NCBI GenBank assembly: GCA_024685775.1
Contig: JAIKVL010000022.1
Span: 1 to 47,428, forward strand
Reading direction: 5' to 3'
From: Clostridia bacterium
GTDB lineage: Bacteria; Bacillota; Clostridia; Christensenellales; CAG-1252
DNA: 47,428 bases
How positions within the stretch are numbered: the first letter of the stretch is position 1; every line of letters begins with the position of its first letter. The position numbers were made by a program, and so were the translations under genes. Shown here in pieces: positions 1 to 47,428 of the stretch. Under the pieces are notes generated by a model. It did no database searches and was not told where the DNA came from. It saw only the letters and a program-made list of their open reading frames with translations.

Positions 1-168
1 TCTTCCCGAAAGGTCTTCTCTATAAATATGAATAATACGTTTCGCATTGTATCGGGTAATATCATACTCCTCTTTATCGCCGTTCTCTTTATTCGGATGA
101 TTGCATGACGCAAAAATCGTAAAACATAGGATCAAAAGTAATAAAATACAAATAATCTTTTTTCCCAT
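1..168 (-). CDS. Putative lipoprotein, N-terminal fragment (runs off the window)
   Basis: An open frame of 56 codons starts with ATG at 168 and continues past base 1 without a stop. It follows a good ribosome binding site (AGGAGTG read on the minus strand, 172-178). The start encodes MGKKIICILLLLILCFTIFA and then SCN: two lysines, a hydrophobic core and a cysteine at residue 22. This is a lipoprotein-type signal peptide with a slightly weak lipobox (FASC). The mature part begins with a polar, charged stretch. No family can be named from 56 residues. The frame is much more A+T-rich than the his operon beside it, which may mean recent acquisition. It is on the same strand as the his operon but lies beyond that operon's terminator. 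Confidence 0.6.
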   Translation of the reverse strand, partial: MGKKIICILLLLILCFTIFASCNHPNKENGDKEEYDITRYNAKRIIHIYREDLSGR

Positions 169-280
169 ACGCACTCCTTTCCATCCGACGCCATACGCGC
201 GCTTTGCGGTTTTCATTATATTATCAAATCTTTACAGTTCCGTCAATATCGGTTTTACGAAGAAGGTCTCGACTTCAAAC

Positions 281-311
281 AAAAAAACGGCGAATGATTT
301 CGCCGTTTTTT
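281..311 (-). terminator. Rho-independent terminator of the his operon
   Basis: The stem CGGCGAA/TTCGCCG has a 4-base loop (288-305) and is flanked by A and T runs on both sides. Read on the minus strand it lies about 35 bases after the hisJ stop codon and ends in TTTTTTT. The A/T flanks make it usable from either side. Confidence 0.8.
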
Positions 312-345
312 ATGTCCTTCGCCGTTTTCGCGAGAACAAACGCTT

Positions 346-1101
346 TTATTCTTTTATGTTTTTTTCGACCTCTTCGAACGCGAAACCGAGCGTCTTTGAA
401 GAGTGGCTGTCGCTTCCGAAGACGAACCGCGCGCCCGCATTTTTCAAATAGGTCAGGATCGGGCGGGAAGGATACGGAAACGTGCGATAGCCCCGATGCA
501 TCGCGCCCGTGTTGATCTCGAAGGTATTTCCCGCGAGGAGCAGTCGATCCGCCGCCCTTTTCCACGCTTTTTCATAGCGAGGATCGCTCTCGGAAAACAG
601 ATTCCCTTTTTCATTGAATTTCGAGATCAAATCGAAGTGCCCGACGATCGCCGCGCCTTTTTTATCCGCGAGCGCGCCGACTTCCTCGAAATAGAGTTCG
701 GCAAGTTTCAAAAAATCGCCCCCGAAGTTCTCTTTCGCCGCGGTGAGAAGGATCTCGGCGGATTCGTCCGCAGGGAGATATTTTTCTCCGATTTTCAGAT
801 AGTGGACGGAGCCGATCGCATAGTCGAAACGCGTAAGATCGGTTTCGGAAAAAAGATCCTCTTCGATCCCCGCAAGGACTCGGATTTTCCCTTCGTACTT
901 ACGTTTCAAAGCGGCGATCTCATCGAGATAGCGATCGAGCGCATCCTTTTTCATGCAGTAGCTTTCGTCGAACGCCGTGTAGCTGTGATCGCTGATGCCG
1001 ACGGTTTTGAGCCCTCTTTCGATTGCCGCGAGGACGATCTCTTCGGCTCCGCATCTCCCGTCGCTGTACGCCGTGTGGGTGTGCAGGTCGGAATCAACCA
1101 T
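346..1101 (-). CDS. hisJ: Histidinol-phosphatase, PHP family
   Basis: This 251-residue protein catalyses dephosphorylation of L-histidinol phosphate, the next-to-last part of histidine synthesis, in the cytosol. The N-terminus [11 protein letters not shown] (residues 5-15) is the metal-binding HxH motif of PHP phosphoesterases. GISDH (about 36-40), GIEEDL, VGHFDL and the C-terminal FGSDSH supply the other expected metal ligands. Length fits the HisJ/HisK type of Firmicutes (B. subtilis HisJ), not the HAD-type phosphatase fused to HisB in enterobacteria. It is the last gene of the his operon, overlaps the end of hisIE by 8 bases, and has an AGGAG site upstream of its ATG. Its position completes the pathway, since the hisB here has no phosphatase domain. 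Confidence 0.9.
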
Positions 1102-1747
1102 TGGTCATTTTCTCCTGCTTGACCTTCTTATCGATGACGTGGCGAGACGCAAGCTCCTTATGGACGTCTTCGAGAGAGATCCCCATCTGGACCATCAAGA
1201 CCATGACGTGATAGGCGAGGTCGGCGATCTCGTAGATCGTCTCCTTTTTATCTTCCGCTTTTCCCGCGATGATGACTTCGGTGCTTTCCTCTCCGACTTT
1301 CTTTAAGATCTTATCCAACCCTTTCTCGAAAAGGTAGGTCGTGTAGGAGCCTTCCTTTTTCTCGATCTTTCTGCCGACGAGAAGGTCGTACAAGCCCTCG
1401 TAGGAGAATTCTTTTCTCTCCTCGCTTTCGAAGACGGGATTCGAGAAGCAGCTCTCGTTTCCGAGGTGGCAAGCGGGTCCGTCCTTCTCCACGAGGACGA
1501 GAAGCGCGTCCTTATCGCAATCGGCGGTTATGGAAACGATGTGCTGATAGTTCCCGCTCGTCTCCCCTTTGAGCCAAAGCTCTTGCCTCGAACGGCTGTA
1601 AAAACAGGTCAGCTCTTTCTCCATCGAGATCTTCAAGCTCTCCTTATTCATATAGGCGAGCGTCAGGACTTTTTTGCTGACGGCGTCCGCCACGATGGCG
1701 GGGATCAAACCTTTTTCGTCAAATTTCAGTTCGTTGATATCGATCAT
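1094..1747 (-). CDS. hisIE: Bifunctional phosphoribosyl-AMP cyclohydrolase / phosphoribosyl-ATP pyrophosphatase
   Basis: This 217-residue fusion carries out steps 2 and 3 of histidine synthesis. The HisI half (about residues 1-115) shows YMNKESL, the [16 protein letters not shown] block and DCDKDALLV followed by CHLG and a second cysteine, which form the Mg/Zn site. The HisE half (about 125-217) shows [13 protein letters not shown] and [13 protein letters not shown], typical of the MazG-like all-alpha pyrophosphatase. Its ATG follows AAAGGAGAAG at good spacing, 11 bases after hisF. The fused arrangement is common in bacteria. Confidence 0.93.
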
Positions 1748-1758
1748 TTTCTTCTCCT

Positions 1759-2517
1759 TTACAGCCTTGCGGGGATTCCCGCCGCAAGCATTTCCTTTTT
1801 CAAATCTTTGATCTCGACCTCGCCGAAGTGGAAGATCGAAGCCGCGAGCCCCGCGTCCACCCTCGGAAGCGTCTTAAACAGCGTTATAAAATCGCGGACG
1901 TTTCCCGCGCCGCCCGATGCGATGACGGGGACGTTCACGCTTTCGCAAACGAAAGAAAGCATTTCGAGATCGAATCCCATCTTTACGCCGTCCGTGTCGA
2001 TCGAGTTCAGGACGACTTCGCCCGCGCCCATATTCACGCAACGCTTGATCCAAGAGATCGCTTCGAGCCCGGTATCTTCCCTGCCGCCTTTCGCGAAGAC
2101 GCGGAATTCGCCGCCCACGCGCTTTACGTCCGCGCTGATGACGACGCATTGACTGCCGTACTTTCTCGCGGCGGCGGAAACGAGCGAAGGATCTTTGATC
2201 GCGCCTGAATTGACGCTGACCTTATCCGCGCCGCATTTCAACACGCGATCGAAATCTTCGATCGAGCGAATGCCCCCGCCGACGGTCAGCGGAATAAAGA
2301 CTTTCTCCGCCGTCCGAACGAGAATATCGGTAAAAAGTTTTCTGCCCTCGCTCGAAGCGGTGATATCGTAAAAGACGAGTTCGTCCGCGCCGTTCTTCGA
2401 ATAATACTCCGCGCGCTCGACGGGAGAAGAAACGTCCTGAATGCCGGTAAAATTGACGCCTTTGACGACTCTGCCGTCCTTAACGTCCAAACACGGAATG
2501 ATCCTCTTAGTTATCAT
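1759..2517 (-). CDS. hisF: Imidazole glycerol phosphate synthase, cyclase subunit
   Basis: This 252-residue (beta-alpha)8 barrel pairs with HisH to make imidazole glycerol phosphate and AICAR from PRFAR. The N-terminus [17 protein letters not shown] carries the catalytic aspartate of the first strand. The second catalytic aspartate lies in [13 protein letters not shown]. The phosphate-binding motifs LTVGGGI and VIASGGAG are both present. The start overlaps the end of hisA by 11 bases, so translation is probably coupled. Length is normal for the family. Confidence 0.95.
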
Positions 2518-3223
2518 GCGCCACCTCTATCGCTTCTTTTAAGTCGATCGCGCCGGTATAGTACGCTTTGCCGACGATCGCGCCGTACAGCCCCATTTTT
2601 TCGAGAGCGCGAACGTCCTCGACGGAAGAGACGCCGCCCGAGGCGACGATCTTCATTTCAAACTCTTTCGACAGTTTTTCATACATTTCGAGATTCGCGC
2701 CGCGCATCGCGCCGTCTTTCGAAACGTCCGTGCAGACGATCGTCTTTACGCCCTCGTCCGCCATTTTCGCGAAAAAGTCCGTCAGCGTGTAGGCGGATTT
2801 TTCCATCCAGCCTTTGATCGCGATGAATCCGTCCTTCACGTCCGCGCCGACCGCGATCTTTTCTCCGAACGCGCGAACGGCGGAAGAGAGAAAAGCGGGA
2901 TCGGAAACCGCCGCGGTCCCGAGGATCACGCGATCCACGCCCGCGGACAAATACTTTTCGGCGGTTTTGAGATCGCGGACGCCGCCGCCGATCTCCGCGA
3001 AAAGTCCGCTCTTCTTTTTGAGCGTTTTAACGAGTTCGAAATGCGGAGTGGAACCGTCCTTCGCGCCTTCGAGGTCTACGAGGTGAAGATTCTTCGCGCC
3101 TTTCGCGGCGAAATCTTCCGCAAAAAAGAGCGGATCTCCGTAAACCGTCATTTGCGCGTAATCGCCTTTATACAGTCGAACGGCTTTTCCGCCGAACAGA
3201 TCGATCGCGGGGAAAATTTTCAT
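2507..3223 (-). CDS. hisA: ProFAR isomerase
   Basis: This 238-residue (beta-alpha)8 barrel isomerises ProFAR to PRFAR. The frame is open for 36 more codons upstream, but that extension is Arg/Lys-rich and lies inside hisH. The family's conserved start MKIFPAIDLFGGKAVRL matches an ATG at 3223 with a GGAG site, so that start is used here. Its ATG overlaps the hisH stop as ATGA. The catalytic aspartate is in AIDL (residue 8), the partner aspartate in CTDVSKDGAM, and the phosphate sites are in EIGGGVR and ASGGVSS. Confidence 0.94.
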   Translation of the reverse strand: MKIFPAIDLFGGKAVRLYKGDYAQMTVYGDPLFFAEDFAAKGAKNLHLVDLEGAKDGSTPHFELVKTLKKKSGLFAEIGGGVRDLKTAEKYLSAGVDRVILGTAAVSDPAFLSSAVRAFGEKIAVGADVKDGFIAIKGWMEKSAYTLTDFFAKMADEGVKTIVCTDVSKDGAMRGANLEMYEKLSKEFEMKIVASGGVSSVEDVRALEKMGLYGAIVGKAYYTGAIDLKEAIEVAHDN

Positions 3224-3843
3224 TGTTTTTCTCCTTCGTACTCGACGAACGCTTTCAGCATCTTCAAGCCGACCTCCCCGCTTTTTTCGGGGTGAAACTG
3301 ACAGCCGAAGATATTTCCTTTTTGCACGCAAGCCGTCAAAGGCGCGCCGTAATCCGCGACCGCCGCGACGCTCTCTTCGCAGTTCGACGCATAAAACGAA
3401 TGAACGAAATAGACGAAATCGCCTTCCTTGATGTACTTAAAGAGCGGGCAATCCTTCACAAAGCGCAAAGCGTTCCAACCGATATGCGGGATCTTATAGT
3501 CCGCGGGGATCACCTCGCCGATCGAGCGAACTTCTCCCGACAAAAGGGAAAGACCTTCGTAAACGCCGTCTTCGAAACTTCTCTCGAAGAGCATCTGCAT
3601 TCCGAGGCAGATCCCAAGAAAGGGTTTTCCCCTCCGCGCCTCGTCGATGACGACGGGGTACAGTCCGCTTTCTTCGAGCTTTTCGACCGCCGCGGAAAAC
3701 GCGCCGACGCCGGGCAAGACGATCTTATCCGCGCCGCGGATCGCGTCCGCGCTGCTCGTTACGATCGCATCCGCGCCGATCGCCGCGAAGGATGATTTCA
3801 GCGAGAAAAGATTCCCGACTCCGTAATCCACGATCGCGATCAT
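3220..3843 (-). CDS. hisH: Imidazole glycerol phosphate synthase, glutaminase subunit
   Basis: This 207-residue class I glutamine amidotransferase hydrolyses glutamine and feeds ammonia to HisF. GVGNLFSLKSS opens the protein, VLPGVGAF forms the oxyanion region, GICLGMQ holds the nucleophilic cysteine, and FHPEKSG holds the catalytic His-Glu pair. It overlaps hisB upstream and hisA downstream by 4 bases each (ATGA). All catalytic residues are intact and the length is typical. Confidence 0.95.
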   Translation of the reverse strand: MIAIVDYGVGNLFSLKSSFAAIGADAIVTSSADAIRGADKIVLPGVGAFSAAVEKLEESGLYPVVIDEARRGKPFLGICLGMQMLFERSFEDGVYEGLSLLSGEVRSIGEVIPADYKIPHIGWNALRFVKDCPLFKYIKEGDFVYFVHSFYASNCEESVAAVADYGAPLTACVQKGNIFGCQFHPEKSGEVGLKMLKAFVEYEGEKQ

Positions 3844-4427
3844 AACACGCCCTTCGTAGAGGGGATCGCCCCTCCGAGAGACTCGTCCACCCTGACGGCT
3901 TCTTTGAAACTTCTCGCCGCCGACTTGAACGCGCCTTCGATGATATGGTGAGAATTCTCGCCCGCGAATTGCAGGAAGTGCAAGGTGATCTTGGCGTTAC
4001 GGACGAACGCGAGCCAAAACTCTTCCACGAGCTCGGTGTCGAACGAACCGACTTTCTCGGTCGGGATAAAAAGCTCGTAGCCGAGATAATCGCGACCCGA
4101 AAAATCGACCGCGGAAAGGATCAAAGCCTCGTCCATCGGGAGAATCGTGCTACCGTAACGGGTGATGCCCGCCTTATCGCCGAGCGCTTTATAAAACGCC
4201 TCGCCGAGCGCGATCCCGATATCTTCGACGGTGTGATGATCGTCCACCTCGGTGTCGCCCACGCAGGTCAAGGTCAGGTCGAAACGACCGTGCGAAGCGA
4301 AAAGGGTCAGCATATGATCCATAAAGCCGCACCCGGTCTGCACGGACGAAACGCCCGTCCCGTCAATATCGAGTTTGAGTTTGATATCCGTTTCTTTGGT
4401 TTTGCGTTCGATCTCCGCTTTTCTCAT
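3840..4427 (-). CDS. hisB: Imidazoleglycerol-phosphate dehydratase
   Basis: This 195-residue enzyme dehydrates imidazole glycerol phosphate to imidazole acetol phosphate. The duplicated Mn-binding motifs are clear: DDHHTVEDIGIALGEA in the first half and SHHIIEGAFKSAAR in the second. The protein is only the dehydratase domain; the phosphatase is supplied by the separate PHP gene hisJ. It overlaps hisC and hisH by 4 bases each. Length matches monofunctional HisB. Confidence 0.95.
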   Translation of the reverse strand: MRKAEIERKTKETDIKLKLDIDGTGVSSVQTGCGFMDHMLTLFASHGRFDLTLTCVGDTEVDDHHTVEDIGIALGEAFYKALGDKAGITRYGSTILPMDEALILSAVDFSGRDYLGYELFIPTEKVGSFDTELVEEFWLAFVRNAKITLHFLQFAGENSHHIIEGAFKSAARSFKEAVRVDESLGGAIPSTKGVL

Positions 4428-5485
4428 ATTCCCTCCGCGACGCGCTTCATCGCGTCGATCAATGCATTCGTTTGCTCTTCGTTTCCGATCGTTATGCGGA
4501 CGAACGGGCGTAATCTTTCCTTATCGAAATACCGAACGAGGATGCTCTTCTCCCGAAGCGCGCGATAGACGCTTTCGCCCGACAGTTTTTCGTGCTTTAC
4601 GAACAAAAAGTTCGCCTTGGACGGAAGCGACGAGTAGCCGAACGGAAGGATCTCCTTCGCCAAGCGTTCGCGATTTCTCTCGATCTCCGCGCAATTCCTT
4701 TTCGTGTACGCCTCGTCCCGCAGCGCGCCGTAGCCCATCGCCGCCGTCACGCGATTCACGTTATATGGATTGACCGAATACTTCAAAAGATTCAGATCGC
4801 GGATCAGCGCGGGACAAGCGACGCCGAAACCGAGGCGCGCGCCCGCGAGCGAACGCGATTTGGAAAAGGTTCGCGTAACGAGAAGGTTCTCGTACTTTTT
4901 GACGAGGCTCACCGCGCTTTCCCCACCGAAATCGACGTAGGCTTCGTCCACGACGACGATCCTGCTTCGATCGCTTTCGATCAGATCGACGATCTCGGAA
5001 AGCGGCGCGAAGATCCCCGTTGGGGCATTCGGATTCGCGACGACGACCGCGCCTTTTTCTCTTTTTAAGGCGGCAAAGTCGACGGTAAAATCCGCTTTCA
5101 ACGGGATCTCGCGAAACGCCGCGCCCGCGATCTTCGCATAGACGGGATAGAATCCGTAGGTAATATCCGGGAACGCGAAGCCCTTATCCTTATACGCGTT
5201 GAACGCGAGGAACAAGACTTCGTCCGACCCGTTGCCGACGAAGACCTCGTCCTTCGTGATCCCGCAGCCGAGGTTCTCCGCGATCGCTTCGCGAAGGCGA
5301 ACGCACTCGGGATCGGGATAAAGCTGAGAAAGAGCGAGCTCCTTTTTCCCATCTTCCACCGCGCGCGGCGAAGGCGGGAACGGAGATTCGTTCGTGTTCA
5401 ACTTGATCAAATTTTGTATTTTCGGTTGCTCCCCCGGCTCGTACGGGACGAGCGAACCGTACGTTTCACTCAGATATTTACTCAT
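4424..5485 (-). CDS. hisC: Histidinol-phosphate aminotransferase
   Basis: This 353-residue fold-type I PLP enzyme transaminates imidazole acetol phosphate with glutamate. KLNTNESPFPPSP (about 28-40) is the family's N-terminal signature. VVANPNAPTG contributes the PLP-ring asparagine, VVVDEAYVDF the pyridine-binding aspartate, and TRTFSKSRSLAGARLGF the Schiff-base lysine and phosphate-binding arginine. It overlaps hisD and hisB by 4 bases each. Closely related aminotransferases exist, but the position inside the his operon settles the call. Confidence 0.94.
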   Translation of the reverse strand: MSKYLSETYGSLVPYEPGEQPKIQNLIKLNTNESPFPPSPRAVEDGKKELALSQLYPDPECVRLREAIAENLGCGITKDEVFVGNGSDEVLFLAFNAYKDKGFAFPDITYGFYPVYAKIAGAAFREIPLKADFTVDFAALKREKGAVVVANPNAPTGIFAPLSEIVDLIESDRSRIVVVDEAYVDFGGESAVSLVKKYENLLVTRTFSKSRSLAGARLGFGVACPALIRDLNLLKYSVNPYNVNRVTAAMGYGALRDEAYTKRNCAEIERNRERLAKEILPFGYSSLPSKANFLFVKHEKLSGESVYRALREKSILVRYFDKERLRPFVRITIGNEEQTNALIDAMKRVAEGI

Positions 5486-6750
5486 TTTCCCAGTCGGATC
5501 AGCGCGCTTTCGGCGTGCGCCGTCAGCCCCTCTTTCGCCGCGAAGTACGCGATGTCATCCGCGACCTTCGAGAAGGCGGCTTTATCGTAATAAATAAACT
5601 GCGTCTTTTTAATGAAGTCGTCCACCGAGAGCGGGCTGGAAAACCGCGCCGCGCCGGAGGTCGGAAGGGTGTGATTCGGTCCGCCGAGATAATCGCCGAG
5701 CGCTTCGGGGCAATACCTTCCGAGGAAAACCGAACCCGCGTTTTTCACGAGGTCGAGGTACTTCGTCGGCTCGTCCGAACAGATTTCGAGATGCTCGGGA
5801 GCGATCTCGTTTGCGACCGCGACGCCCTCTTCCATATCTTTAACGAGGACGATCCTGCCGTTATTCTCGACGGAAACGGAAGCGATCTCCTTTCTCTTCA
5901 AGCGGGCGAGCTGCGCTTCGACTTCCTTTTCGACGCTCTTCGCAAGATCCTCGGAGGGCGTGATCAAAATCGCGCGCGCGTTCTTATCGTGTTCCGCTTG
6001 GGAGAGAAGATCCGCCGCCACGAAAGACGGATCGGATTTTTCATCCGCAAGGACGGCGATCTCGCTCGGTCCCGCGATCATATCGATCGAGACGAGCCCG
6101 TAGACCTGCCTTTTCGCTTCCGCAACGTAGACGTTACCGGGGCCGACGATCTTATCCGCCTTTTTGACGCTCTCCGTCCCGTAAGCGAGCGCGGCGATCG
6201 CCTGCGCGCCGCCCATTTTATAGATCGTGTCCACGCCGGCGATATGCGCCGCCGCGAGGATCACGGGGTTTATCTTTCCGTTGATCAGCGGCGGGGTCGC
6301 GATGCAGACCTCGGCGCAGCCCGCGATCTTGGCGGGGATCGCGTTCATCAAGACGGTGGAAGGATACGCCGCCGTTCCGCCCGGAACGTACAGCGCGGCG
6401 CGCTCGATCGGAAGGACTTTTTGCCCGATAAGTTTGCCTTTGCCCGAAATGGAAAAGCCCTTGCGCTTCTGTTTCTCGTGGAACGCGCGGATATTCTTCG
6501 CGGCTTTCATCAAGACCTTAAAGAACTTTTTGGGGACCTTTTCGATCGCTTCTTCGATCTCTTCTTTGGTGACGACAAGGCTCGAAAGATCGGCTTTGTC
6601 GAATTTGCTTTCATACATAAGGACGGCGGAATCTCCGTTTTCGCGAACGTTTTCGATGATCTCGCGGACGGCGGCGCCGACGTCGGGTTTGGAGACGTCT
6701 TTTCCGCTTCTGAGTTCTTGCAAGTACAGGTCGGCAGGTATGATTTTCAT
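5482..6750 (-). CDS. hisD: Histidinol dehydrogenase
   Basis: This 422-residue Zn enzyme performs the two-step NAD-dependent oxidation of histidinol to histidine. Visible signatures are the VPGGTAAYPSTVLM block, KMGGAQAIAALAYGTE, GPGNVYVAEAKR, IAGPSEIAVLAD, the catalytic EIAPEHLEI glutamate-histidine pair and the C-terminal GGPNHTLPTSGAARF zinc region. The start follows an AGAGGGA site, 12 bases after hisG. Length is typical. Confidence 0.95.
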   Translation of the reverse strand: MKIIPADLYLQELRSGKDVSKPDVGAAVREIIENVRENGDSAVLMYESKFDKADLSSLVVTKEEIEEAIEKVPKKFFKVLMKAAKNIRAFHEKQKRKGFSISGKGKLIGQKVLPIERAALYVPGGTAAYPSTVLMNAIPAKIAGCAEVCIATPPLINGKINPVILAAAHIAGVDTIYKMGGAQAIAALAYGTESVKKADKIVGPGNVYVAEAKRQVYGLVSIDMIAGPSEIAVLADEKSDPSFVAADLLSQAEHDKNARAILITPSEDLAKSVEKEVEAQLARLKRKEIASVSVENNGRIVLVKDMEEGVAVANEIAPEHLEICSDEPTKYLDLVKNAGSVFLGRYCPEALGDYLGGPNHTLPTSGAARFSSPLSVDDFIKKTQFIYYDKAAFSKVADDIAYFAAKEGLTAHAESALIRLGK

Positions 6751-6762
6751 AGTGATCCCTCT

Positions 6763-7380
6763 TTATATCATTTTCGCAAGGCTTGCTCTTAAAGCCTCGA
6801 TACGCTCGGAGTTGAATTTATAAGCGGATTTATTCGAGATCAGGCGCGCGCTGATCGGAACGATGGTTTCCAGAACTTCGAGATCGTTCTCTTTCAAAGT
6901 CTTCCCCGTCTCGACGATATCGACGATCACGTCGCTGAGTTTTAAGATCGGCGCGATCTCGATCGAACCGTTCAAATGGATGATGTCGATCTCGCGACCG
7001 AGCTTCGAATAGTAATCCATCGCGATGTTTTTGAATTTCGTCGCGACTTTCAAAACCTTCCTCGGATCGTCGCGGAAGGTCTTCGGAGCGGCGACCGCCA
7101 TGCGGCACACCCCGAGTTTCAAATCGAGAAGCTCGTACACGTCCGGCTTATATTCGAGCAGGATATCTTTCCCCGCGACGCCGATATCCGCTGCGCCACG
7201 CTCGACGTAGATCGCGACGTCGGAAGGTTTTACCCAAAAATACCGAACGCCTTTTTCCTCGTTTTCAAAGATCAACTTGCGGCTGTTTTCCAAGATTGAA
7301 GGACATTCGTATCCCGCCTTCGCAAACAGCTCGTACACCTTTTCGCCCAAACGCCCTTTCGGCAACGCTACGTTCAACAT
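6763..7380 (-). CDS. hisG: ATP phosphoribosyltransferase, short catalytic subunit
   Basis: This 205-residue protein condenses ATP with PRPP, the committed step of histidine synthesis. The N-terminus LNVALPKGRLGEKVYELFA is the family signature. RYFWVKPSDVAIYVERGAAD and the PRPP loop region following EIAPILKLSDVIVDIVETG are as expected. It lacks the C-terminal allosteric domain of long HisG, so it needs HisZ, encoded directly upstream. The ATG follows a GAGGGT site that sits in the last codons of hisZ. Confidence 0.94.
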   Translation of the reverse strand: MLNVALPKGRLGEKVYELFAKAGYECPSILENSRKLIFENEEKGVRYFWVKPSDVAIYVERGAADIGVAGKDILLEYKPDVYELLDLKLGVCRMAVAAPKTFRDDPRKVLKVATKFKNIAMDYYSKLGREIDIIHLNGSIEIAPILKLSDVIVDIVETGKTLKENDLEVLETIVPISARLISNKSAYKFNSERIEALRASLAKMI

Positions 7381-7390
7381 TTTCTTACCC

Positions 7391-8443
7391 TCACAATTCT
7401 TTGACTTCGCCGTAACGCAAGAAACTCGGGATCTTTTTCTCCGCGATGACTTTCTTGCCTTTCGCGCGCTCGGCGCGGACGGCTTCCGCGATTTTTCCGA
7501 CGCTTTCTCCCTCGCGGAAGAGGATCAGGACGTCGACGTCGAGCGCGGAATCCGCTTCTTCCTCGATCTCGTCCAAATAGACGGCGAATCCGACCGCCTT
7601 CGACGACCGCTTCATCTTTTTCAGCAAAAGGTCGTACTGCCCTCCGGAAAGGACGGGGCGCGCCACGCCTTTGACGAATCCTTGGAAGACGACGCCGTTA
7701 TAATAGCGCATATCGTTCATAACGGAGAAATCGACTCTGAGATTCTCATCGCCCGCGACGGAAAGGACTTCTTTCAGCTCATTCACACAGGCAAGATACT
7801 CCTTGTCGGAAGAAAGCGCGAGAAGTGCGGGGATCGCCGCTTTCGAAGTCCCGCCGATCCGCATCAAAGACAGGATCAACTTCTTTCCCTCTTCTGACGC
7901 GCCCTCTTCTTCGAGAAGGGCTTCCGCGCCGTTTACGTTCTTCCCCGAAAACAGCGCGCGCATTTTGTTCTTTCCGACCTCGGAAAGCCCCGCGATCTCC
8001 ATCGCGGCGGAGACGATCCCGAGATGGGAGACGTCGAGCACGCATTCCGAGGAAAGGACGCGCAGGCTTTCGAGCGCGATCCCGATGACTTCGGAAAGCT
8101 CGTAACTTCCGACGTCGCCGACGCACTCCAAGCCCGATTGCATAATCTCCTTGAAAGCCCCGCTCCCCGAAGCCACGCGATAGACGTTCTCATTGTAATA
8201 GACCTTTTTCGCGATCCCGGGTTCGTCCTTCGAATTCTTGACGATCGAAAGCGTTACGTCCGGCTTCAAAGCCATAAGCTTGCCGTTCGTGTCCGTAAAG
8301 GTAATGACGTTATCGGACGTCAAAAAGCTTTTGTTTTCGACGTAGGTATCGTATTCCTCGAATTTATTCATTTTGAAACGCAGATAGCCGAAGCTTTCGT
8401 AAAGCTTGCCGAGCGCGTTCGAGATTTTTCCGTCTTTCAACAC
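7391..8443 (-). CDS. hisZ: ATP phosphoribosyltransferase regulatory subunit (HisRS-like)
   Basis: This 350-residue class II synthetase-like protein has no tRNA charging role but forms the hetero-octamer with short HisG and carries histidine feedback inhibition. LKPDVTLSIVK and YNENVYRV, then FKEIMQSGLECVGD, match synthetase motif 2; YYNGVVFQGF and SGGQYDLLLKKM match the histidine-binding region. The anticodon-binding domain of true HisRS is absent. The start is GTG at 8443, 7 bases after GAGGG. It is the first gene of the operon, 43 bases below its promoter. It is slightly short for the family (usually about 380-400). Confidence 0.9.
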   Translation of the reverse strand: MLKDGKISNALGKLYESFGYLRFKMNKFEEYDTYVENKSFLTSDNVITFTDTNGKLMALKPDVTLSIVKNSKDEPGIAKKVYYNENVYRVASGSGAFKEIMQSGLECVGDVGSYELSEVIGIALESLRVLSSECVLDVSHLGIVSAAMEIAGLSEVGKNKMRALFSGKNVNGAEALLEEEGASEEGKKLILSLMRIGGTSKAAIPALLALSSDKEYLACVNELKEVLSVAGDENLRVDFSVMNDMRYYNGVVFQGFVKGVARPVLSGGQYDLLLKKMKRSSKAVGFAVYLDEIEEEADSALDVDVLILFREGESVGKIAEAVRAERAKGKKVIAEKKIPSFLRYGEVKEL

Positions 8444-8485
8444 GTTTGTTCCCTCACTTTCCGACCGTTTCCCGATCGTATCTTT

Positions 8486-8514
8486 ACTTTAACGCATTAA
8501 AGTGAAAAAGTCAA
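8486..8514 (-). promoter_or_regulatory. his operon promoter with operator-like palindrome over the -10 box
   Basis: On the minus strand TTGACT (8509-8514) and TAAAGT (8486-8491) are separated by 17 bases, a good sigma-A promoter. A perfect inverted repeat ACTTTAA-CGCA-TTAAAGT covers 8486-8503, so one arm is the -10 box itself and the other fills the spacer. A repressor bound here would block RNA polymerase. The expected leader is only about 35 bases, so there is no room for a T-box or a histidine leader attenuator. The identity of the repressor is not visible in this window. Confidence 0.75.
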
Positions 8515-8564
8515 GCGATCGAACGACGTTTTTCTTATAATTCCTTTATTTGAAAACAAGTCTT

Positions 8565-8598
8565 AAAAAGACGCGCCCCGCGAAAGGCGAGGCGCGTC
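8565..8598 (-). terminator. Terminator after the YegP-repeat gene
   Basis: On the minus strand an 8-bp G+C stem (GACGCGCC/GGCGCGTC, 8570-8598) encloses a further short pairing and is followed by TTTTT. It lies 15 bases after the stop at 8613 and upstream of the his promoter, separating the two units. Confidence 0.85.
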
Positions 8599-8612
8599 GA
8601 AAACGCTATCGG

Positions 8613-10211
8613 TTATTCGGATTTTTTGAGAACCGCTTTCGCCGCGAAACTTCTGACGGAGTTGACGCTGCTTTCCGCGCGCTGGCGGGTGCTGTAACTT
8701 TCACCGAAATAACGGATCTGCGAACGGGTGCTCGCTCTCAAAATGAACTTGAAGTTCCCGTTCTTATCCTCGTCGATCGTGTAGATACCGGTTTCAACGG
8801 CTTTCTTGAAAGTCTCGATGGCGTTCTTTGCGCCTTGCTCGGACGTGTAGCTCGGGCTTTCGAGGAGAAGCTGACCGTTGTTCGCCTTCAAAAGGAAATG
8901 GAAGTTATTGGGGTTCAGTTCGATGATCTCGTACTTACCGCCCGCCTTATAACTCTTTTCCGTGATGGGATCGGGGACGAAGACGGTTGCGGAATCGTTC
9001 GCCGCGACCGCGTCCTGATCGGTGTTCTCGACGACTTTGATAATCGCGTTCTGCGCGAAGTTCTTTACGGACTGAATGCTGCTTTCCGCGCTCTGACGGG
9101 TGCTGTAACTCTCGCCGTAGTAACGCATTTGCGAACGGGTGCTCGCTCTCATAACGAAACGGAAGCTTCCGTTCTTCTCTTCGTCGATCGTGTAGATACC
9201 GCCGTCGACGGCTTTCTTGAAGGTCTCGATGCCGTTCTTTGCGCCTTGCTCGGACGTATAGCTCGGGCTTTCGAGGAGAAGCTGACCGTTATTCGCTTTC
9301 AGGAGGAAATAGAAACTTCCGTTTCTTTCCAAGATCTCATACTTACCGACGGTCTTACCATCGGAAGGCTTTTTGGCTTTGATCGGCTTCGGCGCGGGCG
9401 CTTCCTTCGCGGCGGCTACCTCCGCTTTCGCGGATTTCTTGGCTTTGGGCGCAGCCTTTTTCTCTTCCTTTACGGGAGCCGGCGCCGCTTCTTCGGCAGG
9501 CTCTTCCGCTTTTTCTTCTTCGACGGGCTCCTCTTGGGCTTGCTCTTCGGCGACGGGCGCTTCTTCGACCGCTTCCTCCGCAGACTCTTCTTCGACCGCT
9601 ACCTCCGCAGGCTCTTCTTCGACCGCTACCTCTTCTTCGGCGGGTTCTTCGGCGACCGCTTCGGGTTCTTCTTCGATCGCGGCTTCTTCCGCGGGTTCTT
9701 CTTCCGCCGCCGCGGTGATCTCTTCTTCCGCGGGAGCTTCTTCAACCGTTTCTTCGGCGGGAGCTTCTTCCTCCGCGACTTCGATCACTTCGGGCTCTTC
9801 TTCCGCGACCGCTTCTTCAACTACCGCTTCGGGCTCCTCTTCGACCGCGACTTCTTCCTCTGCGGGAGCTTCTTCGACCGCTTCCTCGGCGGGCGCTTCT
9901 TCCGCAGGCTCTTCTTCGACCGCTACCGCTTCTTCCGCGGGTTCTTCCTCAACAGCTTCTTCCGCGACGGCTTCTTCGGGCTCGGCTTCTTCTTCGGGCT
10001 CCGCGTCATCCGAAACGGGAGCGGATTCTTCGCCGCTCTTATTCTTCTTCTTGCTCGGAACGAGGACGATCACGAGGATCAAAGCGATCACGAGAATAAG
10101 GACGATCAACGCGAGAAACAGGTTGTTAAAAACAAAAGTGTTCCCCTTGAAAAAGGCAGGGAGTTTAAGCTTCGTCGCTAAATTCTTAAAAAATTCATTG
10201 ATAGCAACCAT
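8613..10211 (-). CDS. Membrane-anchored Glu/Ala-rich protein with four YegP (DUF1508) repeats
   Basis: The likely start is ATG at 10211 (MVAINEFFKNL), 8 bases after AGAGGTG; the frame is open 17 codons further up. The 532-residue product has a short Lys-containing N-terminus, one transmembrane helix (about residues 29-50), a basic patch KKKNK, then roughly 190 residues made almost only of Glu, Ala, Pro and Val, then a basic Lys/Ala/Pro linker. The C-terminus holds two pairs of YegP-type repeats, recognisable from FLLKANNGQLLLESPSYTS and FRFVMRASTRSQMRYYGESY. YegP domains are small, of unknown function, and often occur in tandem. Positive charges on both sides of the helix leave the topology open. 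The gene is monocistronic with its own promoter and terminator. Function is unknown; a tethered binding or scaffold role is only a guess. Confidence 0.8.
   Translation of the reverse strand: MVAINEFFKNLATKLKLPAFFKGNTFVFNNLFLALIVLILVIALILVIVLVPSKKKNKSGEESAPVSDDAEPEEEAEPEEAVAEEAVEEEPAEEAVAVEEEPAEEAPAEEAVEEAPAEEEVAVEEEPEAVVEEAVAEEEPEVIEVAEEEAPAEETVEEAPAEEEITAAAEEEPAEEAAIEEEPEAVAEEPAEEEVAVEEEPAEVAVEEESAEEAVEEAPVAEEQAQEEPVEEEKAEEPAEEAAPAPVKEEKKAAPKAKKSAKAEVAAAKEAPAPKPIKAKKPSDGKTVGKYEILERNGSFYFLLKANNGQLLLESPSYTSEQGAKNGIETFKKAVDGGIYTIDEEKNGSFRFVMRASTRSQMRYYGESYSTRQSAESSIQSVKNFAQNAIIKVVENTDQDAVAANDSATVFVPDPITEKSYKAGGKYEIIELNPNNFHFLLKANNGQLLLESPSYTSEQGAKNAIETFKKAVETGIYTIDEDKNGNFKFILRASTRSQIRYFGESYSTRQRAESSVNSVRSFAAKAVLKKSE
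8634..9348 (-). repeat. Direct duplication of the YegP-pair module, 411-bp offset
   Basis: The DNA around 8640-8937 and 9050-9348 is clearly homologous with a constant 411-base offset. For example, the GTGCTGTAACT and CTGACCGTT blocks at 8690 and 8871 recur at 9101 and 9282. Each copy encodes one pair of YegP repeats; the spacer between them codes for a linker. This points to an internal gene duplication. Confidence 0.75.
9475..10020 (-). repeat. Low-complexity GAA/GCG/CCG codon tract (Glu/Ala/Pro-rich stalk)
   Basis: The tract is built from degenerate repeats of short units such as EEEPAEEA, EEAPAEE and VAVEEEP. It is in frame throughout and creates long meaningless open frames on the other strand. 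Such tracts tend to vary in length between strains. Confidence 0.8.
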
Positions 10212-10244
10212 AAAAAAACACCTCTTGAAAAAATTCTTATATAA

Positions 10245-10273
10245 ATAATACAATAAACGCACGCGTTTGTAAA
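10245..10273 (-). promoter_or_regulatory. Promoter of the YegP-repeat gene
   Basis: On the minus strand TTTACA (10268-10273) and TATTAT (10245-10250) are 17 bases apart. The predicted start point is about 25 bases upstream of the ATG at 10211. Confidence 0.65.
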
Positions 10274-10305
10274 GATGATTTTGAAAAATGAATGCGCGGA
10301 AACAG

Positions 10306-10334
10306 TTAACGAAAGGAAAAAATCGTGTTATAAT
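10306..10334 (+). promoter_or_regulatory. Promoter of ywlC-ywlE
   Basis: A perfect TATAAT (10329-10334) lies 17 bases after TTAACG (10306-10311, four of six matches to the consensus). It gives a leader of about 55 bases before the ATG at 10395. Confidence 0.6.
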
Positions 10335-10394
10335 GACAGAAAACGAAGCAAAAGCGAGGCGAAACGCGCGATATCATTCGCGCGGCGGTAAAAA

Positions 10395-11372
10395 ATGGAA
10401 ACGAAGATCGGGAAAAACAGAGAGGATATCGCGCTCGGCGCGGAACTGATTCGAAGAGGAGAGCTCGTCGCTTTCCCGACCGAAACGGTCTACGGGCTCG
10501 GCGGCAACGCCCTCGATAAGGACGCGAGCAAAAAGATCTACGCCGTCAAAGGTCGCCCGTCCGACAATCCTTTGATCGTCCATTTGACCGAGTGGAAACA
10601 GGTAAAAAACGTCGCCTATCCGACCGCGGAAGCCAAGGCGCTGTTCGACGCGTTCTGTCCCGGTCCGCTGACGATGATCTTAAAAAAGCTTCCGATCGTC
10701 CCGGACGAGACGACCGGCGGGAGAAACACCGTCGCCCTTCGCTTCCCCTCTCACCCCGTCGCGAGGGAATTGATCGCTCTTTCGGGCGTTCCGATCGCGG
10801 CGCCGAGCGCAAACGTCAGCAAACACGTTTCTCCGACTTCCGCTTCTCACGTCTTCGACGACTTAGACGGGCGCATCCCCTTGATCCTCGACGGCGGAAA
10901 CTCCGAAGTCGGGATCGAAAGCACGATCGTCGATCTGACGGCGGAGACGCCGACCGTCCTTCGCCCCGGCGCGATTACGAAAGAGATGATCGAAAGCGTC
11001 CTCGGGAAAGCGCAAAACTTTTCGGGCGAGATCAAAGAAGCGCTTGCACCCGGAATGAAATATAAGCACTATTCGCCCCGCGTCCCCTGCTATCTTTCCG
11101 CAAAAAAGAGGATCGAAGCCGCGCTCGCGCTCCTCGCGGAAAAGGGAATCGAAGCCGTCCTCATCGCGAGAGGAAAGACGATCGCGGAAACAGGAGCGAA
11201 AAATTTCATTTCCCTCGGGGATTCGCCGAAGGAAGCGCAAAACCGCGTATACGCCGCCCTGCGCGACGCGGAAAAATTCGAGGCGGCGATCATTGAAGAA
11301 CTGCCCGCGGAGGAAGGCTATTTCGCCGCGATGGATCGAATCAAAAAAGCTACGGGAGGACTGTATTTATGA
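10395..11372 (+). CDS. ywlC: Threonylcarbamoyl-AMP synthase, Sua5 type
   Basis: This 325-residue enzyme makes threonylcarbamoyl-AMP from threonine, bicarbonate and ATP, the first step of the t6A37 tRNA modification. The YrdC domain (about 10-195) shows PTETVYGLGGNA, the KGRPSDNPLIVHL substrate loop, GPLTMIL, and the SANVS and ESTIVD motifs. A C-terminal Sua5 domain (about 230-325) follows the linker YKHYSPRVP. Two-domain length is normal for Sua5. The ribosome binding site is weak (GGCGGT). It overlaps ywlE by 4 bases, an order resembling the B. subtilis ywl cluster. Confidence 0.92.
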   Translation: METKIGKNREDIALGAELIRRGELVAFPTETVYGLGGNALDKDASKKIYAVKGRPSDNPLIVHLTEWKQVKNVAYPTAEAKALFDAFCPGPLTMILKKLPIVPDETTGGRNTVALRFPSHPVARELIALSGVPIAAPSANVSKHVSPTSASHVFDDLDGRIPLILDGGNSEVGIESTIVDLTAETPTVLRPGAITKEMIESVLGKAQNFSGEIKEALAPGMKYKHYSPRVPCYLSAKKRIEAALALLAEKGIEAVLIARGKTIAETGAKNFISLGDSPKEAQNRVYAALRDAEKFEAAIIEELPAEEGYFAAMDRIKKATGGLYL

Positions 11373-11812
11373 AACTGATTTTCGTTTGCAGCGGAAACAC
11401 TTGCCGTTCGCCGATGGCGGAATGCGCCTTTGAAGATATGCTGAAAAAGGAAGGCGTGGAAGGAGTCGAAGTCGAAAGTCGCGGCGTCGTCGCGGCGGTC
11501 GGAAAGCCGATCAGCGAGAACGCGGTCAAAGCCCTCGAAAAGAAAGGGATCCCCGTAAAAAAGGATCACGTCGCGACGCAGATCACGACGGACGATATTC
11601 TCGCGGCGGATCTCGTCATCTGCATGACCGAGCGCCACAAAATGCGCCTCGGCTGCCTGCCGAAAGTCTTTACGATCGCCCAACTGACCGGTTCGATGGA
11701 CGTAGCCGATCCCTTCGGCGGCGACGAAGCCACCTACGAAAAGTGCCTTGACGAAATCATTGATGACCTCAAAAAACTGATGCCGATCATCAAAAGGCAG
11801 TTGACGCTGTAA
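11369..11812 (+). CDS. ywlE: Low-molecular-weight protein arginine phosphatase
   Basis: The 147-residue protein has the P-loop VCSGNTCRSPMAE (C7, R13) and a general acid aspartate in DPFGGDE (D114). Low-molecular-weight tyrosine phosphatases usually have Ile or a similar residue two places before the P-loop Arg. Here it is Thr (T11), as in YwlE, where this threonine is known to favour phosphoarginine. An arginine phosphatase reversing McsB-type marking of proteins is therefore likely. The ATGA overlap with ywlC implies coupled translation. No mcsB is in the window, so the partner kinase is not shown. Confidence 0.85.
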   Translation: MKLIFVCSGNTCRSPMAECAFEDMLKKEGVEGVEVESRGVVAAVGKPISENAVKALEKKGIPVKKDHVATQITTDDILAADLVICMTERHKMRLGCLPKVFTIAQLTGSMDVADPFGGDEATYEKCLDEIIDDLKKLMPIIKRQLTL

Positions 11813-11844
11813 GATCGCGATTCCCGAGAAAAACACAACGAATC

Positions 11845-11881
11845 AAAAAAAACTCAACAACTTTTCTTGTTGAGTTTTTTT
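11845..11881. terminator. Bidirectional terminator between ywlE and copA
   Basis: The stem AACTCAACAA/TTGTTGAGTT has a 6-base loop (11851-11874), with A runs on the left and T runs on the right. It follows ywlE on the plus strand. The A run would also serve the minus strand copA transcript, which ends 120 bases away. The remaining 11882-12002 shows nothing I recognise. Confidence 0.85.
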
Positions 11882-12002
11882 ACGTCGCTTGAATGCGCCG
11901 TTTGCAATCGGAACGCAAGACTCGTCTGCCGCTTACGGATTTAATTGCGCGAAAATCCGCGCGGTTCTTTTGCTTTGCAAGCGATTCTTCGGCAGCGAGA
12001 TA

Positions 12003-12215
12003 TTATTTCACCTCATACCCCGCCTTCTCGACGGCGTCTTTCAACGCGGAGAGTTCGGCGGAACCGGTGACCGTGGCGGTTTTCGCAATAAGATTGACTC
12101 TGACGCTTTTAACGCCCGCAACCTCGGAAAGCGCTTTTGCGACGCGATCTTTGCAATGCTCGCACATCATTCCTTCGATCGTAAGGGTTACTTTGGGTTC
12201 TTTTTTGAATAACAT
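12003..12215 (-). CDS. copZ: Nested CopZ-like copper chaperone, internal start inside copA
   Basis: The last 70 codons of copA form a complete HMA domain with MMCEHC (C18, C21 of this product), the size and fold of free CopZ. An in-frame ATG at 12213-12215 is preceded, 8 bases away, by AGGAGG within AAAGAGGAGG. This is one of the strongest ribosome binding sites in the window, better than that of copA itself. The site encodes the KEEEE stretch of the linker. I infer that a free chaperone can be made from the copA mRNA as well as the fused domain. E. coli copA also yields a small chaperone, but by frameshifting and from its N-terminus. Independent translation here is unproven. Confidence 0.5.
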   Translation of the reverse strand: MLFKKEPKVTLTIEGMMCEHCKDRVAKALSEVAGVKSVRVNLIAKTATVTGSAELSALKDAVEKAGYEVK

Positions 12216-14504
12216 AGTTTCTTCCTCCTCTTTTTCTACGTTTTGAATTGCGGGATCGCTTGATTCGATCAAACGCCCGTTCTCTTGCTCTTTTTCGGTT
12301 TCGGGGGTCATAAGCGCGCAAGCCCCGCCGCAATCAGCCTCTTCCGCGGGGATCGCCCTTTTATAGCCGTTCAATCGAAGCGCGTTCGTCACGACGAACA
12401 GAGAGCTCAGACTCATCGCCGCCGCCGAGATCGACGGAGTCAGCGACAAACCGAGCGAAGCGAATGCGCCCGCCGCGATCGGGATCGCGACGACGTTATA
12501 GAAAAACGCCCAAAACAAATTGCCTTTGATTACGCGGAACGTCCTTTTGGCGAGCAGGATCGCGTCCGCGAGAGAACGGATATCGCCCGACCGAAGGACG
12601 ACGTCCGCCGTGTCGATTGCGACGCCCGTTCCCGAGCCCATCGCGACGCCGACGTCCGCCGACTTCAAAGCGGGCGCGTCGTTGATCCCGTCGCCCGTCA
12701 TCGCGACGACGAAACCTTTCTCCCGATACTCTTTGGCGATCGCGGCTTTTTGATCGGGAAGGGTTTCCGCGCGGATCTCTTCGATCCCCAAAGATTCCCC
12801 GACGACCTTCGCCGCGCTCTCTTTATCCCCCGTGCAAAGGACGGGTCGGATCGAGTGATCGGTCAAGACATCCACCGTCTCTTTCGCGCCCGATTTGATC
12901 TTATCGCGAAGGGCGAAAACGGCGAGAAGCTCTTCTTTGCTTCCGAACCAGACGACGGTCCCGCCTTCCGCTTCCTTTCCGAGCTTGATTTCGATCGGAT
13001 AGGGAAAAAGCGCGGCAGTCCCGATAAAATAGGTTTTTCCTTCAATGACCGCGACCCCGCCTTTGCCCGCGAGATACTCGAAAGAATCGACGGTCTTATC
13101 CCCTTTTCCGCAATAGGCTTTGATACACGCCGCCAAGGGGTGAGACGAACGCTCTTCGGCGGCGAACGCAAGCGCGAAGACTTCTGAGTCGGGAAGCGCG
13201 CCGAGGTTTTTAAAGAGGACGACTTCGGGTTTTCCTTCGGTCAAAGTCGCGGTCTTATCCAGCAAAACGAGATCGACTTTGCTCAGCGTCTCCACCGACG
13301 CCGCATCCTTATAGAGGACGCCGAGGCTCGCGCCTTTCCCCGCCGCCGCCATGATCGCGACGGGCGTGGCGAGTCCGAGCGCGCAGGGGCAAGAGATCAC
13401 GAGGACGCTGACCCCGTACTTAAACGCGAGATCGGGATTTTTCGTAACGCCGAGCCAAATCGCGAAAGCGAGAAGCGCAAGCCCCGTAACGACGGGAACG
13501 AAGACGCCCGCAATCTTATCCGCGACGCGCTGAACGGGCGCTTTGGACGAAGCCGCCGCCCGGACCATACGGACGATGCGCGCGAAAGTCGAATCTTCCC
13601 CGACTTTCTCGGCGCGCAGGACCGCAAATCCGCTTTCGATCCGACTTCCCGAAAGGAGCTTTTCTCCGACCGATCGCTCCGCGGCGAGGTTCTCTCCCGT
13701 CACGGCGGATTCATCCGCAAAACAAGAGCCGAAGACGATTTCCCCGTCCACGGGAACGCGGTCGCCCACGCGAAGGACGATCTCGTCCCCCGCTTGCACT
13801 TCGGATAAAGAAACCGTCTTTTCCTCTTCGCCGATTCGCACGCAAACCGTTTCCGGCATCATCTTCATCAGCTTTTCGATCTCGCTCCCCGTCCGCGCTT
13901 TGCTCTTTTCTTCCAAAAATTTGCCGAGCGTGACGAGAGTCAGAACCATCGCGGAAGACTCGTAAAAGACCATATAACCGCCCTTCCCCGCAAAGGTCAA
14001 AACCGTCACGACGACGCTGTAACAAAGCGAAGCGAAAGAAGCGAGAGAAACGAGGGTGTCCATATTCGGGACGCCTTTTATAAGCGCGCGAATCCCGCCG
14101 AAATAAAACTTCCGACCGACGAAAGAAACCGCAAGCGCGAGAAGACATTGAACGGAGAACGAGACGACCGCGGGCGGCTCGGGCAGAGAAAGCATTTTCC
14201 CCATTGAGAAGTACAAAAGCGGGATCAGAAACGCGAGCGAAAAGAAGAAACGGCGTTTGAGAGCCGCCGCCTCGGACGAGCCGTTTTTCGCTTCGCCGTA
14301 AGGATAGACCGAATAGCCGAGGGCGCGAACCGCGGCGAAGATTTCCTTCTCTTTTTCATCGCCCCCCGAAAAGGTCACGGTCATGCTTTTATCGAGCAGG
14401 GACACCGCGACGCTTTCGACTCCTTCGATCTTTCCGACGCATTTTTCAATTCCGAGCGAACAGGCGGAACACGTCATACCGCCGACGCCGTAAGTCTTTT
14501 TCAT
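12003..14504 (-). CDS. copA: Copper-exporting P1B-type ATPase with N- and C-terminal metal-binding domains
   Basis: This 833-residue inner-membrane pump exports Cu(I). It has an N-terminal HMA domain with GMTCSAC (C12, C15), an actuator TGE in AVTGEN, CPC at 372-374 in the transport helix, the phosphorylated D416, SSHPLA for the nucleotide site, and TGDGINDAPAL for the hinge. The Cu(I)-type residues are in FFYNVV and MSLSSL. After the last helix comes a polar Cys-containing linker (CGGAC) and a second HMA domain (about 766-833, MMCEHC). One residue is odd: the phosphorylation motif reads DKTATLT, not DKTGTLT. No ribosome binding site precedes the ATG, and the promoter is unusually close. It is monocistronic. 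Confidence 0.93.
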   Translation of the reverse strand: MKKTYGVGGMTCSACSLGIEKCVGKIEGVESVAVSLLDKSMTVTFSGGDEKEKEIFAAVRALGYSVYPYGEAKNGSSEAAALKRRFFFSLAFLIPLLYFSMGKMLSLPEPPAVVSFSVQCLLALAVSFVGRKFYFGGIRALIKGVPNMDTLVSLASFASLCYSVVVTVLTFAGKGGYMVFYESSAMVLTLVTLGKFLEEKSKARTGSEIEKLMKMMPETVCVRIGEEEKTVSLSEVQAGDEIVLRVGDRVPVDGEIVFGSCFADESAVTGENLAAERSVGEKLLSGSRIESGFAVLRAEKVGEDSTFARIVRMVRAAASSKAPVQRVADKIAGVFVPVVTGLALLAFAIWLGVTKNPDLAFKYGVSVLVISCPCALGLATPVAIMAAAGKGASLGVLYKDAASVETLSKVDLVLLDKTATLTEGKPEVVLFKNLGALPDSEVFALAFAAEERSSHPLAACIKAYCGKGDKTVDSFEYLAGKGGVAVIEGKTYFIGTAALFPYPIEIKLGKEAEGGTVVWFGSKEELLAVFALRDKIKSGAKETVDVLTDHSIRPVLCTGDKESAAKVVGESLGIEEIRAETLPDQKAAIAKEYREKGFVVAMTGDGINDAPALKSADVGVAMGSGTGVAIDTADVVLRSGDIRSLADAILLAKRTFRVIKGNLFWAFFYNVVAIPIAAGAFASLGLSLTPSISAAAMSLSSLFVVTNALRLNGYKRAIPAEEADCGGACALMTPETEKEQENGRLIESSDPAIQNVEKEEEETMLFKKEPKVTLTIEGMMCEHCKDRVAKALSEVAGVKSVRVNLIAKTATVTGSAELSALKDAVEKAGYEVK

Positions 14505-14510
14505 ATCGTT

Positions 14511-14538
14511 ATTATACCACGTTCCTTTTCTTTTTCAA
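14511..14538 (-). promoter_or_regulatory. copA promoter abutting the start codon
   Basis: On the minus strand TTGAAA (14533-14538), a 16-base spacer and a perfect TATAAT (14511-14516) are followed by only 6 bases before the ATG at 14504. Transcription would start at or next to the A of the ATG. It lies just after the stop codon of the upstream permease gene. Confidence 0.65.
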
Positions 14539-14542
14539 ACCC

Positions 14543-16828
14543 TTATTCGGGAGCTTTCAAAGCCGCGACCATATCGATCTTTTTATTCTTCCGCGCGACG
14601 AGTAAGCTGACGAGCAACGAGACGCCGAGCGTCAAAAGAACGGAAACGGTATAGGTCAGAGCTCCGAGCACGAGCCTCATCTCGTACTCCGAAGCGAGCG
14701 TCACGAGAAGGATCTTCAAGACCAAGACGCCGAGCGGCAAACCGAGGATCAACCCGATCAACGTCAAAAACAGGTTTTCGCCGACGAGAAGCCCCGCGAT
14801 CTTTTTATCCTTGAATCCGACGACTTTCAACGTCGCCATCTCGATATAGCGTTCGTTATATCCCATCGTTCCGAGGTTATACAAAACCACCGTTCCGAGG
14901 ATCACGCCCGCTACGATCAAAAGAATGATCATCAAGTTCATGACCGACATAAAGCTATCGAACGATTTAATGATATCCGCTTTGGATTGAACGCTCTTGA
15001 TGAAAGGCGACGAAGCGATGCTTTCTTTCTCCGCGGCGGTATAGATCGAATCCGCTTTGTATTCGATCCCGAGAGCGTCCGCATAGGCGTTCGACAGGAC
15101 GACGCTTTCCGTCAAAGAACGGACGACGCCTTTGATGACGACCTCATATTCTTTATTCTTTCCGAAGGGCGACAGGACGATTACGTCGCCTTTTTTTACA
15201 GAGAACTCTTCCGCGAGTCGACTGCAAATATACGCGCCGTCCGCGGGAAGAGTGACGTTCCCCTTTTTCTCTCCGAGGAAACGGACGTTATCGTGCGTCA
15301 CGTTATAGATTTCCATCGAAATCGCTTTTCCGTCCAGTTCCGCCGCGACCGTCGCCTCGGAATCGCCGTCGTAAGCGTCCAAAAGTGAGCGGACGGTTTC
15401 ATCCGTTACGTTTGCGGTCAGATAAATGCGCGAATTGTAATTCATCGCGTCATAGTAATAGGAATTTACGAAAGAATCCATCGTGTCTTTCATTCCCATT
15501 GCGCCGACCAAAATGACGGTGCACCCGATCACGCCGATCAAACTCATCAGCATTCTCGACTTATGACGAAGAATATCGCGCGTGTTCCATTTCGCGCCGA
15601 AGGAGAGCTTGTTCCACGCGCCCGTCCGTTCGAGAAGAACGCGTTTCGCTTTACCGCCCAAGCGGGGGCGAAGGGTCTCCGCGGGACTTTCCGAGAGCGT
15701 CTTGCGAACGGAAAGATATCCGACGAGGGTCAAAAGCAGGACGATGACGACCGTCAGGACGGCGGCGAACCAAGGCATATACAAAGTCCACCGCGGCATA
15801 TCGAAGTACGTCCCCATCGCGCCGTGCGGATTCATTATGATATAGCAGACGAGGTAGCCGATCCCGATCCCGAAGACCGCGCCGATCAATCCGATAAACA
15901 AACTCAACGAGGTATAATGCGCCAAGACCGTTTTATCGCGGAAACCGAGCGCTTTTAAGATCCCGATCTGCGTGCGCTCCTTCGCGGCGATACGGTGCAT
16001 CGTCGTGATCATCGTCAAAACCGCGATCAACAGGAAGACGACCGGGAGGATCGCGCCCATCGATTTTCCTTCCGTCGATTCGCCCATCGCCTCGGCGTAG
16101 GAAACCGTTTCGTTTCTCGTCAGGACCAAGGTCGTCTTGGAAAAGGCTTTATTGACGGCGTGTTTCATCTGCTTTTCTCCGAGCGAAGAACGAATATAGA
16201 TCGCGGGATAACGGGAAAAGCCCGTTACGGATTTATAAAACGCGGGAGAGACGTAAGCGAAGCCGTACCGCTCGTAATCGGGCATCATCTGCCCGGAATC
16301 GGGGACGCAGATCAGATACTCCGACGATTTTGCGAGCCCTTTGATCGAGAGCGAATATTTGCGCCCTTCGTAGACGAGATCGAGAGGATCTCCGATCCGA
16401 AATCCGTTTGCGGAAGCGAAAGCGTCCGAAAGCCAAACGCCGTCCGCGCTCGTCTCGTCGTAAGCTTCACCGCTCATCAGCTTAAAGAAAGAGACCTTTT
16501 CATTGGTGGACACGGTCAACGCGAGAGATTTTTTCCGATCGCCGTCGAGATTTACGTCCGCGGATAAAAACAGCGCCGCTTCGTCCACGCCCTCGATCTC
16601 CGCGACCTTTTTCAGATCGGACGCAGAAAAGCCCAAAGGGCTCTCCGTATAGACCCGATAATCGGCGAACCCGGTTTCTTCGAAGAAAGAGCCCGTGTTC
16701 TTCTCGATCGCGTACCATTCCATATTGAACCCGATGAAAATGCCGATCCCGATCGCGATCATGATGATCATCGAAAGGAATTGCGCTTTGTATTGTCCGA
16801 AGGTTCGGATGAGTTTTTTCTTCAACAT
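14543..16828 (-). CDS. ABC transporter permease, FtsX/MacB-like, two FtsX domains
   Basis: This 761-residue membrane protein begins with a helix at about residues 18-36, followed by an extracytoplasmic domain. It then has three helices with FtsX features (about 260-370), a helix near 430-450, a second extracytoplasmic domain (about 455-625), and three C-terminal helices of the second FtsX domain (about 630-755). Such permeases do not usually carry solutes through a pore; they transmit ATPase motion to lipoprotein, peptide or envelope substrates. The ATPase gene ends 1 base before its ATG, so the two form one transporter. The substrate cannot be read from the sequence. No sensor kinase or response regulator lies beside it. 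Confidence 0.85.
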
Positions 16829-16829
16829 A

Positions 16830-17528
16830 TCACCACTCCACTTCGTCCGCGCTCATCGGCTCCTGCTCTTCGACCGAGCCGATCTTTCCGTTTTTAACGC
16901 GGATCACGACGTCCGCCATTTTGGCGATATTTTGGTTATGCGTGACGATGACGATGGTCTTTTCATACTCTTTCGCCATCTTTAACAAAAGTTTCAAGAC
17001 CATAACGCCGGTGTCACTGTCCAAAGCGCCGGTCGGCTCGTCGCAAAGAAGGATCTCGGGATTTTTCGCAAGCGCGCGAGCGATCGAGACCCGCTGCTGT
17101 TCGCCACCCGAAAGCTCGGAAGGAAAGTTATTCAGGTGATCGAGAAGCCCCACCTCTTCGATCATCTTCTCGGGCGGAAAGGCGCGAGGCGAAATCTCTT
17201 TAACGAGAGCGACGTTCTCCTTTACGGTCAAAGTCGGGATCAAATTATAGAATTGAAAGACGAATCCGACCGTTTCCGCCCGATAGGACGCAAGCTCGTC
17301 TTTGGTCAAAGCCGAAAGCTCCTTTCCATCGATCGCGATGCTGCCCTCCGTCGGCGTGTCCAACCCGCCGAGAAGGTTCAGAAGCGTGGATTTTCCCGCG
17401 CCGCTCGGTCCCAATATGACGATAAACTTTCCCTTTTCGAGTGAAAGATCCACGCTGTCGAGCGCGCGCTGGATATGCTCGCCGGTTTGATAAATTTTAC
17501 TGACTTGTTTAAGTTCGATAAGAGCCAT
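16830..17528 (-). CDS. ABC transporter ATP-binding protein, LolD/MacB type
   Basis: The chosen start is ATG at 17528 ([13 protein letters not shown]), 6 bases after AAAGGAGA; an ATG five codons earlier overlaps that site. The 232-residue protein has Walker [10 protein letters not shown], a Q-loop in [13 protein letters not shown], the signature [15 protein letters not shown], Walker [14 protein letters not shown] and the H-loop VTHN. The sequence is typical of the MacB/LolD/FtsE group that works with FtsX-type permeases. It is encoded directly upstream of its permease. A TATAAC box 20 bases upstream may be its own promoter but has no clear -35. Confidence 0.92.
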
Positions 17529-17552
17529 AATTTCTCCTTTCAAGGTTATACT

Positions 17553-17580
17553 GAAAATCGCTCCCGAAGAGGGAGCGGTT
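17553..17580 (-). terminator. Terminator of the feo operon
   Basis: The stem CGCTCCC/GGGAGCG with a 5-base loop (17559-17577) is followed on the minus strand by ATTTTC. It lies about 13 bases after the stop of the small Cys-rich gene and before the ABC transporter genes. Confidence 0.7.
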
Positions 17581-17589
17581 TTCGTTTGC

Positions 17590-17760
17590 TTATTTCCGAA
17601 TATCTTTTTTCGCTTTTTGGCAGGCAGAGCAACAAGAGCAATCCGAGCACCCGCAATCGCAGGAAGGCTTTCCCTTTTTCTTTCGGACGATCCTTGCCGC
17701 GATCACGCCGATGACGATCGCCGCGCAAAAAACGATAAGCAAGATCTCGAATACTTTCAT
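17590..17760 (-). CDS. FeoB-associated Cys-rich membrane protein
   Basis: This 56-residue protein has one N-terminal transmembrane helix (about residues 4-22), a basic stretch RKKKGK, and then seven cysteines between residues 34 and 47 in a pattern of CDCGC and CSCCSAC, ending in a basic tail. Small proteins of this design are regularly encoded directly after feoB in Firmicutes and Bacteroidota. They are thought to help Fe2+ handling at the cytoplasmic face, though their exact role is not settled. Its ATG lies 1 base after the feoB stop. Confidence 0.85.
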
Positions 17761-17761
17761 A

Positions 17762-20074
17762 TTACGCCTTCTTCGCTTTCAAAGCGACTTTTTTATTCCA
17801 AAGGACGATCAAAGCAACCGCTCCCGCGACCGCCGCAGCCCAAATGAAGGAAGTCCACCACCAAGAACCGATCGTGTAGACCGCCGCAGCGATAACGTAG
17901 GAAGCCGCGATCCAGAACACGAGCGTTCCTTTGAAGCGTTTGTCGTCTTGGAGTTCCGCTTTCGCCGTTCCGACCGCCGCAAAGCAGGGGATTGTCGTCA
18001 TATTGAACGCGATAAACGAGATCAAAGCGGGGACGCTGATACCGGTGGCGAGGACCATCGCTTGAACCGCGTCTATGCCCTCTTCCGCGTCGATGTCCAA
18101 GCCCCCGATATTCAGGTTTGCAACGGCGACCAAGCAAGCCGCCAACGTGGCGAACGTAGCGATAACGTTCTCTTTCGCGATGAGACCCGCAACCGCCGCC
18201 ACAACGAACACCCAACCGTACTCACCGAGCTGACTGCCGAATCCGAGCGGCGTAAACAAGGGTTGCACGAGTTGGCTGATTCCTGCCAAAATACTTTGAT
18301 TGATCTCTTCGTCTTCGAGGAACTTCCAAGCGAAGGAGAAGTGCGTAAGGAACCAAATCACGATCGTGGAAGCGAGAATGATCGTAAACGCTTTCTTTAC
18401 GAAGTGTTTGGTCTTATCCCACAAGTGCGCCATCAGGTTCTTGAATTGCGGCGCGTGATAGGCGGGAAGCTCCATAATAAAGGGAGGCGTTTCGCCTTTC
18501 AGGGTCGTGGAACGCATCAAGAGCACGGAGACGACCGCCGCCACGATGCCGAGCAGGTACATAAGGAAGGTAATGACGTCCGCGTTTCCGACGTTGAAGT
18601 AGGCGACGATCGCGCCCGCTACCGCGGTCAGGATCGGAAGTTTCGCGCCGCAGGAGAAGAACGGGATCACGCGAACGGTCGCGGTGCGTTCTTTTTCGTC
18701 CGCAAGCGTCCTCGTGTTGATCATCGCGGGGACGGAGCAACCGAAGCCCATGATCATCGGCATAAACGCGCGACCGGAAAGACCGAATCTGCGGAACATC
18801 CTGTCGAGGATAAAGGCGATACGCGCCATATAGCCGCTGTCTTCGAGGATGGAGAAGAACAGGAACAAGACGAGGATCGGGGGCAGGAAGGACAGGACTG
18901 CGGAGATACCGTCGAAGATACCGTTATTGATGAGCCCGACCGCCCAAGCGTCCATCGAAGACCCTTCGACGAGTCCGCCGAGCCAACCGAACAGCTCGCC
19001 GACGATCATATCGTTCCAAATATTATTGATGATGACGCCCGGTGAGAAGACCGCGCCGTCATATAGGCAAGCGAGCCAACGAATGCCGTAATTCAAAGGC
19101 TCTCCTTCTTCGGTCAGGAATCCGAGGTCTTCGAGCGACGGAAGCTTAAAGATCGCGCCGAGGTACAAAAAGTCCTCGCTGAACGTTAAGTGGAAGATCG
19201 CGAACAAGATCAAAAGGAAGATCGGAATACCCCAAACCTTATGGGTCATGACCTTATCCGCTTTATCCGAGCGGCTCGCTTGGAATTTTTCTTTATTCTT
19301 CTTTTTCAAAGCGGGCGCGAAGTTTTCCGAAATATACTTGTAGCGCGCGTCAGCGACCAGCGCTTCGAAATCGTTTCCGAAGATCTCGTCTTCGAAGGTC
19401 TGTTTGAATTCTTCGATCATCGGAAGCGTCTCTTTATGCATTTCCGTTTCGATCGAATCGTTTTCCACGAGCTTGATCGCATGGAACAAAGGATCTTTGA
19501 CGTTTTGCCCTTTCAACGCAATCTTTACGTCGCCGATCAGGTGCGAAAGCGCGGACTTTTCGAGAACGGTCGCACCCTTTCTTTCCTTTTTGCATTCGGC
19601 GTACGCCCTTTCCATCAGCTCTTTCAAGCCGTTTTCTTTGAGCGCGGAGATCTTGACGACGGGGACGCCGAGCCTTTCTTCCAGCTGCTTGTCGTCGATC
19701 TTGTCGCCCGCTTTCTCGACCTCGTCCATCATATTGAGAGCGATGACGATCGGGACGTCGATTTCGAGAAGCTGCGTCGTCAGATAAAGGTTACGCTCCA
19801 TGTTCGTCGCGTCCACGATATTGATCACGCAATCCGGTCTTTCGTCCAAGATATAATTTCTCGCGATCACCTCTTCGGGGGTGTAGGGAGAAAGCGAATA
19901 GATGCCCGGGAGGTCGACGATGCCGACGGGTTCGGGACACTTTTTATACGTTCCGGTCTTTTTATCCACCGTAACGCCCGGCCAGTTTCCGACGTGCGCC
20001 GTCGAACCGGTCAAACTGTTAAAGAGGGTCGTTTTCCCGCAGTTCGGGTTTCCCGCAAGCGCGAAATTTTTCAT
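17762..20074 (-). CDS. feoB: Ferrous iron transporter FeoB
   Basis: This 770-residue inner-membrane protein takes up Fe2+. The start is ATG at 20074, after a strong GGAGGTG, giving MKNFALAGNPNCGKTT; the longer frame begins inside feoA. The N-terminal G domain has G1 GNPNCGKT (8-15), the TVDKKTG switch region, G3 DLPGIYSLSPYTPEE and G4 NMMD. A GDI-like helical domain follows. The membrane part carries the Gate motifs GFGCSVPAM and SCGAKLPI with the conserved cysteines. It overlaps feoA by 4 bases. A short feoB_C/extra helix section ends the protein. Confidence 0.96.
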   Translation of the reverse strand: MKNFALAGNPNCGKTTLFNSLTGSTAHVGNWPGVTVDKKTGTYKKCPEPVGIVDLPGIYSLSPYTPEEVIARNYILDERPDCVINIVDATNMERNLYLTTQLLEIDVPIVIALNMMDEVEKAGDKIDDKQLEERLGVPVVKISALKENGLKELMERAYAECKKERKGATVLEKSALSHLIGDVKIALKGQNVKDPLFHAIKLVENDSIETEMHKETLPMIEEFKQTFEDEIFGNDFEALVADARYKYISENFAPALKKKNKEKFQASRSDKADKVMTHKVWGIPIFLLILFAIFHLTFSEDFLYLGAIFKLPSLEDLGFLTEEGEPLNYGIRWLACLYDGAVFSPGVIINNIWNDMIVGELFGWLGGLVEGSSMDAWAVGLINNGIFDGISAVLSFLPPILVLFLFFSILEDSGYMARIAFILDRMFRRFGLSGRAFMPMIMGFGCSVPAMINTRTLADEKERTATVRVIPFFSCGAKLPILTAVAGAIVAYFNVGNADVITFLMYLLGIVAAVVSVLLMRSTTLKGETPPFIMELPAYHAPQFKNLMAHLWDKTKHFVKKAFTIILASTIVIWFLTHFSFAWKFLEDEEINQSILAGISQLVQPLFTPLGFGSQLGEYGWVFVVAAVAGLIAKENVIATFATLAACLVAVANLNIGGLDIDAEEGIDAVQAMVLATGISVPALISFIAFNMTTIPCFAAVGTAKAELQDDKRFKGTLVFWIAASYVIAAAVYTIGSWWWTSFIWAAAVAGAVALIVLWNKKVALKAKKA

Positions 20075-20304
20075 TTTTTCACCTCCATAACGACGCAAGC
20101 CGCTTCGGTCTTACGAAGCGTCAGCTCATAACCGCGAACGGTGACTTCGATCGGATCGCCGAGCGGCGCCCTTTTTCTCATGTAGATCTCAGCGCCCGGG
20201 GTAATCCCCATATCGAACAAACGGCGCTTGATCTTTCCCTCGCCCGCCACGCTTTTTACGGCGCCGCGGTCTCCGATCTCAAATTGCTCCAACGTTTTTT
20301 CCAT
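20071..20304 (-). CDS. feoA: FeoA, SH3-like iron transport accessory protein
   Basis: This 77-residue cytosolic protein contains one FeoA (SH3-like) domain with the usual RRLFDMGITPGAEI turn, APLGDPIEV and the closing LTLRKTEA strand. FeoA is needed for full FeoB activity. The ATG follows AGGAGAG, 12 bases after the second feoA-like gene. It ends in an ATGA overlap with feoB. Confidence 0.94.
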   Translation of the reverse strand: MEKTLEQFEIGDRGAVKSVAGEGKIKRRLFDMGITPGAEIYMRKRAPLGDPIEVTVRGYELTLRKTEAACVVMEVKK

Positions 20305-20316
20305 ATTACTCTCCTT

Positions 20317-20529
20317 TTACGCGACAAAGATCTTTGTCGATAAATTACTGTCCAATGCGATCCTACCGTCTTTAATCTTGACGACGACCGTTCCTCCGCT
20401 CGACGACAAAACCGTCACCGAACCGTTTACGGTGACGCCGAGGCTTTCGAGGTGCTTTTTCGTCTTTTCGTCCGTCACGATGCGAACGATCGTCAAATTC
20501 CGATTGATCGGCGCTAACACGATCGGCAT
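20317..20529 (-). CDS. feoA: Second FeoA-like protein
   Basis: This 70-residue protein is another single FeoA domain, with HLESLGVTVNGSVTVLSSSG and a final RIALDSNLSTKI strand. It is divergent from its neighbour and lacks the DMGITPG consensus. It is the first gene of the feo operon. Two FeoA proteins ahead of FeoB are common in Clostridia. They may form a heteromeric cap on FeoB or act as regulators. Confidence 0.88.
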   Translation of the reverse strand: MPIVLAPINRNLTIVRIVTDEKTKKHLESLGVTVNGSVTVLSSSGGTVVVKIKDGRIALDSNLSTKIFVA

Positions 20530-20544
20530 AATTTTTCTCCTTTG

Positions 20545-20579
20545 GGCGGAAGCTCCGCCGCTTCGATCTCTTCGGATCG
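20545..20579 (-). other. Two small hairpins in the feo leader next to the ribosome binding site
   Basis: Hairpin GGCGGA/TCCGCC (20545-20559) ends 4 bases above the GGAG site of the first feoA. Hairpin CGATC/GATCG (20564-20579) lies just before it. They sit in the roughly 85-base leader below the promoter. They do not match a riboswitch class I know. On the plus strand the second hairpin is followed by seven T residues and looks like a terminator, with no plus-strand gene to serve. Confidence 0.4.
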
Positions 20580-20590
20580 TTTTTTTGAAA

Positions 20591-20649
20591 ATATGAACCG
20601 AAATTCACATTCACAGTATTATAATAAAACCGCAAAAACAAAATGTCAA
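20591..20649 (-). promoter_or_regulatory. feo operon promoter with downstream inverted repeat
   Basis: On the minus strand a perfect TTGACA (20644-20649) is 17 bases from TATTAT (20621-20626). Just past the expected start point lies an imperfect inverted repeat, ATGTGAA-N6-TTCATAT (20591-20610, one mismatch between arms). It could be the operator of an iron-responsive repressor. It is not a clear Fur or DtxR consensus. The surrounding 306 bases (20530-20835) contain no gene. Confidence 0.6.
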
Positions 20650-20684
20650 CGAAAAAGTGAAAAAAATTTCATATTGTTTTCTAA

Positions 20685-20714
20685 GCGTGCTTTTATATGC
20701 ACGCACGCGCATAT
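20685..20714. repeat. Overlapping inverted repeats upstream of the feo promoter
   Basis: GCGTGC-N8-GCACGC (20685-20704) and ATATGC-N8-GCATAT (20695-20714) share bases, so only one can form at a time. They lie between the feo promoter and the terminator of the next unit. No function is apparent. Confidence 0.35.
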
Positions 20715-20770
20715 GATCCTATATAAAAACGAGAAGACCGCGCCATATCGAGAAGATTTTTTTCTCCGCG

Positions 20771-20805
20771 AAAAAAAAACGCAGCGCGCATTTTACGCAA
20801 CTGCG
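20771..20805 (-). terminator. Terminator of the TetR/GH36 cassette
   Basis: On the minus strand CGCAG/CTGCG with an inner GCG/CGC pairing (20780-20805) is followed by nine T residues. It lies about 30 bases after the stop at 20836. Confidence 0.75.
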
Positions 20806-20835
20806 GTAATCGGTTCTATGAAAAGGGATGCTGTC

Positions 20836-22272
20836 TCAATCGCGCCCGGCTGCCAGTCGGACGCAGTTATACCCCCCGTCGTAATACCCCCGATCTTTGA
20901 GTTCTTCGATCCGCGTAAGGATATGCGGCAAGATCTCTTTATCGCCGATCAGACGATCCAGCTCTTCGTTCATACTCTTTTCGGTCGAATACTCGTTTAC
21001 GGAATCGCCGAATTCGCGCCCGTGAAGCGCGCCGTAGACTTCGTGACCGCCGATATGCTTCATAAAGAGTTTGGGGATCGGGTAATACGCGAGCTCGCTG
21101 GGTTTCGTGATCAAAAGATCGGAAACGGGCATCAAGAGATTCGTGGAATAAACCGCTTTGAAAATATCTTCGTTACAGATCGCGTAGATCCCATCCGTCT
21201 CTCCCTCGCGGACGGTGCGGACGAACTCGGTGAATTCGTCGTACTCATTGAAAAAGGTCTTGCAGTTCAGATCGCCGATCTCGGAAACGAGTTTATGATA
21301 AACGTCCTCGTGATCGCCGAAATTGATAAACAGCGTGACTTTTTTCTCCTTAACGTAAGGGAGAAGGTGGCGCACCATCGCGGCGAACGAATCGAAGCCC
21401 TCCCCCGCGCCGCCGACCGTCATCAAAAGGCGAAGGGGCTTTTCCTCCGCGATGCGAGCGCGGCGGAGATCGTTATCTTCCTTCAAGCGATACAAAAGTT
21501 CGTGATCGACGTAGCAACCGACCTCTTTGAGCTCGCTGTCGGGGATCCCTTTCAAGGATTTCTTGTCAAACCCTTCGAGGGTCTTATAGCCCATATAGGC
21601 GAAAGACGTCTGGACGGCGTGGATCGCGCCTTCCGAAAGGTGCAATCCCATCGGCCAATTATCGGGGATCGCGTTTACGACGCGCGTCATTCCGGCGTGG
21701 ATCGCGCCCTGCGAAGGCCAAACGTGGGTCGCGATATAGGGAATATCTTTCGGGATATTCTTGAAGATCGGGACCAACAATTCACTGTTTTTCTGATCTT
21801 TCGCGTTATACGAGATTTTTTTGAATCCCTCGCTGTTCAAGGGCTCCCAAATCAATTTATTGAAGATCGGATCCTTTTGCGATAGGCGCGACGCGAAAGA
21901 ATACATCGCGTTTTGCTTGCGGATCATTTTCGAGCCCGTCGCGTCGAAGGACGCGAGATCGAGCCAATACGGCTTGTAACCGAGCGCCGCCGCGCAGGAA
22001 GCCATCGCGATCGAGATGCGATAATGCCCGAAGCCCATGCGGATATTTCCGACGATCAAAGCCTTCTCGTCGAAGGTCTCGTTCTCCTCGCCGAAGACGA
22101 TATTCTGCGCGCCGATAAAGGACAAAGTGTCGATCGGACGGAACGCGATCTTATAATCCGCGGAAGAATCGTCGCCGTACTTTCTCAGAAATTTCGCCTT
22201 GCTGCGCTCCGCGGCTTTGACGGTTTTTTCGCTCATCGGGTTGCCGAAAATTACTTTGGTCCTTTCTTTCAT
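20836..22272 (-). CDS. Unrecognised GT-B-like protein (GT28-type features)
   Basis: I do not recognise this 478-residue family with certainty. It is probably soluble: no signal peptide or transmembrane helix is visible. Residues 74-90 (VGNIRMGFGHYRISIAM) resemble the glycine-rich N-terminal loop of GT-B enzymes such as MurG and diacylglycerol glycosyltransferases. LLMTVGGAGEGF (282-293) and DLLITKPSELAYYPIP (385-400) resemble the donor-site half, where GT28 enzymes usually show a TKPGG-like motif. A glycosyltransferase or phosphorylase-like activity is therefore possible. The start follows AAGGAG and overlaps the GH36 gene by 4 bases, so it works with the sugar genes before it. It is the last gene of the cassette. 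Confidence 0.6.
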   Translation of the reverse strand: MKERTKVIFGNPMSEKTVKAAERSKAKFLRKYGDDSSADYKIAFRPIDTLSFIGAQNIVFGEENETFDEKALIVGNIRMGFGHYRISIAMASCAAALGYKPYWLDLASFDATGSKMIRKQNAMYSFASRLSQKDPIFNKLIWEPLNSEGFKKISYNAKDQKNSELLVPIFKNIPKDIPYIATHVWPSQGAIHAGMTRVVNAIPDNWPMGLHLSEGAIHAVQTSFAYMGYKTLEGFDKKSLKGIPDSELKEVGCYVDHELLYRLKEDNDLRRARIAEEKPLRLLMTVGGAGEGFDSFAAMVRHLLPYVKEKKVTLFINFGDHEDVYHKLVSEIGDLNCKTFFNEYDEFTEFVRTVREGETDGIYAICNEDIFKAVYSTNLLMPVSDLLITKPSELAYYPIPKLFMKHIGGHEVYGALHGREFGDSVNEYSTEKSMNEELDRLIGDKEILPHILTRIEELKDRGYYDGGYNCVRLAAGRD

Positions 22273-23900
22273 AAAAACTCTCCTTTCTCTTTGTCGTAAA
22301 CAAGGGCGTGGGGGGTTCCTTCGACCTCGTACCGTACCGAAATGCGATTCCTTTTTCTCAAAAACGTTACGTTCTTCGCCTTTCGGAACAGCACGAACGC
22401 GTCGTCCAATCTTTTTTTCGCCCGATCGCCGTACGTCTTCACGTTATCCGAAGTCATAAGGACGTCGCCGAATAAAGCGTTCAAAGTCAGGATCGCGCAT
22501 TTGGTCTTATCTTTGAGTTTCAGGTTTTCGTCGCGAAGGAGGAAGACGTCCGGATCGTTTCCGAAAAACCTTCCGTTCAGAAAACTCCGATAGATCGTGT
22601 TTTGCACCGTCGTCTTGGAAGACGGTCTTTCGCGGTGGAAAAACCGCATATAAAACGCGTCGTCGAAAGACAGCGACATATCCGGTCCGACGCGCATATA
22701 ATCGAATTTCCCCGCGGCGTTCGTCAAGGTCGCGCCGCAGCCGAGGATCAAGCGATCCGACAGTTTCTCTCTCAGGAAGCGATACGCCTCTTCCGCCGCT
22801 CGAGCGCGCGTCTTCCCTTGATAAACGGGAAGGTTCGCCGCGTACAAAAAGTCGAGTTTGAAAAAGTCGAATCCCATATCGGAATAGTACTTCAAACACG
22901 TCTCGATATAGGCGAGGACTTCGGGATTTTCGAGATCGAGCGCGTAAAAGCCGCTCCAATTCGAACCGCATTTTACGAACGCGCCCTTTTCATCCCGCTT
23001 GAACCACGCCTTACGGTGCCGAAAGAGTTCGCTCTCCTCTTCCGCCACGAAGGGCGCGAGCCAAAGCCCCGCTTTCATTCCGCGATCGTGGATCCTTTTT
23101 ACGATGGGTTTGAGCCCGTTCGGGAATTTCAAAGGATCCGCCGTGAGCCAGTCGCCGACTTTGGTCTCGAAGCCGTCGTCGATCTGAAAGAGATTGAACC
23201 GTTCGTCGAGAGCGTCGAGATCTCTTAAAAGGATCTCTTCCGTGACGTCTTGATAATAGTTATACCAAGAGGTGTACCCGAAGATCTTTTCACGCTCTTT
23301 CAAAGGATAGATCTTTTCAAAAGTCGCGAGCCCTTCTTCATAGGAATCGAAGAGATAATAATCCGCGATCGCATAGTTTTCTCCTGCTTTAACCGCCGCG
23401 CCTCTTACGTCCGAGAGAAGTTTGATCTTTCCGCTTTTTCTCTCGACTTCGATAATCAGGTAGGCGTTCTCCGCATTTACGCCGAATAGGAAGCGCGAGC
23501 GTTTTCCCTTTTCGTAAAAGAGATCGAAACCGTGAAGTTTGCTTTTATCGTAATCGTAGAAGGTATAATCCCCGTAGCGGTCGAACGAGAAGGTATCGAC
23601 GACGATCCGCGGAACGCGCTTCAAGCTCTTTTCTTTTTCCGAGAGATACCGCTCGAAACTATCCGTCCAAGACTGGTACCCGTTCAAGAAGAAAAGGTCG
23701 TCCTTCCCGGGTTCGATTTCCAAAGACGGGATTCGCTCTTCGAAGGAAAGAAGCGTCAGATCCTCTTTCGCGGTCAGAAGAATCGTCCTTCGCGCGCCGC
23801 TCGTTCGGAAGGCGAGAGACAGGCATTCGTCCTCGATGAGATTTTCGAGCGAGTGTTCGCCCGCCGCCGTCCGATAGGTCAAAACGAAGCGGTTTTCCAT
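22269..23900 (-). CDS. GH36-type alpha-galactosidase
   Basis: This 543-residue enzyme has an N-terminal beta-sandwich region (about 1-200) and a (beta-alpha)8 barrel. GYTSWYNYYQDVTEE opens the barrel, QIDDGFE and GLWLAPFVAE are typical clan GH-D blocks, FFKLDFLY carries the likely nucleophile D350, and MRVGPDMSLSF the likely acid/base D407. It has no signal peptide, so the substrate must be imported, consistent with the GPH symporter one gene upstream. Shorter than classic dimeric or tetrameric GH36 enzymes (about 720 residues). Alpha-galactosidase is the likely activity, but other alpha-linked substrates are possible. Confidence 0.85.
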   Translation of the reverse strand: MENRFVLTYRTAAGEHSLENLIEDECLSLAFRTSGARRTILLTAKEDLTLLSFEERIPSLEIEPGKDDLFFLNGYQSWTDSFERYLSEKEKSLKRVPRIVVDTFSFDRYGDYTFYDYDKSKLHGFDLFYEKGKRSRFLFGVNAENAYLIIEVERKSGKIKLLSDVRGAAVKAGENYAIADYYLFDSYEEGLATFEKIYPLKEREKIFGYTSWYNYYQDVTEEILLRDLDALDERFNLFQIDDGFETKVGDWLTADPLKFPNGLKPIVKRIHDRGMKAGLWLAPFVAEEESELFRHRKAWFKRDEKGAFVKCGSNWSGFYALDLENPEVLAYIETCLKYYSDMGFDFFKLDFLYAANLPVYQGKTRARAAEEAYRFLREKLSDRLILGCGATLTNAAGKFDYMRVGPDMSLSFDDAFYMRFFHRERPSSKTTVQNTIYRSFLNGRFFGNDPDVFLLRDENLKLKDKTKCAILTLNALFGDVLMTSDNVKTYGDRAKKRLDDAFVLFRKAKNVTFLRKRNRISVRYEVEGTPHALVYDKEKGEFL

Positions 23901-23901
23901 T

Positions 23902-25416
23902 TTACTCTTCGGGGGTATCCGCTTCCGCGTTCTCTTCGATGGTTTCTTCCGTCTCCTCTTCGATCGCGTCGAGACGAAGCGCGACGCTCTCCTCTTCCGC
24001 GGGCGTTTCCGCGGCGGGAACGGGCTCTTTTTTATCGATGATCGACATCACTTTCTTTTCATTATACAGCATCAGGATCAGCGCGCCGATCACGCAGAAC
24101 GCGACCGCCACGAACGCGACGATCATAAGCCCCAAAGAAGAAGCCGTGATCTCGTTCGCATTTTTGTTTTGCGTCGTTCCGAGGATCGCAAGAGAGGTAA
24201 AGACGAGCATCGCGATGGATTGCCCCCACTTCATGGCGAAGGTTCTCGCCGCGAAGAACATTCCCTCGCGGTTCTCTCCGGTGACGACGCCTTCCGCTTC
24301 CGCCACGTCCGCGACGATGGACTGCGGAATGATTCCGAGAAGCGCCATCGGGAACGCCGCGATCACGCAGATCAAGATGCCGAAGACCAATCCGGGGACG
24401 GCGGGAATCACGCGGATCAACGCGGTAACGACATAAGCGAGCGCAAGCCCGAGGAAGCCCGCGATCGTCAATTTCTTCTTTCCGAATTTCTTGACCATTC
24501 CGGACACGAAGGGATAGAAGACGGCGGACAGGACGGTCATACCGCCCATAAAGTACATCGTGTAGCTTTCGTCGATCTTCATCGAGACCTTAACGAAGAA
24601 CGGAAGACCGGTTTGGAACAAAGTCAATCCGACCCAGTACATAATATCCGAACCGACGAAAACGCGGAAATCGCGGTTTTTGAAGGTGGACGCGAGCGAC
24701 TTGAACATATTCGCGTTCGAAGGGACGGTATCCACGAATTCCTTTTCTTTCAAAAGGAACGTCGGGAGCAACATCGCCGCGCAGGCAATGACCGCGAGGA
24801 CGATAAAGCAGACGCGATAGCTCCACGAGAAATCGAGTCCCGCGTCGCGCAGAACGCCCGCAAAGACGAAAGGCGTGTAGGCGAGCAAGGTTCCCGCGAA
24901 GAAGGTCAAAGAGATCGCCGTCGAGATAAACATCCTGTCTTCCTGCGTCTTGCCGAATTCCGAGATCAAAGCGTTATACGGCGTGCAGTACATCGTCATA
25001 AACAGATAGAACAGGACGATAAAGATCGAGATCCAAGCCACGTTTACGCCGCTGATCGCCTTGACGGGAGCGCAGAACAAAAGCACGGTAACGATCGAAA
25101 GCGGGATCGCCGCATATTGCATAAACGGGATGCGCCTTCCTCTCTTATTCTTGCTTCGATCCGACAAACTCGCGATCAGAGGATCGGTGACGGCGTCGAA
25201 CACGCGGCTGAGCGCGGTGATAAGCCCGAGGATGGTCAAAAATCCCGCGATCACGAGACCGGGCTTGATGAATTGCGTTGCGTTCAATTTGGTGATATCG
25301 TCTTGCGTCGGAAGATAAAAAGTCACGAGCCAAGCGTTGATGATGCCGCTGAGCATCGACCAACCGAGTTGTCCGATCGAAAAGATGATCATTTGCTTTT
25401 TGCTTAATCTTTTCAT
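23902..25416 (-). CDS. GPH-family sugar:cation symporter (MFS)
   Basis: The 504-residue protein has about 12 transmembrane helices. The first loop SRVFDAVTDPLIASLSDRS followed by KRGRR is the signature of the glycoside-pentoside-hexuronide family (MelB, XylP). TMYCTPYNALISEF and IVADVAEAEGVVTGENREG also match the family. A roughly 55-residue acidic Glu-rich cytoplasmic tail is extra; in some GPH proteins a IIA domain sits there, but this tail has none. It probably imports the alpha-galactoside cleaved by the GH36 enzyme. No ribosome binding site lies at normal distance: AGGAGGAGG is about 30 bases upstream, with a hairpin between. Confidence 0.9.
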   Translation of the reverse strand: MKRLSKKQMIIFSIGQLGWSMLSGIINAWLVTFYLPTQDDITKLNATQFIKPGLVIAGFLTILGLITALSRVFDAVTDPLIASLSDRSKNKRGRRIPFMQYAAIPLSIVTVLLFCAPVKAISGVNVAWISIFIVLFYLFMTMYCTPYNALISEFGKTQEDRMFISTAISLTFFAGTLLAYTPFVFAGVLRDAGLDFSWSYRVCFIVLAVIACAAMLLPTFLLKEKEFVDTVPSNANMFKSLASTFKNRDFRVFVGSDIMYWVGLTLFQTGLPFFVKVSMKIDESYTMYFMGGMTVLSAVFYPFVSGMVKKFGKKKLTIAGFLGLALAYVVTALIRVIPAVPGLVFGILICVIAAFPMALLGIIPQSIVADVAEAEGVVTGENREGMFFAARTFAMKWGQSIAMLVFTSLAILGTTQNKNANEITASSLGLMIVAFVAVAFCVIGALILMLYNEKKVMSIIDKKEPVPAAETPAEEESVALRLDAIEEETEETIEENAEADTPEE

Positions 25417-25426
25417 AGCTTTTTCA

Positions 25427-25453
25427 AAAGCCCCCGAAAGGGCTCCTCCTCCT
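25427..25453 (-). promoter_or_regulatory. Hairpin between a strong Shine-Dalgarno tract and the symporter start
   Basis: On the minus strand AAGGAGGAGG leads straight into a hairpin (AGCCC/GGGCT, extendable by A-U and G-U pairs) followed by TTTT, then about 12 bases to the ATG at 25416. It could be a weak terminator after tetR, or a fold that shortens or hides the ribosome binding site. The 73-base gap shows no clear separate promoter. Confidence 0.5.
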
Positions 25454-25489
25454 TTTATATTCTCCGTTCGAAGTGAGATCGACCGTTCG

Positions 25490-26098
25490 TTAATTGTGTT
25501 TCAAGGCGGAAAGGATCAAATCCCTCAAAAGCGTTACTTCCGCTTTTTTGTTTACGAGCTCGTCCTGACGGACGATATTGCCTTGCGACGCGAGTTTCTT
25601 GCAAAGGGAAAGAAGCGAGTGCGTCGTGGAATAATAGAAAAGGTCGACGTCTTTGACCTCTTTTACGGTCAGATCTCTTCTGCCCTGCTCGTACGCCGCG
25701 ATGAAATAACTTTTGAAAACGTCCAAATTCTCCGAATATTGATCGAGCCCTTTGACCTCTTCCGAGATGCAGTAGGCGTCGAACTCGCTGAGAAAACGGT
25801 AATATTCGACGTGCTCGGTAAAGGCTTTCAAAAACGCGGAATAAAATTCCGAGAGTTTTTCGAAGCCCGTGCCTTCCTGCGAAAGCTTAAAGTATTCGTT
25901 TCCGACCGTTTCTTGAAGAAGCGTCGCGCAAGCGACGATCAAGGACGCGCGATTGGTAAAATACCGATAAAAGGTCGCCTCGCCCACGTTCGCCTTCAAA
26001 GCCACGTCGCGAATTTTAACGTCATAAATCGACCGCTCGAAAAAAAGGCGAGTCGCTTCCGTCACAATATGCTTTCTTCTGATATCTTTAAACGCCAT
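25490..26098 (-). CDS. TetR-family transcriptional regulator
   Basis: This 202-residue repressor has an N-terminal helix-turn-helix (about residues 8-52), with FFERSIYDVKIRDVALKANV and GEATFYRYFTNRASLI typical of TetR proteins. The C-terminal all-helical ligand domain is not assignable. It follows AAAAGGAGG and its own promoter, with an operator-like repeat at the start point, so it is likely autoregulated. It heads the cassette tetR-symporter-GH36-GT-B-like and is the probable controller of it. Confidence 0.9.
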   Translation of the reverse strand: MAFKDIRRKHIVTEATRLFFERSIYDVKIRDVALKANVGEATFYRYFTNRASLIVACATLLQETVGNEYFKLSQEGTGFEKLSEFYSAFLKAFTEHVEYYRFLSEFDAYCISEEVKGLDQYSENLDVFKSYFIAAYEQGRRDLTVKEVKDVDLFYYSTTHSLLSLCKKLASQGNIVRQDELVNKKAEVTLLRDLILSALKHN

Positions 26099-26137
26099 AA
26101 TTTCCTCCTTTTCACGTTCGCGTCTCGGCGAACAAAC

Positions 26138-26204
26138 GATAGACTGACTGCCATTTTGATAGACCGCCTATCAATACTGTACCGCATTTTGAGAGTTTTG
26201 TCAA
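26138..26204 (-). promoter_or_regulatory. tetR cassette promoter and operator
   Basis: On the minus strand TTGACA (26199-26204), a 17-base spacer and TACAGT (26176-26181) form the promoter. A perfect inverted repeat, TTGATAG-N5-CTATCAA (26156-26174), covers the expected start point. A further GATAGAC element at 26138-26144 repeats the GATAGAC at 26158-26164 exactly 20 bases away, two helical turns. This is a good candidate for the TetR binding site. Confidence 0.8.
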
Positions 26205-26222
26205 TATCCGTTTTGAAAATAA

Positions 26223-26261
26223 TAAAAAACGCGCCGCATCTTCGGTTCAAGACACGGCGCG
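26223..26261 (-). terminator. Terminator of the GH4 gene
   Basis: On the minus strand the stem CGCGCCG/CGGCGCG (26230-26261) with an inner TCTT/AAGA pairing is followed by TTTTTTATT. It lies about 28 bases after the stop at 26289. Confidence 0.88.
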
Positions 26262-26288
26262 AGGTTAGCGATCAAAAAAGATCTGCGC

Positions 26289-27698
26289 TTACGCTTTCTT
26301 TACGTATTTATCGTAAAACGGAAGGTATTTCGAAGTGTTTTTGAGCATTTGGTTGAAAAGCTCGCGAGCGTCGGCGAGGGGGATCGCCATATTGCCCGAA
26401 TTGACGAACGCTTCGAAAGCGAGTTCGTAGTTGCCGGTGATCGCGGCTTCAAGGGTAAGCTGCTGCTCGTAGACGACGCGGCGGACGAGCGCGTCCACAC
26501 CCTTCGGAAGTTTGCCTGCGCAAACGGGTTGGACGCCGCGCGGCGAGAAGGAGGCGTTGGTTTCGACGACGACGCCTTCGGGGAGATCGGGGATCTGACC
26601 GCGGTTCGGCATATTGACGTTCGTCACGATCGGACGGATACCGAGGATCGCGAGCATTTGATGCACGCCCTCTTCGCCCGTCACTTTAAGCTCGAATTTC
26701 TCTTCGCCCGAAAGGAGTTTCTTGGTCTTGTCGATCTTCTTCGCGAGATCTTCTCTTCTCCAATCGACGGTCGTCAAACCGAATTTCCAAGACTTGACGG
26801 TCTCGGGATCCTTCAAGTACCAGTAACCCGGGCAGAACTCGGCGAGATGTCTGTCGCCCGCGGCGGCGATCACGCCGTATCTCTTGAAAAGATCGAACTT
26901 GACTTTTTCCGCGCTGACGAACGTATTGTTCATCCAGTGCGTCGAGCTGTCCACGATATAGCCGTCCTCGTAGTGCTTATCGACGAACTCTTTATAGACG
27001 GGCATCAAGTCTTCGTTATGATAATGCGCCTCGGTGATCCAAGTAAAGTGGTTTACGCCGACGACGTTGATATTGACGTCTTCCCTTTCGAGGAACTTGC
27101 CGTACTTCTCTTGATAGGCAAGACCGAGAATCTTTTGCGTCCCGAAGACTTCGTGGCAGCAGCCGAACGCTTTGATCTCGGGATAATAGGCGTACAACGC
27201 GGCGGTGCAAAGCGTCATCGGGTTCGTGTAGTTGATGACCCATGCGTTCGGGCAGTAATCGCGAATGCCTTCCGCGAATTCCTTATACATCGGAAGGGTG
27301 CGGAGCGCGCGAACGATACCGCCGGGGCCTACGCTGTCGCCGACCGATTGATAGATCCCGTACTTTTCGGGAAGGTGGACGTCGCTCGCCATCTCGTCGA
27401 AGGTTCCCGGGAGAATGGAGATCACGACGAAGTCCGCGCCGACGAGCGCTTCTTTCAAGGTCTTGACTGCTTTATAATGCCATTTTCCGAGGACGTCCTC
27501 TCTGTCGTAAATGCCGTTTCCGATCGTCTCGTTCGCTTTCGCCGCTTCGAAATCGATATCATACAGATAGACGCTTCCGCTCATTTCATCCGTTTGCGCA
27601 AGGTCGCTCATCAAGCCGCGCGCCCAGCCTCTCGAACCGCCGCCGATATAGGCGATCTTTACGTCTTCCGCTTTTTTACCGTTATCAACGTATTTCAT
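26289..27698 (-). CDS. GH4 alpha-galacturonidase (CHEV type)
   Basis: This 469-residue enzyme belongs to family GH4, which uses NAD+, a divalent metal and a redox-elimination mechanism. The Rossmann start IAYIGGGSRGWARGL (15-29), the NYTNPM block (156-161) and the metal site CHEV (181-184) are visible. The CHEV tetrad is known as the mark of GH4 alpha-galacturonidases such as B. subtilis LplD; other GH4 activities have CHSV, CHGx or CNVP. It is cytosolic and would release galacturonate from imported pectin fragments. The ATG follows AAAGGAG. It is divergent from an AraC regulator, and the weak -35 region suggests activator dependence. Confidence 0.88.
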   Translation of the reverse strand: MKYVDNGKKAEDVKIAYIGGGSRGWARGLMSDLAQTDEMSGSVYLYDIDFEAAKANETIGNGIYDREDVLGKWHYKAVKTLKEALVGADFVVISILPGTFDEMASDVHLPEKYGIYQSVGDSVGPGGIVRALRTLPMYKEFAEGIRDYCPNAWVINYTNPMTLCTAALYAYYPEIKAFGCCHEVFGTQKILGLAYQEKYGKFLEREDVNINVVGVNHFTWITEAHYHNEDLMPVYKEFVDKHYEDGYIVDSSTHWMNNTFVSAEKVKFDLFKRYGVIAAAGDRHLAEFCPGYWYLKDPETVKSWKFGLTTVDWRREDLAKKIDKTKKLLSGEEKFELKVTGEEGVHQMLAILGIRPIVTNVNMPNRGQIPDLPEGVVVETNASFSPRGVQPVCAGKLPKGVDALVRRVVYEQQLTLEAAITGNYELAFEAFVNSGNMAIPLADARELFNQMLKNTSKYLPFYDKYVKKA

Positions 27699-27727
27699 AA
27701 CAAACTCCTTTTTTGTTTTGTACTCTC

Positions 27728-27756
27728 ATTATACACCCGCTTTTGCCGCTTATATA
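27728..27756 (-). promoter_or_regulatory. GH4 promoter with poor -35 (activator-type)
   Basis: A perfect TATAAT on the minus strand (27728-27733) lies about 20 bases above the GH4 ribosome binding site. The -35 position at 17 bases holds only TATATA within an alternating AT tract. Such promoters usually need an activator; the divergent AraC protein is the obvious candidate. Confidence 0.5.
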
Positions 27757-27820
27757 TATAAAAAATACCAATAACCCGCCGAAATTACATATTTATTATA
27801 AATTCTTTGCGCGTCCGCTC

Positions 27821-27849
27821 TTGACAAAAGCGCGCGGCAAGGGTAGGAT
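27821..27849 (+). promoter_or_regulatory. araC-type regulator promoter next to the start codon
   Basis: TTGACA (27821-27826) and TAGGAT (27844-27849) are 17 bases apart, and only 6 bases separate the latter from the ATG at 27856. If used, the mRNA would be leaderless. The AGGA in the -10 box could instead be a weak ribosome binding site for a transcript from further upstream. Confidence 0.5.
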
Positions 27850-27855
27850 AAAGAT

Positions 27856-28656
27856 ATGGATAAGCTGTTGAAGATCGAAGAACTGTCCAATCCGAACAAT
27901 ATGGCGATGCCGAAGCTGCACGCGCACCCCTATTTCGAGATCTATTTTCTTTTCGAGGGGAAGCGCAGTTTCTTTTTCGACAATTCTCTGCGCGCCATCG
28001 AAGCGCCCGTCCTTTTGGTCGTCCCGCCCTACACCATGCATAAGACCGAAGGCAGTGCCTTTCGCCGCGTCAATATTTACGTTACGCCGAGCCGCTTGGA
28101 CGAATTCCAGCGCGACCTTCTCTCCGCCGTCTCCCTTTCGGTCATCAAACTGACCGAGACGCAAAGAGACGAGCTTCTGTCCGTCCTTCGAAAGGAAGCG
28201 GACGTTCCCCCTTCCGACCCGCACTACGCCGAGATCCAAAACGCGAAGTTTTCCTATTTTATGCTTCTTCTTTCCGAGATCGAAAAAGGGATCGCACCGC
28301 ATAACGCGAAAGGGGAAGAACTCGCGCCCCTCGTCACCGCCGCGGTCAATTACCTGAACCAAAACTACGGCGACGAAGTGACCTTGGACGAGCTTTGCCG
28401 CGCCCTCTTCACCTCGAAACAGACCTTGATCTATAATTTCAAAAAGCATCTCGACGTCTCGCCGATGAAATACCTTTTGAAACTGCGCCTGACCAAAGTC
28501 AAAGAGCTCCTCGTTACGACAGACGAAACGATCGAATCCATCGCCGAACAGACGGGCTTTTCCTCCGGGAACTACCTGACTTTGATCTTCAAACAAAAAG
28601 AGGGGCTTTCCCCCTCTCAGTACCGCAAAGAAAACAAGGATTTCTTTTTGCGGTAA
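27856..28656 (+). CDS. AraC-family transcriptional regulator
   Basis: The 266-residue protein has an N-terminal cupin-like sensor domain (about 1-140; HAHPYFEIYFLFEGKRSF fits the first cupin motif). A C-terminal double helix-turn-helix follows (about 165-262), with VTLDELCRALFTSKQTLIYN and the family signature IAEQTGFSSGNYLTLIFKQK. This layout is usual for sugar-responsive activators. It is divergent from the GH4 gene across 157 bases, so it probably activates GH4 in response to a uronide. Its stop is 4 bases from the convergent stop of the zinc-ribbon gene, with no terminator in between. Confidence 0.9.
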   Translation: MDKLLKIEELSNPNNMAMPKLHAHPYFEIYFLFEGKRSFFFDNSLRAIEAPVLLVVPPYTMHKTEGSAFRRVNIYVTPSRLDEFQRDLLSAVSLSVIKLTETQRDELLSVLRKEADVPPSDPHYAEIQNAKFSYFMLLLSEIEKGIAPHNAKGEELAPLVTAAVNYLNQNYGDEVTLDELCRALFTSKQTLIYNFKKHLDVSPMKYLLKLRLTKVKELLVTTDETIESIAEQTGFSSGNYLTLIFKQKEGLSPSQYRKENKDFFLR

Positions 28657-28660
28657 CATT

Positions 28661-28993
28661 TTAAGCCATAGCAGCGTTATAATCATTCACACTTGCCGCA
28701 ACGACAATAACCATCATTATAATAAAGCAAATGATCGAGAACGCCGAAATACAGATCGCAGCGATCGAAAATCCTTTCCCGTCTTTCAGTTTTTTCGATT
28801 GAACCAACCCGATTATCCCCAAAATCAGCCCGGGGATCGAAAAGAAAAACGATAGTATAAAACCAAGGAGCGCAACAGCGTTCTTTTTCTTAACTTCGGG
28901 TTCATTGCCCAAACTTCCAACCGCGCATCCGCATTTTACGCAAACGACTGCTTCATCAACAAGTTCCGTTCCGCATTTCGAACAGTATTTCAT
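28661..28993 (-). CDS. Zinc-ribbon membrane protein (DUF4190-like)
   Basis: The 110-residue protein starts with a zinc ribbon, CSKCGTELVDEAVVCVKCG (two CxxC pairs), then a polar linker and two hydrophobic helices (about 38-62 and 75-98). Between the helices is GLVQSKKLKDGKGFSIA, the arrangement of DUF4190-like proteins. The function is unknown; it is probably an inner-membrane protein with the ribbon in the cytoplasm. The ATG follows AAAGGAG. It is divergent from a small XRE regulator, and both genes share two identical operator-like repeats. Confidence 0.8.
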   Translation of the reverse strand: MKYCSKCGTELVDEAVVCVKCGCAVGSLGNEPEVKKKNAVALLGFILSFFFSIPGLILGIIGLVQSKKLKDGKGFSIAAICISAFSIICFIIMMVIVVAASVNDYNAAMA

Positions 28994-29009
28994 AAACGCT
29001 CCTTTGAAT

Positions 29010-29057
29010 TGTACAGATTTTGTACATTTTTCTTTATTGTAGTACAGATTTTGTACA
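29010..29057. promoter_or_regulatory. Twin identical operators between zinc-ribbon gene and XRE gene
   Basis: The 15-base palindromic element GTACAGATTTTGTAC occurs at 29011-29025 and again at 29042-29056, 31 bases apart (three helical turns). Each has arms GTACA/TGTAC. On each strand the outer edge of one copy reads TACAAT, a possible -10 box for the gene pointing away: 29054-29059 for XRE, and the mirror position near 29008-29013 for the membrane protein. Neither has a good -35. The small XRE protein is the likely ligand. Confidence 0.75.
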
Positions 29058-29084
29058 ATGTCAATAAATCAAAGGAGAGGTTCT

Positions 29085-29285
29085 ATGGAGATCGGAAAAA
29101 AACTCAAAGAGTTGCGTTTACAAAACGATCTGACGCAGGAAAAACTTGCCGCTCTTCTTTGTATATCCCGCGTAAATTACACGCGCTATGAAACGGGGAA
29201 AGTCCGCCCCGATTATGAAACGCTCTTGAAGATCGCAGATTTTTACGATATCAGTTTAGACGATTTTTTCGACAGAAACCGATAA
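29085..29285 (+). CDS. Small XRE-family (Cro/CI-type) regulator
   Basis: The start is ATG at 29085 after AAAGGAG; a longer reading begins inside the operator. The 66-residue protein is almost entirely an HTH_3 domain: IGKKLKELRLQNDLTQEKLA, SRVNYTRYETGKVRP, then the final LLKIADFYDISLDDFF. There is no ligand or dimerisation domain. It probably binds the two palindromes just upstream and represses itself and the divergent zinc-ribbon gene. Its stop codon touches that of the convergent GH106-like gene with no gap. Confidence 0.9.
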   Translation: MEIGKKLKELRLQNDLTQEKLAALLCISRVNYTRYETGKVRPDYETLLKIADFYDISLDDFFDRNR

Positions 29286-31763
29286 TTATTTCAGCAACCG
29301 AACCGGTCCGAAAAGTCCGCCCGACAAGGACGATTTATGGAATTTGCGCTCGACGGGGAGATAGCGGGTCAATTGGTTTTTCTTATATTTCTTAAACGAT
29401 CTCGTATGCTCGAATTCGTTCGCCGCGCTGTTCGTCACGCGGACGACGATCTCGTTCTCTTCTTTCAAAAGCTCTTTCGGAAGTTCGATTTTATAGGGCG
29501 GCGCGATCAACGTTCCGACCGAAACCCCGTTCAAAAAGACTCCGCAGGAATAATCCACCCTGCCGAGATCGAGGAAAAGCCGCTCGGGGATCTCGGGCAA
29601 TGAGAACGTCGCGCGGTATTCTCCGCTCCCCGAATACCCCTTGCCGACGATCTTTCGCCAATCTCCGAGTTCGACGGGGCGAAAAGATTCCGAGAAAGTC
29701 TCTTTTCCGAAGTCGTCTTTCCCGATCACGAAGCGTTCCGTTTTGCGGAAGGAAAAATCCGATATGGGGACGGACTCATCCCCTCTGAAAGGCTCTTCGC
29801 AAGGAAGTTTCTCTTCGGTAATAAGCAGCGCCGCGATCTCGCCCGAGCAGAGCGTCAGCGAAAGTTCACCGCCCGTTTTCGGCGCAAAAATTTTCCCGAC
29901 GAAGGGATCGATCCGATAGCATTTCTTTTCGGGCAAACGCACGCGGCAGGTTTTCGCCTCCGCGCTTTCGTTCATTAGGAAAAAGAATTCGCCGTTCCGC
30001 GTCTTGCTTTCCGCGAGAGAAACGCCCTCGCCTTCGATTTCAAGCGACGGAGAAAGCGCGTTCAGGGCGAGATCGAACGCCGCGCCTTTGATCTCCCGCG
30101 CGTTCTCTTCTTTCAAGCAAAGGACTTTCCCGCCCTTTTCCGCAAACGCTTCGAGCGCGGAAACCGCCTCGGGAGAAAGGAATTCGCATGGCGGGAGAAC
30201 GACCGCTTCGTAACGCGCGCGCCCGATAAAAAGCGCGCCTCTTTCGGCGAAAGCGGACGCCAAGCCGTCGTCCGAGAGAATGTCGAAGGAAATTCTTTTT
30301 TCTTCGAGGAGTTTTCCCGCGGCGAGATAGGCTTCGCCCTTTTCCGCGAAGTCGCCCGCATAGGCGTCGCGCAAAGGATAATACAGGGCGACGGGCGCGA
30401 CCCGTTCTCCGACGGAGAAAAGATAGGAAAGCCTTTCGGCGAACGCGTTGAACGCCGCGAGATCGCGATAGCAGCCGTGCGTCTCGGAAAAATGCGGGAG
30501 TTCGCCCGTCCTCAAAAAGCCCGTCCTCCCGTAAGAGAACATCATCAAATTATAGAGATTGATCCCGCGCATCGCCTGAAAGGAAAGGACGTAGCGCATT
30601 TCCTCGAAAGTCAGCCCGTTCCCGTAAACGGCGAAAGATTCGGTCAGCGCGCGGCGATTCCCCTTTTGCGCCGCCGCGGAAGACGCGAGACGCGGGAAAA
30701 AGCCGTTCGCACCCTTGGAGATCTCTCCCTTTCTCGGCGGAAAGATCTGCCGCCAAATCGCGTCCACGCCGGGGACGTCGAGTTTCCCGAGCGCGCGAAG
30801 GAGATCGAACGAACCGCCGGACAAAGCGCCGTTCGCCTCGTCGTCCTTATCGAAATGCCCGAGGAACAAAAGCCCGCGCTTTTCGCACCAATCCTTTTCC
30901 GTTTGCAAATAATTCTCCGCAAAAAGTTCAGCGCAAAGCGTCAGATACTTGATGCGGATCTCTTTTTCTTCGCGGGTCTTCGGCTCGAACAGCGCGGGAA
31001 GATAATCCCGAATATCGAATCCGAAACGGGCGAGGAACCGTTCCGCGATCTCTTCGCGATACGGGAAGGGGCGCGGCGCGGTGGGTTCGTCCGTAAAGAC
31101 GGCGGTGATCGTCTCTCCGAAGAAATCGCCGACGGCTTTTTCATAAGCGTCGTGCGTCAAAGAGAGAAAGGTTTCCGCGCTTTGTTTTTTGGTCAGGTCG
31201 GGGATATTCGCGCTGTCTCCCCCGCTTTCGATCCGTTCTTTATAATACTCCGTGATCTCGGTTTTTCGATCGAAGCGATCGCCCTTTCGAATTCCGGCTC
31301 GATCCTTAAACGCCGCGACCGCATCCGCGGACGGCAGATAAGGTTTTCCCTTTCGAAGAGCGCGGGAACGAGCGCGCAAAACTTCGCGCGCAAGGGTCGG
31401 ATCCTTTTTTACGACCGCGCCGCAAGCCCCGCCGGACGGCCATCCGCCTTCGTCATACAGCCAAACGTCCATTCCCGCTTCTTTCGCTTTTTCGAGCGCG
31501 AAACGGTACTCGGCGAAAAATCCGTCCGACAGATAATCGGGCGAAAGCAGAGTCGGATGCGCTTTCGGGCGAAAGGAAGAAGGAAGCGGCAAGACGTAAA
31601 ACCGCTTGATCCCGAGGCGGCGCATTTCTTCGATCTGCCGCGCGGTCTCCTCTTTCGAAAGAGGCGCGTCCCAAGTCCAAGTGTAGACGGGTGAAAAAGA
31701 AAGAGAGGGAGAAAAGAATTCTTCCGCGGAAAACGTTCGAATTGCGCCCTCTCTTTTCTGCAT
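29286..31763 (-). CDS. Large glycoside hydrolase, probably GH106-like alpha-L-rhamnosidase
   Basis: The frame runs up to 31964, but the first 67 codons lie inside rhaD; the ATG at 31763, which overlaps the rhaD stop as TAATG, is chosen. This gives 825 residues. The N-terminal part (about 22-115) has VYTWTWDAPLSKEETARQIE, RLGIKRFYVLPL, DYLSDGFFAEYRFAL and WLYDEGGWPSGGA. This is the opening of barrel enzymes of the GH106 and related type. The C-terminus (about 690-800) is a GH2-like galactose-binding sandwich (LFLDLGRVDYSCGVFLNG). No signal peptide is visible, so it would act on imported oligosaccharides. The rha genes beside it favour rhamnoside hydrolysis; the exact family and activity need confirmation. 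Confidence 0.65.
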   Translation of the reverse strand: MQKREGAIRTFSAEEFFSPSLSFSPVYTWTWDAPLSKEETARQIEEMRRLGIKRFYVLPLPSSFRPKAHPTLLSPDYLSDGFFAEYRFALEKAKEAGMDVWLYDEGGWPSGGACGAVVKKDPTLAREVLRARSRALRKGKPYLPSADAVAAFKDRAGIRKGDRFDRKTEITEYYKERIESGGDSANIPDLTKKQSAETFLSLTHDAYEKAVGDFFGETITAVFTDEPTAPRPFPYREEIAERFLARFGFDIRDYLPALFEPKTREEKEIRIKYLTLCAELFAENYLQTEKDWCEKRGLLFLGHFDKDDEANGALSGGSFDLLRALGKLDVPGVDAIWRQIFPPRKGEISKGANGFFPRLASSAAAQKGNRRALTESFAVYGNGLTFEEMRYVLSFQAMRGINLYNLMMFSYGRTGFLRTGELPHFSETHGCYRDLAAFNAFAERLSYLFSVGERVAPVALYYPLRDAYAGDFAEKGEAYLAAGKLLEEKRISFDILSDDGLASAFAERGALFIGRARYEAVVLPPCEFLSPEAVSALEAFAEKGGKVLCLKEENAREIKGAAFDLALNALSPSLEIEGEGVSLAESKTRNGEFFFLMNESAEAKTCRVRLPEKKCYRIDPFVGKIFAPKTGGELSLTLCSGEIAALLITEEKLPCEEPFRGDESVPISDFSFRKTERFVIGKDDFGKETFSESFRPVELGDWRKIVGKGYSGSGEYRATFSLPEIPERLFLDLGRVDYSCGVFLNGVSVGTLIAPPYKIELPKELLKEENEIVVRVTNSAANEFEHTRSFKKYKKNQLTRYLPVERKFHKSSLSGGLFGPVRLLK

Positions 31764-32581
31764 TATTTCAAATTCAAAAAGTCTTTGCGATAGTCGACCT
31801 TGAAAAGTTCGGCAAGCTTGACCATATCTTCGTCCTTGATCGTGTTCAAGCGGGGAAGATGCGCGGTCAGCATATAGATCTGCGCCGCTTTTTCCACCGT
31901 CTCGATCAATCCGAAGGTCTCGTCCATCGTCTTGCCCGCGCCGTAGACGCCGTGAAGCGCCCAAACGACGACGCGGAATTCTTTCATTTTATTCGCGGTC
32001 GCGACGCCGATGTCGTTCGTCCCGCAAAGCATCCAAGGCAGGACGCCGACGCCGTCCGGGAAGACGACGATGCACTCGGTACACATTTCCCAAAGGGTGT
32101 GGGTAAATTTCTTTTCGTCGAGCTCGTGGACGTAATTCATCGCGAGAAGGTTGGTCGGATGGCAATGCATAACGACGCGGTTCGCGGGGTCTTTTTCGAG
32201 CCTCGCGATATGGCTCATCATATGCGCGGGGAACTCGGACGTAAAGCGTCCGCCGTCCTTATAGCCCCAAAGAAGCTCTGCGGTCGTTCCGTCTTCCGCG
32301 ATGCGAAGGACGCCGAGATTGGTCTCGGGATCGTCGTCCACGTTCTTGAAATACTTGCCCGTTCCCGTGACGATAAAGTACTTTCCGGCAAGGGCCGCGG
32401 CGTCGAATCCGGTCGGGATGCGGCGCAGGACCTTTTTCGGATCGAGGTACTTTTTGACTTCGCTTTCATCCAAAAGATAGCTGATGTTGCCCCCGTTTCT
32501 CTCGTCCCAACCGAGGCGGTACATATTGGCGGTGGTTTTGCGCATCTCCGTTACGAACGGCGCGGTCATGATGTCTTTCAT
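31763..32581 (-). CDS. rhaD: L-rhamnulose-1-phosphate aldolase
   Basis: This 272-residue class II aldolase splits rhamnulose 1-phosphate into dihydroxyacetone phosphate and L-lactaldehyde. GNISYLL, the TGTGKYFKN phosphate loop, SEFPAHMMSH with the catalytic glutamate, the Zn ligands in VMHCHPTN and the third His in VVWALHG are in place. Its ATG overlaps the rhaA stop (TAATG). Length and motif order match RhaD rather than the shorter fuculose aldolase. Confidence 0.93.
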   Translation of the reverse strand: MKDIMTAPFVTEMRKTTANMYRLGWDERNGGNISYLLDESEVKKYLDPKKVLRRIPTGFDAAALAGKYFIVTGTGKYFKNVDDDPETNLGVLRIAEDGTTAELLWGYKDGGRFTSEFPAHMMSHIARLEKDPANRVVMHCHPTNLLAMNYVHELDEKKFTHTLWEMCTECIVVFPDGVGVLPWMLCGTNDIGVATANKMKEFRVVVWALHGVYGAGKTMDETFGLIETVEKAAQIYMLTAHLPRLNTIKDEDMVKLAELFKVDYRKDFLNLK

Positions 32582-33825
32582 TATTTTCTCCCCCTTAACG
32601 CGGTTTCTTCATAGTTTTTGACTTCGGAATAGTAATCGTCCGAAAGGTTTTGCCTGTCAAGGTATTCTTCCCAAACGTCTCCGAACGGCAAGGTCTTTAC
32701 CCTCTCCTGCAAGAACATAAGTTCGGTAAATTTTCCTTCGTCCTGCAACGTTTTGAGTTTTTGATTCGGCAAAAGCAGGGCGTACAGGAGCGCCTTTTGC
32801 ATCGCGCGCTGACCGGTCACCCAAGCGGAAATGCGGTTGATCGACGCGTCGAAATAATCAAGCCCGATCAAGACTTTTTCGGTCGCGCCGTTGCGAACGA
32901 TCTCTTTCGCGATCTCTTTGAGTTCGTCTTCGAACAGGACGACGTGATCGCTGTCCCAGCGAACGGGGCGCGTCACGTGCAAGGCGACTTTATCGTAAAA
33001 CGCGAGCAGAGACGGGATCTTATCCGAGACGACTTCGGTCGGATGATAATGCCCGTTATCGAGCAGGCAGCAAATGCCCGCCTTGGCGGCGTAGTTTTGA
33101 TAGAATTCGTTATTTCCGACGGTGTAACTTTCCACGCCGATGCCGAAAACTTTGCTTTCGACGGCGGGGATCACCCATTTTTTATCGTAATTCGCGAGCA
33201 TCTCGTCGAGGGACTTTTTGAGGCGAAGGCGAGGTCCGAGGCGATCGGACGGAACGTCCTTAAAGCCGTCCGGAATCCAAATATTGACCAAAGCGGGCTT
33301 ACCGAACGCCTTCCCCATTTCGGCGGCGATCTCCAAGCTTCTCTTGCCGTGCTCCACCCAGAATTTTCTCGTTTCCTCGTCGGGCGAGGACAAAGAAAGC
33401 CCGTCTTTCATCTTCGGATGCGCGAAGAACGTCGGGTTGAAATCGACGCCGTCCAAGCCGAGTTTCTTCGCGAACTCGACCCATTTCTCGAAATGCTTAT
33501 AGGTATAGCCGTCGCGATCGACTTTGCCCTTATCCTCTCCGAGGAAGGCGTAGCAAGCGTGGACGTTCAGGCGTTTTTTACCCGGCATCAAAGACACCGC
33601 TTTTTCGATATCGGCGAAGAGTTCTTCGGGCGTGCGGGCGCGATAAGGATAATTTCCCGTCGTCTGGATCCCGCCGGACAAAGAATCCGCGCCGTCGAAT
33701 CCGATCACGTCGTCCCCTTGCCAGCAATGGACGGAAACGGGGATCTCTTTCAGAGCGGCGAGCGCGGCTTCCGCATCTACGCCGAAAGACTTGTAAATCT
33801 CTTTTGCGCTTTCAAATCTCGTCAT
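32581..33825 (-). CDS. rhaA: L-rhamnose isomerase
   Basis: This 414-residue TIM-barrel enzyme converts L-rhamnose to L-rhamnulose. The start is ATG at 33825 after AAGGAG; seven more codons upstream are open but lie in rhaB. SVHCWQGDDVIGFD, LNVHACYAF, GVDFNPTFFAHP, WIPDGFKD and CLLDNGHYHPTE are strongly family-like and hold the metal ligands. The protein overlaps the end of rhaB by 14 bases. Length matches the RhaA family (about 415-420). Confidence 0.95.
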   Translation of the reverse strand: MTRFESAKEIYKSFGVDAEAALAALKEIPVSVHCWQGDDVIGFDGADSLSGGIQTTGNYPYRARTPEELFADIEKAVSLMPGKKRLNVHACYAFLGEDKGKVDRDGYTYKHFEKWVEFAKKLGLDGVDFNPTFFAHPKMKDGLSLSSPDEETRKFWVEHGKRSLEIAAEMGKAFGKPALVNIWIPDGFKDVPSDRLGPRLRLKKSLDEMLANYDKKWVIPAVESKVFGIGVESYTVGNNEFYQNYAAKAGICCLLDNGHYHPTEVVSDKIPSLLAFYDKVALHVTRPVRWDSDHVVLFEDELKEIAKEIVRNGATEKVLIGLDYFDASINRISAWVTGQRAMQKALLYALLLPNQKLKTLQDEGKFTELMFLQERVKTLPFGDVWEEYLDRQNLSDDYYSEVKNYEETALRGRK

Positions 33826-35200
33826 AGTGAATCTCCTTAATCTCAAATGAATTGTTTATGATTTCGCGCGCGGACGCGAGATCTTCGATCTCCCCCGTCG
33901 CGATCCTTTGCATGATTGCGTTTCCGATCGCGGTGGCTTCCACCGGACCCGAAACGACCTTTTTCCCCGTCTCTTTCGCCGTCAGGCGGGACAAGAGTTC
34001 GTTTTGACAGCCGCCGCCGATGATATGAAGACAATCGAATCTTTTCCCCGAGATCGCTTCGAGTTCGTTAAGCGCGGCGGCATAGCCTTTCGCGAGGGAG
34101 CGGAAGACCGAATAGCAGGTCTCGCCGACGCTTCTCTCTCCGATTCGGCTTCGGACGGCTTCGAGCATACTTTCGGGCGCGAGAAAGATCTCGTCCGAAA
34201 CGTCGAAAACAGCGTCCGTCGGTTCCTCGGCGGCAAGACGCGCGAGTTCGGAGAAAGAATAGGCGTCGCCGAGTTCCTTTCGGATCTGCTGGACGATCCA
34301 AAGCCCGATGATGTTCTTTTGCAGGCGGAAGGTAAAATTCAAACCGCCTTCGTTCGAATAATTGCGGCGCATCGCGTCTTCCGAGACGGTCGCGAAGGGC
34401 ATCTCCGCGCCGAGAAGCGACCAAGTCCCCGAAGAAAGATAGGGAGACCCGTCCTGAACGGGAGCGGCGAGGACCGCGCTCGCGGTGTCGTGCGTGGCGG
34501 GCAAAAGGACGGTCGGCTTATAGCCGATCTCTCGCGCGATCTCTTCTTTGACTTCGCCGACGACGCTCCCGGGCTGCGAAAGCGAGCCGAAGAGCTTTTT
34601 CGGGAAACCGAAAGAAGACAGGATGGTTTCATCCCATTCGTGCGACGCGGCGTTCACCATTCCGGTCGAAGTCGCGTTCGTGTATTCTTGTTTTTTGACG
34701 CCGGTCAGAAGGAAATTAAAGTAATCGGGAAGCATCAAAAAAGTTTCGGTTTCCGAAAGGCGACCCGTCTTTTTATCGTCCGCGAGTTGATACAGCGTGT
34801 TGAACGGAGCGTACTGAATGCCCGTCCTCCGATACAGCTCGGAGAACGGAAGAACGGCGTGCGCTTCCTCTTTGATCGCCGCGCCGCGCCCGTCTCGATA
34901 GGAATAGACGCCGCCGATCGGCTTATCCTCTTTATCCAAAAGCGCGTAGTCAACCGCCCAAGTGTCGATCCCGACGTAGGACGGCGTAAAACCCTTTTCT
35001 TTTGCGGCTTTGAGCCCGTTTACGATCTCGGAAAAAAGAGCGTCCGCGTTCCAAAAAAGCCGCCCGTCTTTCTTCTCCGCGCCGTTCGGGAAGCGATAGA
35101 CTTCACTCAGACGGAGTTTGCCGCCTTCCAAACGCGAAACGATATGCCGCCCGGAAGACGCCCCGATATCGATGGATAAATAAATCTTGCTTTCGCTCAT
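33812..35200 (-). CDS. rhaB: Rhamnulokinase
   Basis: The start is ATG at 35200 (MSESKIYLSIDIGASSGRH), which overlaps the GH125 stop as ATGA; 23 open codons upstream lie in GH125. The 462-residue FGGY-family kinase phosphorylates L-rhamnulose. YLSIDIGASSGRH is the phosphate 1 motif of the actin-like fold, VGIDTWAVDYALLD is diagnostic for RhaB, PATHDTASAVLAAP and HIIGGGCQNELLS follow in order. No good ribosome binding site is seen, so translation is probably coupled to GH125. Confidence 0.94.
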   Translation of the reverse strand: MSESKIYLSIDIGASSGRHIVSRLEGGKLRLSEVYRFPNGAEKKDGRLFWNADALFSEIVNGLKAAKEKGFTPSYVGIDTWAVDYALLDKEDKPIGGVYSYRDGRGAAIKEEAHAVLPFSELYRRTGIQYAPFNTLYQLADDKKTGRLSETETFLMLPDYFNFLLTGVKKQEYTNATSTGMVNAASHEWDETILSSFGFPKKLFGSLSQPGSVVGEVKEEIAREIGYKPTVLLPATHDTASAVLAAPVQDGSPYLSSGTWSLLGAEMPFATVSEDAMRRNYSNEGGLNFTFRLQKNIIGLWIVQQIRKELGDAYSFSELARLAAEEPTDAVFDVSDEIFLAPESMLEAVRSRIGERSVGETCYSVFRSLAKGYAAALNELEAISGKRFDCLHIIGGGCQNELLSRLTAKETGKKVVSGPVEATAIGNAIMQRIATGEIEDLASAREIINNSFEIKEIHYDEI

Positions 35201-36516
35201 TTTCGAACAAAACAATTCTTTTTCGCGAGGATCAAATACGCAAACAGCGAATTTGCCCAAGCGAACCAAGGACGGGTGTAGACGGAAGCGTCGTCCTTAT
35301 GCACGCCTTCGTGAATATAACCCGTTCCGTCCGTCGAGTTTACGATCATTTCGACGAGCGAGCGGACTTCGCCCTCGTCGTCCGTCGTCAATGCCTGAAT
35401 GATCAAAGAAAGCGGCCAGACGTAATCCTTCGGCGTATGCGGACTTCCGACGCCCGTCAGGCATTTCCCTTTATAATAGAAAGGATTTTTCTCGCTCAAA
35501 ATAAAGTCGCGCGTGTTTTGATAGATCTCGTTATTCGTAAACGGATAGCGATAGTACGGGATCGCGAGAAGGTTCGGGATATTCGCGTCGTCCATCACGT
35601 TAAACGAGCCGAGCCCGTCCGTTTCGAGAGCGTAGATCTTTTTGCCGTCTTTTTCGGTCACGCCTTTTTCTTCGATCTCCGTTTTCAGTTTTTCCGTCCA
35701 TTCGCGACACATCGCGGCGCGGGGCGCGTCGCCCTTTTTCTCGAAGATCGGCGCGAGAGAATGCAAAACGGAGCAAATAAACATATTTCCGGGGATATAA
35801 TAGCCGTAAGTGCATTTATCGTCGCTCGGGCGATAGCCGGACCAGACGAGCCCGCCGCCCGAAACTGGCGTCCCTTTCCCGCACCAACGCGATTCGTCGC
35901 GGTTTGGGATCTCGTGATAATATTCGGACTTTGCTGCGTGATCCCTCTCGATGGAAAAGACGATCATCATTTCGTCGAACGCTTTGAAGAAAAGCTCGTC
36001 GAAGATCGAGTCGTCTTCCGTCTCTTCATAGTAGCGGATCGCGAGGAAAAACGGATAGCACAGAGAGTCCAATTCGAATTTTCTTTCCCAAACCCACAAA
36101 GAAGGCTTCGGAAGATCCCGCGTGTGTCCGTTTCCGTTCGCGGAACGGTTGAACGCGTTTGCGTAAGGATCGATCAAGATATAACCGAATTGCTTTTTCA
36201 GGACGCCTTTGATCAGCGCGCGGACCTCTTCGCATTTCTTCGCGAAAAAGAGATACTGCATGACCTGTGCCGCCGAATCGCGAAGCCACATCGCGGGGAT
36301 ATCCCCCGTCAGGACGAAAACCGATTCGTCCTTCTCGAAGAAGGTCGTCGTGTGGATCGTGTTGAAGAAACATTTCTCGAAGGTTTGCTTCAAGCGGTCG
36401 TCCGAAAGGTCTTTTTCGAATTCGCGAACGAGTCTCAAAAGAGGCTCGAAGCGCTCCGCATTCATTTTACTGTCGATCGAACTGATCCTCTCTCGGACCG
36501 TTTTGCTTTTGCACAT
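35197..36516 (-). CDS. GH125 exo-alpha-1,6-mannosidase
   Basis: The 439-residue (alpha/alpha)6-barrel protein has TGDIPAMWLRDSAAQV (about residues 70-85), DPYANAFNRSANG, WERKFELDSLCYPF, GTPVSGGGLVWSGYRPSDD and SPHTPKDYVWPLS. This set is typical of GH125 metal-independent exo-alpha-1,6-mannosidases. No signal peptide is seen. Known members remove alpha-1,6-linked mannose from N-glycan or mannan cores. AGGGG overlapping the malQ stop serves as ribosome binding site. Its place between malQ and rhaB is unusual. Confidence 0.9.
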   Translation of the reverse strand: MCKSKTVRERISSIDSKMNAERFEPLLRLVREFEKDLSDDRLKQTFEKCFFNTIHTTTFFEKDESVFVLTGDIPAMWLRDSAAQVMQYLFFAKKCEEVRALIKGVLKKQFGYILIDPYANAFNRSANGNGHTRDLPKPSLWVWERKFELDSLCYPFFLAIRYYEETEDDSIFDELFFKAFDEMMIVFSIERDHAAKSEYYHEIPNRDESRWCGKGTPVSGGGLVWSGYRPSDDKCTYGYYIPGNMFICSVLHSLAPIFEKKGDAPRAAMCREWTEKLKTEIEEKGVTEKDGKKIYALETDGLGSFNVMDDANIPNLLAIPYYRYPFTNNEIYQNTRDFILSEKNPFYYKGKCLTGVGSPHTPKDYVWPLSLIIQALTTDDEGEVRSLVEMIVNSTDGTGYIHEGVHKDDASVYTRPWFAWANSLFAYLILAKKNCFVRK

Positions 36517-36525
36517 ATTTTTCCC

Positions 36526-38022
36526 CTATGCGTTCGTCTTATCCGCGCGGCAGGTCTCGATCAAGATCCTCTTGATCCAATTCTTTAAGCCGCTCGTCAA
36601 TAATTTCTTATCGAGTCTCCAAGCCCAGTTGTCGTCGCTGACGAGAGCGGGCGTGTTCATTCTGCTTTCTTTCCCGAGCGCGAGGAGATCCTGCATCGGG
36701 CAAACTGCGAGGCGCGCTCTCGAAGCGAAAAGCGTCTCGATCGCGGTCTTAGTCAAAGAAACGTTATTATTCAGGCGCGGGCGAACGGAGAAGATCCTCG
36801 CTTGCGTCTCGATATCCGAAACGGCGGTCTTTCTTTGCGAACCTTTGAGCTCGTCCAAATGCCCTTTGAACGGCATATTGTCGTGCGTTCCCGTGTAAGC
36901 GACGGCGTTCTCGACGTAATTCGAGGGCTTATGCTCATTCCACGGGTCGCCGTCCAAGCCGAACTCGAAGACTTTCATTCCGGGATATCCGGTCTTGCGC
37001 ATCATTTCGCGCAAACTGTCATCCACGAAGCCGAGGTCTTCCGCCACGATCGGCGCATGCTCGAATCCCTCGAAAAGAGCCGCTCCGGGGCCTTGCATCC
37101 ATTTGCCGTTTCTCGCGTTCGGCGCGCCGCTTTCGATCGTAAAGAAGCGATCCAAGCCGCGGAAATGGTCGATACGCAGGATATCGAAGATCTCGAAAGA
37201 GCGATGCAGGCGCTCGTGCCACCACGCGTAACCGTTGCTCTTCATCTGCTCCCAATCGTAAAGCGGGTTGCCCCAAAGCTGTCCGTCCTCGTTGAAATAA
37301 TCGGGCGGGCATCCCGCGACGAGGGTCGGTTTGCGATCTTCGCCGAGCATAAACATTTCGGGATGCGTGTACACTTCGACGCTGTTCAGCGCGAGATAGA
37401 TCGGCGCGTCGCCGAGGATCTCCACGCCCTTTTCGTTCGCGTACTCTTTGAGGCGCATCCACTCGGTGTGGGCGAAATACTGCGTAAAGACGTAATAGAG
37501 ATAATCGTCTTTATGCGTGGCGACGAATTCTTCCGTCCGCTTTTCGTCATAGACGTCGTAGCCGTCCGGCCATTCGTAAAAAAGTTTCCCGTCGAACGCC
37601 GAAAGCAAAGCGCAGAACGTCGCGTAAGCGCGATACTCTCCTTTTTCTTCGAACGCGACGAACGCGGGATCGTTTTTATCAAAGCGGGAAAACGCGAGGC
37701 GAAGCAAGCGCGCCTTCTCTTTCTTCATAAAATCGTAATGAACTTTGTCGGTCGAATACGGGGGAAGCTCTTCCTTTTGCAAAAGTCCCTTTTCGATGAG
37801 TTCATACAAATCGATATACAGCGGATCGAACGCCAACGCCGCGACGGATTGATAGGGAGAATTCCCATCGAGCGTCGGAGTCAAAGGAAGGACCTGCCAA
37901 ACCGCGACGCCGCAAGACGCCAAAAAATCGACGAACGCATACGCGCCCGGACCGAACGTTCCGACGCCTTCTTCGGAAGGGAGCGCGGAAACAGGCAACA
38001 AAACACCGGCTTTTCTATCCAT
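36526..38022 (-). CDS. malQ: 4-alpha-glucanotransferase (GH77)
   Basis: This 498-residue amylomaltase transfers maltodextrin segments between glucan chains. RKAGVLLPVSALPSEEGVGT and the WQVLPLTPT, NSPYQS blocks open the barrel. ILRIDHFRGL holds the catalytic nucleophile aspartate, PIVAEDLGFV the acid/base glutamate, and GTHDNMP the stabilising aspartate. A strong GGAGGT site lies in the last codons of lysA, only 4 bases separating the two genes. Length is normal. Confidence 0.95.
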   Translation of the reverse strand: MDRKAGVLLPVSALPSEEGVGTFGPGAYAFVDFLASCGVAVWQVLPLTPTLDGNSPYQSVAALAFDPLYIDLYELIEKGLLQKEELPPYSTDKVHYDFMKKEKARLLRLAFSRFDKNDPAFVAFEEKGEYRAYATFCALLSAFDGKLFYEWPDGYDVYDEKRTEEFVATHKDDYLYYVFTQYFAHTEWMRLKEYANEKGVEILGDAPIYLALNSVEVYTHPEMFMLGEDRKPTLVAGCPPDYFNEDGQLWGNPLYDWEQMKSNGYAWWHERLHRSFEIFDILRIDHFRGLDRFFTIESGAPNARNGKWMQGPGAALFEGFEHAPIVAEDLGFVDDSLREMMRKTGYPGMKVFEFGLDGDPWNEHKPSNYVENAVAYTGTHDNMPFKGHLDELKGSQRKTAVSDIETQARIFSVRPRLNNNVSLTKTAIETLFASRARLAVCPMQDLLALGKESRMNTPALVSDDNWAWRLDKKLLTSGLKNWIKRILIETCRADKTNA

Positions 38023-38026
38023 ATAA

Positions 38027-39322
38027 TTATACCTCCAAACGGATCATATCTTCGTTCGTTTCGCGACGAACCGCAATTCTGTCTTTTCCTTTTTCGACCC
38101 AAACGATCGCAGGACGGGGGATCCTGTTATAATTCGAAGCCATCGAGTAATTGTACGCTCCCGTGCAAAGCACCGCGAGGAAATCGCCGCGCTTCGGCGT
38201 GGGGAGAGCCACGTTCTCCTGCAAAATATCGCCGCTTTCGCAGCAACGCCCGACGACCGAGCAAATAAAGTCCGCTTTTTCGCCCGCCTTATTCGCGAGG
38301 ACGACGGTGTACGGCGCTTCGTAAAGCGCGTAGCGGGGGTTGTCCGGCATACCGCCGTCCACCGAAACGTAACTCTTATAGCCTTTGATCGTCTTTACGC
38401 TGCCTACGGTATAGACCGTCAATCCCGCGTCCGCCACGAGAGAACGACCGGGCTCCAAAAGGATTAAAGGAAGCGACGTCGAAGCCGCCGCCGCGCGAAG
38501 TTTGATCGCTTCCGCCATCTCCTTGATGACCGCCGCGTAATCGAGCTCGACTTGCCCTTCGACATATTTTACGCCGAGACCGCCGCCGAGATTCAGGATT
38601 TTCGCCTCGAATCCGGTTTGCGCCTTAATATACGCGATATAGCGAAGCATAACGTCCGCCGCCTCGGTGAAAGGCTCGGTATCGAAGATCTGCGATCCGA
38701 TATGGCAATGGAACCCCATCAAATCGATATTCTTCATCGAAAGCGCGAGGCGGGTGATCTCTTCGGCTTGTCCGGTCTCGATCGCGGAACCGAACTTGCT
38801 GTCCACGCTGCCCGTGACGATCGCTTTATGCGTGTGCGGATCGATCCCCGGCGTGATCCTAAGAAGGATCTTCTGGCGCTTCCCAACTTTTTCGAGATAG
38901 GATTGAAGCGCGCGGAGCTCGTCCTCGTTATCCACGACGAACGTTCCGACGCCGTGATCCACCGCGAACGCGATATCCGCGTCCGTCTTGTTGTTTCCGT
39001 GGAAATAAGCGAGCGAAAGATCGAATCCCGCCTGCTCCGCCGTGTAAAGTTCGCCGACGGAAACCGCGTCCATTCCGATCCCTTCCTCTTTCGCAAGGCG
39101 ATAAATATCCTTAAAGCAAAGGGCTTTGGACGCGAAAAGAGGTAAGCTCCCCTTTCCGAAGTTCTCTTCCACCGCCTTTTTATAGACGCGGATATTGCGG
39201 CGAACGCGCTCCTCGTCCAAAAGCATCAAAGGCGTTCCGTACTTTTCGGCAAGCGAGACGACGTCCGCGCCGCCGAACGTAAGATGCCCTTTTTCATTGA
39301 TCCCGAGATTGGTGTGTAACAT
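38027..39322 (-). CDS. lysA: Diaminopimelate decarboxylase
   Basis: This 431-residue fold-type III PLP enzyme decarboxylates meso-diaminopimelate to lysine. PLFASKALCF carries the PLP lysine (K66), GFHCHIGSQIFD the substrate loop, LNLGGGLGVKY the phosphate-binding turn, and GRCCESGDIL the catalytic cysteine region of the opposing subunit. The ATG follows AAAGGAG, 43 bases after dapL. Length matches the family. Confidence 0.95.
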   Translation of the reverse strand: MLHTNLGINEKGHLTFGGADVVSLAEKYGTPLMLLDEERVRRNIRVYKKAVEENFGKGSLPLFASKALCFKDIYRLAKEEGIGMDAVSVGELYTAEQAGFDLSLAYFHGNNKTDADIAFAVDHGVGTFVVDNEDELRALQSYLEKVGKRQKILLRITPGIDPHTHKAIVTGSVDSKFGSAIETGQAEEITRLALSMKNIDLMGFHCHIGSQIFDTEPFTEAADVMLRYIAYIKAQTGFEAKILNLGGGLGVKYVEGQVELDYAAVIKEMAEAIKLRAAAASTSLPLILLEPGRSLVADAGLTVYTVGSVKTIKGYKSYVSVDGGMPDNPRYALYEAPYTVVLANKAGEKADFICSVVGRCCESGDILQENVALPTPKRGDFLAVLCTGAYNYSMASNYNRIPRPAIVWVEKGKDRIAVRRETNEDMIRLEV

Positions 39323-39365
39323 TTTTTCTCCTTTCTTTCGTTTATCGTAACGCGATCGGACGAAC

Positions 39366-40553
39366 TCAAAGGATCGTCTTCAAACGCGCGACAGCCTCTT
39401 CCGTGTCCTCTCTGCTTCCGAAGGCGGTCAAGCGGAAATAGCCCGCGCCCGCGTCGCCGAAACCTTCGCCCGGCGTTCCGACGACCTGCACCTTTTCGAG
39501 CAGGAGATCGAAGAATTCCCAGCCCGAAAGTCCGTTCGGGCATTTGAGCCAAATATACGGGGAGCAGACGCCGCCCGTGTGCCAAACGCCTTTTCCCTTC
39601 AAGCAGGAAGAGATCAGGCGAGCGTTCTCCATATAGTACTCGACGAGCGCGGAGCATTCTTTGACGCCCTCTTCGGAGAGAGCGGCTTCCGCGCCGCGTT
39701 GCACGGGATAGGAAACGCCGTTAAACTTCGTAGCCTGACGGCGCGCCCAAAGTTTCTTCAAGGAAAAGCCGCTTTCGGTTTCGAGCGCGGCGGGGACGAC
39801 CGTCCAAGCGCAACGCGTCCCGGTAAAGCCCGCGGTCTTGGAGAAGCTGCAAATCTCGATCGCGCATTTTTCCGCGCCCTCGATCTCGTAGATCGAATGG
39901 GGATAATCGCCGTGGATAAAGGCTTCGTAAGCGCTGTCGAAGATGATCAAAGAACCGCTCGCGAGCGCGTAATCCACCCACGCTTTGAGCCCCGCTCTGT
40001 CGTAGGTCGCGCCGGTCGGGTTATTCGGCGAGCAGATATAAATGACGTAGGTTTCGCCGTCGAGGACGTCGGGCGCGCCGAGGAATCCGTCCGCTTCGCC
40101 CGCTTCCAAAAGCTCGATCTTGTTTCCGCTCATAACGTTGCTGTCCATATAGACGGGATAGACGGGCGACGGGATCAGAATCGTGTTTTTGCCGAGGATG
40201 TCGACGATATTGCCGACGTCGCTCTTCGCGCCGTCCGACACGAAGACGTCCCCCGCTTGGACGCTTACGCCTTTACGCTTATAATACGCGGCGATCGCTT
40301 CGCGCAGAAAATCGTGACCGTACTCCGGCGGATAACCGCGGAAAGTCTCTTTGACGCCCATTTCCGCGACCGCTTTTTCCATCGCGCGAATCACGACGGG
40401 CGCGAGCGGAAGCGTTACGTCGCCGATGCCGAGGCGAATGACTTTTTTATCGGGATTCGCTTCTTTATACGCTTTGACTTTCTTTCCGATCTCGGAAAAA
40501 AGGTAGCTCTCTTTGAGCGCGGCAAAATTTTCGTTTACTTTAATTTTCATCAT
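39366..40553 (-). CDS. dapL: LL-diaminopimelate aminotransferase
   Basis: This 395-residue fold-type I PLP enzyme makes LL-DAP directly from tetrahydrodipicolinate, bypassing the acyl intermediates. IRLGIGDVTLPLAPVVI, the GYPPEYGHDFLREAIA block, CSPNNPTGATY, IIFDSAYEAFI and CSFSKTAGFTGTRCAW (PLP lysine) are characteristic of DapL. No dapD, dapE or dapC genes are in the cluster, consistent with this route. Two ATG codons lie side by side at the start; the first sits 10 bases after GGAG and overlaps the dapF stop. Confidence 0.94.
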   Translation of the reverse strand: MMKIKVNENFAALKESYLFSEIGKKVKAYKEANPDKKVIRLGIGDVTLPLAPVVIRAMEKAVAEMGVKETFRGYPPEYGHDFLREAIAAYYKRKGVSVQAGDVFVSDGAKSDVGNIVDILGKNTILIPSPVYPVYMDSNVMSGNKIELLEAGEADGFLGAPDVLDGETYVIYICSPNNPTGATYDRAGLKAWVDYALASGSLIIFDSAYEAFIHGDYPHSIYEIEGAEKCAIEICSFSKTAGFTGTRCAWTVVPAALETESGFSLKKLWARRQATKFNGVSYPVQRGAEAALSEEGVKECSALVEYYMENARLISSCLKGKGVWHTGGVCSPYIWLKCPNGLSGWEFFDLLLEKVQVVGTPGEGFGDAGAGYFRLTAFGSREDTEEAVARLKTIL

Positions 40554-41392
40554 AATTCATACACTCCTTCGTACACTTTCGTCGCGCCGCCTTCCATCGT
40601 CACGCGATAATCTTCGGAAACGGTGATAAAAAGATCTCCCCCGAGAAGACGAACGCGAACCTTTTCGCCCGCCTTGCAAACGCCGGTCTTGACCGCCGCC
40701 GCGACCGTCGCGGAAGCGCCCGTCCCGCAAGCGAACGTTTCGCCGCTGCCTCTTTCCCAGACGCGCATCAAAAGTTCTTTGTCCGAGATCACTTCGACGA
40801 ACTCGGTATTGACGCGCTCGGGGAAGATCGGGAGAGTTTCAAAAGAGGGACCGATCTTTTCGAGAGGAAGATCGGAAACGCCCTTCGTAAAAATAACGGC
40901 GTGAGGATTGCCCATCGAAACCGCCGTCATACGCCAAGTTTTATCAAAAAGAGAGACGGGCGCCTCGATCATTTCCGCGCCGTCACACAAAACGGGGATC
41001 GACCCCTTTTCAAAAGAAGCGAATCCCATATCGACCGACACCGAAGAGACCTTGCCGCCTTCTTTTTTCAAAGAAAGGGTCTTGATCCCCGATAAGGTCT
41101 CGATCGTTATAACGTCCTTATCGACGAAACCGCCGTCCGAAAGATACTTTCCGACGCAACGGATCGCGTTCCCGCACATTTTACCTTCGCTTCCGTCCGC
41201 GTTGAACATCCGCATTTTTGCGTCCGCCACGTCGCTCTTCATAATGAGGACGACGCCGTCCGCGCCGACCGCGAAATGACGGGGCGACGCTTTTAACGCG
41301 AATTCGGACGGATCGAAAAACAAGCCGTCCAAACAATTGACGTAAATATAATCGTTACCCGCGCCGTGCATTTTGGTAAAGGGGATCTTCAT
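40550..41392 (-). CDS. dapF: Diaminopimelate epimerase
   Basis: This 280-residue enzyme converts LL-DAP to meso-DAP, the form used for both peptidoglycan and lysine. KMHGAGNDYIYVN opens the protein, GKMCGNAIRCVGKYL and FACGTGASATVAAA hold the two catalytic cysteines, and MGNPHAVIF the linking segment. The ATG at 41392 overlaps the dapB stop by one base (TGATG); an in-frame TTG one codon earlier is a less likely start. Confidence 0.95.
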   Translation of the reverse strand: MKIPFTKMHGAGNDYIYVNCLDGLFFDPSEFALKASPRHFAVGADGVVLIMKSDVADAKMRMFNADGSEGKMCGNAIRCVGKYLSDGGFVDKDVITIETLSGIKTLSLKKEGGKVSSVSVDMGFASFEKGSIPVLCDGAEMIEAPVSLFDKTWRMTAVSMGNPHAVIFTKGVSDLPLEKIGPSFETLPIFPERVNTEFVEVISDKELLMRVWERGSGETFACGTGASATVAAAVKTGVCKAGEKVRVRLLGGDLFITVSEDYRVTMEGGATKVYEGVYEL

Positions 41393-42132
41393 CAAACGTC
41401 TTCCTCCACCAGATCTTGCATCGTGTAAAGCCCGGGGGCCTTTTCGACGAGGAACGCCGCCGCTTTCACCGCGCCGCGCGCGAAGAGGGCTTTATCGTGC
41501 GCCTCGTGCGTGATGGTCAGAGTCTCCACTCCGTCGCTCATCATGATCTCGTGCTTCCCGACGACGTTTCCGATGCGGATCGCGCTGATGCCGAGATCGC
41601 CTTTTTCTCTTTTACGAACGCCGTTTCTTCCGATCACGCGATTCATTTCGCCGCGCGCGCTTTCGATCGCGCTTGCGATCATAAGAGCGGTGCCGGAAGG
41701 CGCGTCCGCTTTTCTGTTGTGATGATATTCGACGATTTCCACGTCGTCCTCACGGAGAAACGCCGCCGCTTTCTTGACCAAAGAGACCAAAAGCGCGACG
41801 CCGACGCTCATATTCGCGCTGAAAAAGACGGGGATCTTTTTCGCCGCGTCGTAGATCATCTGCTTTTCTTCGTCCGTCTGACCCGTCGTCGCGACGACGG
41901 TCGGGAGCTTCTTTTCGACCGCGTACTCCGTCAGCTCTTTCGTCGCGAGGTGGAAAGAGAAATCGACGATCGCATCCGCGGTCCCTTGATAATCGGACAA
42001 ACGCGCATAGGTCTTTTCTTCCGCGCTCTGCCCTCTTTGATCGACGGCGACGACTTCGTAGCCCGCCGCCTTCGCTTCTTTGATAACTTCTTCGCCGAGC
42101 CTGCCGCCCGCGCCGTTTACGATGATCTTCAT
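41392..42132 (-). CDS. dapB: 4-hydroxy-tetrahydrodipicolinate reductase
   Basis: This 246-residue NAD(P)H enzyme reduces the DapA product to tetrahydrodipicolinate. IIVNGAGGRLGEEVIKEA is the Rossmann start, VVATTGQTDEEK follows, and VEYHHNRKADAPSGTALMIA is the substrate-binding motif with the paired histidines and the lysine. It begins 1 base after dapA with only a weak ribosome binding site, so coupling is likely. Length is typical. Confidence 0.95.
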   Translation of the reverse strand: MKIIVNGAGGRLGEEVIKEAKAAGYEVVAVDQRGQSAEEKTYARLSDYQGTADAIVDFSFHLATKELTEYAVEKKLPTVVATTGQTDEEKQMIYDAAKKIPVFFSANMSVGVALLVSLVKKAAAFLREDDVEIVEYHHNRKADAPSGTALMIASAIESARGEMNRVIGRNGVRKREKGDLGISAIRIGNVVGKHEIMMSDGVETLTITHEAHDKALFARGAVKAAAFLVEKAPGLYTMQDLVEEDV

Positions 42133-42133
42133 A

Positions 42134-43018
42134 TTAAACTTTCAACCCCACGGCTCTCATCTTCGAGAGAAGTATTTCCTCGTGCGCTTTTTCCATCTTC
42201 GTCAAGGGCAGGCGGATCGAACCGTCGCCGAAACCGAGGCGGGTCATCGCCGCTTTGACGGGGATCGGATTGACTTCGCAGAACAAAGACTGAATCAGGG
42301 GAATGTACTTAAACTGCATCGCCGCGGCGGTCTTTACGTCTCCGCGCAAAAACGCGTGACACATTTCGCTCGTCTCTTTCGGAAGCAAGTTGGAAAGCAC
42401 GCTGATGACGCCGAGCCCGCCGATGCTCATCAGGGGAACGATCTGATCGTCGTTTCCGCTGTACAGATCGAGCTTATCGCCGACGAGCGCCATCGTCTCC
42501 ACCGCTTTGCTGAGGTTACCGGAGGCTTCTTTGATCGCCTTGATGTTTTTGACGCCCGCGAGCGCCGCATAGGTCTGCGGCTCGATATTGACGCCCGTCC
42601 TCGACGGGACGTTATAGAGGATGATGGGTTTGTCGACGCTCTCCGCGACGGCTTTATACATTTCGATCAAGCCGCCCTGCGTGGCTTTATTGTAATAAGG
42701 GGTCACCAAAAGAAGGGCGTCCGCGCCCGCCTTGCAAGCGTCCGCGGAAAGTTTAATCGCATAGGCGCAGTCGTTGCTGCCCGTTCCCGCGACGACGGGG
42801 ACTCTTCCCGCCGTTTTCTTGACGACGCGCGCAATGACTTCGACGTGTTCTTCATCCGTCAGCGTGCTGCTTTCGCCGGTCGTTCCCGCCGCGACGAGCG
42901 CGTCGATCCCCGCGTCGATCTGGAAGTCGACGAGCCTGTCAAGCGCGTCGAAATCAACTTCGCCGTTTTTCATCGGGGTGATAAGCGCGGTTGCCGCTCC
43001 CTTAAAAATGCTGTCCAT
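42134..43018 (-). CDS. dapA: 4-hydroxy-tetrahydrodipicolinate synthase
   Basis: This 294-residue TIM-barrel lyase condenses pyruvate with aspartate semialdehyde. GAATALITPMKNGEVDF opens the barrel; AGTTGESSTL, LLVTPYYNKATQ, LYNVPSRTGVNI with the catalytic tyrosine, and IKAIKEASGNLSK with the Schiff-base lysine follow. It is the first gene of the lysine group and follows AAAGGAGG. The roughly 77-base leader is too short for a lysine riboswitch. Confidence 0.95.
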   Translation of the reverse strand: MDSIFKGAATALITPMKNGEVDFDALDRLVDFQIDAGIDALVAAGTTGESSTLTDEEHVEVIARVVKKTAGRVPVVAGTGSNDCAYAIKLSADACKAGADALLLVTPYYNKATQGGLIEMYKAVAESVDKPIILYNVPSRTGVNIEPQTYAALAGVKNIKAIKEASGNLSKAVETMALVGDKLDLYSGNDDQIVPLMSIGGLGVISVLSNLLPKETSEMCHAFLRGDVKTAAAMQFKYIPLIQSLFCEVNPIPVKAAMTRLGFGDGSIRLPLTKMEKAHEEILLSKMRAVGLKV

Positions 43019-43101
43019 AATAGCCTCCTTTCTGCTTTTCCGAACTATATGAAAAATCCTTCTTCGCGGTGACGAATCCCGTATTTTTCGCTACGTTTGC
43101 A

Positions 43102-43131
43102 ATTATATCACGGCGCGCGCACGCAAGGCAA
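43102..43131 (-). promoter_or_regulatory. Promoter of the dapA-led operon
   Basis: On the minus strand TTGCCT (43126-43131) and a perfect TATAAT (43102-43107) are 18 bases apart. The leader to the dapA ATG would be about 77 bases. This is the only clear promoter I see above the whole 11-gene run ending at 29286. Confidence 0.65.
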
Positions 43132-43176
43132 ACGATAATTTACCCTGTCCGATTTTTTTGTAAATCGAAAGGCGCC

Positions 43177-43200
43177 TCCGCATAGCGGATAAACTTCCGC
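43177..43200 (+). other. Alternative small hairpins before the deacetylase gene
   Basis: The elements TCCGC (43177-43181), GCGGA (43185-43189) and TCCGC (43196-43200) allow the middle arm to pair with either neighbour. They lie 13 bases before the ATG at 43214, which has no ribosome binding site. No promoter with good boxes is visible for this gene. The significance is unclear. Confidence 0.3.
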
Positions 43201-43213
43201 ACACAATAAAACC

Positions 43214-44044
43214 ATGAAAAAATTCGTCGCATTTACGCTGATTCTTCTATCGCTTTATTCGCTTTCCGCGATCAAAGCGCGCGCGGATACCCCGCCAGAA
43301 GAAAGAAAACTCCCGATCTTGATGTATCACTCCGTCCTTCGCTCTCGGGTCGGCGCCTACGTCCTTTCGCCCGAGCGGCTCGAAGAAGATCTCGTCGAAC
43401 TCAAACGCCGCGGCTACGAAAGCGTCACCGTAGATAAAGTCAAACGCTTTTTGAAAGGTAAAGGTTCCCTGCCCGAAAAGCCCGTCCTGCTGACCTTCGA
43501 CGACGGGCATTACAACAACCTGTTTTACGCTCGCGATCTCTTGAAAAAACACGGATTTACCGCGGTCCTGCACGTCATCGGGTGCTTTACCGAATATTCC
43601 TCGACGCACGAGAAAGACCACCCGGAGTACTCCCACCTGACGTGGGAAGAGATCGGAGAACTTTCGAAAAGCGGCGTTTTCGAGATCGGCAGTCACAGCT
43701 ACGCGATGCACGCTTACAAGCCCCGCTTCGGGATCAAACGGAAAACGGGCGAAAGCGAGGAAGACTACGCGCGCGCTCTCCAAGCGGACACGACGCGCCT
43801 CGAACGCTGTCTTCTCGAAAAAAGCGGCGTGATCCCCGTTTCTTACGCCTATCCGTTCGGCGCCTACGACGAGACGAGCGAACGCATCCTGCGCTCGCTC
43901 GGTTACGAAGTTCTGTTTACCTGTTACGAGACGATCAACGTTCTCCGTTTCGGCGACGAAGCGAAACTCGCTCGCCTGAATCGAATCAACCGCGACGGAA
44001 CGATGGGAACGGAGCGTTTTTTGGACGCGCGCGGAATTCTGTAA
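43214..44044 (+). CDS. Secreted polysaccharide deacetylase (CE4, NodB fold)
   Basis: The 276-residue protein starts with a signal peptide (KKFVAFTLILLSLYSLSAIK, likely cleaved near ARA) and then a NodB-type domain. LTFDDGH (D96, D97) and IGSHSYAMH (H161, H166) supply the metal-binding Asp-His-His set, and YAYPFGAYDE the later motif. YHSV near residue 38 is also typical of this group. It probably removes acetyl groups from peptidoglycan or another surface glycan outside the membrane. No ribosome binding site is visible before the ATG. It is divergent from the dapA operon. Confidence 0.88.
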   Translation: MKKFVAFTLILLSLYSLSAIKARADTPPEERKLPILMYHSVLRSRVGAYVLSPERLEEDLVELKRRGYESVTVDKVKRFLKGKGSLPEKPVLLTFDDGHYNNLFYARDLLKKHGFTAVLHVIGCFTEYSSTHEKDHPEYSHLTWEEIGELSKSGVFEIGSHSYAMHAYKPRFGIKRKTGESEEDYARALQADTTRLERCLLEKSGVIPVSYAYPFGAYDETSERILRSLGYEVLFTCYETINVLRFGDEAKLARLNRINRDGTMGTERFLDARGIL

Positions 44045-44058
44045 AAACAGGCGAAAGT

Positions 44059-44090
44059 GCCGAAAAAATCCGACGATTCGGCTCTAATTT
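44059..44090 (+). terminator. Weak terminator after the deacetylase gene
   Basis: GCCGAA/TTCGGC (44059-44082) with a 12-base loop is followed by TCTAATTTT. The loop is long and the T run broken, so this is a tentative call. Confidence 0.35.
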
Positions 44091-44132
44091 TCGCGTAAAA
44101 TTAAATTTTTTTAATGATTTTTCGGAAAAGTA

Positions 44133-44160
44133 TTGAAATTTCCGCAAAATTTGATACAAT
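44133..44160 (+). promoter_or_regulatory. Promoter of the small membrane protein gene
   Basis: TTGAAA (44133-44138) and TACAAT (44155-44160) are 16 bases apart. The gene's GGGAGGAG site follows about 22 bases later. Confidence 0.6.
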
Positions 44161-44194
44161 ATAAGTACAATTCTTTTTACTTTGGGAGGAGAAT

Positions 44195-44650
44195 ATGGCT
44201 AAGAAAAAAAGTAATTCGGATTTGATTTCTTGGGCAGTCACGATTTTTGCCGCCGTCTGCGGCGTCACTGCTTTTTGTATGATCTTCGCGGAATCGATCT
44301 TCTTTGATATGTCGATTTTAGGGAAAGCGACCTATACCGGGCTTCAAACCGCTTTCGGCTACACCGCGAACGGGATCGAGATCTTCGAAGGATCCGCGGG
44401 CGTTTCTCTCGCTTTCCTCTTCCCCCTTATCGCGGCGGCGGTAGCCGTCATCGGAAAAGGCAATAAGATCGTCGCGATCCTTGCGGCGGCGATGTTCATC
44501 ACGGGCGGAGTCCTCGCCTTCTGCATCCCGAGTTTGCTCGTCGGAAATTACGTCGGAACGCCGAACCTCGGAAGCGGCGCGACGGCTTGCGGCATTCTCG
44601 CGATCGTCGGCGGCGTCACGGAATGCGCTTCCGTTTTGCTGAAAAAATAA
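44195..44650 (+). CDS. Small membrane protein of unknown function, four helices
   Basis: I do not recognise this 151-residue protein. It has a short basic N-terminus (AKKKSNSD) and four hydrophobic helices at about residues 10-32, 66-88, 90-114 and 126-148. The loop between helices 1 and 2 is moderately polar. A strong GGGAGGAG site precedes the ATG, which suggests high expression. It stands alone between its own promoter and a bidirectional terminator. Confidence 0.7.
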   Translation: MAKKKSNSDLISWAVTIFAAVCGVTAFCMIFAESIFFDMSILGKATYTGLQTAFGYTANGIEIFEGSAGVSLAFLFPLIAAAVAVIGKGNKIVAILAAAMFITGGVLAFCIPSLLVGNYVGTPNLGSGATACGILAIVGGVTECASVLLKK

Positions 44651-44677
44651 TTCTTACCTCCTATTTTTCGAATTCAT

Positions 44678-44713
44678 AAAAAGAGTCGCAATTCGCGTTG
44701 CGACTCTCTTTTT
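44678..44713. terminator. Bidirectional terminator between convergent genes
   Basis: The stem AGAGTCGCAA/TTGCGACTCT (44682-44707) has a 6-base loop and A/T tracts on both sides. It serves the membrane protein gene on the plus strand and the yolD unit on the minus strand, whose stop codon lies at its edge. Confidence 0.88.
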
Positions 44714-45029
44714 ACTCGACGGAATCCAAACGATAAATATCGTCGAAAAAGATCTTCTCCCCGCCGATCTTCATATACTTGTAAATCACGTTGAATTCTT
44801 CGATTTTTCCGCGCTTTTCAAGGTAATATCCGTTTTTGTGACAAAGGACGGAAACTTCGCTTCCCCTTTCGAGTTTCGAAAGGCGGCGCGAAAGTTCTTC
44901 CGCATCCTCTTCCGAAAGTTCCCGCTTTTCCGTCCGCATCTTTTCTTTCTCTTTTCGTTCCAGCGCCTCTTTCAGTCCCTTCATCGCGTCAAAGGGAAGA
45001 AACTGTTTCGCGCGATCGATCCGATCCAT
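44712..45029 (-). CDS. YolD-like protein
   Basis: The start is ATG at 45029 after GGAGGG; a longer reading adds 11 codons without a site. The 105-residue protein begins DRAKQFLPFDAMKGLKEALE, the core motif of YolD-like proteins, followed by a charged helix and a small beta-rich end. YolD-like proteins are usually encoded next to Y-family polymerases of the UvrX/DinB type, as here, and are thought to assist or regulate them. It is the second gene of the SOS unit, 70 bases below the polymerase stop. Confidence 0.85.
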   Translation of the reverse strand: MDRIDRAKQFLPFDAMKGLKEALERKEKEKMRTEKRELSEEDAEELSRRLSKLERGSEVSVLCHKNGYYLEKRGKIEEFNVIYKYMKIGGEKIFFDDIYRLDSVE

Positions 45030-45099
45030 AATCCCTCCTTCAAGCACGCCGAAAAGCGACAAGCGCGTCTCCCGCCAATCGCGCGAGACGAACCGAGCG

Positions 45100-46359
45100 C
45101 TACGCGTTGTGCCCGCCGATCATTCCGTTCCGCTCCCTCGTCGTCGCTCCGTCTTCCAGATCCATTGCGCGAAGGATCGCGTTCTTTCCCATCTTTTCCT
45201 TGATCTCGACGACGGTTTTTTCGAGCCGCTTCTCCTTTTCCACCCTTTCCCGATCCGTAAAAAGGTCGTAGCCCTCGCCACCCTCGTCCGCCACGCCGCC
45301 GAGCGAGATCCCGAGCCTGCGGATCGGCACGCCGCGAACCGTCGTCTCCTCGAAGATCCGCTCGGCGTATCTCCAAAGGATCGAGAAGACCGCCGTCGCT
45401 TCTTTCATCGAAAGCGCGCCGCCCGTCGCGGGGATCGTTCCGAAAGAATAGCCGACGAAGATCGAAACGCTTTTCGCGATCGCCTTTTCCCGAACGAGGC
45501 GTTCGGAGATCGCGACGGTCATCTCGGATAAGACGAGCTTCGCGGCGGCGAAATCATAGTTTTTCGGAAGGATCTGCGAAGAAGAAAGCGAGCGAGACTT
45601 TCCCTTGTAGGCTTTGATATCCGCGATCGTGCAGCTTTCCCTGCCCCAGGCGTGATCGATCAAAAGTTCCGCATTCACTCCGAAGACCTTATATAAAAGC
45701 TCCTGCGGCGCGTTCGCGACCGAGCGCATATCGTACAGCCCGTAATGCGAAAGCCGCCGCGCCGTTCCCTCGGCGATCCCCCAAAAATCCGTGATCGGAC
45801 GATGCTCCCAAAGCGTCCTGCGATAGCTCTCCTCGTCCAAGATCCCGATATGGTCGCGGCTGTGCTTCGCGGTGATATCGAGCGCGATCTTCGCGAGATA
45901 CAGGTTCGTCCCGACGCCCGCCGTCGCGGGGACGCCGATCTTCCGCGCGATCTCCCCGATCAGAAAAAGCGCGAATTCTTTCGGCGTCTGTCGATAGATC
46001 TTCAAATAATCGGTCGCGTCGATAAAGCTCTCGTCGATCGAATAGACGTGGATGTCCGATGCATCCATATAGTCCAAATACAGCCCGTAGATCCGCGCCG
46101 CGTAATCGACGTAATTCCTCATATGCGGTTTCGCGATCAAATAGTCGACGTGCTTCGGGATCTCGCTGAGACGGCAACGGTTTTTCACGCCGAGCGCTTT
46201 CATTTTCGGCGATACCGCAAGACAAAGCGCGTTCTTGCCCCGCTCTTCGTCCGCCACGACGAGGGGCGTCTCGAAAGGATCGAGCCCGCGCTCCGCGCAC
46301 TCGACGGACGCGTAAAAGCATTTCATATCGATGCAAAGATACGTCCTTTGCTTTTGCAT
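45100..46359 (-). CDS. Y-family DNA polymerase (UvrX/DinB-like)
   Basis: The start is ATG at 46359 (MQKQRTYLCIDMKCFYASVE) after GGGGGAG; the frame is open 35 codons further, through the promoter and LexA box, which cannot be coding. The 419-residue translesion polymerase has the first catalytic aspartate D11 in CIDMKCFYASVE and the SIDESF pair (D109, E110). It also has the helix-hairpin-helix region ITDFWGIAEGTARRL and a little-finger domain. DMKCFYASVE is typical of the UvrX/ImuB-like group. Catalytic residues are intact, so it should be active. It is under SOS control. Confidence 0.92.
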   Translation of the reverse strand: MQKQRTYLCIDMKCFYASVECAERGLDPFETPLVVADEERGKNALCLAVSPKMKALGVKNRCRLSEIPKHVDYLIAKPHMRNYVDYAARIYGLYLDYMDASDIHVYSIDESFIDATDYLKIYRQTPKEFALFLIGEIARKIGVPATAGVGTNLYLAKIALDITAKHSRDHIGILDEESYRRTLWEHRPITDFWGIAEGTARRLSHYGLYDMRSVANAPQELLYKVFGVNAELLIDHAWGRESCTIADIKAYKGKSRSLSSSQILPKNYDFAAAKLVLSEMTVAISERLVREKAIAKSVSIFVGYSFGTIPATGGALSMKEATAVFSILWRYAERIFEETTVRGVPIRRLGISLGGVADEGGEGYDLFTDRERVEKEKRLEKTVVEIKEKMGKNAILRAMDLEDGATTRERNGMIGGHNA

Positions 46360-46404
46360 TTTCCGCTCCCCCTCTTTCCGAATTCGCCCACCGATCGCAA
46401 AATG

Positions 46405-46454
46405 CGAACATTTGTTCGTATTGCCATTATACACGGTTTTCCCCTCGCCGTCAA
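46405..46454 (-). promoter_or_regulatory. SOS promoter with LexA/DinR box
   Basis: On the minus strand TTGACG (46449-46454), a 17-base spacer and TATAAT (46426-46431) form the promoter. Seven bases below it is CGAACAAATGTTCG (46405-46418), a near-perfect match to the Gram-positive LexA consensus CGAACRNRYGTTYG. It overlaps the expected start point, so LexA would block the polymerase gene until DNA damage. Confidence 0.9.
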
Positions 46455-46466
46455 TCCCACCCACAT

Positions 46467-46497
46467 AAAAAAAGTATTGGAAGATTCTTCCAATACC
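46467..46497 (-). terminator. Terminator of the RES-domain gene
   Basis: GTATTGGAA/TTCCAATAC with a 5-base loop (46474-46496) is followed on the minus strand by seven T residues. It lies about 75 bases after the stop at 46570. The remaining A+T-rich stretch between them shows nothing else. Confidence 0.85.
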
Positions 46498-46569
46498 AAA
46501 CGTCGCGAATTTTAATTATATTCACTAAATGCAATAAACTAATCTATGTTCTTGCTTTTAATTCTATCA

Positions 46570-47421
46570 CTAATTTACATACTTCAATATTTGATCTTTT
46601 TTCATCTCCGATTCACACATATTGATACTCGCATAATTATTTATAAAATACGGTTTAGTCATTTTAAAGGATTTCATTAATACTGGACAAAACGGGAACT
46701 CCTTTGAGTATTCGTCGCCGCTTACAGGAAAGACATAATTAAAGCCCAAATCCGAAGCCCTTTCCGATACGCAAGAAAAATACCTCACGCCGACTAGTTC
46801 TTTATGGCATTCTCTACCTTCATAGGTTCTATCGTCTTCATAACATCTATCTTGGTCTTCATCGCGTCTATCTCTTTTTTCTTTTTTCTTTGAGCTATCC
46901 ATTTCCAAACGAACCCATTGCATTAACAACTGCGGAACAATGTACTCAGCAGCGAAGGGATCATTTTTATTTGCGCGGATAAATGAACAGGCAGCAATAA
47001 GGGGATACCATAAACAATATGCTTCCTTAATTTTAGCATCATACAAGTCTATCTCATCAAAGTTTCTTTCACTACTGCTATCGCTTTCTCTGTTTTTGAA
47101 AAAGTCCTGCGGTTTAATCGCCAATTCAATAACTCTTATCTCGGTATCATTAACGTCAAAATCCCTTTCGATTCGAAATCTCGAAGCAATACCAAAAGCA
47201 GAATGCGGATCATATTGAACTTCTTCACAACACAATTCCAAATCCGTGCCTAAATACAAACTCGGATAACCTGCGATACTATATCTACAAGTTGCGACTT
47301 TCGATCTTAAATTATACGGCGTATGAAACAATCTTTTCCTTTCATATCTAATATTCTCTTTAACGAGTGCAACTCTAAACAAATCGAGCCTATCGCTATA
47401 TCCTTGAATTGGACCATACAT
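46570..47421 (-). CDS. RES-domain protein (possibly N-terminally incomplete)
   Basis: The frame is open from an ATG at 47421 and could also continue past the window edge, since no stop lies in the last 7 bases. The 283 residues show the features of RES domains: FRVALV near the start, CRYSIAGYPSLYLGTDLELC with the conserved Arg, Ser and Gly, then CCEEV with the Glu, and GVRYFSCV with FNYVFPV at the end. A very charged segment (KKKEKRDRRDEDQDR) is inserted before the last part. Short RES proteins are NAD-depleting toxins of type II systems; longer ones like this are of unknown function. The gene is clearly A+T-rich against its neighbours, suggesting transfer. Any antitoxin would lie outside the window. 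Confidence 0.7.
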   Translation of the reverse strand: MYGPIQGYSDRLDLFRVALVKENIRYERKRLFHTPYNLRSKVATCRYSIAGYPSLYLGTDLELCCEEVQYDPHSAFGIASRFRIERDFDVNDTEIRVIELAIKPQDFFKNRESDSSSERNFDEIDLYDAKIKEAYCLWYPLIAACSFIRANKNDPFAAEYIVPQLLMQWVRLEMDSSKKKEKRDRRDEDQDRCYEDDRTYEGRECHKELVGVRYFSCVSERASDLGFNYVFPVSGDEYSKEFPFCPVLMKSFKMTKPYFINNYASINMCESEMKKDQILKYVN

Positions 47422-47428
47422 CGTTTTA

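Follow-up and report, generated by a model that had tools for sequence, protein, structure and literature searches.

The window, a stretch of 47,428 nucleotides analysed at its full length, carries on its minus strand (20836-26098) a cassette for a TetR-family regulator, a GPH symporter, a cytosolic GH36 enzyme and a protein of 478 residues. The comparisons show that a predicted cation symporter, a predicted alpha-galactosidase and a GT28-like GT-B enzyme are encoded as a unit under a candidate operator, often together with a galactokinase. The best overall explanation, which we hold to be probable if by no means secure, is a TetR-controlled galactoside-utilisation module that includes a step performed by the 478-residue protein. 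All four genes, which the original prediction had already grouped in one cassette, lie on the same strand and have Pfam matches. The features of the locus are as follows.

20836..22272, minus strand: DUF6937-DUF6938 protein, 478 aa, predicted GT28-like GT-B enzyme (Pfam, AF2 model, fold search, profile comparison)
22269..22272, minus strand: four-base overlap (ATGA) of GH36 stop and DUF start, possible translational coupling
22269..23900, minus strand: GH36 alpha-galactosidase, predicted cytosolic, short type, Thermotoga maritima GalA-like (Pfam, PDB matches)
23902..25416, minus strand: GPH-family (MFS_2) cation symporter, cation site kept, MelB galactoside pocket replaced (Pfam, residue comparison)
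25490..26098, minus strand: TetR-family regulator (Pfam TetR_N, 2.4e-10)
26157..26173, minus strand: candidate TetR operator TGATAG-N5-CTATCA, immediately downstream of the -10 box and conserved across loci
26176..26204, minus strand: promoter-like TTGACA-17-TACAGT of the cassette (10/12 matches)
26230..26261, minus strand: terminator-like hairpin, 13-bp stem and T-run, between GH4 and the cassette (sequence scan)

The strong terminator-like site (26261-26230) lies behind the upstream GH4 gene and is followed by the promoter-like site, so that the four genes look like a single transcription unit; promoter-like sites of this quality number six in the region as against 3.6 in shuffles. Base 26204, given originally as the end coordinate, is the first base of that promoter-like site (26204-26176). 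The upstream GH4 and AraC genes were considered as parts of the cassette and left out, since among 80 loci only two close relatives (L031 and L032) have them and the terminator-like site lies in between. The predicted overlap was confirmed, since the stop codon of GH36 and the ATG that follows have bases 22269-22272 in common; the same -4 spacing occurs in 29 of 67 GH36-DUF pairs, among which some overlaps are too long because ORF starts were taken as the first start codon.

Whereas the original prediction could name no family for the 478-residue protein, it belongs to Pfam DUF6937 (4.2e-109, 363.7 bits) and DUF6938 (7.4e-77, 258.6 bits; cut-off 27 each), families without assigned function. 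It has no match in NCBIfam or among PDB sequences, nor to the GT28 Pfam models (PF03033, PF04101, PF06925), DUF6937 and DUF6938 being the only matches at E up to 1, and inspection by eye revealed no evident signal peptide on it or on the GH36 enzyme. No paper was found that names DUF6937, DUF6938, PF22052 or PF22053, and titles and abstract openings on galactolipids or galactosylglycerol, GH36, the rumen and spirochaete glycolipid synthases held no description of the cassette. The AF2 model (pLDDT 93, pTM 0.92) is a confident one and assigns the protein a GT-B fold, with the GT28 proteins MGD1 and MurG closest among the matches listed; in the fold search with VIA-align these two are tied (MGD1 Z 23.2, 301 residues aligned, rmsd 4.0; MurG Z 22.6), and UDP-GlcNAc 2-epimerases stand lower in the same list (Z 19). 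The alignment covers residues 67-478, a 66-residue N-terminal extension lying outside the matches. Profile comparison with GT28/MGDG_synth gave E 1e-5, as against 0.06-0.89 for eight unrelated comparisons, and divergent relatives bridge the two groups (8e-24 to DUF, 3e-8 to GT28). A divergent relative, L229, matches PF06925 at 0.005, which is below that model's cut-off. The GT28-like motifs noted at the outset are thus borne out by fold and profile comparisons, both of which return GT28-type GT-B proteins, and the modelled fold of 20836-22272 is that of a sugar enzyme rather than of a non-sugar family.

The motifs themselves lie at these positions.

22012..22047, minus strand: N-domain glycine-rich loop with H83, residues 76-87 (NIRMGFGHYRIS), aligned with the GxGH loop of MGD1 (catalytic H155)
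21403..21414, minus strand: C-domain loop GGAG, residues 287-290, counterpart of GT28 GGS.G, invariant in 42 rows
21091..21108, minus strand: TKPSEL, residues 389-394, counterpart of GT28 TKPGGLTxSE (alignment, profile comparison)
21040..21051, minus strand: GGHE, residues 408-411, counterpart of GT28 GQE (alignment)

In the alignment of 42 rows about 110 residues are invariant, many of them in loops of the GT-B cleft. Residues 76-87 are invariant except F81 and S87, and the invariant H83 is aligned with the GxGH-loop histidine of GT28 enzymes, which in MGD1 (H155) is catalytic according to an excerpt of a published account (PMC7419546). The GGAG loop is retained by almost every solo and outgroup member and is absent in L227 and L228. 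It presumably takes the role of the GT28 GGS.G loop, and GGHE that of GQE, which we take to be a hexose contact. Directly after TKPSEL, deletions take out the position of the glutamate that, in the helix after KPGG of GT28 enzymes, presumably binds ribose; the alignment has a gap of two residues here in the outgroup and of three more in the core, and E393 might serve as a replacement. Among genus mates, fragments included, the DUF protein is 73-85% identical as against 56-74% for its GH36 partner.

The 80 loci compared are the most similar ones among 590 and do not form a random sample; 58 of them have at least 4.2 kb upstream, and here GPH was found in 54, GH36 in 51, TetR in 37 and GalK in 11. 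In an evenly drawn class survey with 15 DUF genomes, GPH adjoined in 11 and GH36 in 10, and a GH2 enzyme lay near the DUF gene in five of the 15 loci. Two kinds of GPH and two of GH36 occur as partners; the DUF protein is the most constant member of the cassette. The cassette occurs in several phyla, in gut and rumen bacteria; one plasmid, pTS2 of Treponema saccharophilum, carries it, and viral contigs yielded no relative. In a tree from which 30 of 101 rows, mostly near-copies, had been removed beforehand, the cassette clade arises within a family of spirochaetes that otherwise consists of solo members. These solo members adjoin unrelated housekeeping genes and keep the same motifs without a galactoside context, so that the link to GH36 belongs to one derived clade and not to the whole family. 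The question originally posed, whether the protein always travels with GH36, therefore has a divided answer: cassette-type members do not lie in random neighbourhoods but accompany GH36 and GPH, share an operator and in some Lachnospiraceae are part of GH36-DUF fusion proteins, but the solo spirochaete members do not. Very divergent relatives adjoin true GT28 genes. The flanks gave no hint of the substrate: no family recurred in more than four members (among the first 25 of 77 and the first 25 of 68 families), in a flank sample of 75 hand-picked neighbours, most from 163 same-strand ones listed, plus 59 of 98 opposite-strand ones. L030 and L194 both represent one T. saccharophilum locus, and L043/L126, L067/L122 and L076/L127 are likewise duplicate pairs.

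Of 40 regions upstream of this TetR, 33 contain the sequence TGATAG-N5-CTATCA with at most one mismatch (resampled mean 0.01), a count that left out L122, L125, L126 and L127, of which L125 is without a demonstrated duplicate. Five upstream regions are siteless at two mismatches, the site lying just inside an over-long ORF start, and the sequence is thus a candidate operator at almost every cassette that has this TetR. One genome has a split regulon (L092/L178), with the operator at both halves, GPH-DUF and TetR-GH36-GalK. The T. saccharophilum operon is headed, behind the operator, by a signal-peptide protein ending in Phe, apparently an outer-membrane channel, which suits a soluble substrate.

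The GH36 protein matches Pfam Melibiase (PF02065, 3.9e-14) and the PDB entries 6lcj (1.6e-46) and 1zy9 (2.1e-43); its KLDF and RVGPD, whose aspartates we take to be catalytic, align with KIDF and RIGPD of 1zy9, and it is predicted to be an alpha-galactosidase. Loci without GH36 were considered as evidence that the DUF protein works without this enzyme and were mostly rejected as such: of nine such genomes checked, three have an orthologous GH36 elsewhere (49-53%), three a relative at 37-41% and two a long-type GH36, and G350 remains. The symporter (MFS_2, 1.8e-47) belongs to a group in which the cation-site and linked residues D55, D59, T121, T373 and K377 are each present in 80 of 80 cassette rows. 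At the positions of the MelB galactoside pocket (K18, D19, D124, W128, R149) the window protein has W, S, C, N and S; this or a near pattern is found in 70 of 85 rows, 14 rows (the second kind) have all five MelB residues and L038 is mixed, duplicate loci being included in both row counts. The T. saccharophilum symporter is of the other kind than that of the window. The best PDB match of the window symporter is MFSD2A, a lysophospholipid symporter (3.4e-12). Import of lyso-galactolipids was set aside as weak, since the T. saccharophilum operon begins with what looks like an outer-membrane channel and sugar symporters of E. coli, YagG among them, match too.

Within the genus, GalK is present in 10 of 10 genomes with the DUF protein as against none of three without it; outside the genus the association is not significant (1/4 versus 4/44). 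In L196 the gene order is GalE-DUF-GalK-GH36, with no GalT in that stretch. In the window genome GalK and GalE are present and GalT (PF02744) has no match. The same genome has a Dak1-family protein and no glycerol kinase; use of galactosylglycerol via glycerol kinase was therefore rejected, and glycerol as a by-product gets no support.

The DUF protein is very probably a GT28-like catalyst acting in galactoside or galactose metabolism. In the module that we favour, TetR would bind TGATAG-N5-CTATCA at the promoter until the galactoside that is taken up, or a product, releases it; the symporter would take up a small soluble galactoside, GH36 would cut off terminal alpha-galactose, and the DUF protein would move the galactosyl group of the remainder, or of the released galactose once activated, by means of its GT28-like site. 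For the module speak the GT28-like fold, the neighbourhoods, the fusions, the operator, the split regulon, the GalK link, L196, the MelB pocket of the second GPH kind and the T. saccharophilum channel. Counted against it are the missing MelB galactoside residues in the window's kind of symporter, the non-significance of GalK outside the genus, the GH2 enzyme near the DUF gene, which could cut a beta-galactoside without the DUF protein, and the motif conservation in solo spirochaetes outside a galactoside context, which points to an older role. The single most likely version, itself tentative, is a catabolic one, in which inverting transfer would pass residual beta-galactosyl on to phosphate; the products would be galactose-1-phosphate and an alcohol, and one possible source would be the beta-galactosylglycerol of plant galactolipid head groups. 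It is unlikely, if attractive, that the GT28 fold would here have its first glycoside phosphorylase (or a transferase that runs in reverse in the cell), an enzyme resembling MGDG synthase that works in the opposite direction and splits beta-galactosylglycerol, with which bacteria of herbivore guts and spirochaetes would ferment chloroplast galactolipid head groups after GH36 has taken the alpha-1,6-galactose off the digalactosyl form.

A biosynthetic role can be entertained with similar diffidence: galactose salvaged by GH36 would become UDP-Gal, and the DUF protein, as a UDP-galactose-dependent transferase, would build a beta-galactosylated glycolipid, compatible solute or glycan. The nearest folds among the matches listed are indeed biosynthetic UDP-sugar transferases, the protein retains the GxGH and GGAG loops and a GHE that corresponds to GQE, both GalK and GalE occur in the window genome, GalE also adjoining the DUF gene in L196, solo relatives live outside catabolic contexts and very divergent ones beside true GT28 genes. 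However, it would be unusual to find such an enzyme co-regulated, overlapping and fused with proteins for import and hydrolysis, the position at which UDP-using GT28 enzymes have the ribose glutamate is deleted, and GalT was not detected in the window genome. That last observation, with L196, where GalE, GalK, DUF and GH36 occur without GalT, would also fit a DUF protein that converts Gal-1-P towards UDP-Gal in genomes lacking GalT; this is quite improbable, given that GalT is also found at L039, L111-L114 and L117, that G060 has GalK-GalT, that the fold differs from that of a nucleotidyltransferase and that MAGs are incomplete. The pairing of a GH36 enzyme and an importer is typical of the use of raffinose-family sugars, and sucrose synthases have the GT-B fold, so that the DUF protein might handle the sucrose part after GH36, as a GT-B sucrose phosphorylase or a sucrose-synthase-like enzyme. 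This is improbable, as known sucrose enzymes are GT4-like and the DUF protein is nearest to GT28 among the matches listed, galactose genes recur at the loci instead, and no fructokinase or fructosidase family appeared in the flanks (among the first 25 of 77 families and the first 25 of 68). Spread over several phyla and onto the T. saccharophilum plasmid would suit a non-catalytic passenger or sugar sensor on a mobile cassette, but the invariant cleft residues, the stronger conservation relative to GH36 and the maintained GH36-DUF fusion and overlap make this most improbable.

With the galactoside module as the preferred reading, the orphan family DUF6937/DUF6938 is placed firmly in metabolism and acquires both a regulator, with its candidate operator, and naturally occurring fusion proteins, and its function thereby becomes testable by a few experiments. 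The diet of herbivores is rich in galactolipids (for those of chloroplasts, according to an excerpt of a published account, PMC5809773) and in other galactosides, and how gut bacteria use them is, in our view, poorly mapped. A catabolic DUF protein would mean a new reaction type for the GT28 fold; a biosynthetic one would link the uptake of galactosides directly with the making of glycans or lipids.

Among known systems, E. coli uidRAB, where UidR is a TetR-type repressor, likewise combines a regulator with a GPH symporter and a glycosidase in the same arrangement, but its glycosidase is a beta-glucuronidase, in place of GH36, and it has no transferase-like enzyme. E. coli melAB and similar operons also combine an alpha-galactosidase, a GPH symporter and a regulator, and the second GPH kind keeps the MelB pocket; in contrast, GH36 takes the place of MelA and TetR that of MelR in the cassette, an additional GT28-like enzyme stands at its centre, and the window's kind of symporter is without the pocket. 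In AgaSK of Ruminococcus gnavus, a GH36 domain is linked to a sucrose kinase, as stated in an excerpt of the source (PMC7688924); here too GH36 is joined to a second enzyme, although the cassette partner is a GT-B protein and not a kinase. With GT28 enzymes such as MurG and MGD1, the plant MGDG synthase, the DUF protein shares the GT-B fold, the GxGH loop with its histidine, the GGxG loop, the TKP segment and the GHE/GQE counterpart, but it has no GT28 Pfam match, a five-residue deletion in the ribose-glutamate/helix region, a 66-residue N-terminal extension and a place in an operon for import and hydrolysis; inverting transfer from a UDP-sugar, which characterises GT28, may be its activity as well.

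The TetR, GPH symporter, GH36 enzyme (a predicted alpha-galactosidase) and 478-residue protein genes that the original prediction placed in a sugar cassette are all present in the window, consecutive and on the minus strand. Along this order they are separated by a 73-base gap, a 1-base gap and, before the last gene, the predicted 4-base overlap, and the simplest interpretation makes the cassette a separate transcription unit.

Features of the cassette and its upstream region
25490-26098, minus strand: TetR (gene calls)
23902-25416, minus strand: GPH symporter (gene calls)
22269-23900, minus strand: GH36 enzyme (gene calls)
20836-22272, minus strand: 478-residue protein (gene calls and Pfam)
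26261-26230, minus strand: terminator-like hairpin, 13-bp stem, upstream of the cassette
26204-26176, minus strand: promoter-like TTGACA-17-TACAGT, upstream of TetR
26156-26174, minus strand: palindrome TTGATAGGCGGTCTATCAA, upstream of TetR

By sequence of the 478-residue protein, the nearest cassette among the best 80 of at least 590 relatives is that of a Christensenella MAG (L031, 85%). A GH4 alpha-galactosidase-like gene (26289-27698) and a divergent AraC regulator (27856-28656) lie directly upstream of the cassette, a pair present too in two close relatives. The window also carries a rhamnose-utilisation stretch (29286-35269: GH106-like rhamnosidase, L-rhamnose isomerase, FGGY kinase) and a gene (8613-10262) for a 549-residue protein with three stretches of repeated DUF1508 domain.

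The 478-residue protein had been credited with GT28-like motifs but with no nameable family. A family does exist: Pfam DUF6937 (4.2e-109) and DUF6938 (7.4e-77) span the whole sequence, hereafter the DUF protein. No NCBIfam model matched it, no PDB sequence matched it either alone or as a 14-row profile, and the literature searched mentions neither family by name or accession. Structure prediction from 42 rows gave an AlphaFold2 model (pLDDT 93, pTM 0.92) for which Foldseek returned GT-B type proteins throughout the 50 matches listed. VIA-align placed the plant galactolipid synthase MGD1 on top (Z 23.2, 301 aligned, rmsd 4.0, 15% identity), tied with MurG (Z 22.6), with UDP-GlcNAc 2-epimerases at 19; residues 1-66 fall outside the alignment with MGD1 and MurG. 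When its profile was compared with those of five bacterial GT28/MGDG_synth proteins, single comparisons yielded E values of 1e-5 to 1e-6, against 0.06-0.89 in eight comparisons to unrelated profiles, and a divergent spirochaete subfamily bridges the two groups (E 8e-24 towards the core family and 3e-8 towards GT28). The predicted motifs are borne out as conserved cleft loops, namely GxGH, GGAG, TKP and a GHE counterpart of GQE. Because of this fold ranking, profile bridge and loop retention, the DUF protein is regarded as resembling a GT28-type enzyme and as probably derived from one, while not being filed in GT28 itself. In the alignment it lacks the segment bearing the ribose-binding Glu of GT28 enzymes. 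The roles of these loops and of this Glu are known from MurG; the role of H155 of MGD1 is described in PMC7419546.

A scan of species genomes recovered at least 593 stretches, 590 of these encoding DUF relatives, and the best 80 of these were analysed. TetR-GPH-GH36-DUF is the prevailing order among them, and the GH36/DUF overlap is exactly 4 bases in 29 of 67 measurable pairs. Where at least 4.2 kb was available upstream (58 of the 80 loci), the partners within 5.5 kb were GPH (54), GH36 (51), TetR (37) and galactokinase, GalK (11). In an evenly drawn class sample DUF6937 occurred in 15 of 291 genomes, accompanied by GPH in 11, GH36 in 10, GalK in 6, GalT in 5 and GH2 in 5, with neither GPH nor GH36 nearby in two. 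The neighbourhood survey suggested in the original prediction shows GH36 at most such loci, and a number of spirochaete relatives stand alone. Three Lachnospiraceae loci (L105, L108, L110) encode a GH36-DUF fusion of about 1032 codons, GH36 part first, and the L110 genome has a second fusion gene. One genome (G060, 98% complete, 1.2-Mb) has a lone DUF protein missing about the first 50 residues (L124:9195-10487), together with GalK-GalT and no GH36 relative of cassette type.

Of 40 window-kind TetR genes, 33 are preceded by a candidate operator, TGATAG-N5-CTATCA, at one mismatch or fewer and 35 at two or fewer (means in resampled sequence, 0.01 and 0.27); at all five remaining loci a site with at most one mismatch falls just within an over-extended ORF start. 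Nine other TetR genes scanned, from Treponema-type loci, have no site directly upstream; there TetR is an inner gene, and perfect sites precede the operon's first gene (L188-L195, L030). At L193 a perfect site separates divergent GH36 and DUF genes. No site was found at 20 cassettes without a detected TetR, some of them cut by contig ends. Genome G353 has a perfect site at each of two loci on separate contigs, one with GPH-DUF (L092) and one with TetR-GH36-GalK (L178), which links the DUF, GPH, GH36 and GalK genes as a single regulon under the candidate operator. In T. saccharophilum pTS2 the first gene behind a perfect site (L030:7992-9974) encodes a protein of 660 residues that has an apparent signal peptide and ends in Phe; this protein is read as a candidate outer-membrane galactoside channel.

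The GH36 and GPH partners vary while the DUF protein stays constant. In one Clostridia set GH36 is of the long type, which carries domains at both termini, and the GPH genes are of two kinds by MelB residues. According to PMC8329300, K18, D19, D124, W128 and R149 of MelB bind the galactosyl group. The window-type symporter keeps the cation site and not these galactoside residues; all five are present in the second kind (14 rows, two of them from T. saccharophilum as a duplicate), and because this importer has the MelB pocket, the cassette substrate is likely to be a galactoside.

DUF6938 occurs in 75 of 296 spirochaete-phylum genomes. Treponema-type copies are in the cassette, and many others stand alone, adjoining EF-G, SecA, a glutamyl-type tRNA synthetase and further unrelated genes. 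On a 71-row tree from a quick search without bootstrap, a single clade (SH-aLRT 99) unites 32 of the 33 cassette rows and contains one solo row, and three label changes are counted. This is most simply explained if a spirochaete enzyme was recruited into a galactoside cassette in one main event, followed by spread to Bacillota and Mycoplasmatota. Two spirochaete proteins (L227:6550-8040, L228:7331-8746) retain full length despite the loss of both the GxGH and the GGAG loop; they are likely non-catalytic derivatives. Elsewhere GT28/MGDG_synth-like genes (L233:6611-7759, L229:8342-9478) adjoin very divergent DUF6938 relatives, and six spirochaete loci carry related genes of about 380 residues side by side; the adjacent pairs possibly form a glycolipid synthesis system.

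In the proposed pathway a galactoside would first be imported and then trimmed by GH36, after which the DUF protein would transfer the galactosyl group. The fusions and the overlap suggest consecutive steps, which makes the product of GH36 the most likely substrate of the DUF protein. A digalactosyl head group, Gal alpha-1,6-Gal beta according to PMC5809773, would leave a beta-galactoside of glycerol after GH36, the bond type made by MGDG synthase. A partner change from UDP to phosphate would be in keeping with the missing ribose-Glu segment. Speaking against phosphorolysis of galactosylglycerol are the GH2 genes at some loci, the solo relatives and the window genome, in which glycerol kinase was not found. 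A biosynthetic, UDP-galactose-dependent transferase is nearly as likely. As to galactose itself, GalK and GalE are present in the window genome, and GalT (PF02744) was not detected there. Across 61 related genomes GalK exceeded the cut-off in 11 of 14 with DUF against 4 of 47 without; this holds inside the genus (10/10 against 0/3) and is not significant outside it (1/4 against 4/44). At L196, which lies outside the main clade, an independent cassette combines DUF, GalK and GH36, and GalE is oriented divergently.

The module is real, widespread and well-delimited, and a new reaction for the uncharacterised enzyme at its centre is a testable chance. Compared with known alpha-galactoside operons, the cassette is a variant that has placed a GT28-like enzyme at its centre.
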